Assembly (NCBI RefSeq): GCF_025869515.1
Contig: NZ_JAOZVR010000093.1
Span: 1 to 64,000, forward strand
Length of the DNA stretch: 64,000 nt
Reading direction: 5' to 3'
Source of the DNA: Ferrovibrio sp.
GTDB taxonomy: Bacteria; Pseudomonadota; Alphaproteobacteria; Ferrovibrionales; Ferrovibrionaceae
In this document: piece by piece, positions 1 through 64,000 of the stretch
How positions within the stretch are numbered: the first letter of the stretch is position 1
Layout of the letters: every line of letters starts with the position of its first letter
Notes under the pieces: model-generated
The model's database searches: none
What the model was told of the DNA's origin: nothing
What the model saw: only the letters and a program-made list of their open reading frames with translations
Position numbers and translations under genes: made by a program

Positions 1-23
1 TCGGCGGGAATGGGTGGGGCGCA

Positions 24-1646
24 ATGATTCGCGGATTGATGATGGACGAGCCGCTGCTGCTGGGTTCGATCATCGAATATGCCGGCCGCTACCATCCCGA
101 GACCGAGATCGTGGCTCGCGATCTGGCCGGTGGGATTGTCCGAGATGATTATGCCGGCGCGCTGGATCGCATCCGCCGTGTCGCCAACGGATTACTGGGC
201 CTTGGACTACAATTTTCCGACCGCGTCGCCACGCTCTGCTGGAATACGCGGGAGCATTTCGAGCTGTTCTATGCCGTACCCTGCACCGGCGGTATTCTGC
301 ACACGGTCAATCCCCGGCTCTCGGATGCGCATATCGCCTATATCATCAACCATGGCGCCGCCGAGATTCTGGTCTGCGATGCCGGTACCGCAGAGATTGT
401 AGCGCGCCTGCTGCCACAACTCGGATCGGTACGTCATGTCATCCACATCGGCACGCCGGTTCCGCCGGCATCGACAGCGCCGGGCCGGGTCGACCATCTC
501 GGCTATGATGCGCTGGTGGCGGACAATGAGCCGCTGGCGGCCTTCCCGCGCTTCGACGAGCATGCCGCCGCCGTGCTTTGCTACACCTCAGGCACCACCG
601 GCAACCCGAAAGGCGTGCTGTATTCGCATCGCGCGCTGACACTGATCGCCATTGCCAGTATCGCCAAGGATTTCTTTGGCGGGTATCGCAATGGCGATAT
701 GGACGTCTACATGCCGATCGCCGGGATGTTTCATGCCACCGGCTGGAGCTTCCCCTATGTGGCACCGATCAGCGGCGGCAAGCTGGTACTGCCCGGCCGC
801 CAGCATGAACCAGAGGCGCTTTACGAATTGTTGCATGGCGAAAAGGTTACCATAGCCGCCGCTGTGCCGACTGTTCTGCTCGGTCTGTGTGACTGGCTGG
901 AAAGCCGGGACAGGCAACTGCCGGCGTTGCGCTCAATTCTGACCAGCGGCAGCGCGCCATCGCGCCCGCTGATCGACCGCTGGGAGATCGGGCAGGGCGT
1001 CAATATCGTGCAGACCTGGGGCATGACCGAGGCGTTGTGCTCGAGCCGCGGCAGCCTGAAACCGGGCCTGGGCACCCTGCCACAGGAGCGCCAGCTCGAC
1101 TACAAGCAGAAATCCGGCCGGGTTGCCTGGGGCACGCGCCTGCGGTTGGTGGATGAAGCGGGCGGAGAGTTGCCGCAGGACGGCAAGGCCATCGGCCTGC
1201 TGCAGGCCCGGGGCCCATGGATCGCCAGCGGCTATTTCGGCGAAGACAGCAGCCCGCTCAGCGCCGATGGCTGGCTCAATACCGGCGACATGGCCTCGAT
1301 CGATCCCGAGGGCTACATCCAGATCCGCGATCGCGCCAAGGACATCATTAAGTCCGGCGGCGAATGGATTTCGACGGCCGAACTCGAGGCGCACAGCCTG
1401 GAATATCCGGGGGTGCAGTATGCGGCGGTGATCGGCATTCCGCATCCCAAATGGCAGGAGCGCCCCCTGCTGATCGTGCAGCCGCGCGACGGTCAGGATA
1501 TCGACAAGGCGGCCCTGCTGGATTTTCTGGCCCGGAGGGTGGCGAAATGGTGGCTGCCGGATAACGTGGAGATTGTGGCGCAGATGCCAATCTCCGCCAC
1601 AGGCAAGATTCAGAAGGCCGAACTGCGGCGCATCCATGCCGCGTGA
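24..1646 (+). CDS. AMP-forming acyl-CoA ligase (AlkK-like)
   Basis: This 540-residue protein is an ANL-superfamily ligase that should activate a carboxylic acid to its CoA thioester with ATP, through an acyl-adenylate. The P-loop TSGTTGNPKG is at about residue 190, WGMTEA at about 330, the hinge region GWLNTGDMA and DRAKDIIKSGGEW at about 415-445, and the C-terminal catalytic lysine in SATGKIQKAEL near the end. Length and motifs match medium/long-chain ligases of the AlkK type. A GGTGGGG purine stretch precedes the ATG, and another in-frame ATG lies at 39. A thioesterase gene follows after 27 bp, so the two are probably co-transcribed. The natural substrate cannot be read from sequence. Confidence 0.9.
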   Translation: MIRGLMMDEPLLLGSIIEYAGRYHPETEIVARDLAGGIVRDDYAGALDRIRRVANGLLGLGLQFSDRVATLCWNTREHFELFYAVPCTGGILHTVNPRLSDAHIAYIINHGAAEILVCDAGTAEIVARLLPQLGSVRHVIHIGTPVPPASTAPGRVDHLGYDALVADNEPLAAFPRFDEHAAAVLCYTSGTTGNPKGVLYSHRALTLIAIASIAKDFFGGYRNGDMDVYMPIAGMFHATGWSFPYVAPISGGKLVLPGRQHEPEALYELLHGEKVTIAAAVPTVLLGLCDWLESRDRQLPALRSILTSGSAPSRPLIDRWEIGQGVNIVQTWGMTEALCSSRGSLKPGLGTLPQERQLDYKQKSGRVAWGTRLRLVDEAGGELPQDGKAIGLLQARGPWIASGYFGEDSSPLSADGWLNTGDMASIDPEGYIQIRDRAKDIIKSGGEWISTAELEAHSLEYPGVQYAAVIGIPHPKWQERPLLIVQPRDGQDIDKAALLDFLARRVAKWWLPDNVEIVAQMPISATGKIQKAELRRIHAA

Positions 1647-1673
1647 CCGGCGGCAGTTGAGGGCGGGTATCTG

Positions 1674-2207
1674 ATGGCGAGGCTGCCGCAGTTCGACGAT
1701 ATGCCGGATGGTTTGCTGCGCATCCTGCGGCGGCGGGTACCGGCGAAATGGATCGATCATAACGGGCATATGAACGTGGCCGCCTATCTCGCCGCCTTCG
1801 ATGCAGGCATCTGCCGTTTTTGCAACGGATACGGCATCGGTCCGCTGCAGAAACCGGTCAGCGGCCGGACTATCTATGTGGGCGAGGCGCATCTGGTATA
1901 TCGCCGGGAGATTCAGCGAGATGCGGCCATTGAAATCGGCCTGCAGCTGCTCGGCCTGACCGATCGCCGGCTGCGCGTCTTTCTAAGCATGTATGAAACC
2001 GGCGAGGCGCAGCCGGCCGCCTATAATGAACAGCTGGCAGTCTGCGTCGACACATCGACGCATCGGCCGGCTCCCTGGCCAGAGGCCGCGGCCGCCAGAC
2101 TGGAAGCGCTGCGGCTGCATCACGCGTCGCTGCCGATGCCGCGGCACGCCGGCCGTGGCATCCAGTCGCCGGAGGCTGTGGCTAAACCTGTGCCGGCGGC
2201 GCAATAG
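1674..2207 (+). CDS. hotdog-fold acyl-CoA thioesterase
   Basis: This 177-residue 4HBT-family protein should hydrolyse an acyl-CoA. The catalytic loop DHNGHMN at residues 28-34 is the hotdog signature; it resembles the betainyl-CoA thioesterase modules found fused to carnitine dehydrogenases. The fold ends at about residue 135, and the last 40 residues are Ala/Pro-rich with no recognisable domain. It lies between a CoA ligase and a polyol-type dehydrogenase on the same strand, which suggests a role in balancing a CoA-ester pool in that pathway. The substrate is unknown. Confidence 0.82.
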   Translation: MARLPQFDDMPDGLLRILRRRVPAKWIDHNGHMNVAAYLAAFDAGICRFCNGYGIGPLQKPVSGRTIYVGEAHLVYRREIQRDAAIEIGLQLLGLTDRRLRVFLSMYETGEAQPAAYNEQLAVCVDTSTHRPAPWPEAAAARLEALRLHHASLPMPRHAGRGIQSPEAVAKPVPAAQ

Positions 2208-2223
2208 AACGGATACGAGAGAT

Positions 2224-3315
2224 ATGACAGACAATACCACCGCCATCAGGGTTATCGGCTTCCCATCGCTTTATGTGCAGGGTCCGGGCGCGCTGGGGCA
2301 GTTGCCTGCCTACCTGGAGCGGCTGTTGCCCGGTTGCCGTGCCGCCGCAGTGGTGGATCCGGTAGTGTTTGGCCTGTTTGAGGCTCTGTCCGTGAGGATG
2401 CCGGGACGTCTCACACCCATCCCGTTCGGCGGCGAATGCACATTGGTCGAAATTGACCGCCTGGTGGCGACCGCTCGCCAGAACGAGGCGGATGTCATCA
2501 TTGGCGCTGGCGGCGGCAAAGCTGTGGATAGCGCAAAAGCAGTGGCGCAGGCCTTGGACCTGCCGATTGCGATCGTGCCGACCATTGCCTCCAGCGACGC
2601 GCCAACCAGCCGGCTGATCGCGATCTATGACGAGAACCACAAGATCGTCGACGTGCCGCTGCTGCGTCGCAATCCGGACATTGTGCTGGTGGATACGGAT
2701 GTGCTGATCAAAGCGCCGCGGCGCTTTTTCGTCGCCGGCATCGGCGACGCGATCACCAAGAAATTCGAGGTCGAGGAAGCCGCTGCCAGCGGCTATCCAA
2801 ACTATTTCCAGGGGCAATCCACCGCATGTTCGCTGCAACATGCGCAGGCCTGCCTGGATACCAGCCTGCGCGATTCGGCCGCGGCACTGGATGCTGTCGC
2901 GGCCGGCAAAATCTCGCCGGCCTTCGAGCGTGTGGTTGAGGCAACGGTACTGTATTCGGGCCTGGCCTTCGAGGGTGGCGGCCTGTCGGTTGCGCATGGC
3001 ATGCTGCGCGGGCTGACGGCCTATCCGCAGACCCTGGGCACCCTGCATGGCGAACTTGTCGCCTATGGCCTGTTGGTGCAGTTGCAGGCCACGGCGCAGC
3101 CCGAGGCGACGGTTGCCAGCATCGCGGGATTCCTGCGCCGGGTCGGGTTGCCGGTGCGGCTCGCCGATATCGGCCTGGCCGGCATCGATGTCGCCGACAT
3201 GCGCCGCATTGCCGAACTGACCATGACGGCGCCCTATGTCGCCGCGCGGCGGCCGGCCCTGAACGCCGATATCCTGCTGCGCGCGATGGAGCGGGTGGAA
3301 ACGGCGGCGGCGTAA
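2224..3315 (+). CDS. iron-containing (GldA-like) dehydrogenase
   Basis: This 363-residue protein belongs to the Fe/Zn-dependent alcohol dehydrogenase superfamily, glycerol-dehydrogenase branch. It should oxidise a polyol or hydroxy compound with NAD. The dinucleotide motif GGGKAVDSAK is at about residue 98, and candidate metal ligands are Asp near 176 (GIGDAI), His near 258 (VAHGM) and His near 275 (LHGE). The frame is open upstream to 1993, inside the thioesterase gene, but the ATG at 2224 follows a GAGA stretch and gives the family's normal length. It ends 10 bp from a convergent gene with no clear terminator between them. Confidence 0.87.
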   Translation: MTDNTTAIRVIGFPSLYVQGPGALGQLPAYLERLLPGCRAAAVVDPVVFGLFEALSVRMPGRLTPIPFGGECTLVEIDRLVATARQNEADVIIGAGGGKAVDSAKAVAQALDLPIAIVPTIASSDAPTSRLIAIYDENHKIVDVPLLRRNPDIVLVDTDVLIKAPRRFFVAGIGDAITKKFEVEEAAASGYPNYFQGQSTACSLQHAQACLDTSLRDSAAALDAVAAGKISPAFERVVEATVLYSGLAFEGGGLSVAHGMLRGLTAYPQTLGTLHGELVAYGLLVQLQATAQPEATVASIAGFLRRVGLPVRLADIGLAGIDVADMRRIAELTMTAPYVAARRPALNADILLRAMERVETAAA

Positions 3316-3325
3316 GCGCCGCTGG

Positions 3326-4213
3326 TCACTCCGCGCCGTGCAGGCGGTGGATGACGGGAAAGTAGTTGTCGCCCAGCCCCTGGTCCTGCGCCCGGGAGAA
3401 AATTCGGTCGATCATGGTCGCGGCCGTGGCATCGATGCCAACCAGCCGGGCCAGATCGAGGGCATAGGTATTGTCCTTGCGGGCATAGGCCACCGAGAAG
3501 GCACGTTCGGGGAATTCGCTTGGCAGCAGCGCCTTCATGCCGTGATTGCGCAGCGCGAAGCTGTCGGCCGATCCCTTGGTGAAGACCTCGAACAGCAGTG
3601 CGCCATCCACCCCGGCGGCGCGGGCAATGGCTAGGGCTTCCGACAGCGCATTCACGGTCTGGAACAGCACCATGTTGTTCAGGATCTTGAAAATCTGCCC
3701 GGCCCCGACCGGACCGCAATGCGTGACATCGCTGCCCATATGCCTGAGGACGTCTTCCACCTGGTGCAGCACCGCGGCATCGCCGCCGACCATGATGCTG
3801 AGCGTGCCGTTCTCTGCCGCCTGCCGCGTGCGGGCGACCGGGGCATCGAGGTAGTCGGCACCGCGCGCGCGTACTTCGGCGGCCAGGCTGCGGGTCAGTT
3901 CCACTGATGCCGTGGTGGTGTCGATAACGATCTGTCCGCGGCGCAGTTCCGGCAGAATTTCCGTCATCACCTGGCGCAACGCGACACTGTCGGGCAGTGA
4001 CAGCAGCACGATATCGGCCTGGCGCACCACATCGGCAATCGTTTCCACCACCTCTCCGCCGGCCGCGGCGGTATCCGTCATCGCCTCGATGCGCCGGTCG
4101 TTAAACAGCACACGACGGCCCGATTTGCGGATCAGGTTGCGGCACATGGCACCGCCCATGACGCCCAGTCCGATGAAACCCAGAATGCCATTGCCCTTGT
4201 GATCGCTGCTCAT
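3326..4213 (-). CDS. NAD(P)-dependent 3-hydroxyisobutyrate dehydrogenase family protein
   Basis: This 295-residue beta-hydroxyacid dehydrogenase (MmsB/GarR/GlxR/YihU superfamily) has the Rossmann motif GFIGLGVMGGAM near residue 10. The conserved substrate helix contains the catalytic lysine in GQIFKILNNM, at about residue 180. Members interconvert a beta-hydroxy acid and the matching semialdehyde. It lies downstream of an aldehyde dehydrogenase gene on the same strand after 39 bp, so the pair probably forms one operon passing a semialdehyde between them. The exact hydroxyacid is not determinable. Confidence 0.88.
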   Translation of the reverse strand: MSSDHKGNGILGFIGLGVMGGAMCRNLIRKSGRRVLFNDRRIEAMTDTAAAGGEVVETIADVVRQADIVLLSLPDSVALRQVMTEILPELRRGQIVIDTTTASVELTRSLAAEVRARGADYLDAPVARTRQAAENGTLSIMVGGDAAVLHQVEDVLRHMGSDVTHCGPVGAGQIFKILNNMVLFQTVNALSEALAIARAAGVDGALLFEVFTKGSADSFALRNHGMKALLPSEFPERAFSVAYARKDNTYALDLARLVGIDATAATMIDRIFSRAQDQGLGDNYFPVIHRLHGAE

Positions 4214-4252
4214 ATCCGGTCCTGATTCAATGAAAGACTGCCGGGCGAAACG

Positions 4253-5692
4253 TCAGGCAGTGGCGACATAAATGCTCTTGACCTGTTGATACAGCCTCAG
4301 GCCGGTCAGGCCCTTCTCGCGACCGAGGCCGCTTTCCTTGAAGCCGCCGAACGGCGCCGCGATGCTCAGCTGCTTGTAGGTGTTGATCCAGACGGTGCCC
4401 GCCTCGATGGCTTCGGCCATCCGCCAGGCGCGCCGGAAGTCCTGGCTCCAGATGCCGCAGGCGAGGCCGTAGACGGTGTCGTTGGCCTGGCGCACCAGGT
4501 CGGCCTCGTCGTCGAACGGAATGACGCAGAGCACGGGGCCGAAAATCTCTTCCCGGCATACTCGCGCCGCATTCGACAGTCCGGCAATGATGGTTGGCAG
4601 GTAATAGGCGCCGCGCTCGCAATCCAGGCCGTCCGGCCGGCTGCCGCCGGCAACGATGCGGCCGCCTTCGCTGCGCGCCAGGGCGACGTAACTCTCGACC
4701 CGATCGCGATGCGCCATCGATGCCAGCGGCCCGAGCTGGGTTTCGGCTGCCTCGGGCGGGCCGATGCGCAGGGTCTGCGCCGCCACACGCAGCCGTTCGA
4801 TCACGGCATCATGCACGCCGCGCTGCACGAACAGGCGAGAGCCAGCCACGCAGGACTGTCCCATGCCCTCGAAGATGCCGTCCAGCACGCTGGCGCAGGC
4901 AGCATCCAGATCGGCATCGGCGAAAATGATATGCGGCGACTTGCCGCCCAGTTCGAGCGCGGCCGGAATCAGCCGCCGCGCCGCGGTCTCGGCGATCATG
5001 CGGCCGGTCGCGGTGCCGCCGGTGAAGGAAATCATGCCGATGGCGGAATGATTGATCAGGGCGGCGCCGACATCGCGGCCATGTCCGGGCAGCACCGACA
5101 GCAGGCCGGCCGGCAGCCCGGCGCGTTCGCAAATTCGCGCCAGCTCCAGCGCAGGCAGTGTGGTGATTTCCGAAGGCTTCAGGATTACCGCATTGCCGGC
5201 CGCAAGGGCGGGGGCGACTTTCTGCGCCTCCATGGTCAGCGGCGAATTCCACGGCGTGATGGCGGCGACGACGCCATAGGGCTGATGCAGCGTAAAATTG
5301 ACGTATTCGCCCCGGCTGGGCGGCGTCGCGGCCTCGATGGTTTCGCACACTGCCGCGTAATAGCGGAAGGTGGCGGCGGCGCTGGCCGCCTGGGCGCGGC
5401 ATTCCTTCAGCGACTTGCCGTTCTCCACCATCTGCAGCTGCGCCAGGGTTTCGCCGCTGCGGGCCAGTTCGTCTGCAATCCTGTGCAGCAATGCGGCGCG
5501 CTGGTGCGGCTTCATGCGACGCCAGGCAGGATGCTGCGCGGCCTGGCGCGCGGCTTCGCAGGTGACGGCAACCTCCGTATCCGTCGGAGTGCCGAGCTCA
5601 GCCGTCAGCGCGCCGGTGGCGGGGTTGATGGTCTGCAGGGTCGGGCCGCTGCCGGCGATCCAGCGACCGGCGGCGGGAAAGCTCACAGGCAT
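4253..5692 (-). CDS. NAD(P)-dependent aldehyde dehydrogenase
   Basis: This 479-residue ALDH-superfamily enzyme oxidises an aldehyde or semialdehyde to the acid. The general-base Glu is in LELGGKSP near residue 246 and the nucleophilic Cys in GQSCVAGS near residue 282. The cofactor region shows ITPWNSPL at about 150 and FTGGTATG at about 225. It is the first gene of a leftward operon with the hydroxyacid dehydrogenase that follows. It is transcribed divergently from a second dehydrogenase of that same family across a 200-bp promoter region containing a palindromic operator. Confidence 0.9.
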   Translation of the reverse strand: MPVSFPAAGRWIAGSGPTLQTINPATGALTAELGTPTDTEVAVTCEAARQAAQHPAWRRMKPHQRAALLHRIADELARSGETLAQLQMVENGKSLKECRAQAASAAATFRYYAAVCETIEAATPPSRGEYVNFTLHQPYGVVAAITPWNSPLTMEAQKVAPALAAGNAVILKPSEITTLPALELARICERAGLPAGLLSVLPGHGRDVGAALINHSAIGMISFTGGTATGRMIAETAARRLIPAALELGGKSPHIIFADADLDAACASVLDGIFEGMGQSCVAGSRLFVQRGVHDAVIERLRVAAQTLRIGPPEAAETQLGPLASMAHRDRVESYVALARSEGGRIVAGGSRPDGLDCERGAYYLPTIIAGLSNAARVCREEIFGPVLCVIPFDDEADLVRQANDTVYGLACGIWSQDFRRAWRMAEAIEAGTVWINTYKQLSIAAPFGGFKESGLGREKGLTGLRLYQQVKSIYVATA

Positions 5693-5803
5693 TGTCCGCG
5701 TCCTTCCGCATGAAACGCTTCTGACGGTGGCGTGGCGCGATGGCTCCCTGACACTTTTTTTCCTTTTCAGGCAAACCGGTCTGACAGGGATGCCAAATCG
5801 GTA

Positions 5804-5832
5804 TTGATATTTTTAGAACATCGTTCTATTTT
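5804..5832 (+). promoter_or_regulatory. sigma70-like promoter with embedded TAGAAC-N3-GTTCTA operator
   Basis: TTGATA (5804-5809) and TATTTT (5827-5832) are 17 bp apart and point at the gene starting at 5892. Between them lies TAGAACATCGTTCTA (5814-5828), a 6+3+6 inverted repeat that overlaps the -10 element. This is the classic position for a repressor site. The AT-rich region also serves the divergent aldehyde dehydrogenase gene. The regulator is not identifiable here. Confidence 0.5.
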
Positions 5833-5891
5833 ATTAAATATAAGCGGTCGGCCCGTCAAGGCCAGTCCGCATCGAAAGGGGAAACGACCGG

Positions 5892-6821
5892 ATGAGTGGA
5901 GTCACTGCGCAGCCAGCGACGGCATTGCGTCGTATCGGTTTTATCGGCCTGGGCCGCATGGGGTTAGCGCTGGCCGCCAATCTTGTCCGCAAAGGCTTCA
6001 GCGTGCGCGCCTTCGACCTGGCGGCGGGGCAACTGGCCAAATTCGCCGAATTGGGCGGTGATCTGGCCTCCAGCGCAACTGATGCGGCAAGGGATGCCGA
6101 TATCCTGTTTCTCATGCTGCCGGGCCCGAAAGAGGTTCGTGCTGTAGCGCTCGGCCCCGACGGCGTGCTGGCGGCGCTGCCTGCTGGCGCCATAGTCGTC
6201 GACATGAGTACGGTCGATCCTGCCACCGCCGACGCCCTGGCCGCGGCGGCGGCGGAACGCGGGCTGCATTTTGCCGATGCGCCGGTGGGGCGGCTTGCGG
6301 CACATGCCGATCGCGGCGAGTCGCTGTTTATGCTCGGTGCCGATGCCGATGTGCTGGAAGTGCTGCAACCGTATCTCAACGCGATGGGCACGACGATCTA
6401 CCACTGCGGCCCAGCCGGGCATGGCACGCGCACCAAGCTGGTAAACAATTTCATGGTGCTGGCCTATTGCCAGCTGAATTCCGAGGCGCTGGTGCTGGCG
6501 CAGGGCATGGGGCTGGATCTGGCCAAGACGCTGGCGGTGTTGACGGGAACCACTGCCGTGAACGGCCAGCTCAAGGAGAAATGGCCCGCGAAGGTGCTGC
6601 GCGGCGACCTGACGCCGGGTTTCGATATGGCGCTGGCGCTCAAGGATATCACGCTTGCCTGCCAGGCGGCCCAGAGCATCGGCATCGCGGTGCCGCTCGG
6701 TTCGCAGGTACGCGACCTGATGGCGCTGGCCCTCAATGGCGGACATCGCGGCCAGGATACATCGGCATTGACCGATTTCTGGGCCCGGCTTAACAACCAG
6801 GCACTCCTGCGCCTGACGTAA
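5892..6821 (+). CDS. NAD(P)-dependent 3-hydroxyisobutyrate dehydrogenase family protein
   Basis: This 309-residue beta-hydroxyacid dehydrogenase has the Rossmann motif GFIGLGRMGLALA at about residue 17. The catalytic helix GTRTKLVNNF, with the lysine, is at about residue 180. It is a clearly diverged paralogue of the gene at 3326-4213. It starts 47 bp before the TRAP transporter genes, so it probably acts on the imported substrate or its first product. The ATG follows AAAGGGG. Which hydroxyacid it uses is unknown. Confidence 0.88.
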   Translation: MSGVTAQPATALRRIGFIGLGRMGLALAANLVRKGFSVRAFDLAAGQLAKFAELGGDLASSATDAARDADILFLMLPGPKEVRAVALGPDGVLAALPAGAIVVDMSTVDPATADALAAAAAERGLHFADAPVGRLAAHADRGESLFMLGADADVLEVLQPYLNAMGTTIYHCGPAGHGTRTKLVNNFMVLAYCQLNSEALVLAQGMGLDLAKTLAVLTGTTAVNGQLKEKWPAKVLRGDLTPGFDMALALKDITLACQAAQSIGIAVPLGSQVRDLMALALNGGHRGQDTSALTDFWARLNNQALLRLT

Positions 6822-6867
6822 AGCGCAAAATTTCGAGCAGCTGGCAAAAACCGCAAGGAACCCGGGA

Positions 6868-7401
6868 ATGCACCCCATACTCAGTATCACAAGGCAGGCA
6901 AACCGCATCTATCTGCTTGCCGGGGGCGGCGCCCTGGTGCTGATGGCTGTGCATGTCGCCCTCGATGCGATCATGAAATACGCCTTCAGCATCCCGATCC
7001 CGGCGACGCTGGAAACGGTGGCCTACTACTACATGCCCTGCGCGGTGGCCCTGCCACTGGCCTTCGTCGAGATGAAGAACCAGCATGTGGCGGTCGAAAT
7101 GCTGCACCAGATGTTTCCCCGCGGACTGCAGCGGGCGGTGCTGGTGTTCAACGGTTTCGTCAGCCTTGCGTTCCTCGGTGTCATCACTTTCCTCGCCGGT
7201 CGCGAGGCCTACCGGAAATTCGATATCGGCGAATACATGTTCGGCGAATATCCAATCGTCATCTGGCCGGGTCGTGTTGTTTTTTTCCTGGGATTCCTGT
7301 TCTTCGGCGTCGTCGTCCTGATGAAGACGATCACCCTGATCCAGACCACCACCGACCATTTCGCCCGCCTTGTTGACGCCGATCCGGAGCTGCAGAAATG
7401 A
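6868..7401 (+). CDS. TRAP transporter small permease (DctQ family)
   Basis: This 177-residue inner-membrane protein has four predicted hydrophobic helices (about residues 15-35, 50-75, 92-115 and 132-158), the DctQ/SiaQ layout. It contains the family pattern of a membrane helix followed by MKNQHVAVEML, at about residue 70. It forms a complex with the large permease encoded by the next gene, with which it overlaps by four bases (ATGA), for sodium-driven uptake of an organic acid. No DctP binding-protein gene is adjacent. Confidence 0.88.
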   Translation: MHPILSITRQANRIYLLAGGGALVLMAVHVALDAIMKYAFSIPIPATLETVAYYYMPCAVALPLAFVEMKNQHVAVEMLHQMFPRGLQRAVLVFNGFVSLAFLGVITFLAGREAYRKFDIGEYMFGEYPIVIWPGRVVFFLGFLFFGVVVLMKTITLIQTTTDHFARLVDADPELQK

Positions 7402-8720
7402 ATCTGATCATTGGTTTCTCCGGTCTTGGTGCTCTCATCCTTCTCATGCTGCTGCGCGTACCGCTCGGCGTCACCATGGGCGTGGTGTCCTTCGGCGGCA
7501 TCTGGATGATCCTCGGCGACCGTGCCGCGCTGGGCATCTTCACCTCTAGCCCATTTGAATTCACCGCCAGCTGGTCGCTCAGCTCGATTCCCATGTTCGT
7601 CTTTATGGGTTTCATCTGCTATCACGCCGGCGTCACCGAAAGCCTGTTCATGGCGGTGAAACGCGGCCTGCGCCGGCTGAGCGGCGGCCTCGGCATTGCA
7701 GCGATCGGCGGCGCGGCCGCCTTCTCGGCGGTCTGCGGCTCCAGCCTCGCCACCGCCGCCGCGATGGGCCGCATCGCGATCCCGGAAATGGTGCGCAACG
7801 GCTACAATCCGGCCTTCGCCGGCGCCCTGGTGGCGACCGGCGGCACGCTGGGCACCATGATTCCGCCCAGCATCATCATGATCCTCTATGGCATCTTCGC
7901 CGAGGTGTCGATCAGTAAACTGTTCATCGCCGGCATCCTGCCGGGCCTGCTGTCGGCTGTGATGTTCTGCATCTGCATCAACCTGCGGGTCCGGTTCCAG
8001 CCCTCGCTGGTGCAGTTCAAGGGCGATGCCAGCCAGGAGGTCAATGTCAGCGGCGACGTGGACGCCAGCACCGGGTCCTGGAAGGACGTGTGGCCCATCG
8101 TGGTGCTGTTCGTCTCGATCATGGGCGGCCTGTTCGCCGGCCTGTTCTCGGCCGCCGAAGCCGGCGCGGTCGGCGCATTCGTGGCGCTGCTGATCGCCTG
8201 GCCGCGCAAGCAGTTCAACCGCGAGGCATTCAAGCGTGCCGTGCTCGAATCGCTGGAGACGACGGCGTCGATCTTCTTCATCGGCATCGGCGCCATCCTG
8301 TTCACGCGCTTCCTCGCCCTGTCGGGCGTGGCCGACTACCTGTCGAATGCCGTGATCAACCTGACCACCGATCCCCTGGTTTTCGTCATCGGCGTGTCGA
8401 TCGTCTACCTGATCCTCGGCATGTTCATCGATCCGATCGGCATCATGCTGCTGACCCTGCCGCTGCTGTTCCCGATCATGCAGAAGCTGGGCATCGACCT
8501 GATCTGGATGGGCGTGCTGATCGTGAAATATCTCGAGCTGGCGATGATCACGCCGCCGGTGGGACTCAACCTCTTCGTCATCAAGTCGATGATGCCGAAG
8601 ACATCGCTGGAGCAGATCATCCGTCAGGTCACCTGGTTCATCCTGACCGACATCATCACGATGTGCTTGCTGATCGCCTTCCCGAAGATTTCCACCTTTC
8701 TGCCGTCGCTGCTCAACTAG
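7398..8720 (+). CDS. TRAP transporter large permease (DctM family)
   Basis: This 440-residue polytopic inner-membrane protein carries the DctM repeats. These include GLGIAAIGGAAAFSAVCGSS near residue 95 and GTMIPPSI near 153, the ion and substrate-binding region of the first half, and GMFIDPIGIMLLT near 346 with ITPPVGLNLFVIK near 382 in the second half. It is about 15 residues longer than typical because of a hydrophilic insert near residue 215. It ends just before a strong hairpin terminator. The substrate is probably a small carboxylate, by family. Confidence 0.92.
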   Translation: MNLIIGFSGLGALILLMLLRVPLGVTMGVVSFGGIWMILGDRAALGIFTSSPFEFTASWSLSSIPMFVFMGFICYHAGVTESLFMAVKRGLRRLSGGLGIAAIGGAAAFSAVCGSSLATAAAMGRIAIPEMVRNGYNPAFAGALVATGGTLGTMIPPSIIMILYGIFAEVSISKLFIAGILPGLLSAVMFCICINLRVRFQPSLVQFKGDASQEVNVSGDVDASTGSWKDVWPIVVLFVSIMGGLFAGLFSAAEAGAVGAFVALLIAWPRKQFNREAFKRAVLESLETTASIFFIGIGAILFTRFLALSGVADYLSNAVINLTTDPLVFVIGVSIVYLILGMFIDPIGIMLLTLPLLFPIMQKLGIDLIWMGVLIVKYLELAMITPPVGLNLFVIKSMMPKTSLEQIIRQVTWFILTDIITMCLLIAFPKISTFLPSLLN

Positions 8721-8740
8721 CCGGCGAAAGATCAAAAACG

Positions 8741-8773
8741 AGAAGGGGGCGGTGTCTGGCACCGCCCCCTTCT
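8741..8773. terminator. hairpin terminator between convergent genes
   Basis: A perfect 14-bp stem (AGAAGGGGGCGGTG, 8741-8754, with its complement at 8760-8773) encloses a 5-nt loop. It sits 20 bp after the TRAP permease stop codon and 33 bp from the end of the convergent aldehyde dehydrogenase gene. The downstream tract GCTTTGGTTTC is only moderately T-rich on the + strand, and AAAA runs upstream give Ts on the - strand. It probably serves both operons. Confidence 0.85.
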
Positions 8774-8806
8774 GCTTTGGTTTCGTACCCGGCTGGACCG
8801 GCCGGT

Positions 8807-10246
8807 TCAGGCCCGGCTGATGTATTTCAGGTTCTGGAAGGCGCGCAGGCCTTCCAGGCCGCCTTCGGTGCCGAAGCCGCTTTCCTTAACGCCGCCGAAC
8901 GGCGTTTCCGGCGCCGATGCCTGCCAGTGATTGAGGATAACATTGCCGCTCTCGATGCCACGGACGACGCGATCGGCGAGTGCCGCATTATCGGTCATGG
9001 CATAGGCGGCGAGGCCGAACGGCAGCCGGTTGGCAACCGAAAGCGCCTCGTCCACATCTTCGAAGGGCCGGATCAGGGCTAGCGGGCCGAACGGCTCGAC
9101 CGTGGCGGCGAGGCAGTCGTCGTCGGTGGTCGGGCCGAGCACGGTTGGCTGCCAGAAGTACCCCGGACGCTCCACGCGCCGTCCGCCCACCGGGATGGCG
9201 ATGCCGCGTTGGCGTGCATCCTCGGCAAATCGGTCCATGGCGGCGAGGCGCCGCTCGGTCGCCAGCGGGCCCATTTTCGTGTCCGGATCGAAACCGTCGC
9301 CGAGCGTCAGCATGCGCACCGCGGCAGTGAATTTCTCGGCGAAGGCGTCGCAGATCGACCGCTGGACCAGAAAGCGTGTGGGCGAGGTGCAGACCTGGCC
9401 GGAATTGCGGTATTTCGCGGTGATCGCGCCTGCCACTACGCGGTCGATATCGGCATCGGCGAAGACCAGCACCGGGGCATGGCCGCCGAGTTCCAGCGTC
9501 ATGCGCTTCATGCTGCGCACCGCGTCGGCCGCCAGAATCTTGCCGACCGCCGTGGAGCCGGTGAAAGTGACGCCGCGGATCTCCGGTGCCGCCATCAGTC
9601 GTGCCGATATGCGCGGAGCATCGCCGAACACCATGCTCAGCACGCCAGCCGGCAACCCGGCCTCGTGCAGGATGGCGGCGATGGCGAGCGCGGTAGCCGG
9701 CGTTTCCTCCGCCGGCTTCATGATCACCGAACAGCCGGCAGCCAGCGCCGAACTGATCTTGCGCGATGGGGTGATCGCGGGGGCATTCCAGGCCGAGAAG
9801 GCGGCAACCGGCCCGATCGGTTCCGGGATGGCGAATTGCCGGATCTCAGGGTTACGGGCGGGAATGACGCGGCCGTAGGCGCGGCGGGCTTCCTCGCCGT
9901 TCCATTCGAACATGGCCGCGGCGGTGTCCACCTCGATGCGGGATTCTGACAGCGGCTTGCCGAGCTCCCAGGTGATCAGGCGGGCGATATGCTCGCGGCG
10001 TTCCAGGATCATGTCGGCGGCGCGGCGCAGCAGCCTGCCGCGTTCGACCGGTGCCACCGCGCGCCAGACCGCAAAGCCTTTTGCCGCCGCACGGACAGCC
10101 TCGTCGATATCCGCGTCTGACGCGCAGGGCAGATCGGCCAGGCTGTCGCCCGTTGCCGGGTTGATCACCGGCAGCGTGGCGCGTGCACCGGCCGGATGCC
10201 ACTGGCCGCCGACATAGAGTGCGAGTTCGGGATACCGCTCAGACAT
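8807..10246 (-). CDS. aldehyde dehydrogenase (succinate-semialdehyde dehydrogenase-like)
   Basis: This 479-residue ALDH has the general-base motif LELGGHAP near residue 250 and the nucleophile in GQVCTSPTR near 283. It also has FSAWNAP near 157 and TGSTAVG near 230. The Cys-Thr-Ser surroundings and length fit the SSADH/GabD-like branch, but aldehyde specificity is not safely predictable. Its start overlaps by 8 bp the 3' end of the acyl-CoA synthetase gene, so it is the third gene of the leftward operon behind the acyl-CoA dehydrogenase. Confidence 0.88.
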   Translation of the reverse strand: MSERYPELALYVGGQWHPAGARATLPVINPATGDSLADLPCASDADIDEAVRAAAKGFAVWRAVAPVERGRLLRRAADMILERREHIARLITWELGKPLSESRIEVDTAAAMFEWNGEEARRAYGRVIPARNPEIRQFAIPEPIGPVAAFSAWNAPAITPSRKISSALAAGCSVIMKPAEETPATALAIAAILHEAGLPAGVLSMVFGDAPRISARLMAAPEIRGVTFTGSTAVGKILAADAVRSMKRMTLELGGHAPVLVFADADIDRVVAGAITAKYRNSGQVCTSPTRFLVQRSICDAFAEKFTAAVRMLTLGDGFDPDTKMGPLATERRLAAMDRFAEDARQRGIAIPVGGRRVERPGYFWQPTVLGPTTDDDCLAATVEPFGPLALIRPFEDVDEALSVANRLPFGLAAYAMTDNAALADRVVRGIESGNVILNHWQASAPETPFGGVKESGFGTEGGLEGLRAFQNLKYISRA

Positions 10247-12356
10247 GGCTCGATCCTTTATGATCCACGGCGGTGATCAGGCAATCCACTGCGACGACGC
10301 CTTCTCCGGCCGGGCGCAGGATCAGCGGATTGACCTCAGCCTCGCCTATCCAGTCGAGTGTGGCGCACAGCGATGAGAAACCGGCAATGAAACGCGCCAG
10401 GGCCGGGATATCGGCCGGCGTCTGCCGACGCGAACCTTTCAGAATGGCGGCGATGCGCAGTTCATCGATCATTGTTCTGGCCGTTGCGCTATCCACCGGC
10501 GCACGCCGCACGGCCAGATCGCGCAGCACCTCGGCATGAATGCCGCCGGCACCGACGGTGACGAAGTCGCCCAGGGCGGTGCGCTGGAAACCGACGATCA
10601 CCTCGGCCGTACCGGATGTCATTTCCTGCAGCATGAAGCCCTGCAAACGGGCGGTGGGTGCGGCTTTTGCCACCGATGCGGCGATATCCCGCAGAGCAAG
10701 GACCAGGCTGTCGGCATTGGCGATATTCAGCCGTACGCCGCCAACATCGGTTTTATGTGGCAGGTCGGCGGACACCACCTTGGCCGCCAAGGGGTAGGAC
10801 AGATCATGCTGGCATGTTTGCGTCGTCGGCGGCAGAAGGAGGCGGCGTGCTGTCGGCAGATCTGCGGCCGCCAGCAGATCAAGCGCCGCAGCTTCATTAT
10901 CGGGGCGCACCGGCACCGTCACGGCCAGCTCTGGAACTTTGGTCGTCGGAAGTGTGCGATAGTGCGACGGTCGCAGGGCGTGGATGATCGCTTCCGCGCA
11001 GGTTTCCGGCGTGCGGAAAGCCGGGATTCCGGCCGCCGACAGACGCATCAGGCTTTCATCTGCCGCCGGTGTCAGGAAAACCGCGATGGGGACGGCCGCA
11101 CTAGCGGCGCTGTCTATGATAGGCTTCACGGCCAGATCGGGATGGAACTGGGCCGAGGAGCCGACCACGGTCAACACCAAGGCGAACTCACCACTATCTG
11201 CCAGCAGCCGCAGCACGGTCGACATAACATCATATCGAACCCCTGCTAGAGTCAGGTCGAGAACCCTGCCATGTCGCAGCGGTATCGGACAGGCCGCCTG
11301 CAATTGAGCAAACAGCGCCGCGCTGGGAGCGGCCACATCAATACCGTGCAGGCCGAGCTGGTCGACCACCAATGCGGCACCACCGCCGGTGGTGGTCACC
11401 ACAGCGACCGGCCTGTCCGCCAGCTTGCCGTCATACCGACGCCGGGCCTGTACCAGCAGGGGCGCCGCCTCTATCAATGCTTCAAAGCGCTCCAGCCGCA
11501 CGATGCCTAGGTCACGCAGCAAAGCATCGGCAAGGCGGTCGGATCCCATCATCGCGCCGGTATGCGACATCGCCATTTCCTGTCCGATCTCCGAGCGACC
11601 GAGTTTCAGCGCAGCAACCGGTTTGCCTAGTCGCGCCGCCGCTGCGGCGAAATCGGCCAGCGCCGCCGCATCGCGGATGGTTTCCAGGAACAGCACGATA
11701 GCATCGGTATCCGGATCCTCGGCCAGCATCAGGCCGAGATCGCCGAGACCGAGATCGGCTTCATTGCCGACTGAAAGAAGTTTTCCGAATCCGATTCCAT
11801 GGGCCTGTGCGCGGGAGACCACGGCGCCGATCATACTGCCGCTCTGCGAGATGAACGCCAAGCGGCCGGGCAGCAGGCGGTCAACTTCGAAAGCGGCATT
11901 GGCGGTACAGCAGAAACCGTTGGCGGTGTTGACCACGCCGATGCTGTTGGGGCCGAGCAGCCGCAAGCCGCCGGCGCGGGCATGCTCGACAAGCGCCTGC
12001 TGCGCGGCTTGTCCCTCGGTGCCAGCATCGGCATAGCCGCCGGCCAGGATAGTGGCCACGCGAATATCTGCTGCGATGCAATTCTCCACGGCGGCTGCCA
12101 CGGCAGCCTGCGGCGTCAGGATGAAGGCATGTTCGATCGGAGAGGTATCTAGCGCCCTGGCGGCGGTTATGCTGGGAACAGCTGCCAGGCCGGCGACGGT
12201 ATCGCGATTGGCGTTGATGGGTGTGATGTGGCCGGCAAATCCATGCTTCTGCAGAAAGCGGACCGGGCGGCTGGTGGTTTTGCTGCCGTCATCGGAAGCC
12301 CCGACGATGGCGACATGCTGCGGTGCGAACAGGGCGCGAAAGAGATCCGAAGGCAT
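10239..12356 (-). CDS. acetate-CoA ligase (ADP-forming)-type acyl-CoA synthetase
   Basis: This 705-residue protein has the layout of single-chain NDP-forming acyl-CoA synthetases. A CoA-binding Rossmann domain (about 1-130, HVAIVGASDDG) is followed by two succinyl-CoA-ligase-like domains and an ATP-grasp domain (about 480-700). The phosphohistidine candidate is the His of MSHTGAMMG, near residue 250. It should interconvert an acid and its CoA ester with ATP. The frame is open upstream to 12467, but the ATG at 12356 lies 8 bp from the preceding gene's stop and gives the right N-terminus. The acid is unknown. Confidence 0.88.
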   Translation of the reverse strand: MPSDLFRALFAPQHVAIVGASDDGSKTTSRPVRFLQKHGFAGHITPINANRDTVAGLAAVPSITAARALDTSPIEHAFILTPQAAVAAAVENCIAADIRVATILAGGYADAGTEGQAAQQALVEHARAGGLRLLGPNSIGVVNTANGFCCTANAAFEVDRLLPGRLAFISQSGSMIGAVVSRAQAHGIGFGKLLSVGNEADLGLGDLGLMLAEDPDTDAIVLFLETIRDAAALADFAAAAARLGKPVAALKLGRSEIGQEMAMSHTGAMMGSDRLADALLRDLGIVRLERFEALIEAAPLLVQARRRYDGKLADRPVAVVTTTGGGAALVVDQLGLHGIDVAAPSAALFAQLQAACPIPLRHGRVLDLTLAGVRYDVMSTVLRLLADSGEFALVLTVVGSSAQFHPDLAVKPIIDSAASAAVPIAVFLTPAADESLMRLSAAGIPAFRTPETCAEAIIHALRPSHYRTLPTTKVPELAVTVPVRPDNEAAALDLLAAADLPTARRLLLPPTTQTCQHDLSYPLAAKVVSADLPHKTDVGGVRLNIANADSLVLALRDIAASVAKAAPTARLQGFMLQEMTSGTAEVIVGFQRTALGDFVTVGAGGIHAEVLRDLAVRRAPVDSATARTMIDELRIAAILKGSRRQTPADIPALARFIAGFSSLCATLDWIGEAEVNPLILRPAGEGVVAVDCLITAVDHKGSSHV

Positions 12357-12363
12357 TGGCGTG

Positions 12364-13533
12364 CTACTCCGCCCGTTTTTCTCTGGTGCGGCTGGCTGAA
12401 AAGAACGCGCGGCCAAACACGCCCTCGGCGATGCGATTCTTGAGAATTTCCATCGATCCTCCTGCAATCATCCATCCGCGGGTGCGGCGCATGCAATAGT
12501 CCACCAGGGTTTCTTCGCTGAAGCCGGTGGCGCCGAGGATCTGCAGCGCCTCGTTGGCGGCAGCAAAGCCGGCCTTGTTGCATAGATATTTAGCAATGGC
12601 GGTGGCATGCGCGTCGGGCAGGCCGGTATCGGCCCCAGCCGCAGCCTGATACAGGGCGAGACGGGCCGCCACGAGATCGGCTTCCATTTCGGCGAATTTC
12701 CATTGCAGGCCCTGGAATTCGGCCAGGTATCTGCCGAATTGCCGGCGCGTCATGGCATGCTCGCGGGCGACATCGAAGGCATAACGGCCCAGTGCCAGTG
12801 CACGCGAGGCGTTGCCCAGCCGCTCGGCGTTGAAGCCGGCTATCTGCTTTTTAAAGCCGCCAGGCCCGAGTACGACATGCGATGCGGGGACATGACAGTC
12901 CTCGAAATAGATCTGGCACCATTCCTCGCCGCTTAGATAGCGTACTGGCTTGCCGATACGCACACCGCTGGTATCGCGTGGGATCAGCACCGAACCGATA
13001 TTGTCGACGCCCGGGCCGAAACGCAGATAGATCAGGAAGCAGGTGGCGTCGGTACTGTGGGTCATGAACACCTTGCTGCCGTTCACCAGATAGCCGTCGT
13101 CGTCGGGCGTGGCCGTCGTACGGAGTTCGGTGACTGCCGAGCCGGCTTCCGGTTCCGACATGCCCAGCCCTATCAGGGTTTCTCCGGCCAGCAGGTTAGG
13201 CAGATAGCATTCGCGCAGTTGCGGCGGCGCATATTCCGCGAAGGTCCGCAGCGGACCGAAATTGCCGGCCTGCACCACATCGGCGCTGCGCGGGCAAACG
13301 GCGGCCACGGCCTCGATCGCCAGTACCGCATCGAACAGCGTGCCGCCCTGGCCGCCATGACTTTCCGGCACGGTAATGCCGAGCAGTCCTTGTTTGGCCA
13401 TCAGGCGGGCGACATCCCATGGAAACCGCGCCTCACGGGCTCGCTCGCGGGCCTTTGGCCGCAAATGGGCTTCGGCAAAACGCCGCACCGAGTCCTGAAA
13501 TTGGCGTTGTTCTAGGGAAAGATTGAAATCCAC
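12364..13533 (-). CDS. acyl-CoA dehydrogenase
   Basis: This 389-residue flavoprotein shows the full acyl-CoA dehydrogenase arrangement. The helical N-terminal domain is followed by the FAD/substrate segment GLGMSEPEAGS near residue 125. The C-terminal domain has RRQFGRYLAEFQGLQWKFA near 270 and AGGSMEILKNRIAEGVFGR at the end. The EGT motif that holds Glu in MCAD-type enzymes is GGS here, so the base must come from another position, as in isovaleryl-type relatives. It heads the leftward operon with the acyl-CoA synthetase and aldehyde dehydrogenase. It is divergent from the LysR gene at 13641, its likely regulator. Confidence 0.9.
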   Translation of the reverse strand: MDFNLSLEQRQFQDSVRRFAEAHLRPKARERAREARFPWDVARLMAKQGLLGITVPESHGGQGGTLFDAVLAIEAVAAVCPRSADVVQAGNFGPLRTFAEYAPPQLRECYLPNLLAGETLIGLGMSEPEAGSAVTELRTTATPDDDGYLVNGSKVFMTHSTDATCFLIYLRFGPGVDNIGSVLIPRDTSGVRIGKPVRYLSGEEWCQIYFEDCHVPASHVVLGPGGFKKQIAGFNAERLGNASRALALGRYAFDVAREHAMTRRQFGRYLAEFQGLQWKFAEMEADLVAARLALYQAAAGADTGLPDAHATAIAKYLCNKAGFAAANEALQILGATGFSEETLVDYCMRRTRGWMIAGGSMEILKNRIAEGVFGRAFFSASRTREKRAE

Positions 13534-13614
13534 GTTTGCTCCACAGGCTGGCTGCCGGCCTGTCGCCGGTTTGCTTGAGGATCGGCCCTGGATGAGGCAT
13601 AAACAACATAGGAA

Positions 13615-13625
13615 TAGTAATACTA
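13615..13625. promoter_or_regulatory. candidate LysR site TAGTA-N-TACTA
   Basis: The divergent promoter region between the acyl-CoA dehydrogenase gene and the LysR gene contains the near-perfect inverted repeat TAGTAATACTA, 15 bp before the regulator's ATG. Autoregulatory LysR sites are often short AT-rich dyads in this position. The assignment is by location and symmetry only. Confidence 0.3.
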
Positions 13626-13640
13626 GGCCTACAAAAAGTT

Positions 13641-14528
13641 ATGAAAAACCCGCTCCCCCCCCTCAACCCGCTATATGTCTTCGTGGTCGCTGCACGCTTC
13701 GAGAATTTCACCCGGGCGGCTGAGGAACTGGGGGTGACCCAGGCCGCGGTCAGCCGCCAGATTGGCGTGCTGGAGGGCTATCTCGGTCTGAAGCTGTTTA
13801 CCCGCAAGCAGCGCCAAGTCGTGCTGACCCCGGCGGGAGCGCGGTACGAGCGGCGCCTGCGCGAGGTATTCGATCAAATCAGCGCCGCCACCGAGGAACT
13901 GCCGGTGCGCCGCGGTCGCCGGCGTCTCAATCTGCGTGTTTACGCCAGTTTCGCCCAAGGTTGGCTGATTCCGCGGCTTTCCGACTTCCGGGCCCGGCAT
14001 CCGCAAATCGACCTCAATATCTCGACCTCCACCGAACCGGTGCGCTTCGACCGTGAAGAGGTTGATATCGCCATACAGTTCGGTCGTGTGGAACAGCGTG
14101 GTGTTGAAATCGTGCCGTTCCTCTATGACGTGATTCTGCCGGTCTGCAATCCGCGCCTGCTGAAGGGCGCGCCGCCGTTGCGGCAGCCACAGGATATTGG
14201 GCAGCATACGCTGCTCTACGCGCAGCATCGCGCCAACGACTGGCAGGCCTGGCTGCGTCACGCAGGGCTTCCTGGCGTGGCGATAGGCAAACGCCTGACT
14301 TTTGAAAGCTCGAGCATGGCCTATCAGGCCGCTATTGAGGGGTTGGGTATTGCGATTGCCCAGCTATGCCTTGTGCAGTCCATCCTGGCTGACGGTCGTT
14401 TGGTTTCGCTGTTCCAAATGCCGCTCTGGCGACCGCGTGCTTATCATCTGGTCTTTCCTGCTCAAAAAGCACGCTATCCCGCATTGATAATGTTTCGGGA
14501 CTGGGTATTGGAATCAGCTAATAGGTAA
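13641..14528 (+). CDS. LysR-family transcriptional regulator (GcvA-like)
   Basis: This 295-residue LysR protein has an N-terminal winged HTH (residues about 8-65) with recognition-helix text AAVSRQIGVLEGYLG. The effector-binding domain follows from about residue 90. The start NPLYVFVVAARFENFTRAAEELG is typical of the GcvA subgroup. It is transcribed divergently from the acyl-CoA dehydrogenase operon across 107 bp and probably controls it. The effector is unknown. Confidence 0.9.
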   Translation: MKNPLPPLNPLYVFVVAARFENFTRAAEELGVTQAAVSRQIGVLEGYLGLKLFTRKQRQVVLTPAGARYERRLREVFDQISAATEELPVRRGRRRLNLRVYASFAQGWLIPRLSDFRARHPQIDLNISTSTEPVRFDREEVDIAIQFGRVEQRGVEIVPFLYDVILPVCNPRLLKGAPPLRQPQDIGQHTLLYAQHRANDWQAWLRHAGLPGVAIGKRLTFESSSMAYQAAIEGLGIAIAQLCLVQSILADGRLVSLFQMPLWRPRAYHLVFPAQKARYPALIMFRDWVLESANR

Positions 14529-14669
14529 GCATTCTGGGACCCTGGCGAGAGGGAAAACCCGGCTGGTAGATTTTGCCACTTTGATCCCAGCGATGATGTA
14601 TTGCCGGCCTATGACGCCTAAAAGTGAACCGTCTGTCAGCTGAGGCAAAGAGTATCTTGAGATAGCAAG

Positions 14670-15428
14670 TCAGAGGGCAGGGGCTATGCCACCGCTGACA
14701 CATAGATTCTCGCCGGTGATATATGCTGCTTCATCGCTGGCCAGAAAGGCTGCGGCATTCGCGATGTCCTCCGCCCGCCCTAAGCGTTTCAGCAGGGTTC
14801 GCTCGACATAGCTGCGGATCTGTTCGGCCGGCATGCGTTCGACGGCCGAGGTTTGAATCAGGGCAGGCGAGATGCAGTTGACATTGATCGCAGGCGCGAA
14901 TTCCGCTGCAAGGCTGCGGGTCAGCGCGGCGACACCGGCCTTGGCGGCGGCATAGTCGGCCTGGCCAGCTTCCCCAGCCATGCTGATGCTGGCGATATTG
15001 ACGATTTTGCCCCAGCCAGCTTTCTGCATGCCGGGCACGAGCAGTTGCACGAAATTGCGCGTCCCGAGCAGATTGAGCGACAGAGTTTGAATAAAGCGCT
15101 CCTCGCTAAGCTCCAGAAAGGGGCGGTTCAGTATCGTGTCGCGAATACCGCCAACGACATTGATCAAAATATCGATCCGCCCGAATTGGCGCTGGCCGGC
15201 TGCGACGACGGCTTCGCTCTCGGATCTGTTCTGGGCGTCGGCGCGGACAGTGACGATTCTTTCACGGCTGGCGCTATCGGACAGATCGGCTGCGGCCGCT
15301 GCCAACCGCCGTTCTGATATATCTGTCAAAACGACGTTGGCGCCCTCATCGAGAAACCGGCTCGCGATTGCTGCTCCCATGGGGCCGGCTGCCGCGCTGA
15401 TCAGGGCGGTACGATTCTGCAGGCGCAT
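14670..15428 (-). CDS. SDR-family NAD(P)-dependent oxidoreductase
   Basis: This 252-residue classical short-chain dehydrogenase has a degenerate cofactor loop, SAAAGPMGAAIA, near residue 12; the usual TGxxxGIG is not preserved. The catalytic Ser is in NIASISMAG, and Tyr and Lys are in the YAAAK pattern at about residues 155-159. It is divergent from the AliB-like gene, and the shared promoter carries two copies of the CAAT-N2-ATTG element that also precedes badR/badH. It probably belongs to the same regulon, oxidising or reducing an alicyclic hydroxy/keto intermediate. That role is inferred from context. Confidence 0.85.
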   Translation of the reverse strand: MRLQNRTALISAAAGPMGAAIASRFLDEGANVVLTDISERRLAAAAADLSDSASRERIVTVRADAQNRSESEAVVAAGQRQFGRIDILINVVGGIRDTILNRPFLELSEERFIQTLSLNLLGTRNFVQLLVPGMQKAGWGKIVNIASISMAGEAGQADYAAAKAGVAALTRSLAAEFAPAINVNCISPALIQTSAVERMPAEQIRSYVERTLLKRLGRAEDIANAAAFLASDEAAYITGENLCVSGGIAPAL

Positions 15429-15486
15429 GCCTCTCTCTCCCTTGATTTTTTATGCCGCCCTGATTGTGCGTTGCGGCATTACATTG

Positions 15487-15496
15487 CAATCTATTG
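15487..15496. promoter_or_regulatory. candidate BadR operator, copy 1
   Basis: CAATCTATTG fits CAAT-N2-ATTG and lies 59 bp upstream of the SDR gene start on the minus strand. It differs only in the two centre bases from the copies at 15606 and 20114. Identity as a BadR site is inferred from position and recurrence. Confidence 0.5.
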
Positions 15497-15605
15497 GTAT
15501 AAAACATTGACTGCGACAAGCGGAAATTCGTGTAAAAACCGCAAAACACCAGGAAACGCATCTAATATCTTTGTGCCGGCAATTATCTGCGTGCCGACAA
15601 TATAG

Positions 15606-15640
15606 CAATATATTGACATAGTATTCAGTTTGCTTCTAAG
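15606..15640 (+). promoter_or_regulatory. promoter of aliB-like operon with overlapping BadR-type operator
   Basis: The perfect palindrome CAATATATTG (15606-15615) runs into TTGACA (15613-15618), a consensus -35 box. TCTAAG (15635-15640) is a plausible -10 element after a 16-bp spacer. The 15-mer CAATATATTGACATA recurs with one mismatch at 20114-20128. Binding here would block RNA polymerase, consistent with repression by the MarR-family protein encoded at 19612-20088. Confidence 0.6.
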
Positions 15641-15660
15641 ACTCGGGCAGGGAGGAAAAT

Positions 15661-16815
15661 ATGGATTTCGCTTTGTCGCCCGAACAGGAAGCGATCGGCG
15701 AGACTGCGCGTCGCTTCGCGCAGGATCGATTGGCGCCGCTCTATCGCAAACATGACCTCACCGGTCAGTTCGACCGCAGCCTGATCGCGGAAATGGGAGC
15801 GTTGGGACTGATCGCGCCGGAACTGCCGGAAAGTTACGGCGGTCTCGGCCTCGGTTATGTTGCGGCCGGCGTCATCATCGAAAGCATTGCGGCGGCTGAT
15901 TTCAATATCGCCTATATCCAGCTTTTGGCGTCACTGAACGGTCATATCTTGGCCGATCATGCCCCCCCTGAGCTGGCCGGGCAGTGGCTTCCGCGTCTGA
16001 TGCGCGGCGAGATCATTATAGCCCTGGCTCTGACCGAACCACAGGGCGGATCGGATGTGGCCCGCCTGCAGCTCAAGATGACGCGTGAGGGCGACAGCTA
16101 CGTCCTGAACGGCGAGAAAACCTCGATTTCGATGGCCGACCAAGCCGATGCGGCCATCGTTTTTGGCCGGACCGGCCGGCCGGAAGATGGCGCCTCGGGC
16201 ATAACGGCGTTGTTGGTCGATATGACGTCATCCGGCATCCACCGCGGGCGCTTTTCCGATCATGGCCAGCGCGCCATCGGCCGCGGCAGCCTGATCTTCG
16301 ACAATGTACGGGTGTCCGCGGCAAACCGACTTGGAGACGAAGGTGCTGGATTCAAGCAGGTCATGCAGGGATTCGACTTCAGCCGTGCGCTGATCGGCCT
16401 GCAATGCCTTGCGGTCGCCGAAACCTCATTGCGCGAAACCTGGCAATACGCCCAGGAGCGCCACGCCTTCGGACAACCATTATCCGCTTTTCAGGGCGTA
16501 TCTCACATGCTGGCGGAATTCGATACCTATGTGACGGCCGCCAGGCTGCTCTGTCAGAAAACCTTATGGCTCAAGGACGCTGGCCTGCCGCACAGCGCTG
16601 AGGCGGCGATGGTGAAATGGTGGGGGCCGAAACTCGCCTATGAAACCATCCATCAATGCCTGCTGGTACATGGCCACGCAGGGTATTCGGTCGATCTGCC
16701 ATTCGAGCAGCGAATGCGCGATGTTCTCGGCCTGCAGATCGGCGACGGGACGGCGCAGGTGATGAAGACCATCGTGGCTCGTATCAGGGCGGGGCGGAAG
16801 AATGTTCCCTACTGA
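15661..16815 (+). CDS. aliB: acyl-CoA dehydrogenase, probable cyclohexanecarboxyl-CoA dehydrogenase (AliB-like)
   Basis: This 384-residue acyl-CoA dehydrogenase follows GGAGG at 15651. Its FAD/substrate segment ALTEPQGGSD is near residue 122 and ERHAFGQPLSAFQG near 268. At the position of the MCAD catalytic Glu (EGT motif) it has IGDGT, placing Asp at residue 362. Linkage to AliA-like, BadR-like, BadH-like and BadI-like genes matches the Rhodopseudomonas palustris cyclohexanecarboxylate cluster. There AliB makes cyclohex-1-ene-1-carboxyl-CoA. The family is seen directly; the specific substrate is inferred from synteny. Confidence 0.75.
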   Translation: MDFALSPEQEAIGETARRFAQDRLAPLYRKHDLTGQFDRSLIAEMGALGLIAPELPESYGGLGLGYVAAGVIIESIAAADFNIAYIQLLASLNGHILADHAPPELAGQWLPRLMRGEIIIALALTEPQGGSDVARLQLKMTREGDSYVLNGEKTSISMADQADAAIVFGRTGRPEDGASGITALLVDMTSSGIHRGRFSDHGQRAIGRGSLIFDNVRVSAANRLGDEGAGFKQVMQGFDFSRALIGLQCLAVAETSLRETWQYAQERHAFGQPLSAFQGVSHMLAEFDTYVTAARLLCQKTLWLKDAGLPHSAEAAMVKWWGPKLAYETIHQCLLVHGHAGYSVDLPFEQRMRDVLGLQIGDGTAQVMKTIVARIRAGRKNVPY

Positions 16816-16863
16816 CCGCCAGTATCAGTCGGCAGACGAATTCCAGGCAGCAGAGGGCTGTCG

Positions 16864-17907
16864 ATGATGCAGGCCATTGTACTGCGTGATCGCAAGGGGG
16901 GCAGCGGTGCCGTCTACGGCTCGTTCGAACGGCCGCAGCCGCAGCCGGGAGACGTTCTGGTGCGGCTGCGGGCGGCGTCAGTCAACCGGGTTGATGTCTA
17001 CATGCGCCGGTCTGGCGCCGGCATTACCCATGCGCTGCCCCAGATCATGGGAGTGGACGGGGCCGGCGAGGTGGCTGAGGTCCATGATCCGCAATCGCCG
17101 TTGCGGCCCGGACAGCGGGTCGTGATCTATCCAGCCCTGGCATGCGGTCGTTGCCGCTATTGCTTGGCTGGTGATCAGCTCCTTTGCCTGTATGTGCGTT
17201 ATACCGGCGAACATCGCCACGGCACCATGGCCGAATATGTCTCGGTTCCGGCCGTAAGCGTTCTGCCCATTCCGGAGGGCATGGACTTCCACACAGCGGC
17301 CTGTCTGCCGGTGGCCTATCTCACTGCCTGGCGGATGCTGTTCTGTAAGGCGCAGCTGCAGCCCGGCGAAACGGTCGTCATCATTGGCGTTGGCGGCGGA
17401 GTGGCAATCGCCGCGCTCCAACTGGCCAGGCTGGCTGGTGCTCGCGCCATCGTCACCTCCAGGCACGGCACCAAACTACAGCATGCGGGGGCGATGGGCG
17501 CGACAGCCGTCATCAAGAGCCTGACCGAAGATGCTCCGCGCCGGGTACTTGATCTGACCTTTGGCCATGGCGCCGAGGTTGTGATCGACAGTGTCGGCGG
17601 GCCGGGCTGGGGCGCCAGCCTGAAGATGGCCGCGCGCGGGGGCCGGATCGTCACATGCGGTGCCACGGCCGGCAGTCAGCCTGGCGCCGACCTTCAGCGC
17701 GTCTTCATCCGTCAATTGCAGATATTCGGCTCAACACTTGGCAGCCAGGAAGAATTCCGACAGCTGCTCAATGCGGTCGCTCAGGGCGGATTACGGCCGG
17801 TGATCGATCGCGTCTATCCGTTATCGGAGGCAGTCGCCGCCCTCGACTATCTGGAGAGCGGGGAACAATTCGGCAAGATCGTTATCGATATTCCATTGGC
17901 GCACTGA
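16864..17907 (+). CDS. zinc-type MDR alcohol dehydrogenase
   Basis: This 347-residue medium-chain dehydrogenase/reductase has a GroES-like domain (1-130) and a Rossmann domain with IIGVGGGVAIAALQLA near residue 180. The structural-zinc cluster CGRCRYC...C is at about residues 95-108, but the catalytic-zinc Cys near residue 38 is missing (ASVNRVDVYMRRSG). That suggests a quinone-reductase-like mechanism with structural zinc only. It sits between the AliB-like and AliA-like genes, with gaps of 48 and 34 bp. It could handle a hydroxylated or oxo alicyclic intermediate; the core R. palustris pathway does not require it. Confidence 0.85.
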   Translation: MMQAIVLRDRKGGSGAVYGSFERPQPQPGDVLVRLRAASVNRVDVYMRRSGAGITHALPQIMGVDGAGEVAEVHDPQSPLRPGQRVVIYPALACGRCRYCLAGDQLLCLYVRYTGEHRHGTMAEYVSVPAVSVLPIPEGMDFHTAACLPVAYLTAWRMLFCKAQLQPGETVVIIGVGGGVAIAALQLARLAGARAIVTSRHGTKLQHAGAMGATAVIKSLTEDAPRRVLDLTFGHGAEVVIDSVGGPGWGASLKMAARGGRIVTCGATAGSQPGADLQRVFIRQLQIFGSTLGSQEEFRQLLNAVAQGGLRPVIDRVYPLSEAVAALDYLESGEQFGKIVIDIPLAH

Positions 17908-17941
17908 AAGCAGCCGCCAGGAAAAAGTGAGGAGAGGAAAC

Positions 17942-19585
17942 ATGCAGTTCGATCCAATTTTGCCGGCAGACCGGGTCAGGGCGATGACCGAAGCCGGGCA
18001 CTGGCCGGGCCGGATCATCACCGATTACCTCGATCGATGCATCGCTGAAGATCCCGACAGGACGGCCATCGTCGATTCCAACTCAATGGCCGGCCAATCG
18101 ACGCGGCTGACGTACCGCGAACTGGGCCGACTGGTCGATCGCATTGCGCTCGGTCTGGTAGAGCTCGGCGTTGGCAAGAACGATGTCGTGTCTTACCAGT
18201 TGCCCAACTGGTGGCAATTCACCGCGCTACACCTGGCCTGCGTGCGTATCGGGGCGGTCACCAATCCGATGATGCCGATCTTCCGCGAACGCGAACTGAC
18301 CTTCATGCTCGGCCTGGCTGAAAGCAAGGTGATGGTCGTGCCGCGTGAATTCCGTGGCTTTGACTATCCGGCCATGCTGGCCGGCATACGCGAAAAGCTG
18401 CCCAATCTGAAGTATGTCCTGGTCATCGGTGGCGGCGGTGCCAACAGCTTCGAGGATGCCCTGCTGGGCACCGCGCGGGAGGACAGCGGCGAGAAGGCGA
18501 AACTGTTCGCCGCCCGCCGGCCAACTCCGAATGACGTCACCCAGCTGCTCTATACCTCAGGCACCACTGGCGAGCCGAAAGGCGTGATGCACACGGCCAA
18601 CACCATGATGTCGAATATTCTGCCCTATGCGCGGCGACTGGGCCTGAATCGCAGCGATGTTGTGCTGATGGCCTCGCCGATGGCGCACCAGACCGGCTTC
18701 ATGTACGGCCTGATGATGCCCATCATGCTGCAAACCACCGCCGTGCTCCAGGATATCTGGGAGCCAAAGCGGGCCGTGCAGGGAATCGCCGATGAGGGGG
18801 TCACCTTCACCATGGCGTCGACTCCTTTCCTGTCGGACCTTACCGACACCGTGGCCTCCGGCGCCGGAAATGTTGCCAGCCTGCGGATATTCCTAGCCGC
18901 CGGCGCGCCGATTCCGCGCGCCCTGGTCGAACGGGCCGGCAAGACGCTGGGCGCAAATATCATCTCGGCCTGGGGCATGACCGAGAACGGCGCTGTCACC
19001 ATGACGCGCATGGATGATCCCGAGGTCAAGACGATCGGCACGGATGGTTGTCCACTTGAAGGCGTCGAAATCCGTGTTGTTGATGCTGCCAATAAACCGT
19101 TGCCGGCCGGTGAAGAGGGCATGCTGAAGGTGCGCTGCTGTTCGAACTTTGTCGGGTATCTGAAGCGGCCGGAATGGTTCAATCACGACGCCGAAGGCTG
19201 GTTCGATACCGGTGATCTGGCGCGTATCGATGCGGAAGGTTATGTCCGCATCACCGGCCGCTCCAAGGACATCATCATCCGGGGCGGCGAGAATGTGCCG
19301 GTCGTCGAAATCGAAGGACTGCTGTTCCGCCATCCGGCGATCCAGGCCGTGGCGATTGTGGGCGTCCCGGATCGCCGGCTCGGTGAACGGGCCTGCGCCT
19401 TCGTGGTCCCGAAACCGGGCCAGAGTCTGACGCTGCAGGATATCGTGGCTTTTCTGGAAGAGCAGAAGGTCGCCAAGCAGTATCTGCCCGAGCGGCTGGA
19501 GGTGGTGGAGGAACTGCCGCGTACGCCGAGCGGCAAGATCCAGAAATTCAAGCTGCGCGAAGTGGCCAAGACATTTGCCGCCTGA
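17942..19585 (+). CDS. aliA: AMP-forming acyl-CoA ligase, probable cyclohexanecarboxylate-CoA ligase (AliA-like)
   Basis: This 547-residue ANL ligase starts at the ATG after GAGGAGAGGAAAC. It has the P-loop TSGTTGEPKG near residue 205, SAWGMTENG near 340, GWFDTGDLARID near 420, GRSKDIIIRGGENV near 440 and the catalytic Lys in TPSGKIQKFKL near 532. The text VVSYQLPNWWQFTALHLACVRIGAVTN near residue 80 is, as I recall, characteristic of ligases called cyclohexanecarboxylate-CoA ligase. The step is cyclohexanecarboxylate + CoA + ATP to the thioester. Neighbouring badR, badH and badI homologues support this. Confidence 0.78.
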   Translation: MQFDPILPADRVRAMTEAGHWPGRIITDYLDRCIAEDPDRTAIVDSNSMAGQSTRLTYRELGRLVDRIALGLVELGVGKNDVVSYQLPNWWQFTALHLACVRIGAVTNPMMPIFRERELTFMLGLAESKVMVVPREFRGFDYPAMLAGIREKLPNLKYVLVIGGGGANSFEDALLGTAREDSGEKAKLFAARRPTPNDVTQLLYTSGTTGEPKGVMHTANTMMSNILPYARRLGLNRSDVVLMASPMAHQTGFMYGLMMPIMLQTTAVLQDIWEPKRAVQGIADEGVTFTMASTPFLSDLTDTVASGAGNVASLRIFLAAGAPIPRALVERAGKTLGANIISAWGMTENGAVTMTRMDDPEVKTIGTDGCPLEGVEIRVVDAANKPLPAGEEGMLKVRCCSNFVGYLKRPEWFNHDAEGWFDTGDLARIDAEGYVRITGRSKDIIIRGGENVPVVEIEGLLFRHPAIQAVAIVGVPDRRLGERACAFVVPKPGQSLTLQDIVAFLEEQKVAKQYLPERLEVVEELPRTPSGKIQKFKLREVAKTFAA

Positions 19586-19611
19586 GGGTCAGGCGGCGGT
19601 TCGGCCGCCAC

Positions 19612-20088
19612 CTAATCCTCCAGTTTCACCATGTTGTTTAGCAGATGGTTGAGGTGGTGCAGGAAGTCGACTCGGTCGTCAAATGAGAAGCCTTGCAATG
19701 TATTGTCATAATAGCTGTAGATCAGCGGAGTGATCGCATCCCAGACTTTCTCCCCCTTGGGGGTCAGTTTGATGCGTTTGGAGCGGCGGTCGGCGGCATC
19801 GGTCACGGCCGTGGTGTAGCCCTGCCGGCCAAGCCGGTCGAGTACACCGTTGAGGTTCTGCCGGCTCACCATCAGGAAGCGGCAGAGATCACCAATCGCC
19901 ATGCCATTCGCGGCTTGAGGGCGAGAGAGGGCGCCGAGAACCGACCATTGCTGTGTGGTGACGCCGTATTTTTCCAGCGCCTTCGTGCCGGTCTTATGCA
20001 TGGTGTTCGCGGCCTGGTAGAGCCGGAAGAAAATCCGGTTTGCCAGTTCCGACGATGCCGAAGCCTTGCTGCCACTGAGGTCTTTCAT
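19612..20088 (-). CDS. badR: MarR-family repressor, probable BadR
   Basis: This 158-residue MarR protein has a winged-helix core at about residues 40-115 and the wing motif DAADRRSKRIKLT. The frame is open further upstream, but starting at 20088 leaves the operator at 20114 non-coding and has AAAGG about 10 bases upstream. In R. palustris BadR represses badHI-aliAB and is released by 2-ketocyclohexanecarboxyl-CoA. Here the gene sits between aliA-like and badH-like genes, and a shared palindrome lies at its own promoter and at the aliB-like promoter. Function is inferred from family and synteny. Confidence 0.78.
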   Translation of the reverse strand: MKDLSGSKASASSELANRIFFRLYQAANTMHKTGTKALEKYGVTTQQWSVLGALSRPQAANGMAIGDLCRFLMVSRQNLNGVLDRLGRQGYTTAVTDAADRRSKRIKLTPKGEKVWDAITPLIYSYYDNTLQGFSFDDRVDFLHHLNHLLNNMVKLED

Positions 20089-20113
20089 AACATTGCCTTT
20101 CGCAGAAAAATAA

Positions 20114-20148
20114 CAATACATTGACATAAAGTCATCTATTTCTATGAT
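20114..20148 (+). promoter_or_regulatory. badH promoter with overlapping BadR-type operator, copy 3
   Basis: CAATACATTG (20114-20123) overlaps a perfect TTGACA -35 box (20121-20126). TATGAT (20143-20148) is a 5/6 -10 element after a 16-bp spacer. The extended 15-mer CAATACATTGACATA matches 15606-15620 with one mismatch. The site is in the divergent region between badR and badH, so it could give both autoregulation and repression of the badHI operon. Confidence 0.68.
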
Positions 20149-20233
20149 GACGCAGAAATCGGTCGGCGGAAAGCCGTGGCATTCCGCAACGGCCGGGAAG
20201 TTCAGGATCAGCGTTTCAAGCTCGGGAGGCAGC

Positions 20234-21001
20234 ATGCGCGGTTTGCGCGACAGCGTGGCGATCATTACAGGCGGTGCAGGGGGAATCGGACGGGCAACCT
20301 GCCATCGTTTTGCTGAGGAGGGGGCGAAAGTGGCCATTTTCGACCGCGATGCGGCGGGAGCTGAAGCGGTCCGGGCCGAGATCGCCGCTGCCGGAGGTTC
20401 GGCGGCCGCTTACGCCGTTGATATTACCGACCATGGCACCGTTCTGTCTGCCGTGCGGACCGTGGAAGCCGAGCAGGGTCCGATCCGCATCCTGGTGAAC
20501 AACGCCGGCTGGGATGTGTTTCGCCCCTTCATCAAGACCGACCCGGAACTCTGGCAGAAGCTCATCGCCATTAACCTGGTCGGGGCGCTGAACCTGCATC
20601 ACGCCGTATTGCCGCTGATGGCGGAACGGCGGGCCGGCAAGGTGGTCAACATCGCTTCTGATGCGGCCCGCGTCGGCTCCAGCGGTGAGGCGGTTTATGC
20701 CGCATGCAAGGGCGGGCTGGTCGCTTTCTCGAAAACTGTCGCACGCGAGCTCGCCGCCAAGGGCGTGAATGTGAATGTCGTCTGTCCTGGGCCGACCGAT
20801 ACCAACCTGTTCAAGGATTACCTCCAGGGCGCAGGCAACCCGGAAAAGCTGGTCGAGGCCTTCAAGCGCTCCGTGCCATTGGGACGCCTGGGGCAGCCTG
20901 ACGATCTGCCCGGTGCCATCGCCTTCTTCGCCAGCGACGACGCCAATTTCATAACCGGACAGGTACTCAGCGTGTCCGGTGGCCTGACCATGAATGGTTG
21001 A
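20234..21001 (+). CDS. badH: SDR dehydrogenase, probable 2-hydroxycyclohexanecarboxyl-CoA dehydrogenase (BadH-like)
   Basis: This 255-residue classical SDR has TGGAGGIG at residues 12-19, the NNAG motif near 88, and Ser plus YAACK catalytic residues near 140-158. The ATG at 20234 follows GGGAGG. The frame also reads back to 20144, but that start would fall inside the -10 box. In the benzoate/cyclohexanecarboxylate pathway BadH oxidises 2-hydroxycyclohexanecarboxyl-CoA to the 2-keto ester with NAD. The next gene encodes a BadI-like ring-opening enzyme, which supports the call. Confidence 0.78.
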   Translation: MRGLRDSVAIITGGAGGIGRATCHRFAEEGAKVAIFDRDAAGAEAVRAEIAAAGGSAAAYAVDITDHGTVLSAVRTVEAEQGPIRILVNNAGWDVFRPFIKTDPELWQKLIAINLVGALNLHHAVLPLMAERRAGKVVNIASDAARVGSSGEAVYAACKGGLVAFSKTVARELAAKGVNVNVVCPGPTDTNLFKDYLQGAGNPEKLVEAFKRSVPLGRLGQPDDLPGAIAFFASDDANFITGQVLSVSGGLTMNG

Positions 21002-21033
21002 ACCACAGCCGCATAATGACAAGGACCAAGTCC

Positions 21034-21828
21034 ATGAGTAGCGCAGTGAATTACGAAGACATCCTGTACGACGAGAAGAACGGTGTCGCTACAATCACGC
21101 TGAACCGGCCTGAGAAGTACAATGCCTTCCGCGGCAAGACCTGCGACGAACTGATTGACGCGTTCAATCGGGCAGGCTGGAACAAGGATATCGGCGTCAT
21201 CGTGCTAACTGGCGCCGGCACCAAGGCCTTCTGTACGGGCGGCGACCAGTCGGCGCATGACGGTGCTTATGACGGGCGTGGCACCATCGGCCTGCCGATC
21301 GAGGCCCTGCATGCCATTATTCGCGTCGTGCCGAAACCGGTAATTGCGAAGGTGCGTGGCTTTGCCGTCGGTGGCGGCAATGTGCTGGCAACCCTGTGCG
21401 ACCTGACTATCGCCGGTGAATCGGCGCAGTTCGGTCAGGTCGGCCCGAAAGTCGGGTCGGTCGACCCTGGCTTCGGCACTGCCTATCTGGCCCGGATCGT
21501 CGGCGAGAAGAAGGCGCGGGAAATCTGGTATCTGTGCCGTCGCTACACGGCCGTCGAAGCCATGGCCATGGGGTTAGTCAACAAGGTGGTGCCGGACGAT
21601 CAGCTGGATGCCGAGGTGGCGGCCTGGTGCGCCGAGCTGATGGAAAAAAGCCCGACAGCTCTGGCAATAGCCAAGCGCTCGTTCAACGCGGATTCCGACA
21701 ACATCAACGGCATCGCCGCGATGGGGATGCAGGCGCTGAAGCTGTATTACGACACCGAGGAATCGCAGGAGGGCGTGCGCGCCTTCAATGAGAAGCGCAA
21801 ACCGGATTTCCGGAAATACGCAAAATAA
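21034..21828 (+). CDS. badI: 2-ketocyclohexanecarboxyl-CoA hydrolase (BadI-like crotonase)
   Basis: This 264-residue crotonase-family protein is close to MenB in motifs: CTGGDQS near residue 68, GGGNVLATLCDL near 113, GQVGPKVGSVDPGFG near 134 and EIWYLCRRYTA near 163. These are, from memory, those of BadI, which hydrolytically opens the 2-ketocyclohexane ring to pimeloyl-CoA. The ATG at 21034 follows AAGGA at 20-24 of that line; an earlier ATG at 21016 has no better ribosome site. Its place after the BadH-like gene strongly supports the function. Confidence 0.85.
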   Translation: MSSAVNYEDILYDEKNGVATITLNRPEKYNAFRGKTCDELIDAFNRAGWNKDIGVIVLTGAGTKAFCTGGDQSAHDGAYDGRGTIGLPIEALHAIIRVVPKPVIAKVRGFAVGGGNVLATLCDLTIAGESAQFGQVGPKVGSVDPGFGTAYLARIVGEKKAREIWYLCRRYTAVEAMAMGLVNKVVPDDQLDAEVAAWCAELMEKSPTALAIAKRSFNADSDNINGIAAMGMQALKLYYDTEESQEGVRAFNEKRKPDFRKYAK

Positions 21829-21893
21829 CCGCCGCGGCAGGCCGCGTGCACACGATGACGACAAACTACAAAAACAACCGAGGAGGAAGCGTC

Positions 21894-23129
21894 ATGGATC
21901 GTTTTGCAAAGAGAGGCGTATCTGCTTTCGCGTTACTGGCTGCCACGGTCATCGGCCTGGCAGGTCCGGCATCTGCACAGGAACCGATCCGCATTGGCTA
22001 TGCGGCAGACATGTCGGGTGCCTGCGGTCCGCTGGTCGACGGTGCCACCAAGGCCTTCCGCCTAGGCGTTGAAGAACTGAACAAGGCGGGCGGTTTGCTC
22101 GGGCGCAAGATCGAAGTGATCGAGCGCGACACCAAGACCCGTCCGGACGAAGGGGCCAAAGAGGCACGAGACCTGATCGTCAATCACAAGATCGATCTTC
22201 TGACCGGAGTTTGTTCATCTGCTGTGATGCTGGCGGAAACCGCCGTCTCGGCGGAACTGAAGGTTCCGTTCTACTCCGCCATCGGCAACACCCAGGCGGT
22301 CAATGTCGACAAGTTCCAGCCGTATTTCTGGCAGACGCAGGCCAACGTTCTGATGGAAGCCTCCGGCGCGGCCGAGTATGTGGCTCAGAACAAGGCCTGG
22401 AAGAAAATCGTTCCGCTGGCCTTCGACTACGAGTTCGGCCATACCTCGGTGAAGACCTTCTCCGAGCATCTAAAGAAGATCCGCCCCGATATTGAAATTG
22501 CGGCGCCGATTTACGTCAAGCTCGGCGAGAGCAATATGACCTCGTATATCACGGCGGTTCTGGCACAGAAACCCGACGCGGTTTATGGGCCCCTGTTCGG
22601 GTCCGGCCTGGTGAATTTCGTCAAGCAGGGGCGGAGCTTTGGGTTCTTTGACCAGACCAACCTGATCACCCTGACCACGGTGGATTTTCTGCAAAGCATG
22701 GGTAAGGAAATGCCGCCCAAGGGCGTGGTTGGCTTTGCCCGCGCGCCGTTCACCGCGCTGCTGAATAACCCCAAGGCAAAAACCTTCGTCGACGCCTACA
22801 AGACGAAATACAATATCGAGCCTAGCGATTGGGCGGTACTGACCTATGACGGCCTGATGTTTTATGCCGAAGCTGTCAAGAAGGCCGGCAGCGTGAAAGC
22901 TGATGATGTGATCAAGGCCGTCACCAGCATCAAGTACAGCGGCCTGCGCGGCAGCGATATGTCGGTCCGGGCCTTCGACGGCCAGATGAATGCGCCGATC
23001 TGGGTTGGTGCCGTCGCGCCGGATCCGGCCTATCCGTATTCCATCCTGAAGGATGTGACGCGGATCGAGGCGAGTAAGACCATGCCTTCGGAAGAGCAGG
23101 TCAAGGCGTTGCGCGCGGCTGCCAAGTAA
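21894..23129 (+). CDS. ABC transporter substrate-binding protein (LivK-like)
   Basis: This 411-residue periplasmic binding protein has a signal peptide ending near ASA at about residue 28, followed by EPIRIGYAADMSG, the usual start of the type I (Leu/Ile/Val) fold. The start follows AGGAGG at 21881. It is the first gene of a complete five-gene importer directly behind the BadI-like gene. Uptake of an alicyclic or aromatic acid is therefore more likely than amino acid uptake, as for the Hba-type importers linked to benzoate genes. That is inference from context. Confidence 0.87.
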   Translation: MDRFAKRGVSAFALLAATVIGLAGPASAQEPIRIGYAADMSGACGPLVDGATKAFRLGVEELNKAGGLLGRKIEVIERDTKTRPDEGAKEARDLIVNHKIDLLTGVCSSAVMLAETAVSAELKVPFYSAIGNTQAVNVDKFQPYFWQTQANVLMEASGAAEYVAQNKAWKKIVPLAFDYEFGHTSVKTFSEHLKKIRPDIEIAAPIYVKLGESNMTSYITAVLAQKPDAVYGPLFGSGLVNFVKQGRSFGFFDQTNLITLTTVDFLQSMGKEMPPKGVVGFARAPFTALLNNPKAKTFVDAYKTKYNIEPSDWAVLTYDGLMFYAEAVKKAGSVKADDVIKAVTSIKYSGLRGSDMSVRAFDGQMNAPIWVGAVAPDPAYPYSILKDVTRIEASKTMPSEEQVKALRAAAK

Positions 23130-23139
23130 TCGGCACGTC

Positions 23140-23170
23140 GATTGGGGCGGCGCCGTTCGCCGCCCCAATC
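23140..23170 (+). promoter_or_regulatory. intercistronic hairpin after binding-protein gene
   Basis: A perfect 13-bp stem (GATTGGGGCGGCG with its complement) has a CCGTT loop and sits 10 bp after the binding-protein stop and 22 bp before the permease start. No T-run follows. It is better read as an mRNA-stabilising or partial-attenuation element that raises binding-protein expression over the permeases. Confidence 0.6.
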
Positions 23171-23192
23171 ACATTGCTTCCGGAGAGCGGAA

Positions 23193-24062
23193 ATGCTGGC
23201 AGTGCAGGTGGTGAATGGGCTGATGGAAGGCATGATGCTCTTCCTGATAGCATCCGGGCTTACCCTGATATTCGGCGTGTCGCGTATCATCAATTTCGCG
23301 CATGGCTCTCTGTATATGATAGGCGCTTTCCTGACCTATCAGCTGGTGCCGATGCTGTCGGACGGCACGCTCGTGGGGTTCATTGGCGCGGTTCTGCTGT
23401 CCGCCATCGCGGTCGCCGCGCTGGGCGGCATATTCGAAATACTTGTTCTTCGACGGATTTACGGCTCGGAAGAGCTGATGCAGTTGATCATCACCGTTGC
23501 GCTCGTGCTGATCATCCGCGATATCGTCAAGCTGATCTGGGGTCGCAATGACGTTCTCGTCAGCATGCCGGCCGAGCTGTCGGGCGCGCTCAAGGTGGCG
23601 GACGCCTATTTCCCGATCTTCCAGCTGGCGATCTTCGGTGCAGGCCTGATGGTCATTGCCGTCATGATCCTGGTAATCAAATTCACCCGAGCCGGCATCC
23701 TGCTGCGAGCCGCAACCGATGATCGCGGCATGGTTGCCCTGCTGGGTATCAACCAGCAGACGATATTCACGTCGGTTTTCGTCGCGGGCTCCTTCCTGGC
23801 CGGCCTGGCCGGTGGTCTGGCGGCCCCGTTCGGCAACATAAACTACATGCTCGACACCACGATCATTGTCGGCGCCTTCATCGTCGTGGTGATCGGCGGG
23901 CTTGGCAACCTTTATGGCGCGCTGGCCGGCGCGCTTGCCGTCGGTGTGCTGAAATCGATGGGGGTTCTCTATTATCCGCGCCTTTCCATGGTGCTGATCT
24001 TCCTGATCATGGCTGCAGTGCTGGTGGCGCGTTCGCTTGGCCGGGCAGGGGTGACGCGATGA
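23193..24062 (+). CDS. ABC transporter permease (LivH-like)
   Basis: This 289-residue inner-membrane permease has about eight hydrophobic segments. The LivH start LMEGMMLFLIASGLTLIFGVSRIINFAHGS is at residues 8-37 and GGLGNLYGALAGAL near 245. The ATG at 23193 follows GGAGAGCGG; the longer frame back to 23142 would run through the hairpin. Its stop overlaps the next permease gene by four bases. It forms the transmembrane channel with the LivM-like protein. Confidence 0.9.
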   Translation: MLAVQVVNGLMEGMMLFLIASGLTLIFGVSRIINFAHGSLYMIGAFLTYQLVPMLSDGTLVGFIGAVLLSAIAVAALGGIFEILVLRRIYGSEELMQLIITVALVLIIRDIVKLIWGRNDVLVSMPAELSGALKVADAYFPIFQLAIFGAGLMVIAVMILVIKFTRAGILLRAATDDRGMVALLGINQQTIFTSVFVAGSFLAGLAGGLAAPFGNINYMLDTTIIVGAFIVVVIGGLGNLYGALAGALAVGVLKSMGVLYYPRLSMVLIFLIMAAVLVARSLGRAGVTR

Positions 24063-25000
24063 CGGCCCATCACCGCCATGAATCGATCATCTGGCTGGGC
24101 GCTGCCGTGGCGGCCGCGGTGGTGTTGTTTGCCTTTGGGCCCGGCATCGCATTGCTGGGCACCGAAATCATGATTATGGCCCTATTCGCCTGCAGCCTGA
24201 ATCTCATCATGAGCTATGGGGGCATGGTATCGTTCGGACATGCGGCGTATTTCGGACTCGGAGCTTATGGTTTCGCTCTCGCCATCGTTCGATTCGACGT
24301 GCCGCCGGCTCTGGCACTTGCCTGCGGCCCTATTCTGGCGCTGTTGGCGGCGCTTTTGTTCGGCAGCCTCTGCGTGCGCCTATCGCATATCTATTTCGCC
24401 ATGTTGACCCTGGCTTGTGCTGAGATCACCTACGCCATCCTGTTCCAGGCCTATGACTTCACCGGTGGCGACACCGGTCTGACCCGTTTCGTGGCGCCGC
24501 GTTTTGGCCTGACACCGCAGCTTTATGGCCTGGTTGTCCTAGTGGTGCTTCTGCTGTCTCTGCTGATTCTGCGTCGTCTGGTCGCATCGCCGCTTGGGCT
24601 GGCGATCCGCTCGGTTGGCGAGGACCCTTATCGGACCGCCGCGCTTGGTTATAATCCACGACGGGTTCAGCTGGCCGCTTTCGTCGTTGCCGGCGGGTTC
24701 GCGGGATTGGCGGGCATGTTGTTCTCCGTTTTTCATGGTAACGCCTTCCCTGACTATGCGGGTTTGGCGTTCACGTTGGATGCTCTCGTGATGGTGGTGA
24801 TCGGCGGCCTGCATAGTTTCGTTGGGCCGATCTATGGGGCCATCATTTACCTGCTGATGAAGACATTCATCTCCCGTTATGTCGGCGAATGGGAACTCGT
24901 CGTTGGCATTGTTCTGATGGCTGTGGTGCTTGGGGCTCCCAGAGGCCTGGCAGGCTTGGCCGCGCGGCTGGGTATTCCTTCCGGGGGGCGCAAGTCGTGA
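24059..25000 (+). CDS. ABC transporter permease (LivM-like)
   Basis: This 313-residue polytopic permease has the LivM signature SYGGMVSFGHAAYFGLGAY near residue 50. It also has VGEDPYRTAALGYNPRRVQL near 183, the cytoplasmic loop that contacts the ATPases, and GGLHSFVGPIYGA near 246. It begins with ATGA overlap to livH and ends overlapping the ATPase gene, so translation is probably coupled through this operon. Confidence 0.9.
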   Translation: MTAHHRHESIIWLGAAVAAAVVLFAFGPGIALLGTEIMIMALFACSLNLIMSYGGMVSFGHAAYFGLGAYGFALAIVRFDVPPALALACGPILALLAALLFGSLCVRLSHIYFAMLTLACAEITYAILFQAYDFTGGDTGLTRFVAPRFGLTPQLYGLVVLVVLLLSLLILRRLVASPLGLAIRSVGEDPYRTAALGYNPRRVQLAAFVVAGGFAGLAGMLFSVFHGNAFPDYAGLAFTLDALVMVVIGGLHSFVGPIYGAIIYLLMKTFISRYVGEWELVVGIVLMAVVLGAPRGLAGLAARLGIPSGGRKS

Positions 25001-25758
25001 GCAACGCCATGCCGCCATTGCTGGAGGCGCGCAACATCAGCAAGGCCTTCGGGCGTTTTGTTGCCGTCGCCGGTGTCGATCTGGTCATACGTAAGGGCGA
25101 GCGCAGGGCATTGATTGGGCCAAACGGCGCCGGCAAATCGACCTTGCTCAGTATCCTGGGCGGACAACAGGCCGGTGGGGCTGGTGGCCAGGTGCGATTC
25201 GATGGCGATGATGTCTCCGGGCTGCAGCCGGAGGACCTAGCACGGCGTGGAGTGGGCCGCACTTTCCAGATCAGTCGTACGTTTCGCAAGATGACCGTCG
25301 CCGAGAATATGCTGGCGAGCCTGCTGCCGCGGGCTGGCCTGATCTACAGCCTGTCGACTCAACGTCTCAATATCCTGCGCGAGCAGGCCGACGCGATTTT
25401 GACCGAGGTGGGGCTGGCGCGGCGCAGCGGCACAATCGTCGACGAGATCAGCCATGGCGACCGCAAGCGGCTTGAATTCGGTATGGTGCTGGCGACTAGG
25501 CCACGCCTATTGCTATTGGACGAGCCGGCGGCCGGCATGGGCCTGCAGGAGCGCCAAGAGCTGATGGCCATGATGCTGGACCAGGTGACGCGTAACGGTA
25601 TTACCCTGATCTTCGTCGAACATGATATCGACATCGTATTTCGCATCGCTGACGTGATTACCGTGATGGCGCGGGGGCGGGTTTTTGCAGAGGGCAACCC
25701 TCAGGAAATTGCGTCAAACAAGGATGTCCAAGACATCTATCTGGGCAGTGGCCATTGA
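24997..25758 (+). CDS. ABC transporter ATP-binding protein (LivG-like)
   Basis: This 253-residue ATPase has Walker A GPNGAGKST near residue 44 and a degenerate LivG-type signature, ISHGDRKRLEFGMVLA, near 150. Walker B LLLLDEPAAG is near 171 and the switch His is in VEHDID. A GTG at 24997 overlaps the LivM stop (GTGA) and follows a GGGGGG purine tract; an ATG at 25009 is the alternative start. It powers import together with the LivF-like partner that follows. Confidence 0.88.
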   Translation: MSNAMPPLLEARNISKAFGRFVAVAGVDLVIRKGERRALIGPNGAGKSTLLSILGGQQAGGAGGQVRFDGDDVSGLQPEDLARRGVGRTFQISRTFRKMTVAENMLASLLPRAGLIYSLSTQRLNILREQADAILTEVGLARRSGTIVDEISHGDRKRLEFGMVLATRPRLLLLDEPAAGMGLQERQELMAMMLDQVTRNGITLIFVEHDIDIVFRIADVITVMARGRVFAEGNPQEIASNKDVQDIYLGSGH

Positions 25759-25773
25759 GGACGGATACACAGG

Positions 25774-26499
25774 ATGAATTCCGGCGTGGCGATGCTTGAG
25801 TTGAGCAATGTGAGTGCGGCCTATGGACGGGGAATGGCACTGCACGGCATTACGCTGTCGGTCGGTCGGGGCGAGGTGGTTTGTCTGATCGGTCGCAACG
25901 GTGTCGGCAAGACCTCGACGATGCGCTCCATCGTTCAGGAAACGATCCGCGTGACGGAAGGCGATGTCACCTTTGATGGGCAGAGCCTGCTTGGCCTGCT
26001 GCCACATCAGGTTATTCGCCGAGGCGTCGGATATGTCCCGGAAGATCGGCGAGTCTTTGCCAGCCTGACCGTTGCTGAAAATCTGCGTGTGCCGCCGGCC
26101 GGCCACGTCGGTGTCCGATGGGATATAGATGCGATCTACCAGCTGTTTCCACAATTAAAGGAATACCGACATCGCCAGGCCGGCGTGATGAGCGGCGGCG
26201 AACAGCAGATGCTCTCCATTGCTCGTTCGCTTCTAGTCAATCCGCAGCTCCTTCTGCTTGACGAACCGCATGAAGGGCTGGCGCCGAAGGTGGCGGAGGA
26301 GGTAATCGCCGCGCTCCTTGTGCTGAAGCGGGAAGGCATTTCCATGCTGATCTCGGAACAGTCTTTGCGCACAATCCGAGGCTGCGCAGATCGTGTTTAC
26401 GTGATTGACCGAGGTATGACAGTTTTCTCAGGCACGCCGGATCAGTTTGATTCTGACCCTGAAATTACCCGCCGCTATCTGATGGCGACGCAAGAATAG
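25774..26499 (+). CDS. ABC transporter ATP-binding protein (LivF-like)
   Basis: This 241-residue ATPase has Walker A GRNGVGKTS near residue 41, the signature MSGGEQQMLSIARSL near 138 and Walker B LLLLDEPHEGL near 160. The LivF-type phrase RRGVGYVPEDRRVFASLTVAENL is near 80. It is the last gene of the operon that probably starts at badH. No strong terminator follows; a long imperfect hairpin at 26576-26607 may end transcription. Confidence 0.9.
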   Translation: MNSGVAMLELSNVSAAYGRGMALHGITLSVGRGEVVCLIGRNGVGKTSTMRSIVQETIRVTEGDVTFDGQSLLGLLPHQVIRRGVGYVPEDRRVFASLTVAENLRVPPAGHVGVRWDIDAIYQLFPQLKEYRHRQAGVMSGGEQQMLSIARSLLVNPQLLLLDEPHEGLAPKVAEEVIAALLVLKREGISMLISEQSLRTIRGCADRVYVIDRGMTVFSGTPDQFDSDPEITRRYLMATQE

Positions 26500-26694
26500 A
26501 CAGGCTGGCCATGACAGCAGATATCCGAGTTAGATTCCAGTAAGGGGCAGCCTACATGTAGGTTTGAACCGACTCCTAAGTATTTTACTCAGTAGAAAGA
26601 TACTAAGTAGAAAAGGCCAAATTGATCGTGGCCATGAGATATGGCTCATTGGACTGTAGTAGCGCGCTATTGATACAGCTCCCGGCTAAGTTCC
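26500..26694. other. AT-rich intergenic junction with repeated GTAGAAA words
   Basis: No gene is visible between the converging livF-like and IclR genes. The stretch holds a perfect palindrome CCTACATGTAGG (26551-26562) and an imperfect hairpin CTAAGTAT/ATACTAAG (26576-26607). It also holds CAGTAGAAAG (26590-26599) and AAGTAGAAAAG (26605-26615). Both of the last words recur at 43384-43421, next to the integrase module. It is clearly more AT-rich than the genes to its left and may mark a boundary of acquired DNA. Confidence 0.45.
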
Positions 26695-27456
26695 TTATGC
26701 TCCAGTATCGGCACCCAGATAGCGAGCTATGCCCTCTCGCATCGTGTTGAGGATATGGTCCTCATTCTCTTCAAGACGGGAATTTGGCCCACCAACGCCC
26801 AGCACAAGAATGCGGCCGAAGCTCCGTTTCGGCAATGGCATGGCGATAACGCCAGCGCCGCGGGTGATGATGTCCTTTGAGAACATATAACCATTACGCC
26901 GTATGTCGGTGATGATGGTCATAAGCTCTGACAGGTCAATGCGCTCTTCCACTGGGCAGGTGGCGTTGATACGTCGGACCAGCCGCTCAATCTCGGCATC
27001 TGTATGAGCGCTGAGCATGGCGCGGCCAACCCCAGCGATCGCCAGCGGGCGGATGTCGCCTGGTTTCACATCGAAGCGCAGGCTTTTGGTTGACGGAATC
27101 AGGTGGATGTACTGGGCATGCAGGTCGGACTGGGTGCTGATGCTGACCAGCTCGTCGACCTCCTGCCAGATGAAGTCGACCAGCGCTAGGATCTCTGATT
27201 CCCCGAATAGCTCAGTCTTCAACCAATTACCCATCTGCGCGATGCGCATGGTCGGCATATAGGTGCGGTTGTAGCCGTCGTAAAACAAGTACCCGAGGGT
27301 GACCATGCTCTTCAGCAGCACCGAACCGCTCGACGTGGGATACCCGAAGGTGTGCGAGATCTCTTTCAAAGAAATTGGCCGCTTAACCTGCTCGAAGTAT
27401 TCGAGAACCTCGAATATCCGGCGCGCCGTCTTGATCGTGCTGTTGCTGTTTTCCAC
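26695..27456 (-). CDS. IclR-family transcriptional regulator
   Basis: This 253-residue IclR protein has an N-terminal winged HTH (STIKTARRIFEVLEYF through SGSVLLKSMVTLGYL, about residues 6-62). The C-terminal effector domain carries IAGVGRAMLSAH near 130 and ends RYLGADTGA. A GTG at 27456 follows GGAAAAG and leaves the palindrome at 27462-27477 untranslated; an ATG at 27489 is the alternative and would run through it. It is divergent from the crotonase gene at 27547. A similar palindrome upstream of the transporter suggests it controls the whole block to 43120. The inducer is unknown. Confidence 0.82.
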   Translation of the reverse strand: MENSNSTIKTARRIFEVLEYFEQVKRPISLKEISHTFGYPTSSGSVLLKSMVTLGYLFYDGYNRTYMPTMRIAQMGNWLKTELFGESEILALVDFIWQEVDELVSISTQSDLHAQYIHLIPSTKSLRFDVKPGDIRPLAIAGVGRAMLSAHTDAEIERLVRRINATCPVEERIDLSELMTIITDIRRNGYMFSKDIITRGAGVIAMPLPKRSFGRILVLGVGGPNSRLEENEDHILNTMREGIARYLGADTGA

Positions 27457-27461
27457 TACTT

Positions 27462-27486
27462 TTCCATATATATGGAATAATTTTCC
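27462..27486. promoter_or_regulatory. IclR-type operator pair
   Basis: TTCCATATATATGGAA (27462-27477) is a perfect 16-bp palindrome. It shares its right arm with a second dyad, GGAA-N5-TTCC (27474-27486). Together they lie in the divergent region between the IclR gene and the crotonase gene, where an autoregulated IclR protein would bind. A 14/16 copy is at 28330-28345. Confidence 0.6.
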
Positions 27487-27546
27487 CATAGAAGTACAAG
27501 CTTCCGTGTGGCAGCGTCAACTTCTTTCGGAGGAAACGGAGTCACC

Positions 27547-28329
27547 ATGGAAGATGTGCTACTTCAAGAACTGGAGAGCGGTGTGTTGACGATTAGCTTC
27601 AATCGCCCTGACGCCCGCAATGCCTGGAATCACGAACTCGAAGACGGACTGCGCGCTGCCTTGACCAAGGCTGATGACGACCCGCGCGTAAAGGTCATCG
27701 TAATTACTGGCGCCGGTAGGACCTTCTGCCCAGGACCAGATCCGAAAGCAATTTCCTCCGGTAAGAGCCATCGCCAAGTTGAGCAATCGGACGACGACTT
27801 CGGTCAACGCTATAGCTACATGCTGGGCCTTCGCAAGCCGATTATTGCCGCAATCAACGGTGCGGCTGCTGGTGTCGGTCTTTGCATTACTCTGTACTGT
27901 GACCTCCGATTCATTGCGGAAACAGCTAAGACTACCATGGCCTTCTCTCGTCGCGGCCTAATCGCCGAGCATGGCAGTGCTTGGATGTTGCCGCGCCTCA
28001 TTGGACCGATGAATGCCGCCGACTTATTGCTATCTGGCAGAGTGGTGTCAGCTACTGAAGCCGAATCGCTAGGCCTTGCGCGCAGCTTGCCCGCCGAAAG
28101 CTTTCTGACGGTGGTACAATCTTATGCGCGAGACATTGCGCAGAATTGCTCGCCGCGTTCGATGATGATGATCAAAAAGCAGTTACGGGAGACATGGTCG
28201 CAAACGCTGGCCCAGGCCACGACAATTTCCAATCAGGAAACCGCACTTTGCATTGGCTCAGAAGAAGTTAGAGAGGGTATGGCGGCGCTGGTTGAGAAGC
28301 GCGCACCGCGCTTTGCTGATCTGGCCTAA
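27547..28329 (+). CDS. enoyl-CoA hydratase/isomerase family protein
   Basis: This 260-residue crotonase starts after GGAGGAAACGGAGTCACC. Oxyanion-hole segments are GRTFCPGPD near residue 58 and NGAAAGVGLCITLYCDLRF near 103. The active-site loop reads RRGLIAEHGSAWMLPRLIG near 137, a variant in which Glu-His replaces the usual Gly-rich text; it is common in a subset of hydratases. It is separated from the transporter genes by 255 bp holding a second operator, so it may be its own transcription unit under the IclR regulator. The substrate is unknown. Confidence 0.87.
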   Translation: MEDVLLQELESGVLTISFNRPDARNAWNHELEDGLRAALTKADDDPRVKVIVITGAGRTFCPGPDPKAISSGKSHRQVEQSDDDFGQRYSYMLGLRKPIIAAINGAAAGVGLCITLYCDLRFIAETAKTTMAFSRRGLIAEHGSAWMLPRLIGPMNAADLLLSGRVVSATEAESLGLARSLPAESFLTVVQSYARDIAQNCSPRSMMMIKKQLRETWSQTLAQATTISNQETALCIGSEEVREGMAALVEKRAPRFADLA

Positions 28330-28345
28330 TTCCATATACATAGAA
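28330..28345. promoter_or_regulatory. second IclR-type operator copy
   Basis: TTCCATATACATAGAA matches the perfect palindrome at 27462 in 14 of 16 positions. It starts directly after the crotonase stop codon and 240 bp before the binding-protein gene. The rest of the gap to 28584 has no gene and no clear promoter. The match links the transporter operon to the IclR protein. Confidence 0.55.
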
Positions 28346-28584
28346 ATAACATCAGATATAGGAAATAGTCTGGACGGCACCCCTCGTCGCAGCATACGGT
28401 TTCAGTAGAAGCGCCAAACACACGAGCGCTTCAAATCGGAGGATCGTCCGCCCTAAAGCATGAATGCGGGGGCCGGATTTTTCACTGATGAGATTGACTG
28501 AGCTTCCCGGTGACCCCGGGGAGAACGAGTGGTTGTTGCCAAAACAAGGGGCTTTCGCCCGAAAACGACAAACGCGGAGGAAAC

Positions 28585-29724
28585 ATGCGCTTTTGGACAA
28601 AAACTACCGCCACGATCCTGGCGTCGGCACTGACGATGAGCGCCAGCGCTTTTGCGGCCGACCCCGTCAGGATTGGTATGGTCCTGCCACTGACCGGCCC
28701 GACGGCTGGCTATGGCAAGGACGGCAAGATGGGTGCAGAGCTCGCCGTCGAAGAGATCAATAAGGCTGGAGGCATCCTTGGCGGCCGTCAGATTGAACTG
28801 GTTTTCGACGACGAAAAGGGCACCCCGCAGGAGGGCGTCGCCGCTGTTCAGAAGCTGATGACCCAGGGCAAGGTGAAGGCCATTGTCGCGGGCATGAACA
28901 GCTCCATCACGCTGGCTCAGGCCGCCATCACGAAGAACAAGATTCTTCACATCGTTCCGGGCGCCCAGGCCGACGCTATCACCGAGCAAGGCTCGCAGTG
29001 GCTGTTCCAGATCAACAACAACTCCACGACCAACTCGACAATCTTCCACAACTACCTGGTCAACTCGATTAAGCCCAAGACCATCGCATACATGGGCGAA
29101 AACACCGAGTTCAACAAGGCCGTGCTCCAGAACCTGCAGAAAATCCTGGAAGGCAGTGGCACCAAGCTCGTGGAAATCGCCAACTACGACGGCACCACGA
29201 CGGACTTCACCTCCATCATTACTCGTCTGAAGGCGGCGAACCCGGAAATGATCTACGTCGTCGACGCCTACCCGGCTCGTACGGCCCAGATATGGAAGCA
29301 GATCCGGCAGCAGGGCGGTTTCCCCAAGGAAGCCCACGCGACCGGTACCGTCCAAACTTCGGCCATCATCCCGGCTGAGGGCGCCATGGAAGGCGTCATC
29401 ACGGGCGATATCTTTATCGCTGAAGGTGCTACTGGGGCTATGGCCAACTTCATCAAGGCCTTTGAAGCCAAGCACAAGGTTGAGCCGAACAAGGTGAGCC
29501 TTGTGTCCTACGAAGCAATCAAGGTTGTGGCTGCTGCTATGGACAAAGCCAAGACGGACAACAACTACGACCTGCTGGCCAAGACCATTCGTGGCAACGC
29601 TTGGCCTTCACCGCGCGGAAATCTAACCTTCAGCGAAATTGGCCGGTCGAAGTCGCCGTACTTCTACATCCACGTCGTTAAGGGCAATAACGTCGCTCTG
29701 CGCGAAACCTTTGAAGTGAAGTAA
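28585..29724 (+). CDS. ABC transporter substrate-binding protein (LivK-like)
   Basis: This 379-residue periplasmic binding protein starts after GCGGAGG. It has a signal peptide ending in ASAFA near residue 23, then ADPVRIGMVLPLTGPTAGYGKDG, typical of the type I fold. The gene leads a full five-gene importer within the IclR-controlled catabolic block, so its ligand is probably that pathway's growth substrate. It is distinct from the binding proteins at 21894 and 48854. Confidence 0.88.
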   Translation: MRFWTKTTATILASALTMSASAFAADPVRIGMVLPLTGPTAGYGKDGKMGAELAVEEINKAGGILGGRQIELVFDDEKGTPQEGVAAVQKLMTQGKVKAIVAGMNSSITLAQAAITKNKILHIVPGAQADAITEQGSQWLFQINNNSTTNSTIFHNYLVNSIKPKTIAYMGENTEFNKAVLQNLQKILEGSGTKLVEIANYDGTTTDFTSIITRLKAANPEMIYVVDAYPARTAQIWKQIRQQGGFPKEAHATGTVQTSAIIPAEGAMEGVITGDIFIAEGATGAMANFIKAFEAKHKVEPNKVSLVSYEAIKVVAAAMDKAKTDNNYDLLAKTIRGNAWPSPRGNLTFSEIGRSKSPYFYIHVVKGNNVALRETFEVK

Positions 29725-29743
29725 CTCCAAGGGCCGAAAACGG

Positions 29744-30619
29744 ATGGACCTGTTTGTTCAAACAGTAATCAACGGTCTGATCCTGGGGTCGGGCTACGCA
29801 CTCGTCGCGGTAGGGTTAACCATTATCTTTGGGACGTTGCACATCGTGAACTTCGCACACGGGGCATTCTTTGCCCTGGGTGCCTATGCGGTGCTGACGT
29901 TGCAAAACTTTGGTGTGCCCTACCTCCTGGCCATCCCTCTGGCTGCGATAGTGGTAGCGGTAATTGGTTATGCACTTGAGTTGTCAATTGTCCGGCGCGC
30001 GTTATACGACCGGGGTGAGCACGGCTCGATTATCATCACCTTTGCCATCTCTCAGGCAATTGTATCTGCGATTATTCTGGTGATTGGTCCGGACCCTATC
30101 CCGGTCAAGTCGCCGTTTGGACAGACAGCGATGTCCGTTTTCAGTTACTTCATCTCTGCCCAGCGTCTCTTTATTGCAGGCACGGCACTGGTGGTCCTTG
30201 TTGGCTTTGGCCTCTGGCTCCGAAACTCCACCAAGGGCCAGCAAATTCTCGCCGTCTCCCAGAATGCCAAGGGCGCACTCTATTCCGGCATCAACGTACC
30301 GCTCATTCGGAGCCTGTCCTTCATTCTGGGCGTAGCGGCTGCGGGATTGGCAGGTAGCCTGCTTGCCCCGTTGATTTCGGCTTTCCCGACCATGGGCGAT
30401 GCAAATGTCACCATTGCTTTCACGGTCGTCATCCTGGGCGGCCTGGGGAGCATTGGAGGCGCTTTGCTTGGTGCGCTCGTCATCGGCCTGAGCAACGCAT
30501 TCTTCGAGACCTATGTCTCGGTGTCCTGGACCCCGGCGCTCGGCTGGATTCTCGTCATTCTAGTTCTGCTCCTCTGGCCCCAGGGCCTGTTGGGCAAAGC
30601 CCAGCTCAACCGGCACTGA
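29744..30619 (+). CDS. ABC transporter permease (LivH-like)
   Basis: This 291-residue membrane permease opens with QTVINGLILGSGYALVAVGLTIIFG, followed by HIVNFAHGAFFALGAY, the LivH hallmark. The second hallmark, ILGGLGSIGGALLGAL, is near residue 228. About eight hydrophobic helices are visible. It follows the binding-protein gene by 19 bp and precedes the LivM-like gene by 4 bp. Confidence 0.9.
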   Translation: MDLFVQTVINGLILGSGYALVAVGLTIIFGTLHIVNFAHGAFFALGAYAVLTLQNFGVPYLLAIPLAAIVVAVIGYALELSIVRRALYDRGEHGSIIITFAISQAIVSAIILVIGPDPIPVKSPFGQTAMSVFSYFISAQRLFIAGTALVVLVGFGLWLRNSTKGQQILAVSQNAKGALYSGINVPLIRSLSFILGVAAAGLAGSLLAPLISAFPTMGDANVTIAFTVVILGGLGSIGGALLGALVIGLSNAFFETYVSVSWTPALGWILVILVLLLWPQGLLGKAQLNRH

Positions 30620-30623
30620 TGTC

Positions 30624-31628
30624 ATGACGAACTCGGAATCACTTGCCATGAAAGCATTGGGTAACCGCAGTGGCCTGCCACTGAAGCAGCTTGGCCTAAT
30701 CGCGTTCGGTGGTCTGCTGATCGCGGGCATCGGCCTGGGTTTCGAAAGCGCGTTCCTGCTGGGGCTCGCGGCTTATACCTGCGCCTTCGCCATTTTCGCC
30801 CTCAGCGTCAATATTATGCTGGGTGGTATCGGAGAGGTGCCGCTGGGCCAGTGCGTGTTCTTTGGTATCGGCAGCTACGCTCCGGCCATCGTTATGCAGC
30901 AAGGCGGCTATCCCTTTGAGGTCGGCATCCTAATTGGCATGACGGTCAGCGCCTTCCTCGCAATCCTCATCGGTTGGCTGACACTGCGTCTGACTGGCGC
31001 CTATTTCTCGATCGTTTCCTGGGGGCTGTCTGGTGTCGCCATGGTGACGGCGCTCAACTTGGAAGTAACCGGCGGCCCGCTTGGCCTGTTTGGTTTTACC
31101 CGGTTGGCCATAGGCCCGTTCGACCTTTCCAGCCCGAAGGTCTACTTCATCGCGTCTGCGGTGATCCTGCTTGTCGTTTTGGTGTTCCTGGCACACGTCC
31201 GCAGTTCGCGTTTCGGTAACGCGCTGGAAAGTACCCGTCAGAGCAGCCACCTGGCTCAATCGCTCGGCATCAACGTCTTCCGTGAGCGCCTCAAGGCCCT
31301 CGTTCTGAGTGCGCCCATTGCCGCGCTGGCCGGGAGCCTTTGCATTCCGTACACCCAGATTGTTACCCCCGAGGTGATGTCGGTTATCCGAACTGTGGAC
31401 GCTCTCTTGGCGGCCCTCATTGGCGGGACATCATTGCTGATTGGACCGGTCATCGGTGCCGTAATTTTCACCATTCTCCCGCAGCTCATGCATTTCGATG
31501 CCAATGTCAAAGTTCTGGTGTTCTCGCTGCTCATCATCTTCATCATCATGGTCGCACCAGGCGGCTTGCATCAGCTCTATAAATCCGCGGTCGCACGCTA
31601 CCGCCACGGCAAGAAAGAGCGGGCGTGA
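30624..31628 (+). CDS. ABC transporter permease (LivM-like)
   Basis: This 334-residue permease has the LivM region NIMLGGIGEVPLGQCVFFGIGSYAP near residue 65, with Pro-Leu-Gly-Gln where most relatives have SFGH. It has ALIGGTSLLIGPVIGAV near 258. Its first 20 residues are hydrophilic and an ATG at 30648 is an alternative start. The stop overlaps the ATPase gene. Confidence 0.88.
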   Translation: MTNSESLAMKALGNRSGLPLKQLGLIAFGGLLIAGIGLGFESAFLLGLAAYTCAFAIFALSVNIMLGGIGEVPLGQCVFFGIGSYAPAIVMQQGGYPFEVGILIGMTVSAFLAILIGWLTLRLTGAYFSIVSWGLSGVAMVTALNLEVTGGPLGLFGFTRLAIGPFDLSSPKVYFIASAVILLVVLVFLAHVRSSRFGNALESTRQSSHLAQSLGINVFRERLKALVLSAPIAALAGSLCIPYTQIVTPEVMSVIRTVDALLAALIGGTSLLIGPVIGAVIFTILPQLMHFDANVKVLVFSLLIIFIIMVAPGGLHQLYKSAVARYRHGKKERA

Positions 31629-32410
31629 TGACGATGACAAAGTTCGCAGTGGTGGCCGATGGCGTGGAGAAGCGCTACGGCGGCGTTGCGGCCCTCAAGG
31701 GCGTGGATATTCGCATTCCGGAAGGCTCCGTTTACGGCCTGATTGGCCCGAACGGCGCCGGAAAGTCTACGATGTTCGACGTCCTGTGTGGCATCACCAA
31801 ACCGACCACGGGGTCAGTGAACGTTCTGGGTATGGATGTGACCAAGCTGCCCGCATATGCGGTGGCGCGACGCGGCGTGGGTCGAACCTTCCAGCGTACC
31901 GCCATGTTCAAGGAATCGACGGTTCGAGAGAACCTGCTCTATGCATGCTACGGCAAGATGCAGCACAGCGTACTTCATCGCATCTTTCGGCTTCCCGTAT
32001 GGCGGCACGATATGGCCGTTTTCGAGGAAAAGGTCGATGAGGTTCTTGCCGTTTGCGGTCTGAGCGAGTTGCGCAACAACGAAGCGTCTTCACTCGCCTA
32101 TGGCATCCAGCGGCGGCTGGCCGTCGCCATCATGCTGATGAACGACCCGAAGATCCTGTTCCTGGACGAACCGGTAGCGGGCATGAACGAGGCGGAAACC
32201 GCCGAGTTTATCCAGCTTCTGCGGACAGTCGGATGTGGCCGTACCATCGTTATCGTGGAACATGATATGGCCGCTATCGGCGCCCTGTGTGACGATGTCA
32301 TGGTGATGGTCGACGGAAGGGCAATCGTGACCGATACGCCCGACCGCGCCTTGAAACATCCCGATGTCATCACCGCTTATCTGGGGGCTGACGATGACCA
32401 GCGCTGGTAA
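31625..32410 (+). CDS. ABC transporter ATP-binding protein (LivG-like)
   Basis: This 261-residue ATPase has Walker A GPNGAGKST near residue 42 and the LivG-type signature SLAYGIQRRLAVAIML near 160. Walker B ILFLDEPVAGMNEAE is near 178 and the switch His is in VEHDMAAI. A GTG at 31625 overlaps the permease stop; ATGs at 31628 and 31634 are equally possible starts. The 3' end overlaps the next ATPase gene by 17 bp. Confidence 0.9.
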   Translation: MMTMTKFAVVADGVEKRYGGVAALKGVDIRIPEGSVYGLIGPNGAGKSTMFDVLCGITKPTTGSVNVLGMDVTKLPAYAVARRGVGRTFQRTAMFKESTVRENLLYACYGKMQHSVLHRIFRLPVWRHDMAVFEEKVDEVLAVCGLSELRNNEASSLAYGIQRRLAVAIMLMNDPKILFLDEPVAGMNEAETAEFIQLLRTVGCGRTIVIVEHDMAAIGALCDDVMVMVDGRAIVTDTPDRALKHPDVITAYLGADDDQRW

Positions 32411-33107
32411 GCTTCTCGATGTTCAGGGGCTCACTGTCGGCTATGGCCGCGTGGTTGCCCTGCGCGATATCTCCCTTTGTGTCGGACAAGGAGAGGTTGT
32501 CGCCATCCTGGGTGCCAATGGTGCTGGCAAGACAACGCTCCTGAACGCTATTTCCGGTGTGCTACCCACCCAGTCTGGAGTGGTGCGTTACTTGGGTCGC
32601 CCGATTACCGGCATGAAGTCCTGGCATACCAGCCGTATCGGCCTGAGCCATGTCCCTGAGGGCCGCGAAGTCTTCCCGGGTATGACGGTCGAAGTCAATC
32701 TGAAGATTGTCGACGTCAACGGCGGTGGCCCGAAAGTCACGGTCGACGATGTCCTGACGCTCTTCCCGCGGTTGAAGGAGCGCTTCCATCAACTCGCGGG
32801 CGGCCTGTCTGGTGGCGAGCAGCAGATGCTGGCCATCGGCCGAGGTCTGATGGCCTGCCCGAAGCTGGTGTTGTTCGATGAGCCGTCGCTCGGCCTGTCG
32901 CCGATGCTCAGCAAGGCGGTCCTGTCCGTCATTGGCGGTCTCAAAGAACGTGGGATTTCCGCACTTCTGGTCGAGCAGAATATGCGCGCGGCCCTCCGGA
33001 TCGCCGACCGCGGTTATGTGCTACGCGTGGGCCGTATCACTGCCGAGGGCAGTGCCAAGGAGCTGGCGGAGTCGCCGGATATCCAGCGCGCATATCTGGG
33101 ATTTTAG
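32394..33107 (+). CDS. ABC transporter ATP-binding protein (LivF-like)
   Basis: This 237-residue ATPase has Walker A GANGAGKTT near residue 40, the signature LSGGEQQMLAIGRGL near 135, Walker B LVLFDEPSLGL near 157 and VEQNMRAAL near 190. It completes the importer. The hydrolase gene of the same operon follows after 25 bp. Confidence 0.9.
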   Translation: MTSAGKLLDVQGLTVGYGRVVALRDISLCVGQGEVVAILGANGAGKTTLLNAISGVLPTQSGVVRYLGRPITGMKSWHTSRIGLSHVPEGREVFPGMTVEVNLKIVDVNGGGPKVTVDDVLTLFPRLKERFHQLAGGLSGGEQQMLAIGRGLMACPKLVLFDEPSLGLSPMLSKAVLSVIGGLKERGISALLVEQNMRAALRIADRGYVLRVGRITAEGSAKELAESPDIQRAYLGF

Positions 33108-33132
33108 GTCTCGTTCTTGTAGGGGTGCTTCA

Positions 33133-33993
33133 ATGACCGATGCGGCTACCGAATACCGGCTTCCCGAGGGAAGCGTAGACTGCCACTTCCATATCTATGG
33201 TCCCTTCGACCGCTTTCCCTACAACGACGAGGGGCGCTTCACTCCGGCGCGTCCATTCACCATCGAGAACGCGTTTGAAATCTGGGAACAGATCGGTGTG
33301 TCGCGTGGCGTCATCGTCCACGCCGTGGGATCGGGCGACGACAATGCGGTGACCTATGACGCGTTGCGGCGGTTCCCGGACAAGCTGCGCGCCACGGCTA
33401 TCCTGCGCCCCGATATCTCGGATCGGCGCCTGGATGAACTGACAGATGCCGGTTTCAAGGCCGTTCGCATCACCATGATCCGACAAGACGGCAAACCGGT
33501 CTCAACCAAGGGAACCAGCTATGACGACCTGCTGAAGCTGGCGCCCAGGATTGCCGAGCGCGGTTGGCATGCCCAGCTCTGGATCGAAAGCTCCGACCTG
33601 GCAGCAGCAGCCGCCGACCTGGAAAGGCTCCCGCTAACCTATGTCATCGACCATATGTCCAGGACGATGGCCGACAAGGGGCGTGAGCATCCCGACTTCG
33701 TAGCCTTCACCGAGCGCCTGAAGACCGGTCGCTACTGGGTGAAAATCTCAGGCGCCGACCGCAATACCCGCACCGGCCGCCCATATGCCGACACCGCGCC
33801 ATACATGAAAGCGATCGTTGCCGCCGCATCCGACCAGGTGGTTTGGGGGAGCGATTGGCCACACGTCGGCCACACGACTGAAAGCATGCCAAGGCTCCAG
33901 GATTTGCTGCGGCTATTCCACGAGTGCGTCCCGGATGAGGCGACTCGTCGGAAGATTCTCATCGATAATCCGACGCGACTTTACAACTTTTGA
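33133..33993 (+). CDS. amidohydrolase (LigI-like metal-dependent hydrolase)
   Basis: This 286-residue TIM-barrel amidohydrolase opens with the DCHFHIYGP motif (His18 and His20), followed by DRFPY. It closes with VWGSDWPHVGHT near residue 238, carrying the metal-site Asp, and ends with NPTRLYNF. This layout is that of the 2-pyrone-4,6-dicarboxylate lactonase (LigI) and lactone isomerase family. Hydrolysis of a lactone or activated ring product is a reasonable inference. It follows the transporter genes and overlaps no gene; a CoA-transferase gene starts 16 bp later. Confidence 0.85.
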   Translation: MTDAATEYRLPEGSVDCHFHIYGPFDRFPYNDEGRFTPARPFTIENAFEIWEQIGVSRGVIVHAVGSGDDNAVTYDALRRFPDKLRATAILRPDISDRRLDELTDAGFKAVRITMIRQDGKPVSTKGTSYDDLLKLAPRIAERGWHAQLWIESSDLAAAAADLERLPLTYVIDHMSRTMADKGREHPDFVAFTERLKTGRYWVKISGADRNTRTGRPYADTAPYMKAIVAAASDQVVWGSDWPHVGHTTESMPRLQDLLRLFHECVPDEATRRKILIDNPTRLYNF

Positions 33994-34009
33994 TTTGACC
34001 GAGGGCATA

Positions 34010-35221
34010 GTGACCACCGCAAAGAATATGCCTCTGGAAGGCGTCGTCGTTTTGGACCTAGGTCAGGTTTACCAGGGGCCCTATGCGGGCTTCCTACTCG
34101 CCCAGGCCGGCGCCACTGTCATCAAGGTGGAACCGCCGCGCGGCGAGCCAGTCCGTCATCGGGCCAAGATCAGCAGGGGCAATGCAGTCCCGTTTGCCAT
34201 GCTGAATGCCAACAAGCGCAACATCAGCCTGAACCTGAAGTCGCCCGAAGGCGTCGCGCTGTTGAAGAAGTTGGCCTCCAAGGCCGACATCCTCATCGAG
34301 AATTATGCTCCCGGCGTGCTCGACCGGCTGGGTGCAGGGTACGAAATCCTCTCCAAGCTAAACCCACGTCTCATCTATGGATCTGCGACGGGCTACGGGC
34401 TGTCTGGCCCTGATCGCGACAACCTGGCGATGGATCTGACCATTCAGGCAGTGTCCGGCATCATGAGTGTGACGGGCTTCCCTGATGGCCCCCCGGTAAA
34501 GGCTGGTCCGGCCATCACCGACTTCATCAGCGGTGTTCACCTGTACGCAGGTGTCGTGACCGCTCTCTACAATCGCGAGAAGACTGGCAAAGGCCAGCTT
34601 GTCGAAATCGCCATGGTGGAAACGTCTTACCCGGCGATGGCCTCCAACTTGGCCGATGTCTTCAACAATCGCGCTCCGGCGCCGCGGACGGGCAATCGAC
34701 ACGGCGGTTTGGCCGAGGCGCCTTACAACGTCTATCCCACCAAAGATGGCTATGTCGCCATCATCAGTGTGAACGAAGCGCATTGGATCGGTCTGACCAA
34801 GGCGATGGGTAAGCCAGAGCTGGCGAATGATCCGCGGTTCAAAACCGTGCTGGACCGCCTGAAGCATATTGATATGACCGACAAGATCGTATCGGATTGG
34901 ACCTCCGGTTTAACCCGGACCGAGGTCACGGAGCTTTGCCGGGTCCAGAAGGTGCCTTGCGCCGCAGTGCGGAACCTCCTGGAAGTGACCGAGGATAAGC
35001 ACCTGCATGCGCGCGGTATGCTTCGTGAGATTTCCCACCCGGAATATGGGGATATCCTGGTCCACCGCAGCCCGATCGTCCTGCATGGCGCTGAAACCCC
35101 GGACTATGTGCCGTCGGCCAGACTCGGGCAGCATAATAGTGACGTGCTGTCGGAATTCCTTGGGTTGTCGGCGGACGCGGTCAACGCCCTAGAGAAGACC
35201 GGAGCGCTCTCGAGGGGTTGA
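34010..35221 (+). CDS. CaiB/BaiF class III CoA-transferase
   Basis: This 403-residue class III CoA-transferase should move CoA between acids, probably activating the pathway's acid substrate. N-terminal VVVLDLGQVYQGPYAGFLLA and VIKVEPPRGEPVRHR are typical. The catalytic Asp lies in NLAMDLTIQAVSG near residue 140. A GTG at 34010 preceded by GAGGG is preferred; an ATG at 34028 is the alternative. The block has no AMP-forming ligase of its own, so this enzyme may replace one. Confidence 0.9.
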   Translation: MTTAKNMPLEGVVVLDLGQVYQGPYAGFLLAQAGATVIKVEPPRGEPVRHRAKISRGNAVPFAMLNANKRNISLNLKSPEGVALLKKLASKADILIENYAPGVLDRLGAGYEILSKLNPRLIYGSATGYGLSGPDRDNLAMDLTIQAVSGIMSVTGFPDGPPVKAGPAITDFISGVHLYAGVVTALYNREKTGKGQLVEIAMVETSYPAMASNLADVFNNRAPAPRTGNRHGGLAEAPYNVYPTKDGYVAIISVNEAHWIGLTKAMGKPELANDPRFKTVLDRLKHIDMTDKIVSDWTSGLTRTEVTELCRVQKVPCAAVRNLLEVTEDKHLHARGMLREISHPEYGDILVHRSPIVLHGAETPDYVPSARLGQHNSDVLSEFLGLSADAVNALEKTGALSRG

Positions 35222-35231
35222 GGAGTACATA

Positions 35232-36308
35232 ATGCAAGTCGATACCATTGTCCTAGACTCAGCCGAACGTCTGTTTCAGGACGTTGCCGACATTCAGTCC
35301 GTTGTCTCTGCCAAGAACACGAGCTGGAAGGAAAAGCTGTGGTCGGGCATCGAAGAGAATGGCCTCAACATTGCCGCAGTACCCGAATGCCTCGGCGGCG
35401 CTGAAATCGGCCTCCAGTCAGCCCTGGGTATCCTTCGTATTGCAGGCCGAATGGCTTTATCCGCTCCGCTAGCGGAAACCATTCTGGCGGGCTGGATGCT
35501 GGGTGCTGCTGGCTTGACAGCCCCGACAGGTAAGATTGCCTTTGGTCCCGCCCGTTTCGGGGACGGCATCTTCATGAAACTCGATGGCACGGTGTCTGGC
35601 CGGGCCTCGCACCTGCCTTTCGCCAGTGAGTGCAGCCATGCCGTCCTGCTGGTGCAAGGGCATCAGGGACTGAGTGTTGTCCTGGTGCCGCTGGCAGATG
35701 CCCAAATCACGTCGCGCCAGTCCCTAGCTTACGAGCCTCTAGATCATGTCACCTTCAAGGATGTCCAGCCTGTAGCCAGTGCTGCGGCACCCGCTGGGTT
35801 CGACAAGGATACGGCATTGCTGATGGGTGCCGCAGCACGGTCTATGCAGATTGCAGGCGCTATGGAGAAAATCCTGGCAATCACGATGGACTACGCGACC
35901 CAGCGTAAGGCCTTCGAGCGCACTATCTCCAAGTTCCAGGCGGTCCAGCACGGCATCGCGCAGCTTGCCGGAGAGGTGGCCGTCTCATTGAGCGCCGCTG
36001 AGTCCGCAGCCGAGGCCCTGGATAGCCTGCTGGGTGCCGGACGTGGCTTCGATGACCCTGAACTGCAGCTTGAGGTAATGTCCGCCAAGATACGTGTGTC
36101 GACGGCTATTCGTAAAGGTGCTGCCATTGCCCATCAGCTTCACGGTGCCATTGGCGTGACCAACGAGCACATCCTGCACCGGCTGACCCTGCGTGGTCTG
36201 GCGTGGCGCGACGACTATGGCAATGAAAGCCAGTGGTCGGAAAAACTCGGCACACTCATCTGCGGCAGAGGGGCGGAAGCGCTCTGGCCCCTACTGTCGA
36301 CTCGATAA
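35232..36308 (+). CDS. acyl-CoA dehydrogenase, short subunit-like
   Basis: This 358-residue acyl-CoA dehydrogenase homologue follows AGGAG. The C-terminal domain contains RKAFERTISKFQAVQHGIA near residue 217 and ALAHQLHGAIGV-like text near 295. The N-terminal and middle domains are compact and lack the usual SEPxxGSD segment, and there is no EGT catalytic motif. Together with the next gene it resembles the paired subunits of heterotetrameric dehydrogenases known from steroid catabolism. Pairing is inferred from adjacency and complementary losses. Confidence 0.83.
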   Translation: MQVDTIVLDSAERLFQDVADIQSVVSAKNTSWKEKLWSGIEENGLNIAAVPECLGGAEIGLQSALGILRIAGRMALSAPLAETILAGWMLGAAGLTAPTGKIAFGPARFGDGIFMKLDGTVSGRASHLPFASECSHAVLLVQGHQGLSVVLVPLADAQITSRQSLAYEPLDHVTFKDVQPVASAAAPAGFDKDTALLMGAAARSMQIAGAMEKILAITMDYATQRKAFERTISKFQAVQHGIAQLAGEVAVSLSAAESAAEALDSLLGAGRGFDDPELQLEVMSAKIRVSTAIRKGAAIAHQLHGAIGVTNEHILHRLTLRGLAWRDDYGNESQWSEKLGTLICGRGAEALWPLLSTR

Positions 36309-36322
36309 ATGGCGCAAGCATC

Positions 36323-37480
36323 ATGACCTCAACTCTCGAATTCCAACCCCTCCGCCTGCCAGAACGAGTCCAACAGCTTCGCCTGGAGGTCCGTGCCTTC
36401 ATTCAGTCTGAAATCGACGCCGGAGTCTTCAACCCGGATGACCCGGAGACGGACTGGGAAATCCATCGGCAGTTCGCCAGGAAGGTCGCCGCGCGTGGCT
36501 GGATTGGCATGACATGGCCAAAGCAATACGGCGGGCAGGAACGCAGCTTCCTGGACCGGTACGTGGTCAATGAGGAAATGCTCGTCCACAATGCGCCGAA
36601 TACAGTCTATTTCACCGCCGATCGCCAGTCCGGCCCCACGCTCATCAGATACGCGTCAGAGCGCATCAAGTCGGAAGTGTTGCCCAAGATTATCGCTGGG
36701 GAGGCTTGCTTCTGCATCGGTATGTCCGAGCCGGACAGTGGCTCAGACTTGTTCGCGGCCAAGTGCAAGGCGACGCGATCGGAGGGCGGCTGGAGAATCA
36801 ACGGCACAAAAATCTGGACGACAAATGCCCACCAGTCCAACTACATGATCGGTATCTTCCGGACCAGCGCGCCGACAACAGAGAACCGCCGTCATGGCCT
36901 GACGTCATTCCTGGTCGACATGAAGGCGCCAGGCATTACGTGCAACCTCATCGACCAGATGAGCGGCATCCGCGATTTCAATGAGGTCGTGTTCGATGAC
37001 GTCTTCCTGCCGGATGATCAGCTCATCGGCGAGGTCGACGGTGCCTGGAAGCAGGCTACCACCGAGCTTGCCTATGAGCGCAGCGGTCCGGAACGCTTTC
37101 TGGAGACCTTCGCGGTACTGCGCAATCTGGTGGGCTTGGCTGGTAACTCTGCCGACCAGCGACTGGGTGAGGCCATCGGCCGCCTGGTGGCAGAGCTGCA
37201 TTCCCTGCGACGTATGTCGGTGTCGGTGGCGGGGATGCTGGAGGCAGGCCGCGAGCCGACGGCAGAAGCCGCAATCGTTAAAGACCTCGGTACCATCTGG
37301 GAGCAGGACCTGCCCCAGCGAGTGCGGGATGCCATTGCCTTCCTGCCCGCGGACGAGGCCTTCGACCGCTTCGATGAGGTTCTGCAGTTCACCACACGCA
37401 TTGCGCCGAAACTGACCATTCAGGGCGGCACCACGGAAATTCTTCGCGGTGTCATCGCCCGTGGTCTTGGTCTTCGCTAA
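36323..37480 (+). CDS. acyl-CoA dehydrogenase, long subunit-like
   Basis: This 385-residue acyl-CoA dehydrogenase retains the FAD/substrate segment GMSEPDSGSDLFA near residue 132 and TKIWTTNAHQS near 162. It has ERSGPERFLETF near 250 and ends with QGGTTEILRGVIARGLGL. It starts 14 bp after the previous dehydrogenase; the frame also reads back into that gene but the ATG at 36323 fits the family. It likely forms the flavin-bearing partner of the preceding subunit and makes an enoyl-CoA. Confidence 0.86.
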   Translation: MTSTLEFQPLRLPERVQQLRLEVRAFIQSEIDAGVFNPDDPETDWEIHRQFARKVAARGWIGMTWPKQYGGQERSFLDRYVVNEEMLVHNAPNTVYFTADRQSGPTLIRYASERIKSEVLPKIIAGEACFCIGMSEPDSGSDLFAAKCKATRSEGGWRINGTKIWTTNAHQSNYMIGIFRTSAPTTENRRHGLTSFLVDMKAPGITCNLIDQMSGIRDFNEVVFDDVFLPDDQLIGEVDGAWKQATTELAYERSGPERFLETFAVLRNLVGLAGNSADQRLGEAIGRLVAELHSLRRMSVSVAGMLEAGREPTAEAAIVKDLGTIWEQDLPQRVRDAIAFLPADEAFDRFDEVLQFTTRIAPKLTIQGGTTEILRGVIARGLGLR

Positions 37481-37498
37481 CCGGTAAGGGTATTCACG

Positions 37499-38269
37499 AT
37501 GTCCGATCTCAACATCTCGCTCGATGGCCACGTCCAGGTCATCGAAATCAACCGCCCGCCGCACAATTACTTTGACACCGAGCTGCTCCGGCAGATTGCG
37601 GATGCCTGTGATGTGGCCGATGCGGATGCGGAAGTCCGGGCCAATCTCCTGTGTGCGAACGGCAAGTCCTTTTGCGCGGGTGCCAATTTCACCGGCAAGC
37701 AGCCCGAGACCCCTGCCGAGCGCCGAGCAGACTCCCGACGGCTCTATGACCAGGGTCTGCGTATCTTCCGCGGCAAAAAGCCAATTGTTGCGGCCGTTCA
37801 GGGCAATGCCATAGGCGGCGGCATGGGTGTTGCTCTGGCAGCCGATTTCCGCGTGGCTTCGTCGGAAACGACCTTCGCCGCGAACTTTACCAAGCTCGGC
37901 TTCCATCCCGGTTTCGGCCTGACCGTCACGCTGCCGAACCTCATCGGCCCGACCAAGGCGTCACTGCTTTTCCTAACCGGCCGCCGAGTGAAGGGCGAAG
38001 AAGCCTATCGGCTAGGTCTGTGCGACGTCTTGGCGACGGCCGAGACCCTGCGCACAGAGGCTATGAAGCTTGCCCAGGAAATCGCCGAGAGTTCGCCGCT
38101 GGGTGTGAAGTCCACACGGGAGACCCTGCGCCTTGGCCTGGTCGAGCGGATAGAAGAGCGGCTCAACCGGGAGCTCGACGAGCAGTCCTGGCTCCGGGAG
38201 ACCGAAGACTTTGCCGAAGGCGTCCGAGCCACGGCTGAACGGCGGGCTGGGAACTTCGAGGCCCGGTAA
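37499..38269 (+). CDS. enoyl-CoA hydratase/isomerase family protein
   Basis: This 256-residue crotonase has oxyanion-hole segments GKSFCAGANF near residue 54 and GNAIGGGMGVALAADFRV near 100. The active-site loop FTKLGFHPGFGLTVTLPNLIG is near 126; the usual catalytic Glu of the loop is replaced by His-Pro text. It should act on the enoyl-CoA made by the dehydrogenase pair encoded just upstream, adding water, isomerising or cleaving. It is not closely similar to the crotonase at 27547. Confidence 0.87.
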   Translation: MSDLNISLDGHVQVIEINRPPHNYFDTELLRQIADACDVADADAEVRANLLCANGKSFCAGANFTGKQPETPAERRADSRRLYDQGLRIFRGKKPIVAAVQGNAIGGGMGVALAADFRVASSETTFAANFTKLGFHPGFGLTVTLPNLIGPTKASLLFLTGRRVKGEEAYRLGLCDVLATAETLRTEAMKLAQEIAESSPLGVKSTRETLRLGLVERIEERLNRELDEQSWLRETEDFAEGVRATAERRAGNFEAR

Positions 38270-38285
38270 TCACAAGGAGGGGACG

Positions 38286-39458
38286 ATGGTGAAGCTTTTC
38301 GAAAAGGCTAGCTTCCGCGGCGTCGAGCTAAAGAACCGTATCGTGGTGTCGCCGATGGGCATGTACTCTGCGGAAAATGGGTATGTCACTCCATTTCACC
38401 TCGTCCACTACGGCAAGTTCGCGATGGGCGGAGCAGGCCTGGTTTTCGTTGAGCAGACCTCCATCACCCGCAAGGGCCGCATCACAAATGGCGACCCGGG
38501 CCTGTGGGAAGACGGCCAGATCAATGGCATGCGGCAGATCACCCATGTCATCAAATCGGAAGGCGCCAAGGCGGCCATCCAGATCAACCATGGTAGCCGC
38601 AAGTCCGGCCAGCAGCGTGCGTTTCGAGGCAATGGGCCGCTGACCGACCGCGACATCGAGATGGGGGAGGAGACCTGGCAGGCTTTTGGTCCGTCAGATG
38701 TCCCCTTGGGCGAAGGCTGGCCGATCCCAAAGTCCCTCAGCAAGGATGGCCTGGTCGGCGTGCGTGACGCCTTTGTAGCCGCAGCCAAGCGTGCCGTCCT
38801 GGCCGGTTTCGATGTCATCGAACTGCATATGGCCCATGGCTACTTGTTGCAGTCATTCCTGTCGCCGCTCGCCAACTTCCGGACGGACGAACACGGCGGC
38901 AGCCTGGAGAACCGCATGCGGTTCCCGCTGGAAGTCGCAAAGGCCGTCCGTGCGGCGATCCCAAGCTCCATGCCTCTGTTTGTCCGGATCTCAGCGACCG
39001 ACTGGATTGATGGCGGCTGGGACATCAAGGACAGCGTCATCTTCTCCCGTAAGCTTAAGGAGCTTGGCGTCGACCTTGTGGACTGTTCGGCCGGTGGCAA
39101 CCTGCGCATTGGCTCGACAAATGCCAATCTGGCGCGCGGTCCGGGCTATCAGGTGCAGTTCGCCGACCAGATCCGCCGTGAAGCCGGTATTGCCACAGGC
39201 GTCGTCGGCATGATCCGGTCCCCTGATTTCGCCGAAGAAATCCTTCAGAAAGACCGTGCCGATCTCATCTTCATAGCGCGCCAGATGCTGTTCAATCCAT
39301 TCTGGGCGCTGCACGCCGCAGAGCATTTCGGTCTGACCGGCAACTATCAGGATTGGCCGGAGCAATATGGCTGGTGGCTGACCAAGTGGGGCAGCGCCTT
39401 AAAGGCCAACGGCGAGAATCCACTAGGGCCGGAAAAATTTTCCGAGGCAGCCGAGTAG
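38286..39458 (+). CDS. Old Yellow Enzyme-family NADH:flavin oxidoreductase
   Basis: This 390-residue FMN-binding TIM barrel is of the YqjM/XenA class and starts after a strong AAGGAGGGG site. VELKNRIVVSPMGMYS is near residue 14, the substrate His pair region QINHGSRKSG near 100, and HGYLLQSFLSPLANFRTDEHGGSLENR near 182. The class-typical Cys in PMCMYS is Gly25 here. Such enzymes reduce activated C=C bonds or act on dienoyl/enone compounds, which fits a ring or unsaturated substrate. The exact reaction is unknown. Confidence 0.88.
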   Translation: MVKLFEKASFRGVELKNRIVVSPMGMYSAENGYVTPFHLVHYGKFAMGGAGLVFVEQTSITRKGRITNGDPGLWEDGQINGMRQITHVIKSEGAKAAIQINHGSRKSGQQRAFRGNGPLTDRDIEMGEETWQAFGPSDVPLGEGWPIPKSLSKDGLVGVRDAFVAAAKRAVLAGFDVIELHMAHGYLLQSFLSPLANFRTDEHGGSLENRMRFPLEVAKAVRAAIPSSMPLFVRISATDWIDGGWDIKDSVIFSRKLKELGVDLVDCSAGGNLRIGSTNANLARGPGYQVQFADQIRREAGIATGVVGMIRSPDFAEEILQKDRADLIFIARQMLFNPFWALHAAEHFGLTGNYQDWPEQYGWWLTKWGSALKANGENPLGPEKFSEAAE

Positions 39459-41186
39459 GTGAGCGTGGTGAGTAAGTCGGAACCATCAGTGGAAAGCCTG
39501 GAAAGCGGTGGCATGCCCGCGGTTGCTCCTCACATTCCGGCGCCTTGGGGTGATCCAATCAATGTAGGTACGAGTGATATGGGTGACGGCAGGTTTGACT
39601 TCATTATTGTAGGCGGCGGTACCGCCGGATGCGTGCTTGCCAATCGTCTGACGGCAGATAGCAAGTATAAGGTCTTGATGCTTGAGGCAGGCGGAGAGGA
39701 CATAGGCATCTGGCTGAACATTCCAGCCGGGTTCACCAAGCTCCTGACAAACCCCAAGTTCAATTGGCGATTCAACACGGAGCCTGAGGACAACACCAGA
39801 GGGCGTGTCATCGCCGTCCCGCGCGGCAAGGGCTTGGGTGGTTCCTCCCTTATCAACGGCATGATCTTCGTCCGTGGCCAGCCCGCCGATTTCGATGGTT
39901 GGGCCCAGATGGGAAACCAGGGTTGGTCGTTCGACGACGTCCTGCCGTATTTCAAAAAGCTGGAGGTTTTTGAGGACGGCGAGAACGAGCTGCGCGGGGG
40001 CAAAGGGCTGTTGCATGTCGTCCGCGTGATCGAGCGGCCTATTCTGGCAGAAGCATTTATTGATGCGGCAGAGGAAGCCGGGTTCAAGCGAAGCAACGAC
40101 TACAATGGCTCATCTCAGGATGGTTTCGGTTATTACCAGGTCAATCAGCGCGATGGCCGTCGCTGGAGTGCGTCGAACGCCTATCTGCGACCGGCGAGGA
40201 ACCGTTCGAACCTGACAGTTCTCACCGACGCCTATGTCACCAAACTTGTGCTGGAAGGAAGGCGTGTTATTGGCGTGGAGTATCAGCGCGGGAGCCGCAC
40301 CCAGCGTGCGCTCGCCAGAGAAACCTTACTGACCGCTGGAGCCATCCAGTCGCCGCAATTGCTGGAGTTGTCAGGCATCGGCGATCCGGATGTACTGCGT
40401 TCAGTGGGCGTCGACGTGAAGCATAGCCTCCGTGGGGTCGGCGCCAACTATATTGATCATTTCTGCACGCGCATGAATTGGCGGGTGAACAAGCCTATCA
40501 CGCTGAACGAGCTCACCCGCGGATTGTCGCTTATCAAAGCGGTCGCTCAGTATGGCTGGACTCGGAAGGGTATCTTGGCTCTTGGCACGGGCCTGGCTCA
40601 TGGATTTGTCAGAACCAATGCCACCCTGAACTCGCCAGACGTCCAGTATTTCTTCATGCACGCCAGCTATGGCAATGCAGCCGTTCGCACGCTCGACACT
40701 CAACCGGGGATGACCTTGGGCGTGTCTCAGATGCGTCCCGAGTCTCGTGGCGCCATCCACATCAAGTCCACTAATCCAAGCGAACAGCCTGCTATCAGGC
40801 CGAACTTCCTGGCGACTAAGACCGACCAAATGGCCATCGTAGAGGGCATGAAGATCGGTCGCGAGATCATGAAGCATCCGGCCATCCAGCAGTATATCGA
40901 CCATGAACTCAGCCCTGGCGAAGAAGTCAATACCTATGATGAGTGGCTCGAATTCGCGCGAACTAACGGCCAGACCATCTACCACCCCGTCGGTACCTGT
41001 AAGATGGGTGTCGATACCGAATCAGTGGTCGACAACCGGCTGCGCATCCACGGACTTGACGGTGTACGGATCGCTGACGCGTCAATCATGCCGACGATCA
41101 CTTCGGGCAATACAATGGCCGCAGTCCTGATGATTGCTGAGAAGGCTGCTGACATGATTCTTGCCGACGCAAGAGCGACCCGTTGA
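39459..41186 (+). CDS. GMC-family flavoprotein oxidoreductase
   Basis: This 575-residue FAD enzyme of the choline-dehydrogenase/alcohol-oxidase class has the ADP-binding motif FIIVGGGTAGCVLANRL near residue 48. The GMC signature PRGKGLGGSSLINGM is near 123, and the C-terminal active-site region has YHPVGTCKMG near 508 with ITSGNTMA near 548. It should oxidise an alcohol. The long frame starts with GTG at 39459, one base after the previous stop. Other possible starts are 39468 and the ATG at 39579, which gives the more usual 535 residues. Confidence 0.88.
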   Translation: MSVVSKSEPSVESLESGGMPAVAPHIPAPWGDPINVGTSDMGDGRFDFIIVGGGTAGCVLANRLTADSKYKVLMLEAGGEDIGIWLNIPAGFTKLLTNPKFNWRFNTEPEDNTRGRVIAVPRGKGLGGSSLINGMIFVRGQPADFDGWAQMGNQGWSFDDVLPYFKKLEVFEDGENELRGGKGLLHVVRVIERPILAEAFIDAAEEAGFKRSNDYNGSSQDGFGYYQVNQRDGRRWSASNAYLRPARNRSNLTVLTDAYVTKLVLEGRRVIGVEYQRGSRTQRALARETLLTAGAIQSPQLLELSGIGDPDVLRSVGVDVKHSLRGVGANYIDHFCTRMNWRVNKPITLNELTRGLSLIKAVAQYGWTRKGILALGTGLAHGFVRTNATLNSPDVQYFFMHASYGNAAVRTLDTQPGMTLGVSQMRPESRGAIHIKSTNPSEQPAIRPNFLATKTDQMAIVEGMKIGREIMKHPAIQQYIDHELSPGEEVNTYDEWLEFARTNGQTIYHPVGTCKMGVDTESVVDNRLRIHGLDGVRIADASIMPTITSGNTMAAVLMIAEKAADMILADARATR

Positions 41187-41195
41187 GGCGACGCG

Positions 41196-41666
41196 ATGCC
41201 TATACTTCTTGAGAAATCGGTAGCTAGCACCTTTGGTGTTGATGGCGCTTGGCACTTCGGCATCGAGGTTGAGTGTTGTTACGGCGACCTGGACCCCAAT
41301 CAGCACGTCAACAATGTCCGGTACCTTCAGTGGTGCGAGGATGCTCGCGAAGCCTATTTCCGGGCACTGTTAGGGAAGTGGACGCTTCATTCTTCTTACG
41401 GCATTGTCCTGAGGGCGCTGGAATTCACGTTCGAGCAGTCCCTGTCAATAGGTGACCGTTGCCTCGTGACGGCCCGCACTGCCGAGCTGAAGAACACCAG
41501 CTTTATTCAGCAATATGCCGTGTGGAAAGATGGCCTCGTCGGTACCGGAAAGGCCGTCTGCATTTTTTTCGATCGGGCGTCCAACCAGAAGATGGCGATC
41601 CCGCCCGATTTTCGTGCGCTCATTACCGGCCTGGAAGGCGATAGCCTATCCGGTGCCGCGAATTGA
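41196..41666 (+). CDS. acyl-CoA thioesterase (4HBT hotdog family)
   Basis: This 156-residue hotdog protein has the YbgC/FadM-type catalytic text YGDLDPNQHVNNVRYLQWCEDAREAYF, split around residues 28-54. It should release a free acid from a CoA ester formed in the upstream steps, or relieve CoA sequestration. It sits 9 bp after the GMC gene and 38 bp before the flavoprotein gene. Confidence 0.87.
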   Translation: MPILLEKSVASTFGVDGAWHFGIEVECCYGDLDPNQHVNNVRYLQWCEDAREAYFRALLGKWTLHSSYGIVLRALEFTFEQSLSIGDRCLVTARTAELKNTSFIQQYAVWKDGLVGTGKAVCIFFDRASNQKMAIPPDFRALITGLEGDSLSGAAN

Positions 41667-41704
41667 TCGCTCCAGTGTGAATTTCACTGATTGAGGCTGG
41701 ATAG

Positions 41705-43120
41705 ATGTCCGGAAGCATTTTGGAGCAGGCGGCCGCGATTGTTGGCGCCAAATACGTTCAGACGAACAAGGAGGATACTGACCAGTACCTACGCGACTGG
41801 CGTGGCCGGTATGAGGGGAGAGCGCTCGGCGTCATCCTGCCGGGTAACACCGAGGAAGTCTCTCGTGTTGTTCAGCTTTGCAGCGAGTTTGGGGTCTGCA
41901 TTGTTCCTCAGGGCGGCAATACTGGCCTCACCGGTGGGGCCGTACCCCAGGATGCGGCGGCTGTCGTGCTCAATGTTTCCAGGCTGAATCGTGTTCATGA
42001 GGTCGATGCGGCTAACAATTCCATGGTCGTCGAGGCGGGCTGTATCCTGGCAAATGTCCGCGATGAGGCGGAGAAGCATGATCGGCAGTTCCCAATGTTG
42101 CTGGGTAGTGTCGGTAGCTGCGAGATTGGTGGCCTGATTTCGACAAACGCTGGTGGAACCGGGGTTCTGCGCTACGGGAATATGCGCGAGCTGGTGCTGG
42201 GCATCGAAGCAGTGCTCCCCGACGGTCGGATATGGAACGGCCTGAAATCTCTCCGCAAGGACAACTCGGGCTACGACCTGAAGCAGCTCTTTATCGGTGC
42301 TGAAGGCACCCTGGGCATTGTCACCGCAGCGTCCTTGAAGTTGTATCAGCGGCCCGTCCAGTCAGCGACCGCCATGGTGGCGACGGCTGACCTCGACCAA
42401 GTCATCAAGCTGCTCCATTTGGCGCAAAAGTCGATTGGCAACCGGATTGAGGCGTTCGAGGTCATGTCCATGAGCCAGCTGAAGGTGGTCCTGAAGCACC
42501 GCTCGGATTTCAGCAGCCCAATGCCGGTGGAGGCGCCCTGGTACGTCCTGATCGAGATTGCCGACAGTGCCGAAGGCTGGGGCCCTTCCGAGAGCCTTGA
42601 AGCCGTGCTGGCTGTTGCCCTGGAGCAGGAGATTATCTCAGACGCAGCGATTGCGACAGATCTCGCTAAGGCTGCCAAAATCTGGGAGCTACGGCACAAC
42701 ATTTCGGAAGCCAACAAGCATGAGGGCTTCACGGTCTCCAACGACACCTCGGTGCCGATTTCGGCCATTCCGGAGTTCATTGCCAGGGTTGATAAGCGGT
42801 TGGCCACGCTAAAATCAGCGACCATCTGCCATGTCGGCCACGTAGGCGACGGCAATATACATGTAATCGCCGTGCTCCCACGTGACATCTACAACTCTCC
42901 GGACGTCTGCGAGGAAGGTGCGGCGACGGTCAACGCTATCATCCACGAAGAGACCGTTGCGCTGAATGGCAGCATCAGCGCTGAACATGGCATAGGCATC
43001 ATGCATGTTTCGCGCCTCGAACATTTCAAGCCATCCATCGACCTGGACATGATGCGTGCCGTCAAAGCGGCGTTCGACCCTAAGGGGCTTATGAACCCGG
43101 GAAAGATTTTTAATGTGTAG
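41705..43120 (+). CDS. FAD-binding oxidase (GlcD / D-2-hydroxyacid dehydrogenase family)
   Basis: This 471-residue protein has an FAD_binding_4 (PCMH) domain with VPQGGNTGLTGGAVPQ near residue 70. The GlcD-type C-terminal domain has HVGHVGDGNIHV near 378, the metal-site histidines, and the end AEHGIGxxH...MNPGKIF. Members oxidise D-2-hydroxyacids such as D-lactate or D-2-hydroxyglutarate and pass electrons to quinone or ETF. It is the last gene of the block. A weak GAGCAT/ATGCTC dyad at 43120-43138 follows. Confidence 0.88.
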   Translation: MSGSILEQAAAIVGAKYVQTNKEDTDQYLRDWRGRYEGRALGVILPGNTEEVSRVVQLCSEFGVCIVPQGGNTGLTGGAVPQDAAAVVLNVSRLNRVHEVDAANNSMVVEAGCILANVRDEAEKHDRQFPMLLGSVGSCEIGGLISTNAGGTGVLRYGNMRELVLGIEAVLPDGRIWNGLKSLRKDNSGYDLKQLFIGAEGTLGIVTAASLKLYQRPVQSATAMVATADLDQVIKLLHLAQKSIGNRIEAFEVMSMSQLKVVLKHRSDFSSPMPVEAPWYVLIEIADSAEGWGPSESLEAVLAVALEQEIISDAAIATDLAKAAKIWELRHNISEANKHEGFTVSNDTSVPISAIPEFIARVDKRLATLKSATICHVGHVGDGNIHVIAVLPRDIYNSPDVCEEGAATVNAIIHEETVALNGSISAEHGIGIMHVSRLEHFKPSIDLDMMRAVKAAFDPKGLMNPGKIFNV

Positions 43121-43426
43121 AGCATACCCAGGATGCTCCCTGGAAAGCGCAGTTCGCTGGCCTCCCATTTAGCATCTGCGCAAACTCATCCGGTTGGTTC
43201 CGGCCGACCGGGTATCCTTCCCCTTCGGGTGTTGCGTTCGCCAACGTTGGGGCGCGAAAGAACTGGCCAAAATTTCTAGATGGACGCGACCGACGTACCG
43301 AGCTTACTCGTCACCTGGTCGGAATTCACATGCCGCCAAGCGAGCCAACGAGTTTCTCTTAGTGTATAGAGAGGCCCAGTGCAAAGTAGAAAAGTTGTGA
43401 TTCATCTTGTCCAGTAGAAAGCCCTA
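43121..43426. other. intergenic region, no gene found
   Basis: This 306-bp stretch carries no supportable gene. It contains a weak dyad at its start, then AAGTAGAAAAG (43384-43394) and CAGTAGAAAG (43412-43421), the same two words found at 26590-26615. Both copies are in the same orientation. It separates the catabolic block from the recombination module. Confidence 0.5.
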
Positions 43427-43627
43427 TCACGGCGGGCACAGTTGGCCATAGGCCGGCAACGACTGCAGCCAATGCTCGGCCTCGTCGCGAGGGATATAAG
43501 TGCGCTTGCCGTATTTCACGGCTTTGAGTGCCCCATGCTTCATGAGCTCATAAACTTTGCTGCGGCTTGGGCCATAGCTTGCTGAGAACTCTAAAATCGT
43601 CAGATTGCGTTTATCGTCTGCCTGCAT
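43427..43627 (-). CDS. AlpA/excisionase-like helix-turn-helix protein
   Basis: This 66-residue protein has a MerR-like HTH_17 layout: LTILEFSASYGPSRSKVYELMKHG, then a short wing with VKYGKRTYIPRDEAEHWLQSL. Proteins of this size and type serve as excisionases or as activators of integrase genes (AlpA) in integrated elements. It lies 200 bp beyond the 3' end of the integrase gene on the same strand. It could direct excision or only regulate. Confidence 0.75.
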   Translation of the reverse strand: MQADDKRNLTILEFSASYGPSRSKVYELMKHGALKAVKYGKRTYIPRDEAEHWLQSLPAYGQLCPP

Positions 43628-43708
43628 AATGGCCTCCTATCTGTTGCGTAAATCAGCATCTTAAGTGCGGATGCCGCCGTCAACACTGAGCCGTATGCGC
43701 AGCCAATA

Positions 43709-43737
43709 CTGTCGTAAGCCTTGCAAGCTTACGACAG
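43709..43737. repeat. perfect inverted repeat between xis-like and integrase genes
   Basis: CTGTCGTAAGC and its exact complement flank a 7-nt spacer CTTGCAA. It is in the 200-bp gap after the integrase stop codon. No T-run follows on either strand, so it is a poor intrinsic terminator and could be a protein-binding dyad. The rest of the gap (43628-43827) shows nothing supportable. Confidence 0.6.
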
Positions 43738-43827
43738 CGGCCGATGGCATGAGTCTAATCAGTAATTTGGCTGACGCGTGGTTGGAAAAATTGCGGGTAG
43801 AGAAATGCAGCCGACTTCAAAAATTCA

Positions 43828-45165
43828 TCAAGACGACGGGGGAAGTTTACTGACGATGCGGTTCGCCACGGCTTCTGCCATGATTGATCGTGCCTCTCGA
43901 TCATATTTTGAATAGCGCGCGCTCATGAGTGTCGTCGAATGCCCCATGAGAGCCATGATCTGCTTCTCATGCATGCCTGCTTCAGCTGCCATTTGACCGT
44001 AGAAATGTCGCAGGTCATGAATGCGAGGGCGTTCGCCGCTGGGTTTCGTCAGCTTGGCTTCGTCGCGAATGCGATACCAAACACGCGTAATTTCTTTTAA
44101 ATGCCCGCGGCGATCTGCTCCCACAAAGACATGGGGGTTTCCAACTACTCTTACGGTTTTAAGAATCCGTAATATCTCTTCCAATGGTTCAGTTATTGCG
44201 CGCAGCATGGCGCGCTGACCGCGCCCAAGGGCCTTGGTCTCTTTGCGCCGACTATTGCGAAGCCATTCTATAACCTGGCGATCTTCCTTGATCTGATCCC
44301 ATCGCAGTTTCAGTGCCTCATTTTTGCGAACGCCAGTTATAACGAGAAAGCGAATGGCAAGAATCGACCAAATGCTTGGCAGATGTTCGCAAATTGATCC
44401 ATCAGCATTACGAAGGCTAACTCCAAAGGAGCCTGCGAGATGTGCGTTCTGTGCAATAGTCTGATAGCGATTTAAAACAGATCCCAAGCGTACTAACTCG
44501 TCATCTTCCCACTCATAATGGCGCTCTGTATCAAGTTGAGAGAAATTTCGATCGATGAATTCACACGGATTTGTGTGCCGCGGCATGAGCTCTTGTCGCT
44601 CTGCCCAGTTAAACAGCGCTTTTAAAATATCTATCGCTTTGTCCGCGACGTGAGGAGCCGGTATTTGTGCGGGGATTGTACTAGCTTTGCCTTTCTCTTT
44701 TGAACGAACTGCCTTCGTCATGCCTGCATGCCAGGCGCTGATCTCAAATGCACGGATTGAACTCGCTACGCGGCTTCCAAATATCGGGAGCACGCGTTTT
44801 TCTAGACAGCGCCAAGTTTCATAGGTGGGCTTCTTAATTCGTTTATACTGCTCTGCAATGAATCCCAATGTGATTTTCGGCGGGGGCGGCACAAGGGGAT
44901 CGGCGCCTTGAAGCAGCGACGCCTTAATCTCTAGCGCCTTTGATCTAGCGTCCTTGAGTGTTTCCACGCCATCTAAACTGCGCTTCGTTGCGCTACGCTG
45001 ACCAGGAGGACGATACTCTAAAAGGAAAGTTTTGCGTCCTGAGCGAGACGAGACACGGACCTTTAGTCCCTGGGTCTTTGCGTCGCTATAGATCGTGTCT
45101 TTGTCATCTATGGCTTTGAGCTTTGCTAGATCTGCTTCAGTACTAAATTTGAGTTGCGCGCGCAT
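43828..45165 (-). CDS. int: tyrosine recombinase / integrase (P4 type)
   Basis: This 445-residue integrase has an N-terminal DUF4102 domain (about 20-95, with FLLEYRPPGQR). A SAM-like core-binding domain follows to about residue 220, then the catalytic domain. The Arg is in ITGVRKNEALKLRWDQI, the His-x-x-Arg box in HDLRHFYGQMA, then MGHSTTLMSARYSKY with the nucleophilic Tyr near residue 420. It is much more AT-rich than its surroundings. Its start faces a tRNA-Val 3' fragment 160 bp away, its likely attachment site. All catalytic residues are present, so it may be active. Confidence 0.93.
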   Translation of the reverse strand: MRAQLKFSTEADLAKLKAIDDKDTIYSDAKTQGLKVRVSSRSGRKTFLLEYRPPGQRSATKRSLDGVETLKDARSKALEIKASLLQGADPLVPPPPKITLGFIAEQYKRIKKPTYETWRCLEKRVLPIFGSRVASSIRAFEISAWHAGMTKAVRSKEKGKASTIPAQIPAPHVADKAIDILKALFNWAERQELMPRHTNPCEFIDRNFSQLDTERHYEWEDDELVRLGSVLNRYQTIAQNAHLAGSFGVSLRNADGSICEHLPSIWSILAIRFLVITGVRKNEALKLRWDQIKEDRQVIEWLRNSRRKETKALGRGQRAMLRAITEPLEEILRILKTVRVVGNPHVFVGADRRGHLKEITRVWYRIRDEAKLTKPSGERPRIHDLRHFYGQMAAEAGMHEKQIMALMGHSTTLMSARYSKYDREARSIMAEAVANRIVSKLPPSS

Positions 45166-45176
45166 AGGTTGCTCCG

Positions 45177-45198
45177 ATTTGGCGACAATTTGGCGACA
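45177..45198. repeat. tandem 11-bp repeats upstream of integrase
   Basis: ATTTGGCGACA occurs twice in immediate succession, ending 12 bp (first copy) and beginning 23 bp from the integrase start region. One-helical-turn spacing and location between the integrase gene and the attachment core fit arm-type integrase sites or an autoregulatory site. Function is inferred. Confidence 0.5.
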
Positions 45199-45299
45199 AA
45201 ACCGGTGCGAATCCTATTTCCTGGTCGTTCTCGAGTTTTCCCGTGTTTCCTTTAAGCAATTGAACGCGAATGGAAACTTGGAATCCCGGGAAGGTGAGG

Positions 45300-45351
45300 G
45301 AACTCCCGACATCCTCAAAGTTGGCTTTTACACCGAGGATGTCGGGAGTTC
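45300..45351. repeat. 17-bp perfect inverted repeat around the attachment core
   Basis: GAACTCCCGACATCCTC (45300-45316) is the exact reverse complement of 45335-45351, which is the anticodon-stem to T-arm portion of the tRNA-Val fragment. The arms are 18 bp apart. A second, inverted copy of tRNA-derived sequence next to the core is not needed for simple integration and may be a binding arrangement of the recombinase or a scar. Confidence 0.7.
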
Positions 45352-45371
45352 GCCCCTCTCATCGCCCACCA
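45327..45371 (+). pseudogene. tRNA-Val(UAC) 3' fragment, probable attR core
   Basis: From TTTACAC (anticodon loop with anticodon TAC) through CGAGG, ATGTC, GGGAG, T-loop and CTCTC, ATCGCCC, to ACCA at 45368-45371, the order matches the 3' half of an alphaproteobacterial tRNA-Val. A T7 tract follows. The T-loop reads TTCGCCC, with C in place of the invariant A58. No matching 5' half (GGGCGAT...) is present upstream. The match starting exactly in the anticodon loop fits a crossover there. The identity was made from memory of tRNA-Val sequences. Confidence 0.75.
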
Positions 45372-45378
45372 TTTTTTT

Positions 45379-45582
45379 GATGTCAGATATTTGCGCGCTT
45401 CGTTGCGTCGGCGGCGCTCAGCTTCCGCTGTCGGTGTGGGACTTCGGCGTGAGAGTCCAGTTGTCGTTTGCCTGCTTGCCATGTGGCAGCACCAAGTTAT
45501 AAAAAGCGCCCTGCCGATTTCCACCGGAAGCGCAGAGTTCGAGGTTATGCGGTGCGCCCGTCCGGAGCGCATCCCGAAGGCG
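45379..45582. other. intergenic region right of the element
   Basis: These 204 bp hold no supportable gene or RNA. The frame open on the minus strand from 45710 to 45315 is the familiar false product of reading a tRNA 3' end backwards. No clear terminator for the leftward nitroreductase gene was seen. Confidence 0.5.
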
Positions 45583-46170
45583 CTATAGCAGCTGGCAGGC
45601 GCGTTCGAAGGCGTGGCGCGGCTGGCGGCCGAACAGTTTGGTCGGGTCGCCGTATCCGATATTGCACAGGAAGTCGACCTGGTGGCGTCCATCCTGGAAG
45701 AATTCGGCATTCACCTTGGCCGTATCAAAGCCGCTCATCGGACCGCAATCCAGACCCACCGCGCGCGCGGCGATCATCAGATAGGCGCCCTGCAGCGTGG
45801 CATTGCGCTGCGCCGTGGCCTGCGCCATCGGCGCATTGCCGGCGAAGGTGTCGCGCGCCTCCGGCTTGTGCCAGATTTCGGGCATATAGTCGTAGAACTG
45901 CATGTCACGTGCCACGATGGCGGTCACCGGCGCGGCCATGGTCTTCTCCAGATTGGCTGGCGACAGGGCAGGGGCCAGACGCTGTTTGGCTTCGCGGCTG
46001 CGCAGGAACAGCACCCGCATCGGCTGGGTGTTCATCGAGGTCGGACCCATCTTGGCGATGTCGTAGATGTCGCGCAGCTGTTCATCCGAGACCGGTTTGT
46101 CCAGCCAGCCATTCTGGGTGCGTGCGTCGAGGAAGAGCTGCTTCAGGGCGGCGGCGGCAATGCGGTTCAT
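45583..46170 (-). CDS. rutE: nitroreductase-family protein, malonic semialdehyde reductase RutE-like
   Basis: This 195-residue FMN-dependent nitroreductase-family protein has WLDKPVSDEQLRDIYDIAKMGPTSMNTQPMRVLF spread over residues 22-55. The FMN-site text NATLQGAYLMIAARAVGLDCGPMSGFD is near 122-148, and FGRQPRHAFE is at the end. Length and order match RutE/HadB, which reduces malonic semialdehyde in pyrimidine breakdown or detoxifies related aldehydes. No other rut genes are adjacent. It is downstream of the GntR gene by 15 bp, so it may be co-transcribed with it. Confidence 0.82.
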   Translation of the reverse strand: MNRIAAAALKQLFLDARTQNGWLDKPVSDEQLRDIYDIAKMGPTSMNTQPMRVLFLRSREAKQRLAPALSPANLEKTMAAPVTAIVARDMQFYDYMPEIWHKPEARDTFAGNAPMAQATAQRNATLQGAYLMIAARAVGLDCGPMSGFDTAKVNAEFFQDGRHQVDFLCNIGYGDPTKLFGRQPRHAFERACQLL

Positions 46171-46185
46171 GGAGCGGGGTCCGGT

Positions 46186-46893
46186 TCAGAGCGCCACGGA
46201 GGTGCGTACGATGGTGGCGGTCTTGCGCAGATGGGTTTCCAGCGCGGCAACGGCGCGGTCCACATCCCGCTCCATCACCGCGTCGAAAATCGCCTTGTGC
46301 TCGGCCGGCACGTCGCGTGTCTCGGTCTGCAGCGGCACGGACATGCGGCGATAGCGTTCGCTCTGCTCATAGAGCATGGCGCGCATGCGCAGCAGCCAGT
46401 CGTTGCCGCAGGCGCCGACCAGCTCGGAATGGAAATCGGCATGGGCGCGCGACCACACCTCGCTGAGATGCAGATCCTTGCCGGCCTCGCTCTGGCTCAG
46501 GCGTGACAGGCGGTGCCAGCTGGCGACCAGCCGGCTTTCCCAGGCGAGATCGCCGCGTTCGATCGAGGTGCGCAGGCACAGGGTCTCGATGGCGATGCGC
46601 GCCTCGGTGATGTCGGCCAGTTCCTTAGGGGAAACCGGACTCACCGTGTAGCCGCGCTGCGGCTCGGAAACCACGAGCGCTTCGGACTGCAGCATCGACA
46701 GCGCCTCGCGCACGGCGCCAAGGCTGACATCCAGGTCGGCGGCGAGGGCGGCGATATTCAGCTTGGTACCAGGCATATGCCGGCAGGACAGGATATCGGC
46801 GCGAATCTGCGTATAGGCGCGATGCGACTTGGTACCCGGACTTTCCGGCGGAGCTGCGGGCGTGGTGTCAGTCGGGCTGTGGATTATTTTCAT
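46186..46893 (-). CDS. GntR-family transcriptional regulator (FCD/FadR type)
   Basis: This 235-residue regulator has an N-terminal winged HTH (about 25-90; RAYTQIRADILSCRHMPGTKL and AALAADLDVSLGAVREALSML). The all-helical FCD effector domain has metal-site residues in ITEARIAIE, HADFH and EHKAIFDAV. It is divergent from the dioxygenase/hydrolase/transporter genes starting at 46984, its probable targets. Dyad and direct-repeat candidates lie at 46887-46920. Confidence 0.9.
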   Translation of the reverse strand: MKIIHSPTDTTPAAPPESPGTKSHRAYTQIRADILSCRHMPGTKLNIAALAADLDVSLGAVREALSMLQSEALVVSEPQRGYTVSPVSPKELADITEARIAIETLCLRTSIERGDLAWESRLVASWHRLSRLSQSEAGKDLHLSEVWSRAHADFHSELVGACGNDWLLRMRAMLYEQSERYRRMSVPLQTETRDVPAEHKAIFDAVMERDVDRAVAALETHLRKTATIVRTSVAL

Positions 46894-46920
46894 GTGAAAA
46901 ATATATTGCTAGGTGTGAAA
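46887..46920. promoter_or_regulatory. candidate GntR operator region
   Basis: TTTTCA-TG-TGAAAA (46887-46900) is an inverted repeat overlapping the regulator's own start codon. TGTGAAA recurs at 46893-46899 and 46914-46920, 21 bp apart, or two helical turns. The 90-bp divergent region is AT-rich. Function is inferred from symmetry and position. Confidence 0.4.
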
Positions 46921-46983
46921 TCTATGTGTAAGACAAAAATATAGAAAAGACCAGACCCATAAACGGGCGACAGGAGGAAACAG

Positions 46984-47940
46984 ATGGCAGACCCCAAACG
47001 CTCCGGCGTGACCGCGATCCATTCCCTGGACCGTTTCGTCTTCAGCGTCCCCGACATTGGGGTGGCGAAGCAGTATTTCACCGATTTCGGGCTCGACGTG
47101 CGCCAGGTTGGCAGCCGTCTCGATCTCTACACCTTCGGCCATCCCCACCGCTGGGGTTCGATCTATGAAAGCGGCAAACCGAAGAAGCTCGAATACCTCG
47201 CGCTCGGTGTGTATGCCGAGGATTACGAACCGCTGCGCCGCCATCTGGAAAAGACCGGCGTGAAGAGTGTCGACCCACATCCGCTGGTCGACGAGCAGGG
47301 CTTCTGGCTGCGCGATCCCGATGGCATCACGCTACAGATCGTGGTGGCCGAAAAATCCTCGCCGAACCGGAAAGGCGACACTTACGGCCCGATGAACATG
47401 AAAAATCCCGCAGGGATCGACATCGGCATCAACCGCCGCGCGATGCAGCCGGTGAAACCGGTGCGCCTGACCCATGCACTGCTGTTCTGCTCGGATGTGC
47501 CGCGTTCGCTGAAATTCTATCGCGAAGCCATGGGCATGAATCTCTCGGATCAGTCTGGCGACGGCATCGCCTTCATGCATGGCGTGCATTCCAGCGACCA
47601 TCATCTGCTGGCCTTTGCAAAATCGAATGGCCCCGGCCTGCATCACACCAGCTGGGTGGTGCGCGGCGTGGATGAAGTCGGCCTCGGCATGGAGCAGATG
47701 CTGAACAAGGGCTACCCATACGGCTGGGGCATGGGCCGCCATGTGCTGGGCTCGAATTACTTCTATTACCAGCGCGATCCCTGGGGCAGCTTCACCGAAT
47801 ATTCTTACGACATCGATTTCGTCGGTCTCGACGGTTGGCCGGCGCAGGACCATCCGCCCGAGGATTCCTTCTATCTCTGGGGGCCGGCCGTGCCGGAAGA
47901 CTTCATCACCAATCACGAAACCCAGGCCCATAAGGGCTGA
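46984..47940 (+). CDS. VOC-family extradiol dioxygenase (catechol 2,3-dioxygenase-like)
   Basis: This 318-residue protein has two vicinal-oxygen-chelate modules (about 10-125 and 160-280), the type I extradiol layout. Candidate Fe(II) ligands are His164 (LTHALLF), His220 or 221 (GLHHTSW) and Glu272 (SFTEYSYD). It should open a catechol-type ring next to the hydroxyls. The next gene encodes an FAH-family hydrolase that could process the cleavage product, and an importer follows. The ring substrate is unknown. The ATG follows GAGGAAAC. Confidence 0.87.
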   Translation: MADPKRSGVTAIHSLDRFVFSVPDIGVAKQYFTDFGLDVRQVGSRLDLYTFGHPHRWGSIYESGKPKKLEYLALGVYAEDYEPLRRHLEKTGVKSVDPHPLVDEQGFWLRDPDGITLQIVVAEKSSPNRKGDTYGPMNMKNPAGIDIGINRRAMQPVKPVRLTHALLFCSDVPRSLKFYREAMGMNLSDQSGDGIAFMHGVHSSDHHLLAFAKSNGPGLHHTSWVVRGVDEVGLGMEQMLNKGYPYGWGMGRHVLGSNYFYYQRDPWGSFTEYSYDIDFVGLDGWPAQDHPPEDSFYLWGPAVPEDFITNHETQAHKG

Positions 47941-47963
47941 AGCAGTAAAAGGACAGTTTCCCC

Positions 47964-48818
47964 ATGCGACTTCTGAATTATCTCAAGGATGGCAAGCGTT
48001 CGCTCGGTGTCCGCAACGGCGACACCATTACCGACCTGACCGCGGCCGGCCTGCCCGACAGTGTCGATGCGCTGCTGGCCATGGGGCCGGCCGGGCTTGC
48101 CAAGGCCAAAGAGGCGGCGGCAAAAGGCGGGGCAACTACCCCGTTCAAAGGTGCCAGGTTGCTGCCGCCGGTGCTGAACCCGTCCAAGGCGATCGCGGTC
48201 GGCCTGAACTACATCGACCATGCCGCCGAGAGCCCTTACAAGGATGCGCCGAAATATCCGGTGCTGTTCCATCGTTTCCCGTCCTCCTGGGTCGCGCATG
48301 ACGAAGCGCTGATCAAGCCGAAGGTCTCTGACCAGTTCGACTATGAGGCCGAGGTTGCTGTCATCATTGGAAAGGCTGGGCGTTACATCGCCAAGGACAA
48401 GGCGCTGGAGCATGTCGTCGGTTATTCGCTGTTCAACGACGGCTCGATCCGCGATTACCAGTTCAAGTCGCACCAGTGGATGATCGGCAAGAATTTCGAC
48501 GCCACCGCCTCCTTCGGCCCCGAGCTGGTGACCGCCGATGAACTGCCGGCCGGTGTTGTCGGCCTGCGCATCCAGGCTCGCCTGAACGGCCAGGTGCTGC
48601 AGGATGCCAATACCAAGGACATGATCTTCGACGTGGCGACGCTGGTCAGCACCTGCTCGGAGATTTTCGAGCTGCAGCCCGGCGATGTGATCATCTCCGG
48701 CACGCCGGCCGGCGTGGGCTTCGCCCGCAAGCCGCCGATCTTCATGAAGCAGGGCGATGTCATCGAGGTGGAAGTCGAGAAGATCGGCATCCTGAGCAAT
48801 AGCGTCAAGAACGAGTAA
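47964..48818 (+). CDS. fumarylacetoacetate hydrolase family protein
   Basis: This 284-residue FAH-family enzyme has the metal-site acids in FDYEAEVAVIIGK near residue 126 and the conserved SLFNDGSIRDYQ near 154. KNFDATASFGP is near 175 and SGTPAGVGFARKPP near 248. Family members hydrolyse, hydrate or decarboxylate acylpyruvates and related oxo acids from ring cleavage. It lies 23 bp after the dioxygenase gene, so the two probably act in sequence. Confidence 0.9.
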   Translation: MRLLNYLKDGKRSLGVRNGDTITDLTAAGLPDSVDALLAMGPAGLAKAKEAAAKGGATTPFKGARLLPPVLNPSKAIAVGLNYIDHAAESPYKDAPKYPVLFHRFPSSWVAHDEALIKPKVSDQFDYEAEVAVIIGKAGRYIAKDKALEHVVGYSLFNDGSIRDYQFKSHQWMIGKNFDATASFGPELVTADELPAGVVGLRIQARLNGQVLQDANTKDMIFDVATLVSTCSEIFELQPGDVIISGTPAGVGFARKPPIFMKQGDVIEVEVEKIGILSNSVKNE

Positions 48819-48853
48819 GGCGTCGACTAGAAACACTGCTGAGGGAGGAAATA

Positions 48854-50056
48854 ATGAAAAGTCTGAAACGGATCGCCACACTGGCGGCGATCGCGGCTGG
48901 CTGTCTTGGCCTCGCCGCTTTACCTGCGCAGGCGCAATCCGGCCCGATCCGCATCGGCAGTACGCTGGCGCTGACCGGCCCGCTCTCGGCCACCGCGCTG
49001 GTCCACAAGCTGGTTGGCGAGATCTATGTTGAGGATCTCAACAGCCGTGGCGGCCTGCTGGGCCGCAAGGTGGAATGGACCGTCAAGGACGACCAGTCCA
49101 AGCCAGAAGTTGCCCGCACTCTTTATGAACAGCTGGTGACGTCTGACAAGGTCGATCTGCTGATGGGGCCCTATGCCACCGGCGCGATCCTGTCGGCGAT
49201 GGGCGTTGCCCAGCGTTACAATAAAATACTGATCCATCATACGATGGGCATTCCGTCGCTGGCAAAATACGACATGCATTTCCCGGCCTGGTCGCTGGGC
49301 CCGGATCCGGGCACGACGGTGCCGAACACACTGTTCGATGCGCTGGCGGCCTTGCCCAAGCCGCCGAAGACTGTTGCCATCGTGACATCGAAGTTCCCTT
49401 CGCTGCATTTCCTCAGCCTGGGTGCACGCGAAGTGGCGAAGAAGCGCGGCCTGCAGGAAGTCCTGTTCCTGGAATGGGAATTCGGCAACCGTGATTTCGG
49501 ACCGATTGCGGCGCGTGTTAAGGATGCCAAACCTGATCTCGTCTTCGTCGGCGATATCGGCCTGGAAGGCAACATGCTGCTTGAAGCGATGAAGAAGATC
49601 GACTACGAGCCGCCGCTGCATTTCCATCTCTATCCCGCACCGGGCCCGATGGCCACGGCACCGGAAACCAAGAATGCGCTCTCGGTCACCATCTTCGAGG
49701 AGCATGCGCCCTATACCAACAATCCGGTGGCAGCCAAGTTCGTCGCCACCTACAACGCGCGGGCCAAGGCGGCCGGCTTCCCCTACACCAAGGTTGAGGT
49801 ACAGGCGGCGGCGTCATTCACCGCCTGGCAGTTGCTCGAAGCCGCGGTGGTGGCCACCAAGAGCCTGGATGACCGCAAGCTGGCCGACTGGCTGAAGGCC
49901 AACCAGGTGCCGACCATCCAGGGCACGCTGCGCTTCGACAAGGGCAACAATTTCGGTGACGACCTGATGCGTATCAAGCAGGTGCAGAACGGCAACTGGG
50001 TCACGGTCTGGCCCAAGGCATGGGCTGCACCCGGCGCGACGATCAAGACGCAGTAA
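48854..50056 (+). CDS. ABC transporter substrate-binding protein (LivK-like)
   Basis: This 400-residue type I periplasmic binding protein has a signal peptide ending AQA near residue 27, then GPIRIGSTLALTGPLSATA. It starts after GAGGGAGG. It begins the third Liv-type importer of the window and follows the ring-cleavage genes by 35 bp, so the ligand may be an aromatic acid or a related compound. Ligand identity is inference. Confidence 0.88.
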   Translation: MKSLKRIATLAAIAAGCLGLAALPAQAQSGPIRIGSTLALTGPLSATALVHKLVGEIYVEDLNSRGGLLGRKVEWTVKDDQSKPEVARTLYEQLVTSDKVDLLMGPYATGAILSAMGVAQRYNKILIHHTMGIPSLAKYDMHFPAWSLGPDPGTTVPNTLFDALAALPKPPKTVAIVTSKFPSLHFLSLGAREVAKKRGLQEVLFLEWEFGNRDFGPIAARVKDAKPDLVFVGDIGLEGNMLLEAMKKIDYEPPLHFHLYPAPGPMATAPETKNALSVTIFEEHAPYTNNPVAAKFVATYNARAKAAGFPYTKVEVQAAASFTAWQLLEAAVVATKSLDDRKLADWLKANQVPTIQGTLRFDKGNNFGDDLMRIKQVQNGNWVTVWPKAWAAPGATIKTQ

Positions 50057-50076
50057 CCTGAATCGAGTGATCCTGT

Positions 50077-50934
50077 ATGGCTTTCCCAAGTCTGAACCTT
50101 CTGCTGCAGTCCATCCTGTCTGGCGTTTTCATCGGTGGAATGTACGGCCTGATCGGTTTGGGCTTGGGGCTGTCCTGGGGCTTGCTGCGCCAGATCAATC
50201 TGGCACATTTCGGCTTCGTCTTCCTGTCCGGGTATCTCAGCTATCATATGGTGACGGTCTGGGGCATCGACCCGCTGCTCACCCTGCTGATTCTGGCGCC
50301 GTTGTTCTTCGCCATCGGCGTGGCCCAGCAGTGGCTGCTGTCGCGCTTCAAGATTTCTCCGTTCAATTCTTTGCTGGTCACCTTCGGCTTTACCGTGATG
50401 ATCGAAAGCCTGATCCAGTATGTCTGGACAGCCGATTTTCGCAAATTGCAGTCCTCCTATGGTGAAGAGAAATTCAAGATCGGCGGACTTTTCGTTCCGG
50501 TGCCGGAACTGCTCACGTTGTTGCTGGCCATCCTGCTGGCATTCGCGGTCTGGGCGGCGATGCGCTTTACCGACATCGGCAAGGCCATGCGCGCCATGGC
50601 CGAGGATGGGCCGATTGCAGCCGCCTTCGGCATCAACCAGCGCCTGCTGTCGCTGCTGCTCTCCGGCGTCTGCGTCGCCTTCGCCGCGATTGCCGGCGTG
50701 TGCTTCGCGCTGACCTTCACGCTGACGCCGACGCAGATTTTCTCTTGGGTCGGCGTGGTCTTTGCCGTGGTCATGCTGGGTGGCCTTGGCAGCGCCATCG
50801 GGCCCTTGGTGGCCGGCATCATCATCGGTGTCAGCGAGGCCATCGCCATGGTGATCTTCGCGCCATCCTGGGCGCCGATCGTCTCTTTCTCACTGCTGAT
50901 CCTCATGCTGCTGTTCCGGCCGGGTAGGGCCTGA
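50077..50934 (+). CDS. ABC transporter permease (LivH-like)
   Basis: This 285-residue permease has LSGVFIGGMYGLIGLGLGLSWG and RQINLAHFGFVFLSGYLSY within residues 10-50; LivH proteins usually have NFAHG where this has NLAHF. VMLGGLGSAIGPLVAG is near 231. It shows about eight hydrophobic helices. It is followed 2 bp later by a fused permease-ATPase gene. Confidence 0.9.
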   Translation: MAFPSLNLLLQSILSGVFIGGMYGLIGLGLGLSWGLLRQINLAHFGFVFLSGYLSYHMVTVWGIDPLLTLLILAPLFFAIGVAQQWLLSRFKISPFNSLLVTFGFTVMIESLIQYVWTADFRKLQSSYGEEKFKIGGLFVPVPELLTLLLAILLAFAVWAAMRFTDIGKAMRAMAEDGPIAAAFGINQRLLSLLLSGVCVAFAAIAGVCFALTFTLTPTQIFSWVGVVFAVVMLGGLGSAIGPLVAGIIIGVSEAIAMVIFAPSWAPIVSFSLLILMLLFRPGRA

Positions 50935-50936
50935 TT

Positions 50937-52694
50937 ATGAACAAGGTCATCCTGTCCGGAATTTTCGCCATCGGCGCCGCCTTTGCCGCCCTGCCGTGGC
51001 TCGGCGTCCCTGCCTTCTGGGAATCCTTCCTCTACCTGCTGTTCCACTGGATCATCCTGGCCGTGTCGTGGAACATCCTCTCAGGCTACACCGGCTACTT
51101 CTCTTTCGGACATGGCGCCTTTTTCGGTGCCGGCATCTACGGCTCGGCCTATCTGGCCGGCACCATCGGTTGGCCTTTTCTGGCCACGCTGCCGGCGGCC
51201 ATCCTGGTTGCCGCAGCGCTTGGCGTCGGCCTTGGTGCCGTGGTGTTCCGTGTGGCCCGTGTGCGCGGCGAACTGTTTGCGCTGCTGACGCTGGCGATCA
51301 CCTTTGTACTGGCCACCATCATCCTGAACACCAAGATTGACGGTGGCCCCGGCATTTATCTTATCGGCGTCGATATCCCCAAACTCGGTCCGTCGCAGTC
51401 AGCCTCGATCTATATGATGGGGCTGGTTGCCGCCGTTGTGACACTGGCGATTTCCTACATTATCTATGCGTCGAAATTCGGCACCGGGCTTTTCGCGATC
51501 CATGACGACGAGGATGTCGCCGAGGTCATGGGCGTGCCGACCTATCGCTACAAGCTTTATGCACTGGCGATCTCCTGCGGCCTCGCCGGTCTGGCCGGCG
51601 GCATTCATGCCGTGTTCATCTCCTATGTGACGGTCTCGGAGACCTTTTCCATTGCCGTGCCACTCTCGGTCGTGCTGATGAGCATTCTCGGCGGCAGCCG
51701 GCACTGGATCGGGCCGGCAGTTGGCGCCGTCTTCATCACCTGCCTGCTGTATTTCTTCACCTCCGGCGACTATGCCGTGTTTGGCCGCGCCATGGTCGGT
51801 CTGATCCTGGTTATCGTCATCTTGTTCATGCCGTCCGGCGTGCTGGGTATGATTGCCCAGTGGTGGCGTGGCCGGACCAGACCTGCCGCAGCCGTTTCAC
51901 CGCCTGTGCATGAAGCGGCACCGACGGCAGCCATCGTCAGGCTAGCCGCCAAGCCGGCGCCTTCCACAGACGTGCTGCTGCAGGTGCGTGGGCTGACCAA
52001 GGCCTTCGCCGGCCTGCGCGCGGTCGATAATGTGACGCTGGAGGTGCGTAAGGGCGAAATTCTCGGCCTGATCGGGCCGAACGGTTCCGGCAAGTCCACT
52101 TTCATCAATCTGGTCAGCGGTCATTTCAAGCCGACGGCCGGCGAGATCATTTTCGAGGGACAGAATCTGGCCGGTCTGGATGCCCACCGCTTCGCCCAGG
52201 CCGGCATCGCGCGCACCTACCAGATTCCACGCCCCTTCAGCCAGATGACCGTGCTGGAAAATGTTGCCATGGTTGCCATGTTTGGCGGCGCGGGGATGAG
52301 CCGGACCGAGGCATTGCAGGCGGCAGAGGAGTTTATCGCCTTTGCCGGTCTCTCCCAGCGCGCCCATGCGCTGCCCGACGACCTGAACCTGCATCAGCGC
52401 AAATTCCTGGAGCTGGCACGTGCGCTGGCGGCACGGCCGAGGCTGCTGATGCTCGATGAAGTGTTGTCCGGCCTGACGCCGAGCGAGATCAACGAAGCCA
52501 TCGAGATGATCCAGCGCATCCGTGACCGTGGCACCACGATCATTTTCGTCGAGCATGTGATGCGCGCCGTCATGGCGTTGACCGACCGTATCGTCGTGCT
52601 GAATTACGGCGCCATGATCGCCCAGGGTAATGCCACCGATGTGATGAATGAAGACAGCGTGAAAGCGGCCTATCTGGGGAAAGCTCATGCTTGA
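50937..52694 (+). CDS. fused LivM permease / LivG ATPase
   Basis: This 585-residue protein joins a LivM-like permease (about 1-310; SGYTGYFSFGHGAFFGAGIY near 43) to a LivG-like ATPase (about 340-585). Between them is a linker rich in Ala, Pro and Val. The ATPase half has Walker A GPNGSGKST near 380, the LivG-type signature LNLHQRKFLELARAL near 483, Walker B LLMLDEVLSGL near 502 and VEHVM near 537. The Glu-Val after the Walker B Asp-Glu replaces Glu-Pro. The fusion fixes 1:1 stoichiometry of the two parts. Confidence 0.92.
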   Translation: MNKVILSGIFAIGAAFAALPWLGVPAFWESFLYLLFHWIILAVSWNILSGYTGYFSFGHGAFFGAGIYGSAYLAGTIGWPFLATLPAAILVAAALGVGLGAVVFRVARVRGELFALLTLAITFVLATIILNTKIDGGPGIYLIGVDIPKLGPSQSASIYMMGLVAAVVTLAISYIIYASKFGTGLFAIHDDEDVAEVMGVPTYRYKLYALAISCGLAGLAGGIHAVFISYVTVSETFSIAVPLSVVLMSILGGSRHWIGPAVGAVFITCLLYFFTSGDYAVFGRAMVGLILVIVILFMPSGVLGMIAQWWRGRTRPAAAVSPPVHEAAPTAAIVRLAAKPAPSTDVLLQVRGLTKAFAGLRAVDNVTLEVRKGEILGLIGPNGSGKSTFINLVSGHFKPTAGEIIFEGQNLAGLDAHRFAQAGIARTYQIPRPFSQMTVLENVAMVAMFGGAGMSRTEALQAAEEFIAFAGLSQRAHALPDDLNLHQRKFLELARALAARPRLLMLDEVLSGLTPSEINEAIEMIQRIRDRGTTIIFVEHVMRAVMALTDRIVVLNYGAMIAQGNATDVMNEDSVKAAYLGKAHA

Positions 52695-53394
52695 GGTCGG
52701 CAACCTGAAGGTCGCCTATGGTGCGGCGCCGGCCCTGTGGGATGTCAGCATCAGCGTCGGCACTGGCGAGCTGGTCTGTGTCGTCGGGCCCAACGGTGCC
52801 GGCAAGACGACGCTGATCAACACGCTGGCCGGCCTCAGCCGCGCATCCTTAGGCAGTATCGTCTTCCATGGCGCTGACATTACCCGCATCGCACCGCATA
52901 AATTCTGCCAGGCCGGTATTGCCATCGTGCCGGAAAGCCGCCGGCTTTTTGCCGGCATGACGGTGCTGGAGAATCTGGAACTTGGCAGCTATTTGCCGGC
53001 GGCCAGGGCGCATCGGCGCGAGACCCTGGAGCAGGTCTGCGCGCTGTTCCCCGCCGTGCGCCAGAAGCTGCCGATGCTGGCCGGCTCGCTGTCGGGCGGT
53101 CAGCAGCAGATGGTGGCGATCGGCCGGGCGCTGATGGCGCGTCCTAAACTGCTGCTGCTCGATGAACCCTCTCTGGGCCTGGCGCCCTCGATCGTGATGG
53201 ACATGTTCGATGCCATTCAACGCATCAACGCCGACGGCCTGTCAGTGCTACTGGTCGAGCAGAATGTCAGCATGGCGATGAGTATAGCGAAGCGCGCTTA
53301 TGTGCTGGAAGAAGGCCGCATCACCATGGACGGGTTGGCGCATGATCTGGTGCGTCGCCCGGAAATCCGGAAGGCCTATCTCGGTCTGGATTAA
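52687..53394 (+). CDS. ABC transporter ATP-binding protein (LivF-like)
   Basis: This 235-residue ATPase has Walker A GPNGAGKTT near residue 37, the signature LSGGQQQMVAIGRAL near 136, Walker B LLLLDEPSLGL near 156 and VEQNVSMAM near 190. It overlaps the fused gene by 8 bp and ends the importer. A convergent LysR gene begins 18 bp beyond, with no obvious terminator between them. Confidence 0.92.
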   Translation: MLEVGNLKVAYGAAPALWDVSISVGTGELVCVVGPNGAGKTTLINTLAGLSRASLGSIVFHGADITRIAPHKFCQAGIAIVPESRRLFAGMTVLENLELGSYLPAARAHRRETLEQVCALFPAVRQKLPMLAGSLSGGQQQMVAIGRALMARPKLLLLDEPSLGLAPSIVMDMFDAIQRINADGLSVLLVEQNVSMAMSIAKRAYVLEEGRITMDGLAHDLVRRPEIRKAYLGLD

Positions 53395-53412
53395 GTCCGG
53401 CCGCTTCGATTG

Positions 53413-54312
53413 CTACGGAGTATCCGTGGCGCGTCGTTCCTGTTCCGCGATATTCCTGAAAGCCCGTGCTGCTGGCGAAAGCTCGTAGCCCTTCTTGGTA
53501 TAGATCTGGAAGCTGCGCAGAACGACCGGATTGGCAATGTCGATGAAGATGGCGCCGAACAGGCGGCCGAAGGGGGCCGCATAGCCCGGCGCTGCCGTGA
53601 CTCCCATGCCCTGGCCGACCAGGGCCAGGGCGGTCGGCAGGTAGCGCACCTGGGTGGTACGCCGCAGATGCACCGACATGCCGGACCAGACGGTACGCTC
53701 GAGATGGCCGCTGAAGGCATCGGAATACAGAATCCAGTCGGCATCGGCGACATCGGCCCAGTCGAGACTGGCGCGTTGTGCCAGCGGGCTGACAGTCGTG
53801 CAGACGCATTGCATCCTTTCCTGCCACAGCAGATCGGCCTGTACGTCGTCCGGCGTCGGTCGTTCCGGACCGATGCCGATCTCCGCCTCACCCTGCCGCA
53901 CGGTTTCGACCACGCGGTCGGCCGTGGTGTCGATCATCTTCAGGGCGACATCGGGATACAGCGCCCGATACTGCGCCATCACCGGCGGCAGCCAGGAACA
54001 GGCCAGCATCTGCGGCACCGCCAGCCGCAGGGTGCCGCGACGCAGGGCGCGCAGGTCGGCGGCGCCGTCGATCACCTCACGCAGGTCGCCGAGGATACGT
54101 TCGGCAATCGGCAGCAGCTGCCGGCCGGTTTCCGTCAGCTGCACGCTGCGTTTCACCCGGTCGAACAGGGCCAGCCCGATATCGGTTTCCAGCTGGCGGA
54201 CCAGCATGCTGACCGCCGACTGGGTCAAATTCATGCGGCGGGCGGCCAATGTGAAACTGCTGGTCTGGGCGACATCGCAGAAGGCGCGGAGCTGCCTCAG
54301 GGTGATGTTCAT
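53413..54312 (-). CDS. LysR-family transcriptional regulator
   Basis: This 299-residue LysR protein starts MNITLRQLRAFCDVAQTSSFTLAA. The winged HTH has NLTQSAVSMLVRQLETDIG, and the effector domain runs from about residue 90. It is divergent from the DadA-like gene, with an AT-rich 110-bp promoter region (AATAGCAATATTATT near 54329), so it probably regulates the oxidase-hydantoinase operon. Confidence 0.9.
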   Translation of the reverse strand: MNITLRQLRAFCDVAQTSSFTLAARRMNLTQSAVSMLVRQLETDIGLALFDRVKRSVQLTETGRQLLPIAERILGDLREVIDGAADLRALRRGTLRLAVPQMLACSWLPPVMAQYRALYPDVALKMIDTTADRVVETVRQGEAEIGIGPERPTPDDVQADLLWQERMQCVCTTVSPLAQRASLDWADVADADWILYSDAFSGHLERTVWSGMSVHLRRTTQVRYLPTALALVGQGMGVTAAPGYAAPFGRLFGAIFIDIANPVVLRSFQIYTKKGYELSPAARAFRNIAEQERRATDTP

Positions 54313-54422
54313 CAGTTTTCCTTATGGAAATAGCAATATTATTCATTTGTATGATGGCTGGCGCGCGCTGACAATCCCATCAGAACGGTGTCGGGTCCGA
54401 ACGGCACGCTCGGGGGATTGGC

Positions 54423-55661
54423 ATGCATATTGCGGTTATCGGTACCGGTATTGTCGGGGCGTGCTCGGCAGCGTGGTTGCAGCGCGATGGCCATCAGGTG
54501 ACCTTTATCGACCCCCGCGAGGCGGGCGAAGCCTGCTCGTTCGGCAATGCCGGCTCGCTGTCGCCCAGTGCCTGCCTGCCGGTCGGGATGCCGGGTATGT
54601 GGAAACGGGTGCCGAAATGGCTGCTCGATCCCGAGGGGCCGCTGACCATCCGCCCGGCCCATCTGCCGGCGGTGCTGCCCTGGCTGATCCGCTTTCTGCG
54701 CGCCTCAAGCCGCGAGGAAGTCGCGCGCATCGCCGCCGCCATGCGCGGCCTGCTCAAGCCGGTCTTCGAGGCCTATGAACCATTGCTGCAGCGCGCGGGC
54801 GCCACCAGCCTCGTGCGCCATACCGGCTGCCTCTATGTCTATTCCTCGCGTGGGGCGGCCAACCAGTGGAAATGGGGCATGGATCTGCGCCGCAGCCTCG
54901 GCGTCGAACTGCGCGATATCGACAGCGACGAACTGGCCGAGATGGAACCCGACCTGAAGGGCCGCTTCCGCTTCGGCCATTACGCCCCCGATAACGGATC
55001 GGCGGCCGATCCGTCCGCGCTGGTGAAGGCGATCTACGGTCAGTCGCTGCGCGATGGCGCCACCCATCTGAAGCAGGCGGTGACGGACATGGACATCGCC
55101 GGCGGCGTGGTGAAGGCGCTCCGGCTGGATGATGGATCAATCCTTGATGTCGACGGTGTGGTGATCGCAGCCGGCGCCTGGTCGGCCGGGCTGGCACACC
55201 GGGTCGGTGCGCGCGTGCCGCTGGAAACCCAGCGCGGCTATCATGTCACGGTGGCGAGTTCGAATCTGCAGCTCAGCCGCACCGTGATGGCCACCGAATA
55301 CAACATGATGGTCAACCCGATGGCGATGGGCCTGCGTCTGGCCGGCACCGTGGAACTGGCCGGCCTGAAGGCGCCGCCGCGTTATGCGCGCGCCGAGGCC
55401 CTGCTGAAAAAGGGCAAGGAGCTGTTTCCGCATCTCGACACCAGCAAGACGAGCCTGTGGATGGGGCATCGTCCCTGTCTGCCCGACAGCATGCCGGTGA
55501 TCGGGCGCGCACCGCGCGTGGAGAATGCCTGGCTTGGCTTCGGCCATGGCCATGTCGGCATGTGCGGCGGCGCCACCACCGGCCGCGAGATCGCCAACCT
55601 TGTTGCCGGTCGGGCGCCGGAGATTGATCTGTCGCCGTTCCGACCGGACCGGTTCAGCTAG
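54423..55661 (+). CDS. FAD-dependent D-amino acid dehydrogenase-like oxidoreductase (DadA family)
   Basis: This 412-residue DAO-family flavoprotein has the FAD motif HIAVIGTGIVGACSAAWLQ at residues 2-20 and DGVVIAAGAWSAGLAHRVG near 243. The C-terminal substrate domain has MGHRPCLPDSMPVIGRAP near 345 and GHGHVGMCGG near 376. It should deaminate a D-amino acid or oxidise an N-substituted amino acid, feeding electrons to the respiratory chain. Hydantoinase genes follow directly, which suggests amino acid or cyclic-amide breakdown. Confidence 0.88.
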   Translation: MHIAVIGTGIVGACSAAWLQRDGHQVTFIDPREAGEACSFGNAGSLSPSACLPVGMPGMWKRVPKWLLDPEGPLTIRPAHLPAVLPWLIRFLRASSREEVARIAAAMRGLLKPVFEAYEPLLQRAGATSLVRHTGCLYVYSSRGAANQWKWGMDLRRSLGVELRDIDSDELAEMEPDLKGRFRFGHYAPDNGSAADPSALVKAIYGQSLRDGATHLKQAVTDMDIAGGVVKALRLDDGSILDVDGVVIAAGAWSAGLAHRVGARVPLETQRGYHVTVASSNLQLSRTVMATEYNMMVNPMAMGLRLAGTVELAGLKAPPRYARAEALLKKGKELFPHLDTSKTSLWMGHRPCLPDSMPVIGRAPRVENAWLGFGHGHVGMCGGATTGREIANLVAGRAPEIDLSPFRPDRFS

Positions 55662-55671
55662 GAGGGCAGGG

Positions 55672-57645
55672 GTGAACGCAGCCGTATCATGGTCGATCGG
55701 CATCGATGTCGGCGGCACCTATGTGGATGTCGTTGCTGTCGATGGCGCCGGCGGATATCGGCGGCAGAAAATCCCGCGCATTGATAGCGATCCGGCAGTG
55801 TCCGTACTCGCGGCGCTTGACGATTCCCTGCAGGCCATGGCGATTGCGCCCGCGGCGATTACGCAGGTGGCACATGGCTCTACCCTGGTCACCAACATGT
55901 TGCTGGAGCGCCGGGCACCACCGATAGCTGTTGTCACCAATCGTGGTTTTTCCGACCTGCTGCTGATCGGCCGGCAGAACCGGGCGGATCTGTATACCCT
56001 GACACCCGCACCGCAGACGCCAAAGGACCTGTTTCCGGATGCGCTGAGGTTCGAGATCGCCGGCCGTTGCGATGCGAGCGGCACGGAAGTCGAACCGCTC
56101 GACCCTGCCGCACTCACCGAGCTGGCCAACAGGATTGCCGCGAGCGGCGCGGCGGCGGTGGCAGTCTGCCTGCTGCACTCTATCCGCAATCCCGCACATG
56201 AAATGGCGGTCGGCGAGGCGCTGGAGGCGGCGAAGCCTGACCTGTTCGTCTCCCTGTCGCATCAGGTCGATGTCGCGCCTGGCGAATATGAGCGCTTTCT
56301 TGCCACTGCACTCGACGCCTATGTGAAGCCTTCGACCCGGCATTATCTCGATGCCCTGGCGGCAGGCCTGCTGGCGCGTGGCCTGCCGGAACCCGCGATT
56401 GTAACCTCCGATGCCGGACTGCGGTCGCCGGCTGCGGTGGCAGCCAACCCGCTTAGTTTGGCGCTGGCCGGCCCGGCCGCGGCAATGAGCGGTTTTCATC
56501 TGCATGGCATCGGCAGGCATGAAGAGCCTGTGACCTGCATCTCGGTGGAGACCGGCGGAACCACGACCGATATCGGCCTGATCGAGCAGGGCAGTGTCGT
56601 CTGCGGCCGCAAGGTCGAGATCGGTGGCCTGTCCATCAGCCTGCGCGCGACGGATATCCTGTCAGTGCCGGTTGGCGGCGGGAGTGTGGTGCAGATCAAT
56701 CAGGCCGGCGCCCTGCGACTCGGTCCGCAGTCGATGGGCAGCCTGCCCGGCCCCGCTGCCTATGGTCGTGGCGGTACATTACCGACACTGACCGATGCGC
56801 TGGTGGTGCTGGGCCGCCTGCCTGCAACACTCGCCGGCGGACTCGCGCTCGATACGGCCGCGGCACGCCGGGTGATGGGCGACATTGCCGAGACGCTGGG
56901 CTGCGATGTCGTGGCTGCTGCAACCGCCGTGGTCGCCGCGGCTGCGACGACAATTGCCGAAGGCGTGAAGGCGCACGCCTATCGTCACGGCATAGATCCG
57001 ACCGGCGTCCGGCTGATCGCCGGCGGCGGTGGCGGTGCCCAGCATGCTGCCGAAGTCGCGGAGCTGCTGGGCAGCGACAGCGTACTGATCCCCGCAGATT
57101 CCGGCATGGTGTCCGCGTTGGGCTGTCTTGCCGCTCCTGAGAGTGCAGCATCGGAATGCGCCCTCGACCTTGCGCTGAGCGATGCCGCCTGGCCGGCACT
57201 GATGAAGGCCGTGCAGGCCATTGCGGTCCAGGCCGATCCGGATACTGCCATCGCGTGGTCGCTCGAAGCCGTTTATCAGGGGCAATCTGCGGCACTGGAA
57301 TTCCCCTTTCATCTCGATCGCGACGACGCGGTTACGCTGGCGCGGCGGTTCGATCAGGTCCATGAACGGATACGCGGTCATGCTTTTGCACGGACTGCGC
57401 GGTTGTTGCGTCTTCGCGGACAGTGGGTGAAGCGTCCTGCCGTGCTGCAGAAAACCGTCGGCGCGGAGACTTTGGTAACGGCCGGAGAGTCCGACCGGAT
57501 CGGCCCAGTGGCCATTTTCACCGAAACCACCAGCCTCTGGATTCCTGCCGGCTGGTTCTGCCGCCAGGAGGCCGATGGCACCCTGGAGATGCGGCATACC
57601 CGCGAGCCGGAAACCCATCGGCACAAGCTGAAAGGCGCGGCATGA
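55672..57645 (+). CDS. hyuA: hydantoinase/oxoprolinase family protein, subunit A
   Basis: This 657-residue protein has the HyuA layout: N-terminal SIGIDVGGTYVDVVAVD (actin-like ATPase phosphate loop), GSTLVTNMLLERR near residue 68, and VSVETGGTTTDIGLIE-type text near 290. RLIAGGGGGAQH is near 452. With subunit B it should hydrolyse a hydantoin, 5-oxoproline or similar ring with ATP. A GTG at 55672 follows GGAGGGCAGGG and is preferred; the frame is open far back into the DadA-like gene. Its stop overlaps the subunit B start (ATGA). Confidence 0.9.
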   Translation: MNAAVSWSIGIDVGGTYVDVVAVDGAGGYRRQKIPRIDSDPAVSVLAALDDSLQAMAIAPAAITQVAHGSTLVTNMLLERRAPPIAVVTNRGFSDLLLIGRQNRADLYTLTPAPQTPKDLFPDALRFEIAGRCDASGTEVEPLDPAALTELANRIAASGAAAVAVCLLHSIRNPAHEMAVGEALEAAKPDLFVSLSHQVDVAPGEYERFLATALDAYVKPSTRHYLDALAAGLLARGLPEPAIVTSDAGLRSPAAVAANPLSLALAGPAAAMSGFHLHGIGRHEEPVTCISVETGGTTTDIGLIEQGSVVCGRKVEIGGLSISLRATDILSVPVGGGSVVQINQAGALRLGPQSMGSLPGPAAYGRGGTLPTLTDALVVLGRLPATLAGGLALDTAAARRVMGDIAETLGCDVVAAATAVVAAAATTIAEGVKAHAYRHGIDPTGVRLIAGGGGGAQHAAEVAELLGSDSVLIPADSGMVSALGCLAAPESAASECALDLALSDAAWPALMKAVQAIAVQADPDTAIAWSLEAVYQGQSAALEFPFHLDRDDAVTLARRFDQVHERIRGHAFARTARLLRLRGQWVKRPAVLQKTVGAETLVTAGESDRIGPVAIFTETTSLWIPAGWFCRQEADGTLEMRHTREPETHRHKLKGAA

Positions 57646-59225
57646 CTGTCCGCCTGCCTTCCGCCCTTATGCCGCGGCTTGAGCCGGTGCGCCTGACACT
57701 GCAGGCCGCTGCCGACCGTATGCAGGACAGCCTGATCGGCGGCGCCTATTCGGCCATTGCACGCGAGGCCGGCGATGGTGCTGCCGCATTGTTTTTACCC
57801 GACGGCCGTCTGCTGGTGCAGGCGCGCTCGCTGCCGCTGCTGCTGGGATCGTTGATTCCCGCCGTCGAAGCCGTGCTGAAACAGTTTTCAGCTGCCGCCA
57901 TGCGCGAGGGCGAGGGCTATCTGCTGAACGACCCGTTCATGGGCGGCACGCATCTGCCGGATTTGACGCTGGTGCGTCCGGTTTTCCTGCGCGATATCCT
58001 GATCGGCTTTACCGCGGCGAGCCTGCATCACCAGGATGTTGGTGGTATCACGCCGGGGTCGATCCCGCCGCATGCCACCTCGATCTTCCAGGAAGGCCTG
58101 CGCCTGCCGCCGGTGCAGTCGCATCGCGACGACCGGCTCGATCCGGTACTGAAGGTTCTGTTCGAGGCCAACAGCCGCACGCCGGACCTGTTGCTCGGCG
58201 ACCTGTCCTCGCAATGGTCGGCGACATCGATGGGCGGCCGCGAGTTGCAGCAGCTGGCGATTCGCGAGGGTGAGTATTTTCCGGTTCTGTGCAATGCGCT
58301 GATTGATCAGACCGAGATTCTGACTCGCCAGGCGCTGCTGTCCTGTCCGGATGGCATTGCCAGCTGGAAGGATGCGCTGGACAGCGATGGTGTCGGCGAC
58401 GAACCCGTGCCAATCCGTGTCACGCTGGAAAAGCGCGGCGACCGTCTGCGCATCGACTTCACCGGCTCGGCACCGCAGACGCGCGGACCGGTCAATGCCG
58501 CGCCGGCTGCCGTGCTGTCGGCAGCGTTGTATTTCATGCGCAGCCTGGTACCGGATGCCCCCAACAATGCCGGCTGCCTGCTGCCGCTGGATCTCCTGCT
58601 GCCCGAGGGCAGCGTGGTCAATCCGCGCTGGCCGGCGGCAGTGAATGCGCGCACCGGCACGGTGAAGCTGGCCTGCAACGCGATCATTGGCGCCTGGAGC
58701 AGGATTGCACCGGATACGGCCGTGGCGGCCAATGCCGGTGTCGCTGCCGTCATTGCCTTTGCCGGCAAAAGCGCGGACGGCCGGGATTTTGCCCTGACCG
58801 AAGTGGTGGCCAGCGGCGCCGGCGCCCATGCCGGCGGCGATGGTACTTCTGGGGTTTCCACCGATGTGAGTAACGCGCGCAACACGCCGATCGAAATTGT
58901 CGAGGCCCGTACGCCCATTCGCATCGAGCATTATGGTTTTGCCACCGATTCCGGCGGCGGCGGACGCCATCGCGGCGGTGACGGCCTGCGCCGGGTTTAC
59001 CGTCTCGCAGATGGCAGCGGCACCGTATCCTATCGTGGCGAGCGACACCGACTTGCCGCGCGCGGCGCGGCCGGCGGCGCAGCCGGCGCAGTATCGCGTG
59101 CCTGGATTGAGCGCGCCGATGGCCGCATCGAGGCGCTGGGCGCAAAGGCCCAATTCGAATGGCAAGCCGGAGACCGGCTGCATGTGGAGACCGCCGGTGC
59201 GGGAGGGTGGGGAGAGTCCGAGTAA
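57642..59225 (+). CDS. hyuB: hydantoinase B / oxoprolinase family protein, subunit B
   Basis: This 527-residue HyuB-family protein has MQDSLIGGAYSAIAREAGDGAAALF near residue 27, NDPFMGGTHLPDLT near 98 and the histidine pair SLHHQDVGG near 130. DFTGSAPQTRGPVNA is near 273 and ATDSGGGGRHRGGDGLRRVY near 435. It forms the amidohydrolase complex with subunit A, translated by ATGA coupling. Specificity (hydantoin, N-methylhydantoin, oxoproline or acetophenone-like carboxylation in related systems) is not resolved. Confidence 0.9.
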   Translation: MTVRLPSALMPRLEPVRLTLQAAADRMQDSLIGGAYSAIAREAGDGAAALFLPDGRLLVQARSLPLLLGSLIPAVEAVLKQFSAAAMREGEGYLLNDPFMGGTHLPDLTLVRPVFLRDILIGFTAASLHHQDVGGITPGSIPPHATSIFQEGLRLPPVQSHRDDRLDPVLKVLFEANSRTPDLLLGDLSSQWSATSMGGRELQQLAIREGEYFPVLCNALIDQTEILTRQALLSCPDGIASWKDALDSDGVGDEPVPIRVTLEKRGDRLRIDFTGSAPQTRGPVNAAPAAVLSAALYFMRSLVPDAPNNAGCLLPLDLLLPEGSVVNPRWPAAVNARTGTVKLACNAIIGAWSRIAPDTAVAANAGVAAVIAFAGKSADGRDFALTEVVASGAGAHAGGDGTSGVSTDVSNARNTPIEIVEARTPIRIEHYGFATDSGGGGRHRGGDGLRRVYRLADGSGTVSYRGERHRLAARGAAGGAAGAVSRAWIERADGRIEALGAKAQFEWQAGDRLHVETAGAGGWGESE

Positions 59226-59258
59226 CAACTGCGACTGCGACAATGATAGGAGACTGAG

Positions 59259-60257
59259 ATGACCGGGGTGTTTTATCGAAATGTGTTGAAGGGGGTGGCG
59301 GGCCTGATGGTCGCCGCGGGTGTGACGCTGGTGTCTGCAACGCCGGCTCTGGCACAGGCGTATCCGTCCAAGCCAGTAACTCTGATCGTGCCGTTCGCGG
59401 CCGGCGGTTCAACCGACCTGCTGGCGCGCCAGATCGGTGCCAAGATTTCCGGTCCACTGGGGCAGCCGGTGGTCGTCGAGAATCGCGGCGGCGCCGGCGG
59501 TGCGCTGGGCGCCAATCTGGTCGCCAAGGCTGCACCGGATGGTTATACGCTGCTGATGGGAGTTTCAGGCTCCAATGCGATCAGCGCTGCCCTGCGTCCG
59601 GACCTGCCCTACGACCCGGTGAAGGAATTCGCACCGGTCAGCCTGGTGGTCAGCTCGCCGCTGGTTCTGGTGGTCAATGCCAGCAGCAGCTTCAAGTCGG
59701 TTCAGGATGTGATCACCCATGCCAGGGCCAAGCCCAGCACCTTCACGCATGGTTCGCCCGGTATCGGCACTTCGATGCATATGGCCGGTGAATTGTTCGG
59801 CCTGGAAGCCAAGGTCAAGCTGGAACACGTGCCCTACAAGGGCAGTGCTGCCGCCTTGCAGGATCTGCTTGGCGGCCAGATCGACAGCATGTTCGGTGAT
59901 CTGCTCGTTGTGCTCGAGCATGTGAAATCCGGCCGGTTGCGCGCGCTCGGCGTCACGTCCCTGACCCGGCATCCGATGTTGCCGGATGTGCCGACCGTGT
60001 CCGAGGCGGGCTTGCCGAAATACGAAGCAATCTCCTGGCAGGGTGTTTTCGCCCCGGCCGGCATCCCGGAGCCGATCCTGGCGCGGCTGTATCAGGAAGT
60101 ATCCAAGGCGCTCACGGGCGATGACCTGAAAACCTTCTTCACAGAACGCGGTTTCATGGTGGAAGCGCGCAAGCCGGCGGAGTCGAAGGCCTATGTCGCT
60201 GCCGAGGTGACGAAATGGAAGGCTGTGGTGCAGGCTGCCGGGATCAAGCCGGAATGA
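59259..60257 (+). CDS. Bug-family tripartite tricarboxylate transporter binding protein
   Basis: This 332-residue periplasmic binding protein has a signal peptide ending ALAQA near residue 32, then YPSKPVTLIVPFAAGGSTDLLARQI. It also has VVENRGGAGGALGANLVAKAAPDGYTLLMG split over residues 70-100, typical of TctC/Bug proteins. No TctA or TctB permease genes lie nearby, so it must use distant permeases or act as a sensor. It is translated just before ridA with a 4-base overlap. Confidence 0.92.
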   Translation: MTGVFYRNVLKGVAGLMVAAGVTLVSATPALAQAYPSKPVTLIVPFAAGGSTDLLARQIGAKISGPLGQPVVVENRGGAGGALGANLVAKAAPDGYTLLMGVSGSNAISAALRPDLPYDPVKEFAPVSLVVSSPLVLVVNASSSFKSVQDVITHARAKPSTFTHGSPGIGTSMHMAGELFGLEAKVKLEHVPYKGSAAALQDLLGGQIDSMFGDLLVVLEHVKSGRLRALGVTSLTRHPMLPDVPTVSEAGLPKYEAISWQGVFAPAGIPEPILARLYQEVSKALTGDDLKTFFTERGFMVEARKPAESKAYVAAEVTKWKAVVQAAGIKPE

Positions 60258-60637
60258 TCGAGCATATCGGCGGGCCTGTCCTTCGCGGAGGACAGGCCCA
60301 ATCCATCACATCCGTGATCCGCGTCGATGCGCCGTTGGTTTTCGTCGCCGGTCAGGTGCCGATGCTCAACGGCCAGCCGGCAGCACCGGATATCGCCGGC
60401 CAGACGCGCTACGTCATCGGCATGATCGAGGCCGAGCTGAAAAAAGCCGGCTGTGGCCTTGCCGATATCGTCAAGGTCACAGTCTGGCTCACCGACAAGG
60501 CCGACTATCCGGCCTTCAACGCGACCTATGCGGAAATCTTCGGAACCGAGCGGGCACCGACCCGGTCGACCGTGGTGTCCGGTCTCATTGCCCCGGTGCG
60601 GATCGAGATGGAGGTTATCGCGGCCGCGCAGCGATAG
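60254..60637 (+). CDS. RidA-family reactive intermediate deaminase
   Basis: This 127-residue YjgF/YER057c/UK114 protein has VFVAGQVPMLNG near residue 34 and DIVKVTVWLTDKADYPAFNATYAEIF near 77-102. APTRSTVVSGL is near 105, with the substrate Arg, and VRIEMEVIA closes the protein. RidA proteins hydrolyse enamine/imine intermediates released by amino acid enzymes, fitting the upstream DadA-like oxidase. It begins with ATGA overlap and ends the operon. Confidence 0.9.
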   Translation: MIEHIGGPVLRGGQAQSITSVIRVDAPLVFVAGQVPMLNGQPAAPDIAGQTRYVIGMIEAELKKAGCGLADIVKVTVWLTDKADYPAFNATYAEIFGTERAPTRSTVVSGLIAPVRIEMEVIAAAQR

Positions 60638-61021
60638 GTACCAGTGTCGCGTTTGTTTCTGAGATCGGGGCCGCGCAGCATCCGCATCCGTCCTCCTGAT
60701 GGTTTGTGAAAGCGGTTCCTTGAAGCGCATCCTCATTATGCTTACCGGGGGGCAAATGAATATCAGGTCCGACGAAGCGATGGTGGCCGGAGGTATTCCC
60801 CCCAAGGCCGGCTTGATCTTTAAGTGGAATTTTCAGATTTCGCTTCTGGGGGCGGCGACATTCGGCCTGCGGATTTGTCCGCATACACCTTTTCGATTTG
60901 GACGAATAGGGATGTTCGATAGTCTATCGTACGTTGTCGTCCCATCAGATCGGCACCAGGCCAAACAAAAAAGGCAAATGGCAAGGTAAATTGGCCGCGC
61001 ATCTACAACGAGGAGGTCGCG
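60638..61021. other. 384-bp intergenic region
   Basis: No gene is supported here; small overlapping frames lack ribosome sites and family motifs. A 13-bp dyad CGATAG-T-CTATCG lies at 60917-60929, about 90 bp before the next gene, and could be a regulator site. The region is less GC-rich than its surroundings. A strong GAGGAGG ribosome site lies just before 61022. Confidence 0.45.
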
Positions 61022-61765
61022 ATGCGCCGCAAGCCAAATATCGACAAATACATTACTCTTTTACTGGGGTCTCTGGATGCCAGGGGCTTCTTTATCGAGC
61101 AGGATCCAGACCTGTCTCGCTGGCGGCGCTGCCTGGAGGGTATGCCTGGCATCGTTGGCATCAATCCCAGCTTCGATCCGGCCCATCACGATTTCGAAAT
61201 CGGCGGCCCACAATATTGGCTGCGCCTGTCGACCATTCCAAATCACCCCGCGCACCAGATGCGGAAATCGAGTGAACTGGCAGCTGTCATCGCGTTTCGG
61301 GTAATTGAGACGGGCAGGGACGGCTGGACCGAGCTTTTGCGCAGCGGCAGACTATTCTCAGAGCGATTCGAGCCGCTCGGGGTACCGAAGATTCTGCAGC
61401 CGCGTGACTGCAATTGGACAGGACGGATTGGTCATCACGGTGGCCTTGTGGTCAGCGAGGCCTTTCGCAGTCAGAGGCTAGCTTATCTGCTCACCCATCT
61501 TGTCCGTGCGATCAGTATCAAGCGGTACGACGTCGACTATCATTGCGGGCTCGTTTACGAGAATCTTTATCGTAGCGGCATCCCGCTTCGTCCGGACGGT
61601 TACGGCTATACACGCGCCGATCTGGCAATGGATGGCTTTATTGCTGCTGTCGGCCGTACAGCCCGCATGTATACAACTCAGATCGACCGTATCGACATGT
61701 TAGCCCAGATAGAGGCCGGGCCATTGCCGCAACTGCTCGCCCCGGATGTTACGATGGCAGCTTAA
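61022..61765 (+). CDS. uncharacterised protein, GNAT-like segment
   Basis: This 247-residue protein I do not recognise. The segment around residues 145-200 (GHHGGLVVSEAFRSQRLAYL and RYDVDYHCGLVYENLYRSG) resembles the acetyl-CoA-binding strand-helix of GNAT acyltransferases. RSQRLAYLL stands in for the Q/R-x-x-G-x-G/A loop. No signal peptide or membrane segment is seen. It has its own strong ribosome site (GAGGAGG) and an isolated promoter region, and is not in an operon with ridA. Function unknown. Confidence 0.7.
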   Translation: MRRKPNIDKYITLLLGSLDARGFFIEQDPDLSRWRRCLEGMPGIVGINPSFDPAHHDFEIGGPQYWLRLSTIPNHPAHQMRKSSELAAVIAFRVIETGRDGWTELLRSGRLFSERFEPLGVPKILQPRDCNWTGRIGHHGGLVVSEAFRSQRLAYLLTHLVRAISIKRYDVDYHCGLVYENLYRSGIPLRPDGYGYTRADLAMDGFIAAVGRTARMYTTQIDRIDMLAQIEAGPLPQLLAPDVTMAA

Positions 61766-61768
61766 ATG

Positions 61769-62284
61769 TTAATGCGAGACGGCTGCGAGCGCCACACCTG
61801 GCGTGAGCGGCCGTATCAGCGTGACGACGTGCGAGACACTGCCGTCTTTTTCGAAGAATGGAAACATGGCGCGCTGGTAAACACGAACGCTCATGGAAAC
61901 CTGAAAACAGGCCGGCAATTTTTCGGCCACGACTGCGGCATAGGTTTGTTCGGCAGCGATGCGGGCGGGTGCCTGGCGAATGGCGCCAAGGCAGAGATTG
62001 CTGGCATCTTCGCCATCGAGCACGAAGGGGTGGTGGTCGAAGTCGATAATGCGCCAGGCCATGACATTTTGTGGCGTCGTGTCGATGACATGGGCCGGGT
62101 CCGGGCTGAAAAGGCGGCGCATATCGGCAGTGAAAGACAGGGCGGCGCCTGCCGCACTGTCGCGACACCACAGTGTTTCGGCGAAGCTGAATTTACCATC
62201 ATTCAAACGGGCTGTGGGCAGGGGAATGCGATCGACGCGGACAAGGGCGTGATCGCTGGGGATGAATATGGGCTCGGCAGTCAT
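61769..62284 (-). CDS. uncharacterised protein, possible PAS-like domain
   Basis: This 171-residue protein converges on the GNAT-like gene with a 3-bp gap. The text VMAWRIIDFDHHPFVLDGEDASNLCLGAIRQ and the C-terminal strand-rich half with SMSVRVYQRAMFPFFEKDGSVSHVVTL faintly resemble a PAS-type sensor fold. I could not assign it securely. The frame is open to 62317, but the ATG at 62284 gives a natural start. Function unknown. Confidence 0.55.
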   Translation of the reverse strand: MTAEPIFIPSDHALVRVDRIPLPTARLNDGKFSFAETLWCRDSAAGAALSFTADMRRLFSPDPAHVIDTTPQNVMAWRIIDFDHHPFVLDGEDASNLCLGAIRQAPARIAAEQTYAAVVAEKLPACFQVSMSVRVYQRAMFPFFEKDGSVSHVVTLIRPLTPGVALAAVSH

Positions 62285-62343
62285 GCCGGCAGTCTGTCGA
62301 ACGCGCCTGCAGAACACAATACTGAAGCTGGTCCCATCCGAGC

Positions 62344-62832
62344 CTATTGCTTCTTCCTGATCCGCTCGGCCAGGGCCGCGGCCCGCCCCAGGGCGGCTTC
62401 AAGGCTGGAACCGCCACCGGATTGCTGCACCGGATTGTCCGGTTGCCGGGCGACATAATATTGTATGAGCGTGTTGCGCTGCCGTGCCGTCAAAGGCAGG
62501 CCGAGTCTCTCAGCTTCTGTCAGAGCGAAGAGATCGGCATGTGCAAAACAGATCGCCTCGTTGTCGCGCTGCCTAAGCGTCTTGAGGATCAAAGTGATAT
62601 ATCGGTTTTCATCAGCAGGCAGGTCAGAGACTTCGATCACTGTTGCCGATTTTTCAGCCGCAATGCTTTGATCGGGCGAATCTGAGAGGGCCTGCAGGCA
62701 AGCTGCGCGTACTGCAGGTGAGGCAGCCTGGAAGAGGTCGAGCAACTGTACGGCGTCTTCGGCCGGCATGAAGTCTTCAGGAAGCTGAAGGGTCAGCTGC
62801 CCATTCTGATGCTGCACCGTAATGGCGGACAT
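62344..62832 (-). CDS. uncharacterised small protein
   Basis: This 162-residue soluble, acidic protein I do not recognise. It begins SAITVQHQNGQLTLQLPEDFMPAEDAVQLLDLF, is predicted mostly helical after residue 25, and ends in a basic tail RIRKKQ. The ATG at 62832 has AGGA eight bases upstream; an ATG at 62841 is the alternative. It precedes the PAS-like gene by 59 bp on the same strand, so they may be co-transcribed. Confidence 0.6.
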   Translation of the reverse strand: MSAITVQHQNGQLTLQLPEDFMPAEDAVQLLDLFQAASPAVRAACLQALSDSPDQSIAAEKSATVIEVSDLPADENRYITLILKTLRQRDNEAICFAHADLFALTEAERLGLPLTARQRNTLIQYYVARQPDNPVQQSGGGSSLEAALGRAAALAERIRKKQ

Positions 62833-63033
62833 ATGATCCATCCTATGGAGGGGTATCTAATATTCAGATTAGCCTGACCCGTAATCGGCGTCGATTGTGG
62901 GGAAATCTCGGCCGCCCGTCCCTGTGGCACTACGTGGCCGTGTTTTTTGTTGAGCGAAACAGCAGCCGTGGCAAAAAATGGTTGACCATTGCCCAATCCA
63001 CCTATTGTATTATCAATGTAACAAATCAGAGTC

Positions 63034-63054
63034 GCCGGCGGTTGCCCCGCCGGC
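63034..63054 (+). promoter_or_regulatory. GC hairpin in the leader of the GntR gene
   Basis: GCCGGCGG and its exact complement flank a 5-nt loop (TTGCC), ending 18 bp before the GntR-family start codon. Upstream, ATTG-N6-CAAT (63004-63017) is a small dyad in an AT-rich patch that could be the promoter or operator. The remainder of 62833-63072 shows nothing else. Confidence 0.4.
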
Positions 63055-63072
63055 AGGACGCGGGATGCAGGC

Positions 63073-63918
63073 ATGAGCCGGAGGAGCGAGGCGGTGGTGG
63101 ACGAGCGGCTGCCGACGCCGCTGTATCATCAGATATTTCTGATCCTGCATGGCCAGATCGTCGAAGGCCGGCTGGTGGCCGGGGCGCAGGTGCCGGGCGA
63201 GGAGGAGCTGGCACGCCAGTTCAATGTCTCGCGCATCACTGCCCGTCGCGCTTTGGCCGAACTGGCCGCCGAAGGTATGGTTACCCGCAGCCGTGGGCGC
63301 GGCACGCATGTGACAGCGCGCGATCATGAGCCGCCGCCGGTGCATGGCGGGGTTGAAGGCCTGATCGAAAACCTCATGGCCATGGGACTGAAAACCCAGG
63401 TCACACTGCTGGATTTCGGTTACGAACCGGCGGCGCCGGATGTGGCTGCCGCATTGCAGGTGGCGCCCGGCGCCGAAGTGCAGCGCGCCGTACGTATCCG
63501 CTCGCTGGCCGACGGGCCATTCTCGCACCTCACCACCTATGTCCCGGCCGATATCGGCCGCAAATTCGGTCGCAAGGAAATGGCGCGCGAGCCGTTGCTC
63601 GGGCTGCTGGAGCGATCGGGTGTGGTGATCGGCAGTGCCGAACAGACGCTGTCAGCCACGCTGGCCGATACACGCGTGGCGCCGTTGCTGAAAACCTCGA
63701 TCGGCGCGCCGCTCTTGCGCATCAGCCGCATTGTGCAGGACAGCCATGGCCGGCCGGTCGAATACATCATCGGGCTCTATCGTCCGGACCGCTATCAGTT
63801 TCGCATGAGCCTCGACCGCGTGCGCGGCGAGGATCGCAATACTTGGTCGGCCAGCGTGGCGCCGGCGACCGGGGAACCCAGCGCTGCGCCACGATCCAGA
63901 AACAGGGAGAAAAAGTGA
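63073..63918 (+). CDS. GntR-family transcriptional regulator (HutC/UTRA type)
   Basis: This 281-residue regulator has the GntR winged HTH at about residues 12-80 (PLYHQIFLILHGQIVEGRL, then EEELARQFNVSRITARRALAELAAEG). The UTRA ligand domain runs from about 95 to 250 and ends RPDRYQFRMSLDR. The C-terminal 25 residues are low-complexity. Its stop overlaps the start of the next gene by one base, so it is co-transcribed with, and may regulate, that exported protein's operon. Confidence 0.9.
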   Translation: MSRRSEAVVDERLPTPLYHQIFLILHGQIVEGRLVAGAQVPGEEELARQFNVSRITARRALAELAAEGMVTRSRGRGTHVTARDHEPPPVHGGVEGLIENLMAMGLKTQVTLLDFGYEPAAPDVAAALQVAPGAEVQRAVRIRSLADGPFSHLTTYVPADIGRKFGRKEMAREPLLGLLERSGVVIGSAEQTLSATLADTRVAPLLKTSIGAPLLRISRIVQDSHGRPVEYIIGLYRPDRYQFRMSLDRVRGEDRNTWSASVAPATGEPSAAPRSRNREKK

Positions 63919-64000
63919 TGATCAAGACCCCACGTGTATCCCGCAGGCTTTTCCTGGCCGGTACGGCCGCTACCGCCGGCCTGGCCGGCTTCCCCGCCAT
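63918..64000 (+). CDS. Tat-exported protein, N-terminal fragment (runs off window)
   Basis: Only the first 27 residues are in the window. They contain a twin-arginine signal (SRRLFLAG) followed by an Ala/Gly-rich hydrophobic stretch. Such starts are common on periplasmic binding proteins and on cofactor-containing oxidoreductases. The position after a HutC-type regulator would fit a transport or catabolic operon. Confidence 0.7.
   Translation, partial: MIKTPRVSRRLFLAGTAATAGLAGFPA

Follow-up and report, generated by a model that had tools for sequence, protein, structure and literature searches.

A displaced tRNA-Val(UAC) 3' half as the probable attR of a catabolic island in Ferrovibrio, with a mirrored arm that appears to follow the tRNA allele

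We analysed a stretch of 64,000 nucleotides from a Ferrovibrio sp. genome (hereafter the window), which makes up the initial 64 kb of the 140,648-bp contig C93 in a draft assembly of 126 contigs. It carries a series of catabolic genes, an integrase gene followed on its strand by a small excisionase-like gene, a tRNA fragment embedded in an inverted repeat, and a right flank shared with related genomes:

24..43120, no strand assigned: catabolic cargo (acyl-CoA ligases, dehydrogenases, thioesterases, ABC and TRAP transporters, CoA-transferase)
43427..43627, minus: HTH_17/excisionase-like protein of 66 aa (profile search)
43828..45165, minus: tyrosine integrase of 445 aa with Arm-DNA-bind_3 and Phage_integrase domains (domain search)
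45158..45224, no strand assigned: 67-bp block identical at 67/67 positions to a sister element in G002 and containing the TTTGGCGACAA repeats (alignment)
45178..45199, plus: tandem pair of TTTGGCGACAA repeats, probably integrase sites of the arm type (P arm)
45288..45316, plus: mirror arm, which repeats the tRNA 3' half in inverted orientation but lacks some T-loop bases; perfect over 45300-45316 and weaker leftward
45327..45371, plus: displaced tRNA-Val(UAC) 3' half, positions 32-76, putative attR (comparison with intact genes)
45327..45333, plus: anticodon loop TTTACAC, 7 nt, presumed overlap/crossover region
45335..45351, plus: right arm of a perfect 17-bp inverted repeat, within the tRNA half (repeat search)
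45372..45378, plus: T-run after CCA, which together with the hairpin resembles an intrinsic terminator
45583..46893, minus: right flank with a nitroreductase and an FCD/GntR regulator, conserved in G001, G002, G005, and G008 (synteny)

The stretch at 45327-45371 on the plus strand reads TTTACACCGAGGATGTCGGGAGTTCGCCCCTCTCATCGCCCACCA, and its 45 nt correspond to the part of tRNA-Val(UAC) that runs from position 32 in the loop to the CCA end. It is a 3' half only, as the earlier note had recognized: the DNA left of TTTACAC has no match to the 5' half of tRNA-Val, and ARAGORN detected no tRNA in the window. A search of the same genome with the query tRNA recovered the half at 93% over 45 nt (E 6.7e-13), and on sequence grounds chance is excluded for this match. 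The intact tRNA-Val(UAC) genes of Ferrovibrio occur as an allele A (G003, G004, G007, G008, and G009, plus G006 with one more change), from which the half differs at 2 of 45 positions, and an allele B (G001, G002, and G005), from which it differs at seven. One of the two differences from allele A is the replacement of A58 by C, which had already been pointed out and which follows from the T-loop reading TTCGCCC; all 21 intact tRNA-Val(UAC) genes compared have A at this position. Searching 45000-45700 against Rfam returned nothing beyond matches to a microRNA hairpin family that stay below threshold and are attributable to the palindrome at the site.

The integrase gene starts 162 bp from the tRNA half, in agreement with the distance of about 160 bp initially given. 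Its ORF is open and full length, retains catalytic-motif residues (GVR, HDLRH, GH, Y), and encodes a protein that can be aligned with lambda integrase at low similarity. Apart from the sister described below, a search of 385 alphaproteobacterial genomes (E 1e-40) yielded no relative, and relatives are equally absent from plasmids, phages, and viral contigs. An integron-type integrase was ruled out, the match to the XerA/integron-integrase model being weak (30.6 bits, with the cut-off at 220). The Xis-like gene reported next to the integrase is present as an HTH_17/excisionase-like ORF of 66 aa; its TIGR01764 score of 24.9 lies under the curated cut-off of 28.8. Neither relaxase nor type IV secretion genes were identified among the scanned ORFs of the window and of contig C29 from the same assembly, in which the element is incomplete.

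Between the integrase and the tRNA half are positioned the two TTTGGCGACAA repeats. The same motif occurs after the CCA of the intact tRNA-Val in G002 and G008, after the attR of G002, and at the end of contig C29. From their sequence and placement, these direct repeats, which flank the core, probably serve as arm-binding sites, P and P'.

Ferrovibrio EaCA-1 70 (G002) harbours a sister integrase with 77% amino acid identity, and a displaced half at an equal relative position and distance from it. This half is 100% identical to the intact tRNA-Val of that genome, which sits on a different contig. At the DNA level the two integrase regions share 72% identity overall, unlike the 67-bp block comprising the P arm, whose complete conservation suggests that selection is still acting on it. 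In both elements, identity to the tRNA begins at position 32. This agrees with the anticodon-loop crossover proposed in the earlier note, the strand exchange itself being something we infer. The attR of G002 (L090:4949-5024; G002:C41:72948-73023) is directly followed by another P' arm with TTTGGCGACAA, an arrangement that probably represents a tandem array of Val elements.

Within the same genus, we observed six more integrases located beside displaced tRNA 3' halves (L104, L105, L108, L109, L110, and L112). These halves belong to tRNA-Lys, Gly, Arg, Gly, Phe, and Arg, respectively, and their identity starts at positions 29-33. Judged by sequence, tRNA islands of the anticodon-loop type are numerous in Ferrovibrio.

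On the right side, the nitroreductase lies 211 bp beyond the tRNA half. Synteny with four relatives (G001, G002, G005, and G008) starts at 45579-45587, at the nitroreductase stop, and the interval 45372-45583 has no homologue in the relatives' loci compared. An intact tRNA-Val(UAC), which the earlier note sought to the left of the window, is absent from the draft assembly together with its conserved upstream neighbourhood; it is found in the same orientation to the left of the nitroreductase in G001 (12.1 kb away) and G005 (12.7 kb). The comparison with relatives therefore supports the linkage of tRNA-Val and nitroreductase, but with about 12 kb of other genes, metabolic in nature, filling the interval. 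The tRNA-Val locus is thus a hotspot with variable content. None of the relatives has tRNA-Val immediately beside the nitroreductase, so that a clean empty site was not found. In G008, a decayed tRNA-Val island of 4.6 kb (L124, G008:C82, about 14928-19676) extends from the intact tRNA-Val to a degraded displaced half and codes for a type I secretion ABC transporter and membrane-fusion proteins, with no integrase. Further right in the window, 61011-62613 is about 74% similar to the segment of G005 and G001 lying directly left of the nitroreductase, before tRNA-Val, and this similarity may reflect a rearrangement of the right flank.

Concerning the left end, the lack of an intact tRNA-Val in the draft assembly means that the boundary of the element cannot be set. 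The start of contig C29 contains, on the minus strand, the last 14 nt of an allele B tRNA-Val (GTCATCGCCC) followed by a P' arm. Its sequence identifies this contig end as the left end of a Val-family element, not necessarily the one in the window. Its allele B differs from the window half, which is close to allele A, and C29 may therefore end another, tandem element; we set it aside as a certain left end of the window element. C29 (L120) encodes MotA/ExbB-like, PEGA/FGE-sulfatase, and TPR proteins, two VWA proteins, and an FAD oxidoreductase, which are probably additional island cargo. In the window itself, the cargo genes that read rightward finish at 43120. For 1-20 kb no syntenic match was found in nine Ferrovibrio genomes, and 26.7-39.4 kb is colinear with one place in G004 at 72-73%, indicating that this cargo block exists elsewhere too (the search left out 20-25.6 kb). 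The same genome also contains second, divergent copies of tRNA-Pro(UGG), tRNA-Thr(UGU), and tRNA-Cys(GCA) (G000:C98:21221-21579 and G000:C72:6217-6287), possibly element-borne tRNAs or a binning contamination.

Taken on sequence evidence, 45327-45371 is very probably the attR of a genomic island inserted in tRNA-Val(UAC), with the element lying to its left. The leftward extension, and hence the assignment of the half to the right attachment site as first proposed, is supported by the sister in G002, the synteny of the right flank, and the arm-type repeats on either side of the core. The attP of the circular island would have the stretch between anticodon loop and CCA in common with the chromosomal tRNA-Val(UAC) gene, and a tyrosine integrase of the Arm-DNA-bind_3 type would exchange strands in the 7-nt loop. 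At the left end, an intact tRNA would be regenerated with a 3' half provided by the island; at the right end, the host's own 3' half would be left behind at 45327-45371, where its function would no longer be needed. The integrase and excisionase-like genes would thereby be placed just inside attR, and, on the left of the crossover, attP would also bear the mirrored tRNA half in a form that matches the tRNA allele.

There is a lesser but appreciable chance that the half is an old attR relic, either because cargo and integrase no longer form one excisable element or because the left boundary falls within a tandem array, in which case the integrase would belong to just part of the DNA on that side. 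Consistently with this, the attR of G002 directly abuts another P' arm, G008 retains a decayed island devoid of integrase, and the C29 allele is unlike the window half. However, the full-length, open integrase with intact catalytic-motif residues and the perfectly conserved P arm argue against a relic. That the half would be a chance pseudo-tRNA unconnected with the integrase, as the missing intact partner might suggest, is highly improbable given the identical arrangement in G002, where a homologous integrase is equally far from the fragment, and the six other Ferrovibrio integrases likewise flanked by tRNA 3' halves.

The attachment site has a further feature, absent from the earlier note. 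On the element side of the anticodon loop, to its left, a mirror arm forms a perfect 17-bp inverted repeat with the tRNA half (GAACTCCCGACATCCTC at 45300-45316 against GAGGATGTCGGGAGTTC at 45335-45351). The window has no second repeat of that length, and when the 200 bp were shuffled 2000 times, no repeat of even 12 bp arose. A mirror arm is also present in the sister element of G002, where it matches allele B. On the plus strand, the predicted fold reaches -45.5 kcal/mol (z -5.4) in the window and -47.8 kcal/mol (z -6.4) in G002, and six or seven T follow within a few bases of either hairpin. The window arm is predicted to fold with its own half at -45.5 kcal/mol, with allele A at -48.1, and with allele B at -38.9, whereas the G002 arm gives -47.8 kcal/mol with its own half (allele B), -32.1 with the window half, and -30.7 with allele A. 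Exchanging the arms thus weakens both modelled folds, and each arm appears to track its tRNA allele. As read from the alignment of the two arms, two T-stem pairs carry a change on each side, and at a third pair the complement comes with an indel. Three to four T-loop bases are absent from both mirrors.

The mirror arm is known from two intact cases, the window and G002, both of them integrase-bearing Val elements. No clear mirror was detected at eleven other att sites (six Ferrovibrio sites in tRNA-Lys, Arg, Phe, and Gly, and five thrW phages), which amount to fewer than eleven independent cases as several are close relatives of one another; the p of 0.047 at the tRNA-Lys site is weak, being one of eleven tests. 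No mirror was scored at the decayed Val site of G008. The palindrome pattern occurs in no other of the 385 alphaproteobacterial genomes and in no viral contigs, and no account of a mirrored tRNA half in attP was found in the open-access papers searched. The arms were also considered as ordinary paired core sites and rejected as such: they lie 16-18 nt apart, too far for a simple pair around an overlap of about 7 nt.

Our preference, a tentative one, is that the mirror is a putative extended dyad for integrase recognition rather than a terminator or a mutational by-product. It is somewhat unlikely that it acts as a transcription terminator, with the hairpin and T-run halting rightward transcripts that leave the island and the pairing being kept for the sake of the stem. 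This would fit the two plus-strand hairpins, with the energies and z-scores given above and their six or seven T, and the rightward cargo genes that end at 43120. However, any hairpin would suffice for termination, with no need to copy a tRNA half or to track its allele, and the equivalent region of other islands is without such a mirror.

Rather unlikely, too, is that the arm is a functionless by-product of palindrome self-correction, in which template switching during replication at a quasi-palindrome copies the tRNA allele. Allele tracking is the outcome expected from template switching, and the distance between the arms is short (18 nt); however, both mirrors lack T-loop bases that templated copying would tend to restore, and the arm is retained in two elements whose integrases are 23% different. 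Within the preferred reading as a recognition dyad, we regard as doubtful the more specific version, by which the integrase of Val elements would read a long dyad or folded strand in attP holding the mirror of the 3' half of its target tRNA.

Islands of this type are already known from the Islander catalogue, where an anticodon-centred subsite was assigned in 2083 of 3919 islands (PMC4383910), and the mirrored, allele-matched arm is probably the part that may be new. As in Islander-type islands, a correctly oriented 3' fragment lies beside a tyrosine integrase, with identity from anticodon loop to CCA; unlike them, the window element has an extra mirror copy on the element side of att, and its left end is open in the assembly (PMC4383910). 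The tRNA-Val symbiosis ICEs of Bradyrhizobium, likened here by description and not by sequence, are also alphaproteobacterial and target tRNA-Val, but they are about 0.5 Mb in size, bipartite, and carry symbiosis cargo (PMC9174649). The P22-type thrW attP (P22, HK446, SfV, ENT47670, and GF-2) likewise shows identity from anticodon loop to CCA, there over 46 nt, but no mirror arm, and the integrase is on the opposite side of the core. Integron attC sites are palindromic, and it is the complementarity of their arms that is kept rather than the sequence. The window site resembles them in retaining complementarity over sequence within a palindrome, but it has a tRNA gene as one arm, and its integrase falls under the XerA/integron-integrase cut-off.

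As the very probable attR, the tRNA half would show where a catabolic island terminates on one side, at a tRNA-Val locus that is a hotspot in several Ferrovibrio species. To judge from the mirror arm, attP may be constrained in more than the usual core and arm sites. If the folded-dyad reading is true, attP would be tuned to the host tRNA allele through base pairing rather than through a fixed core, and the element would have to follow changes in the tRNA allele of its host.
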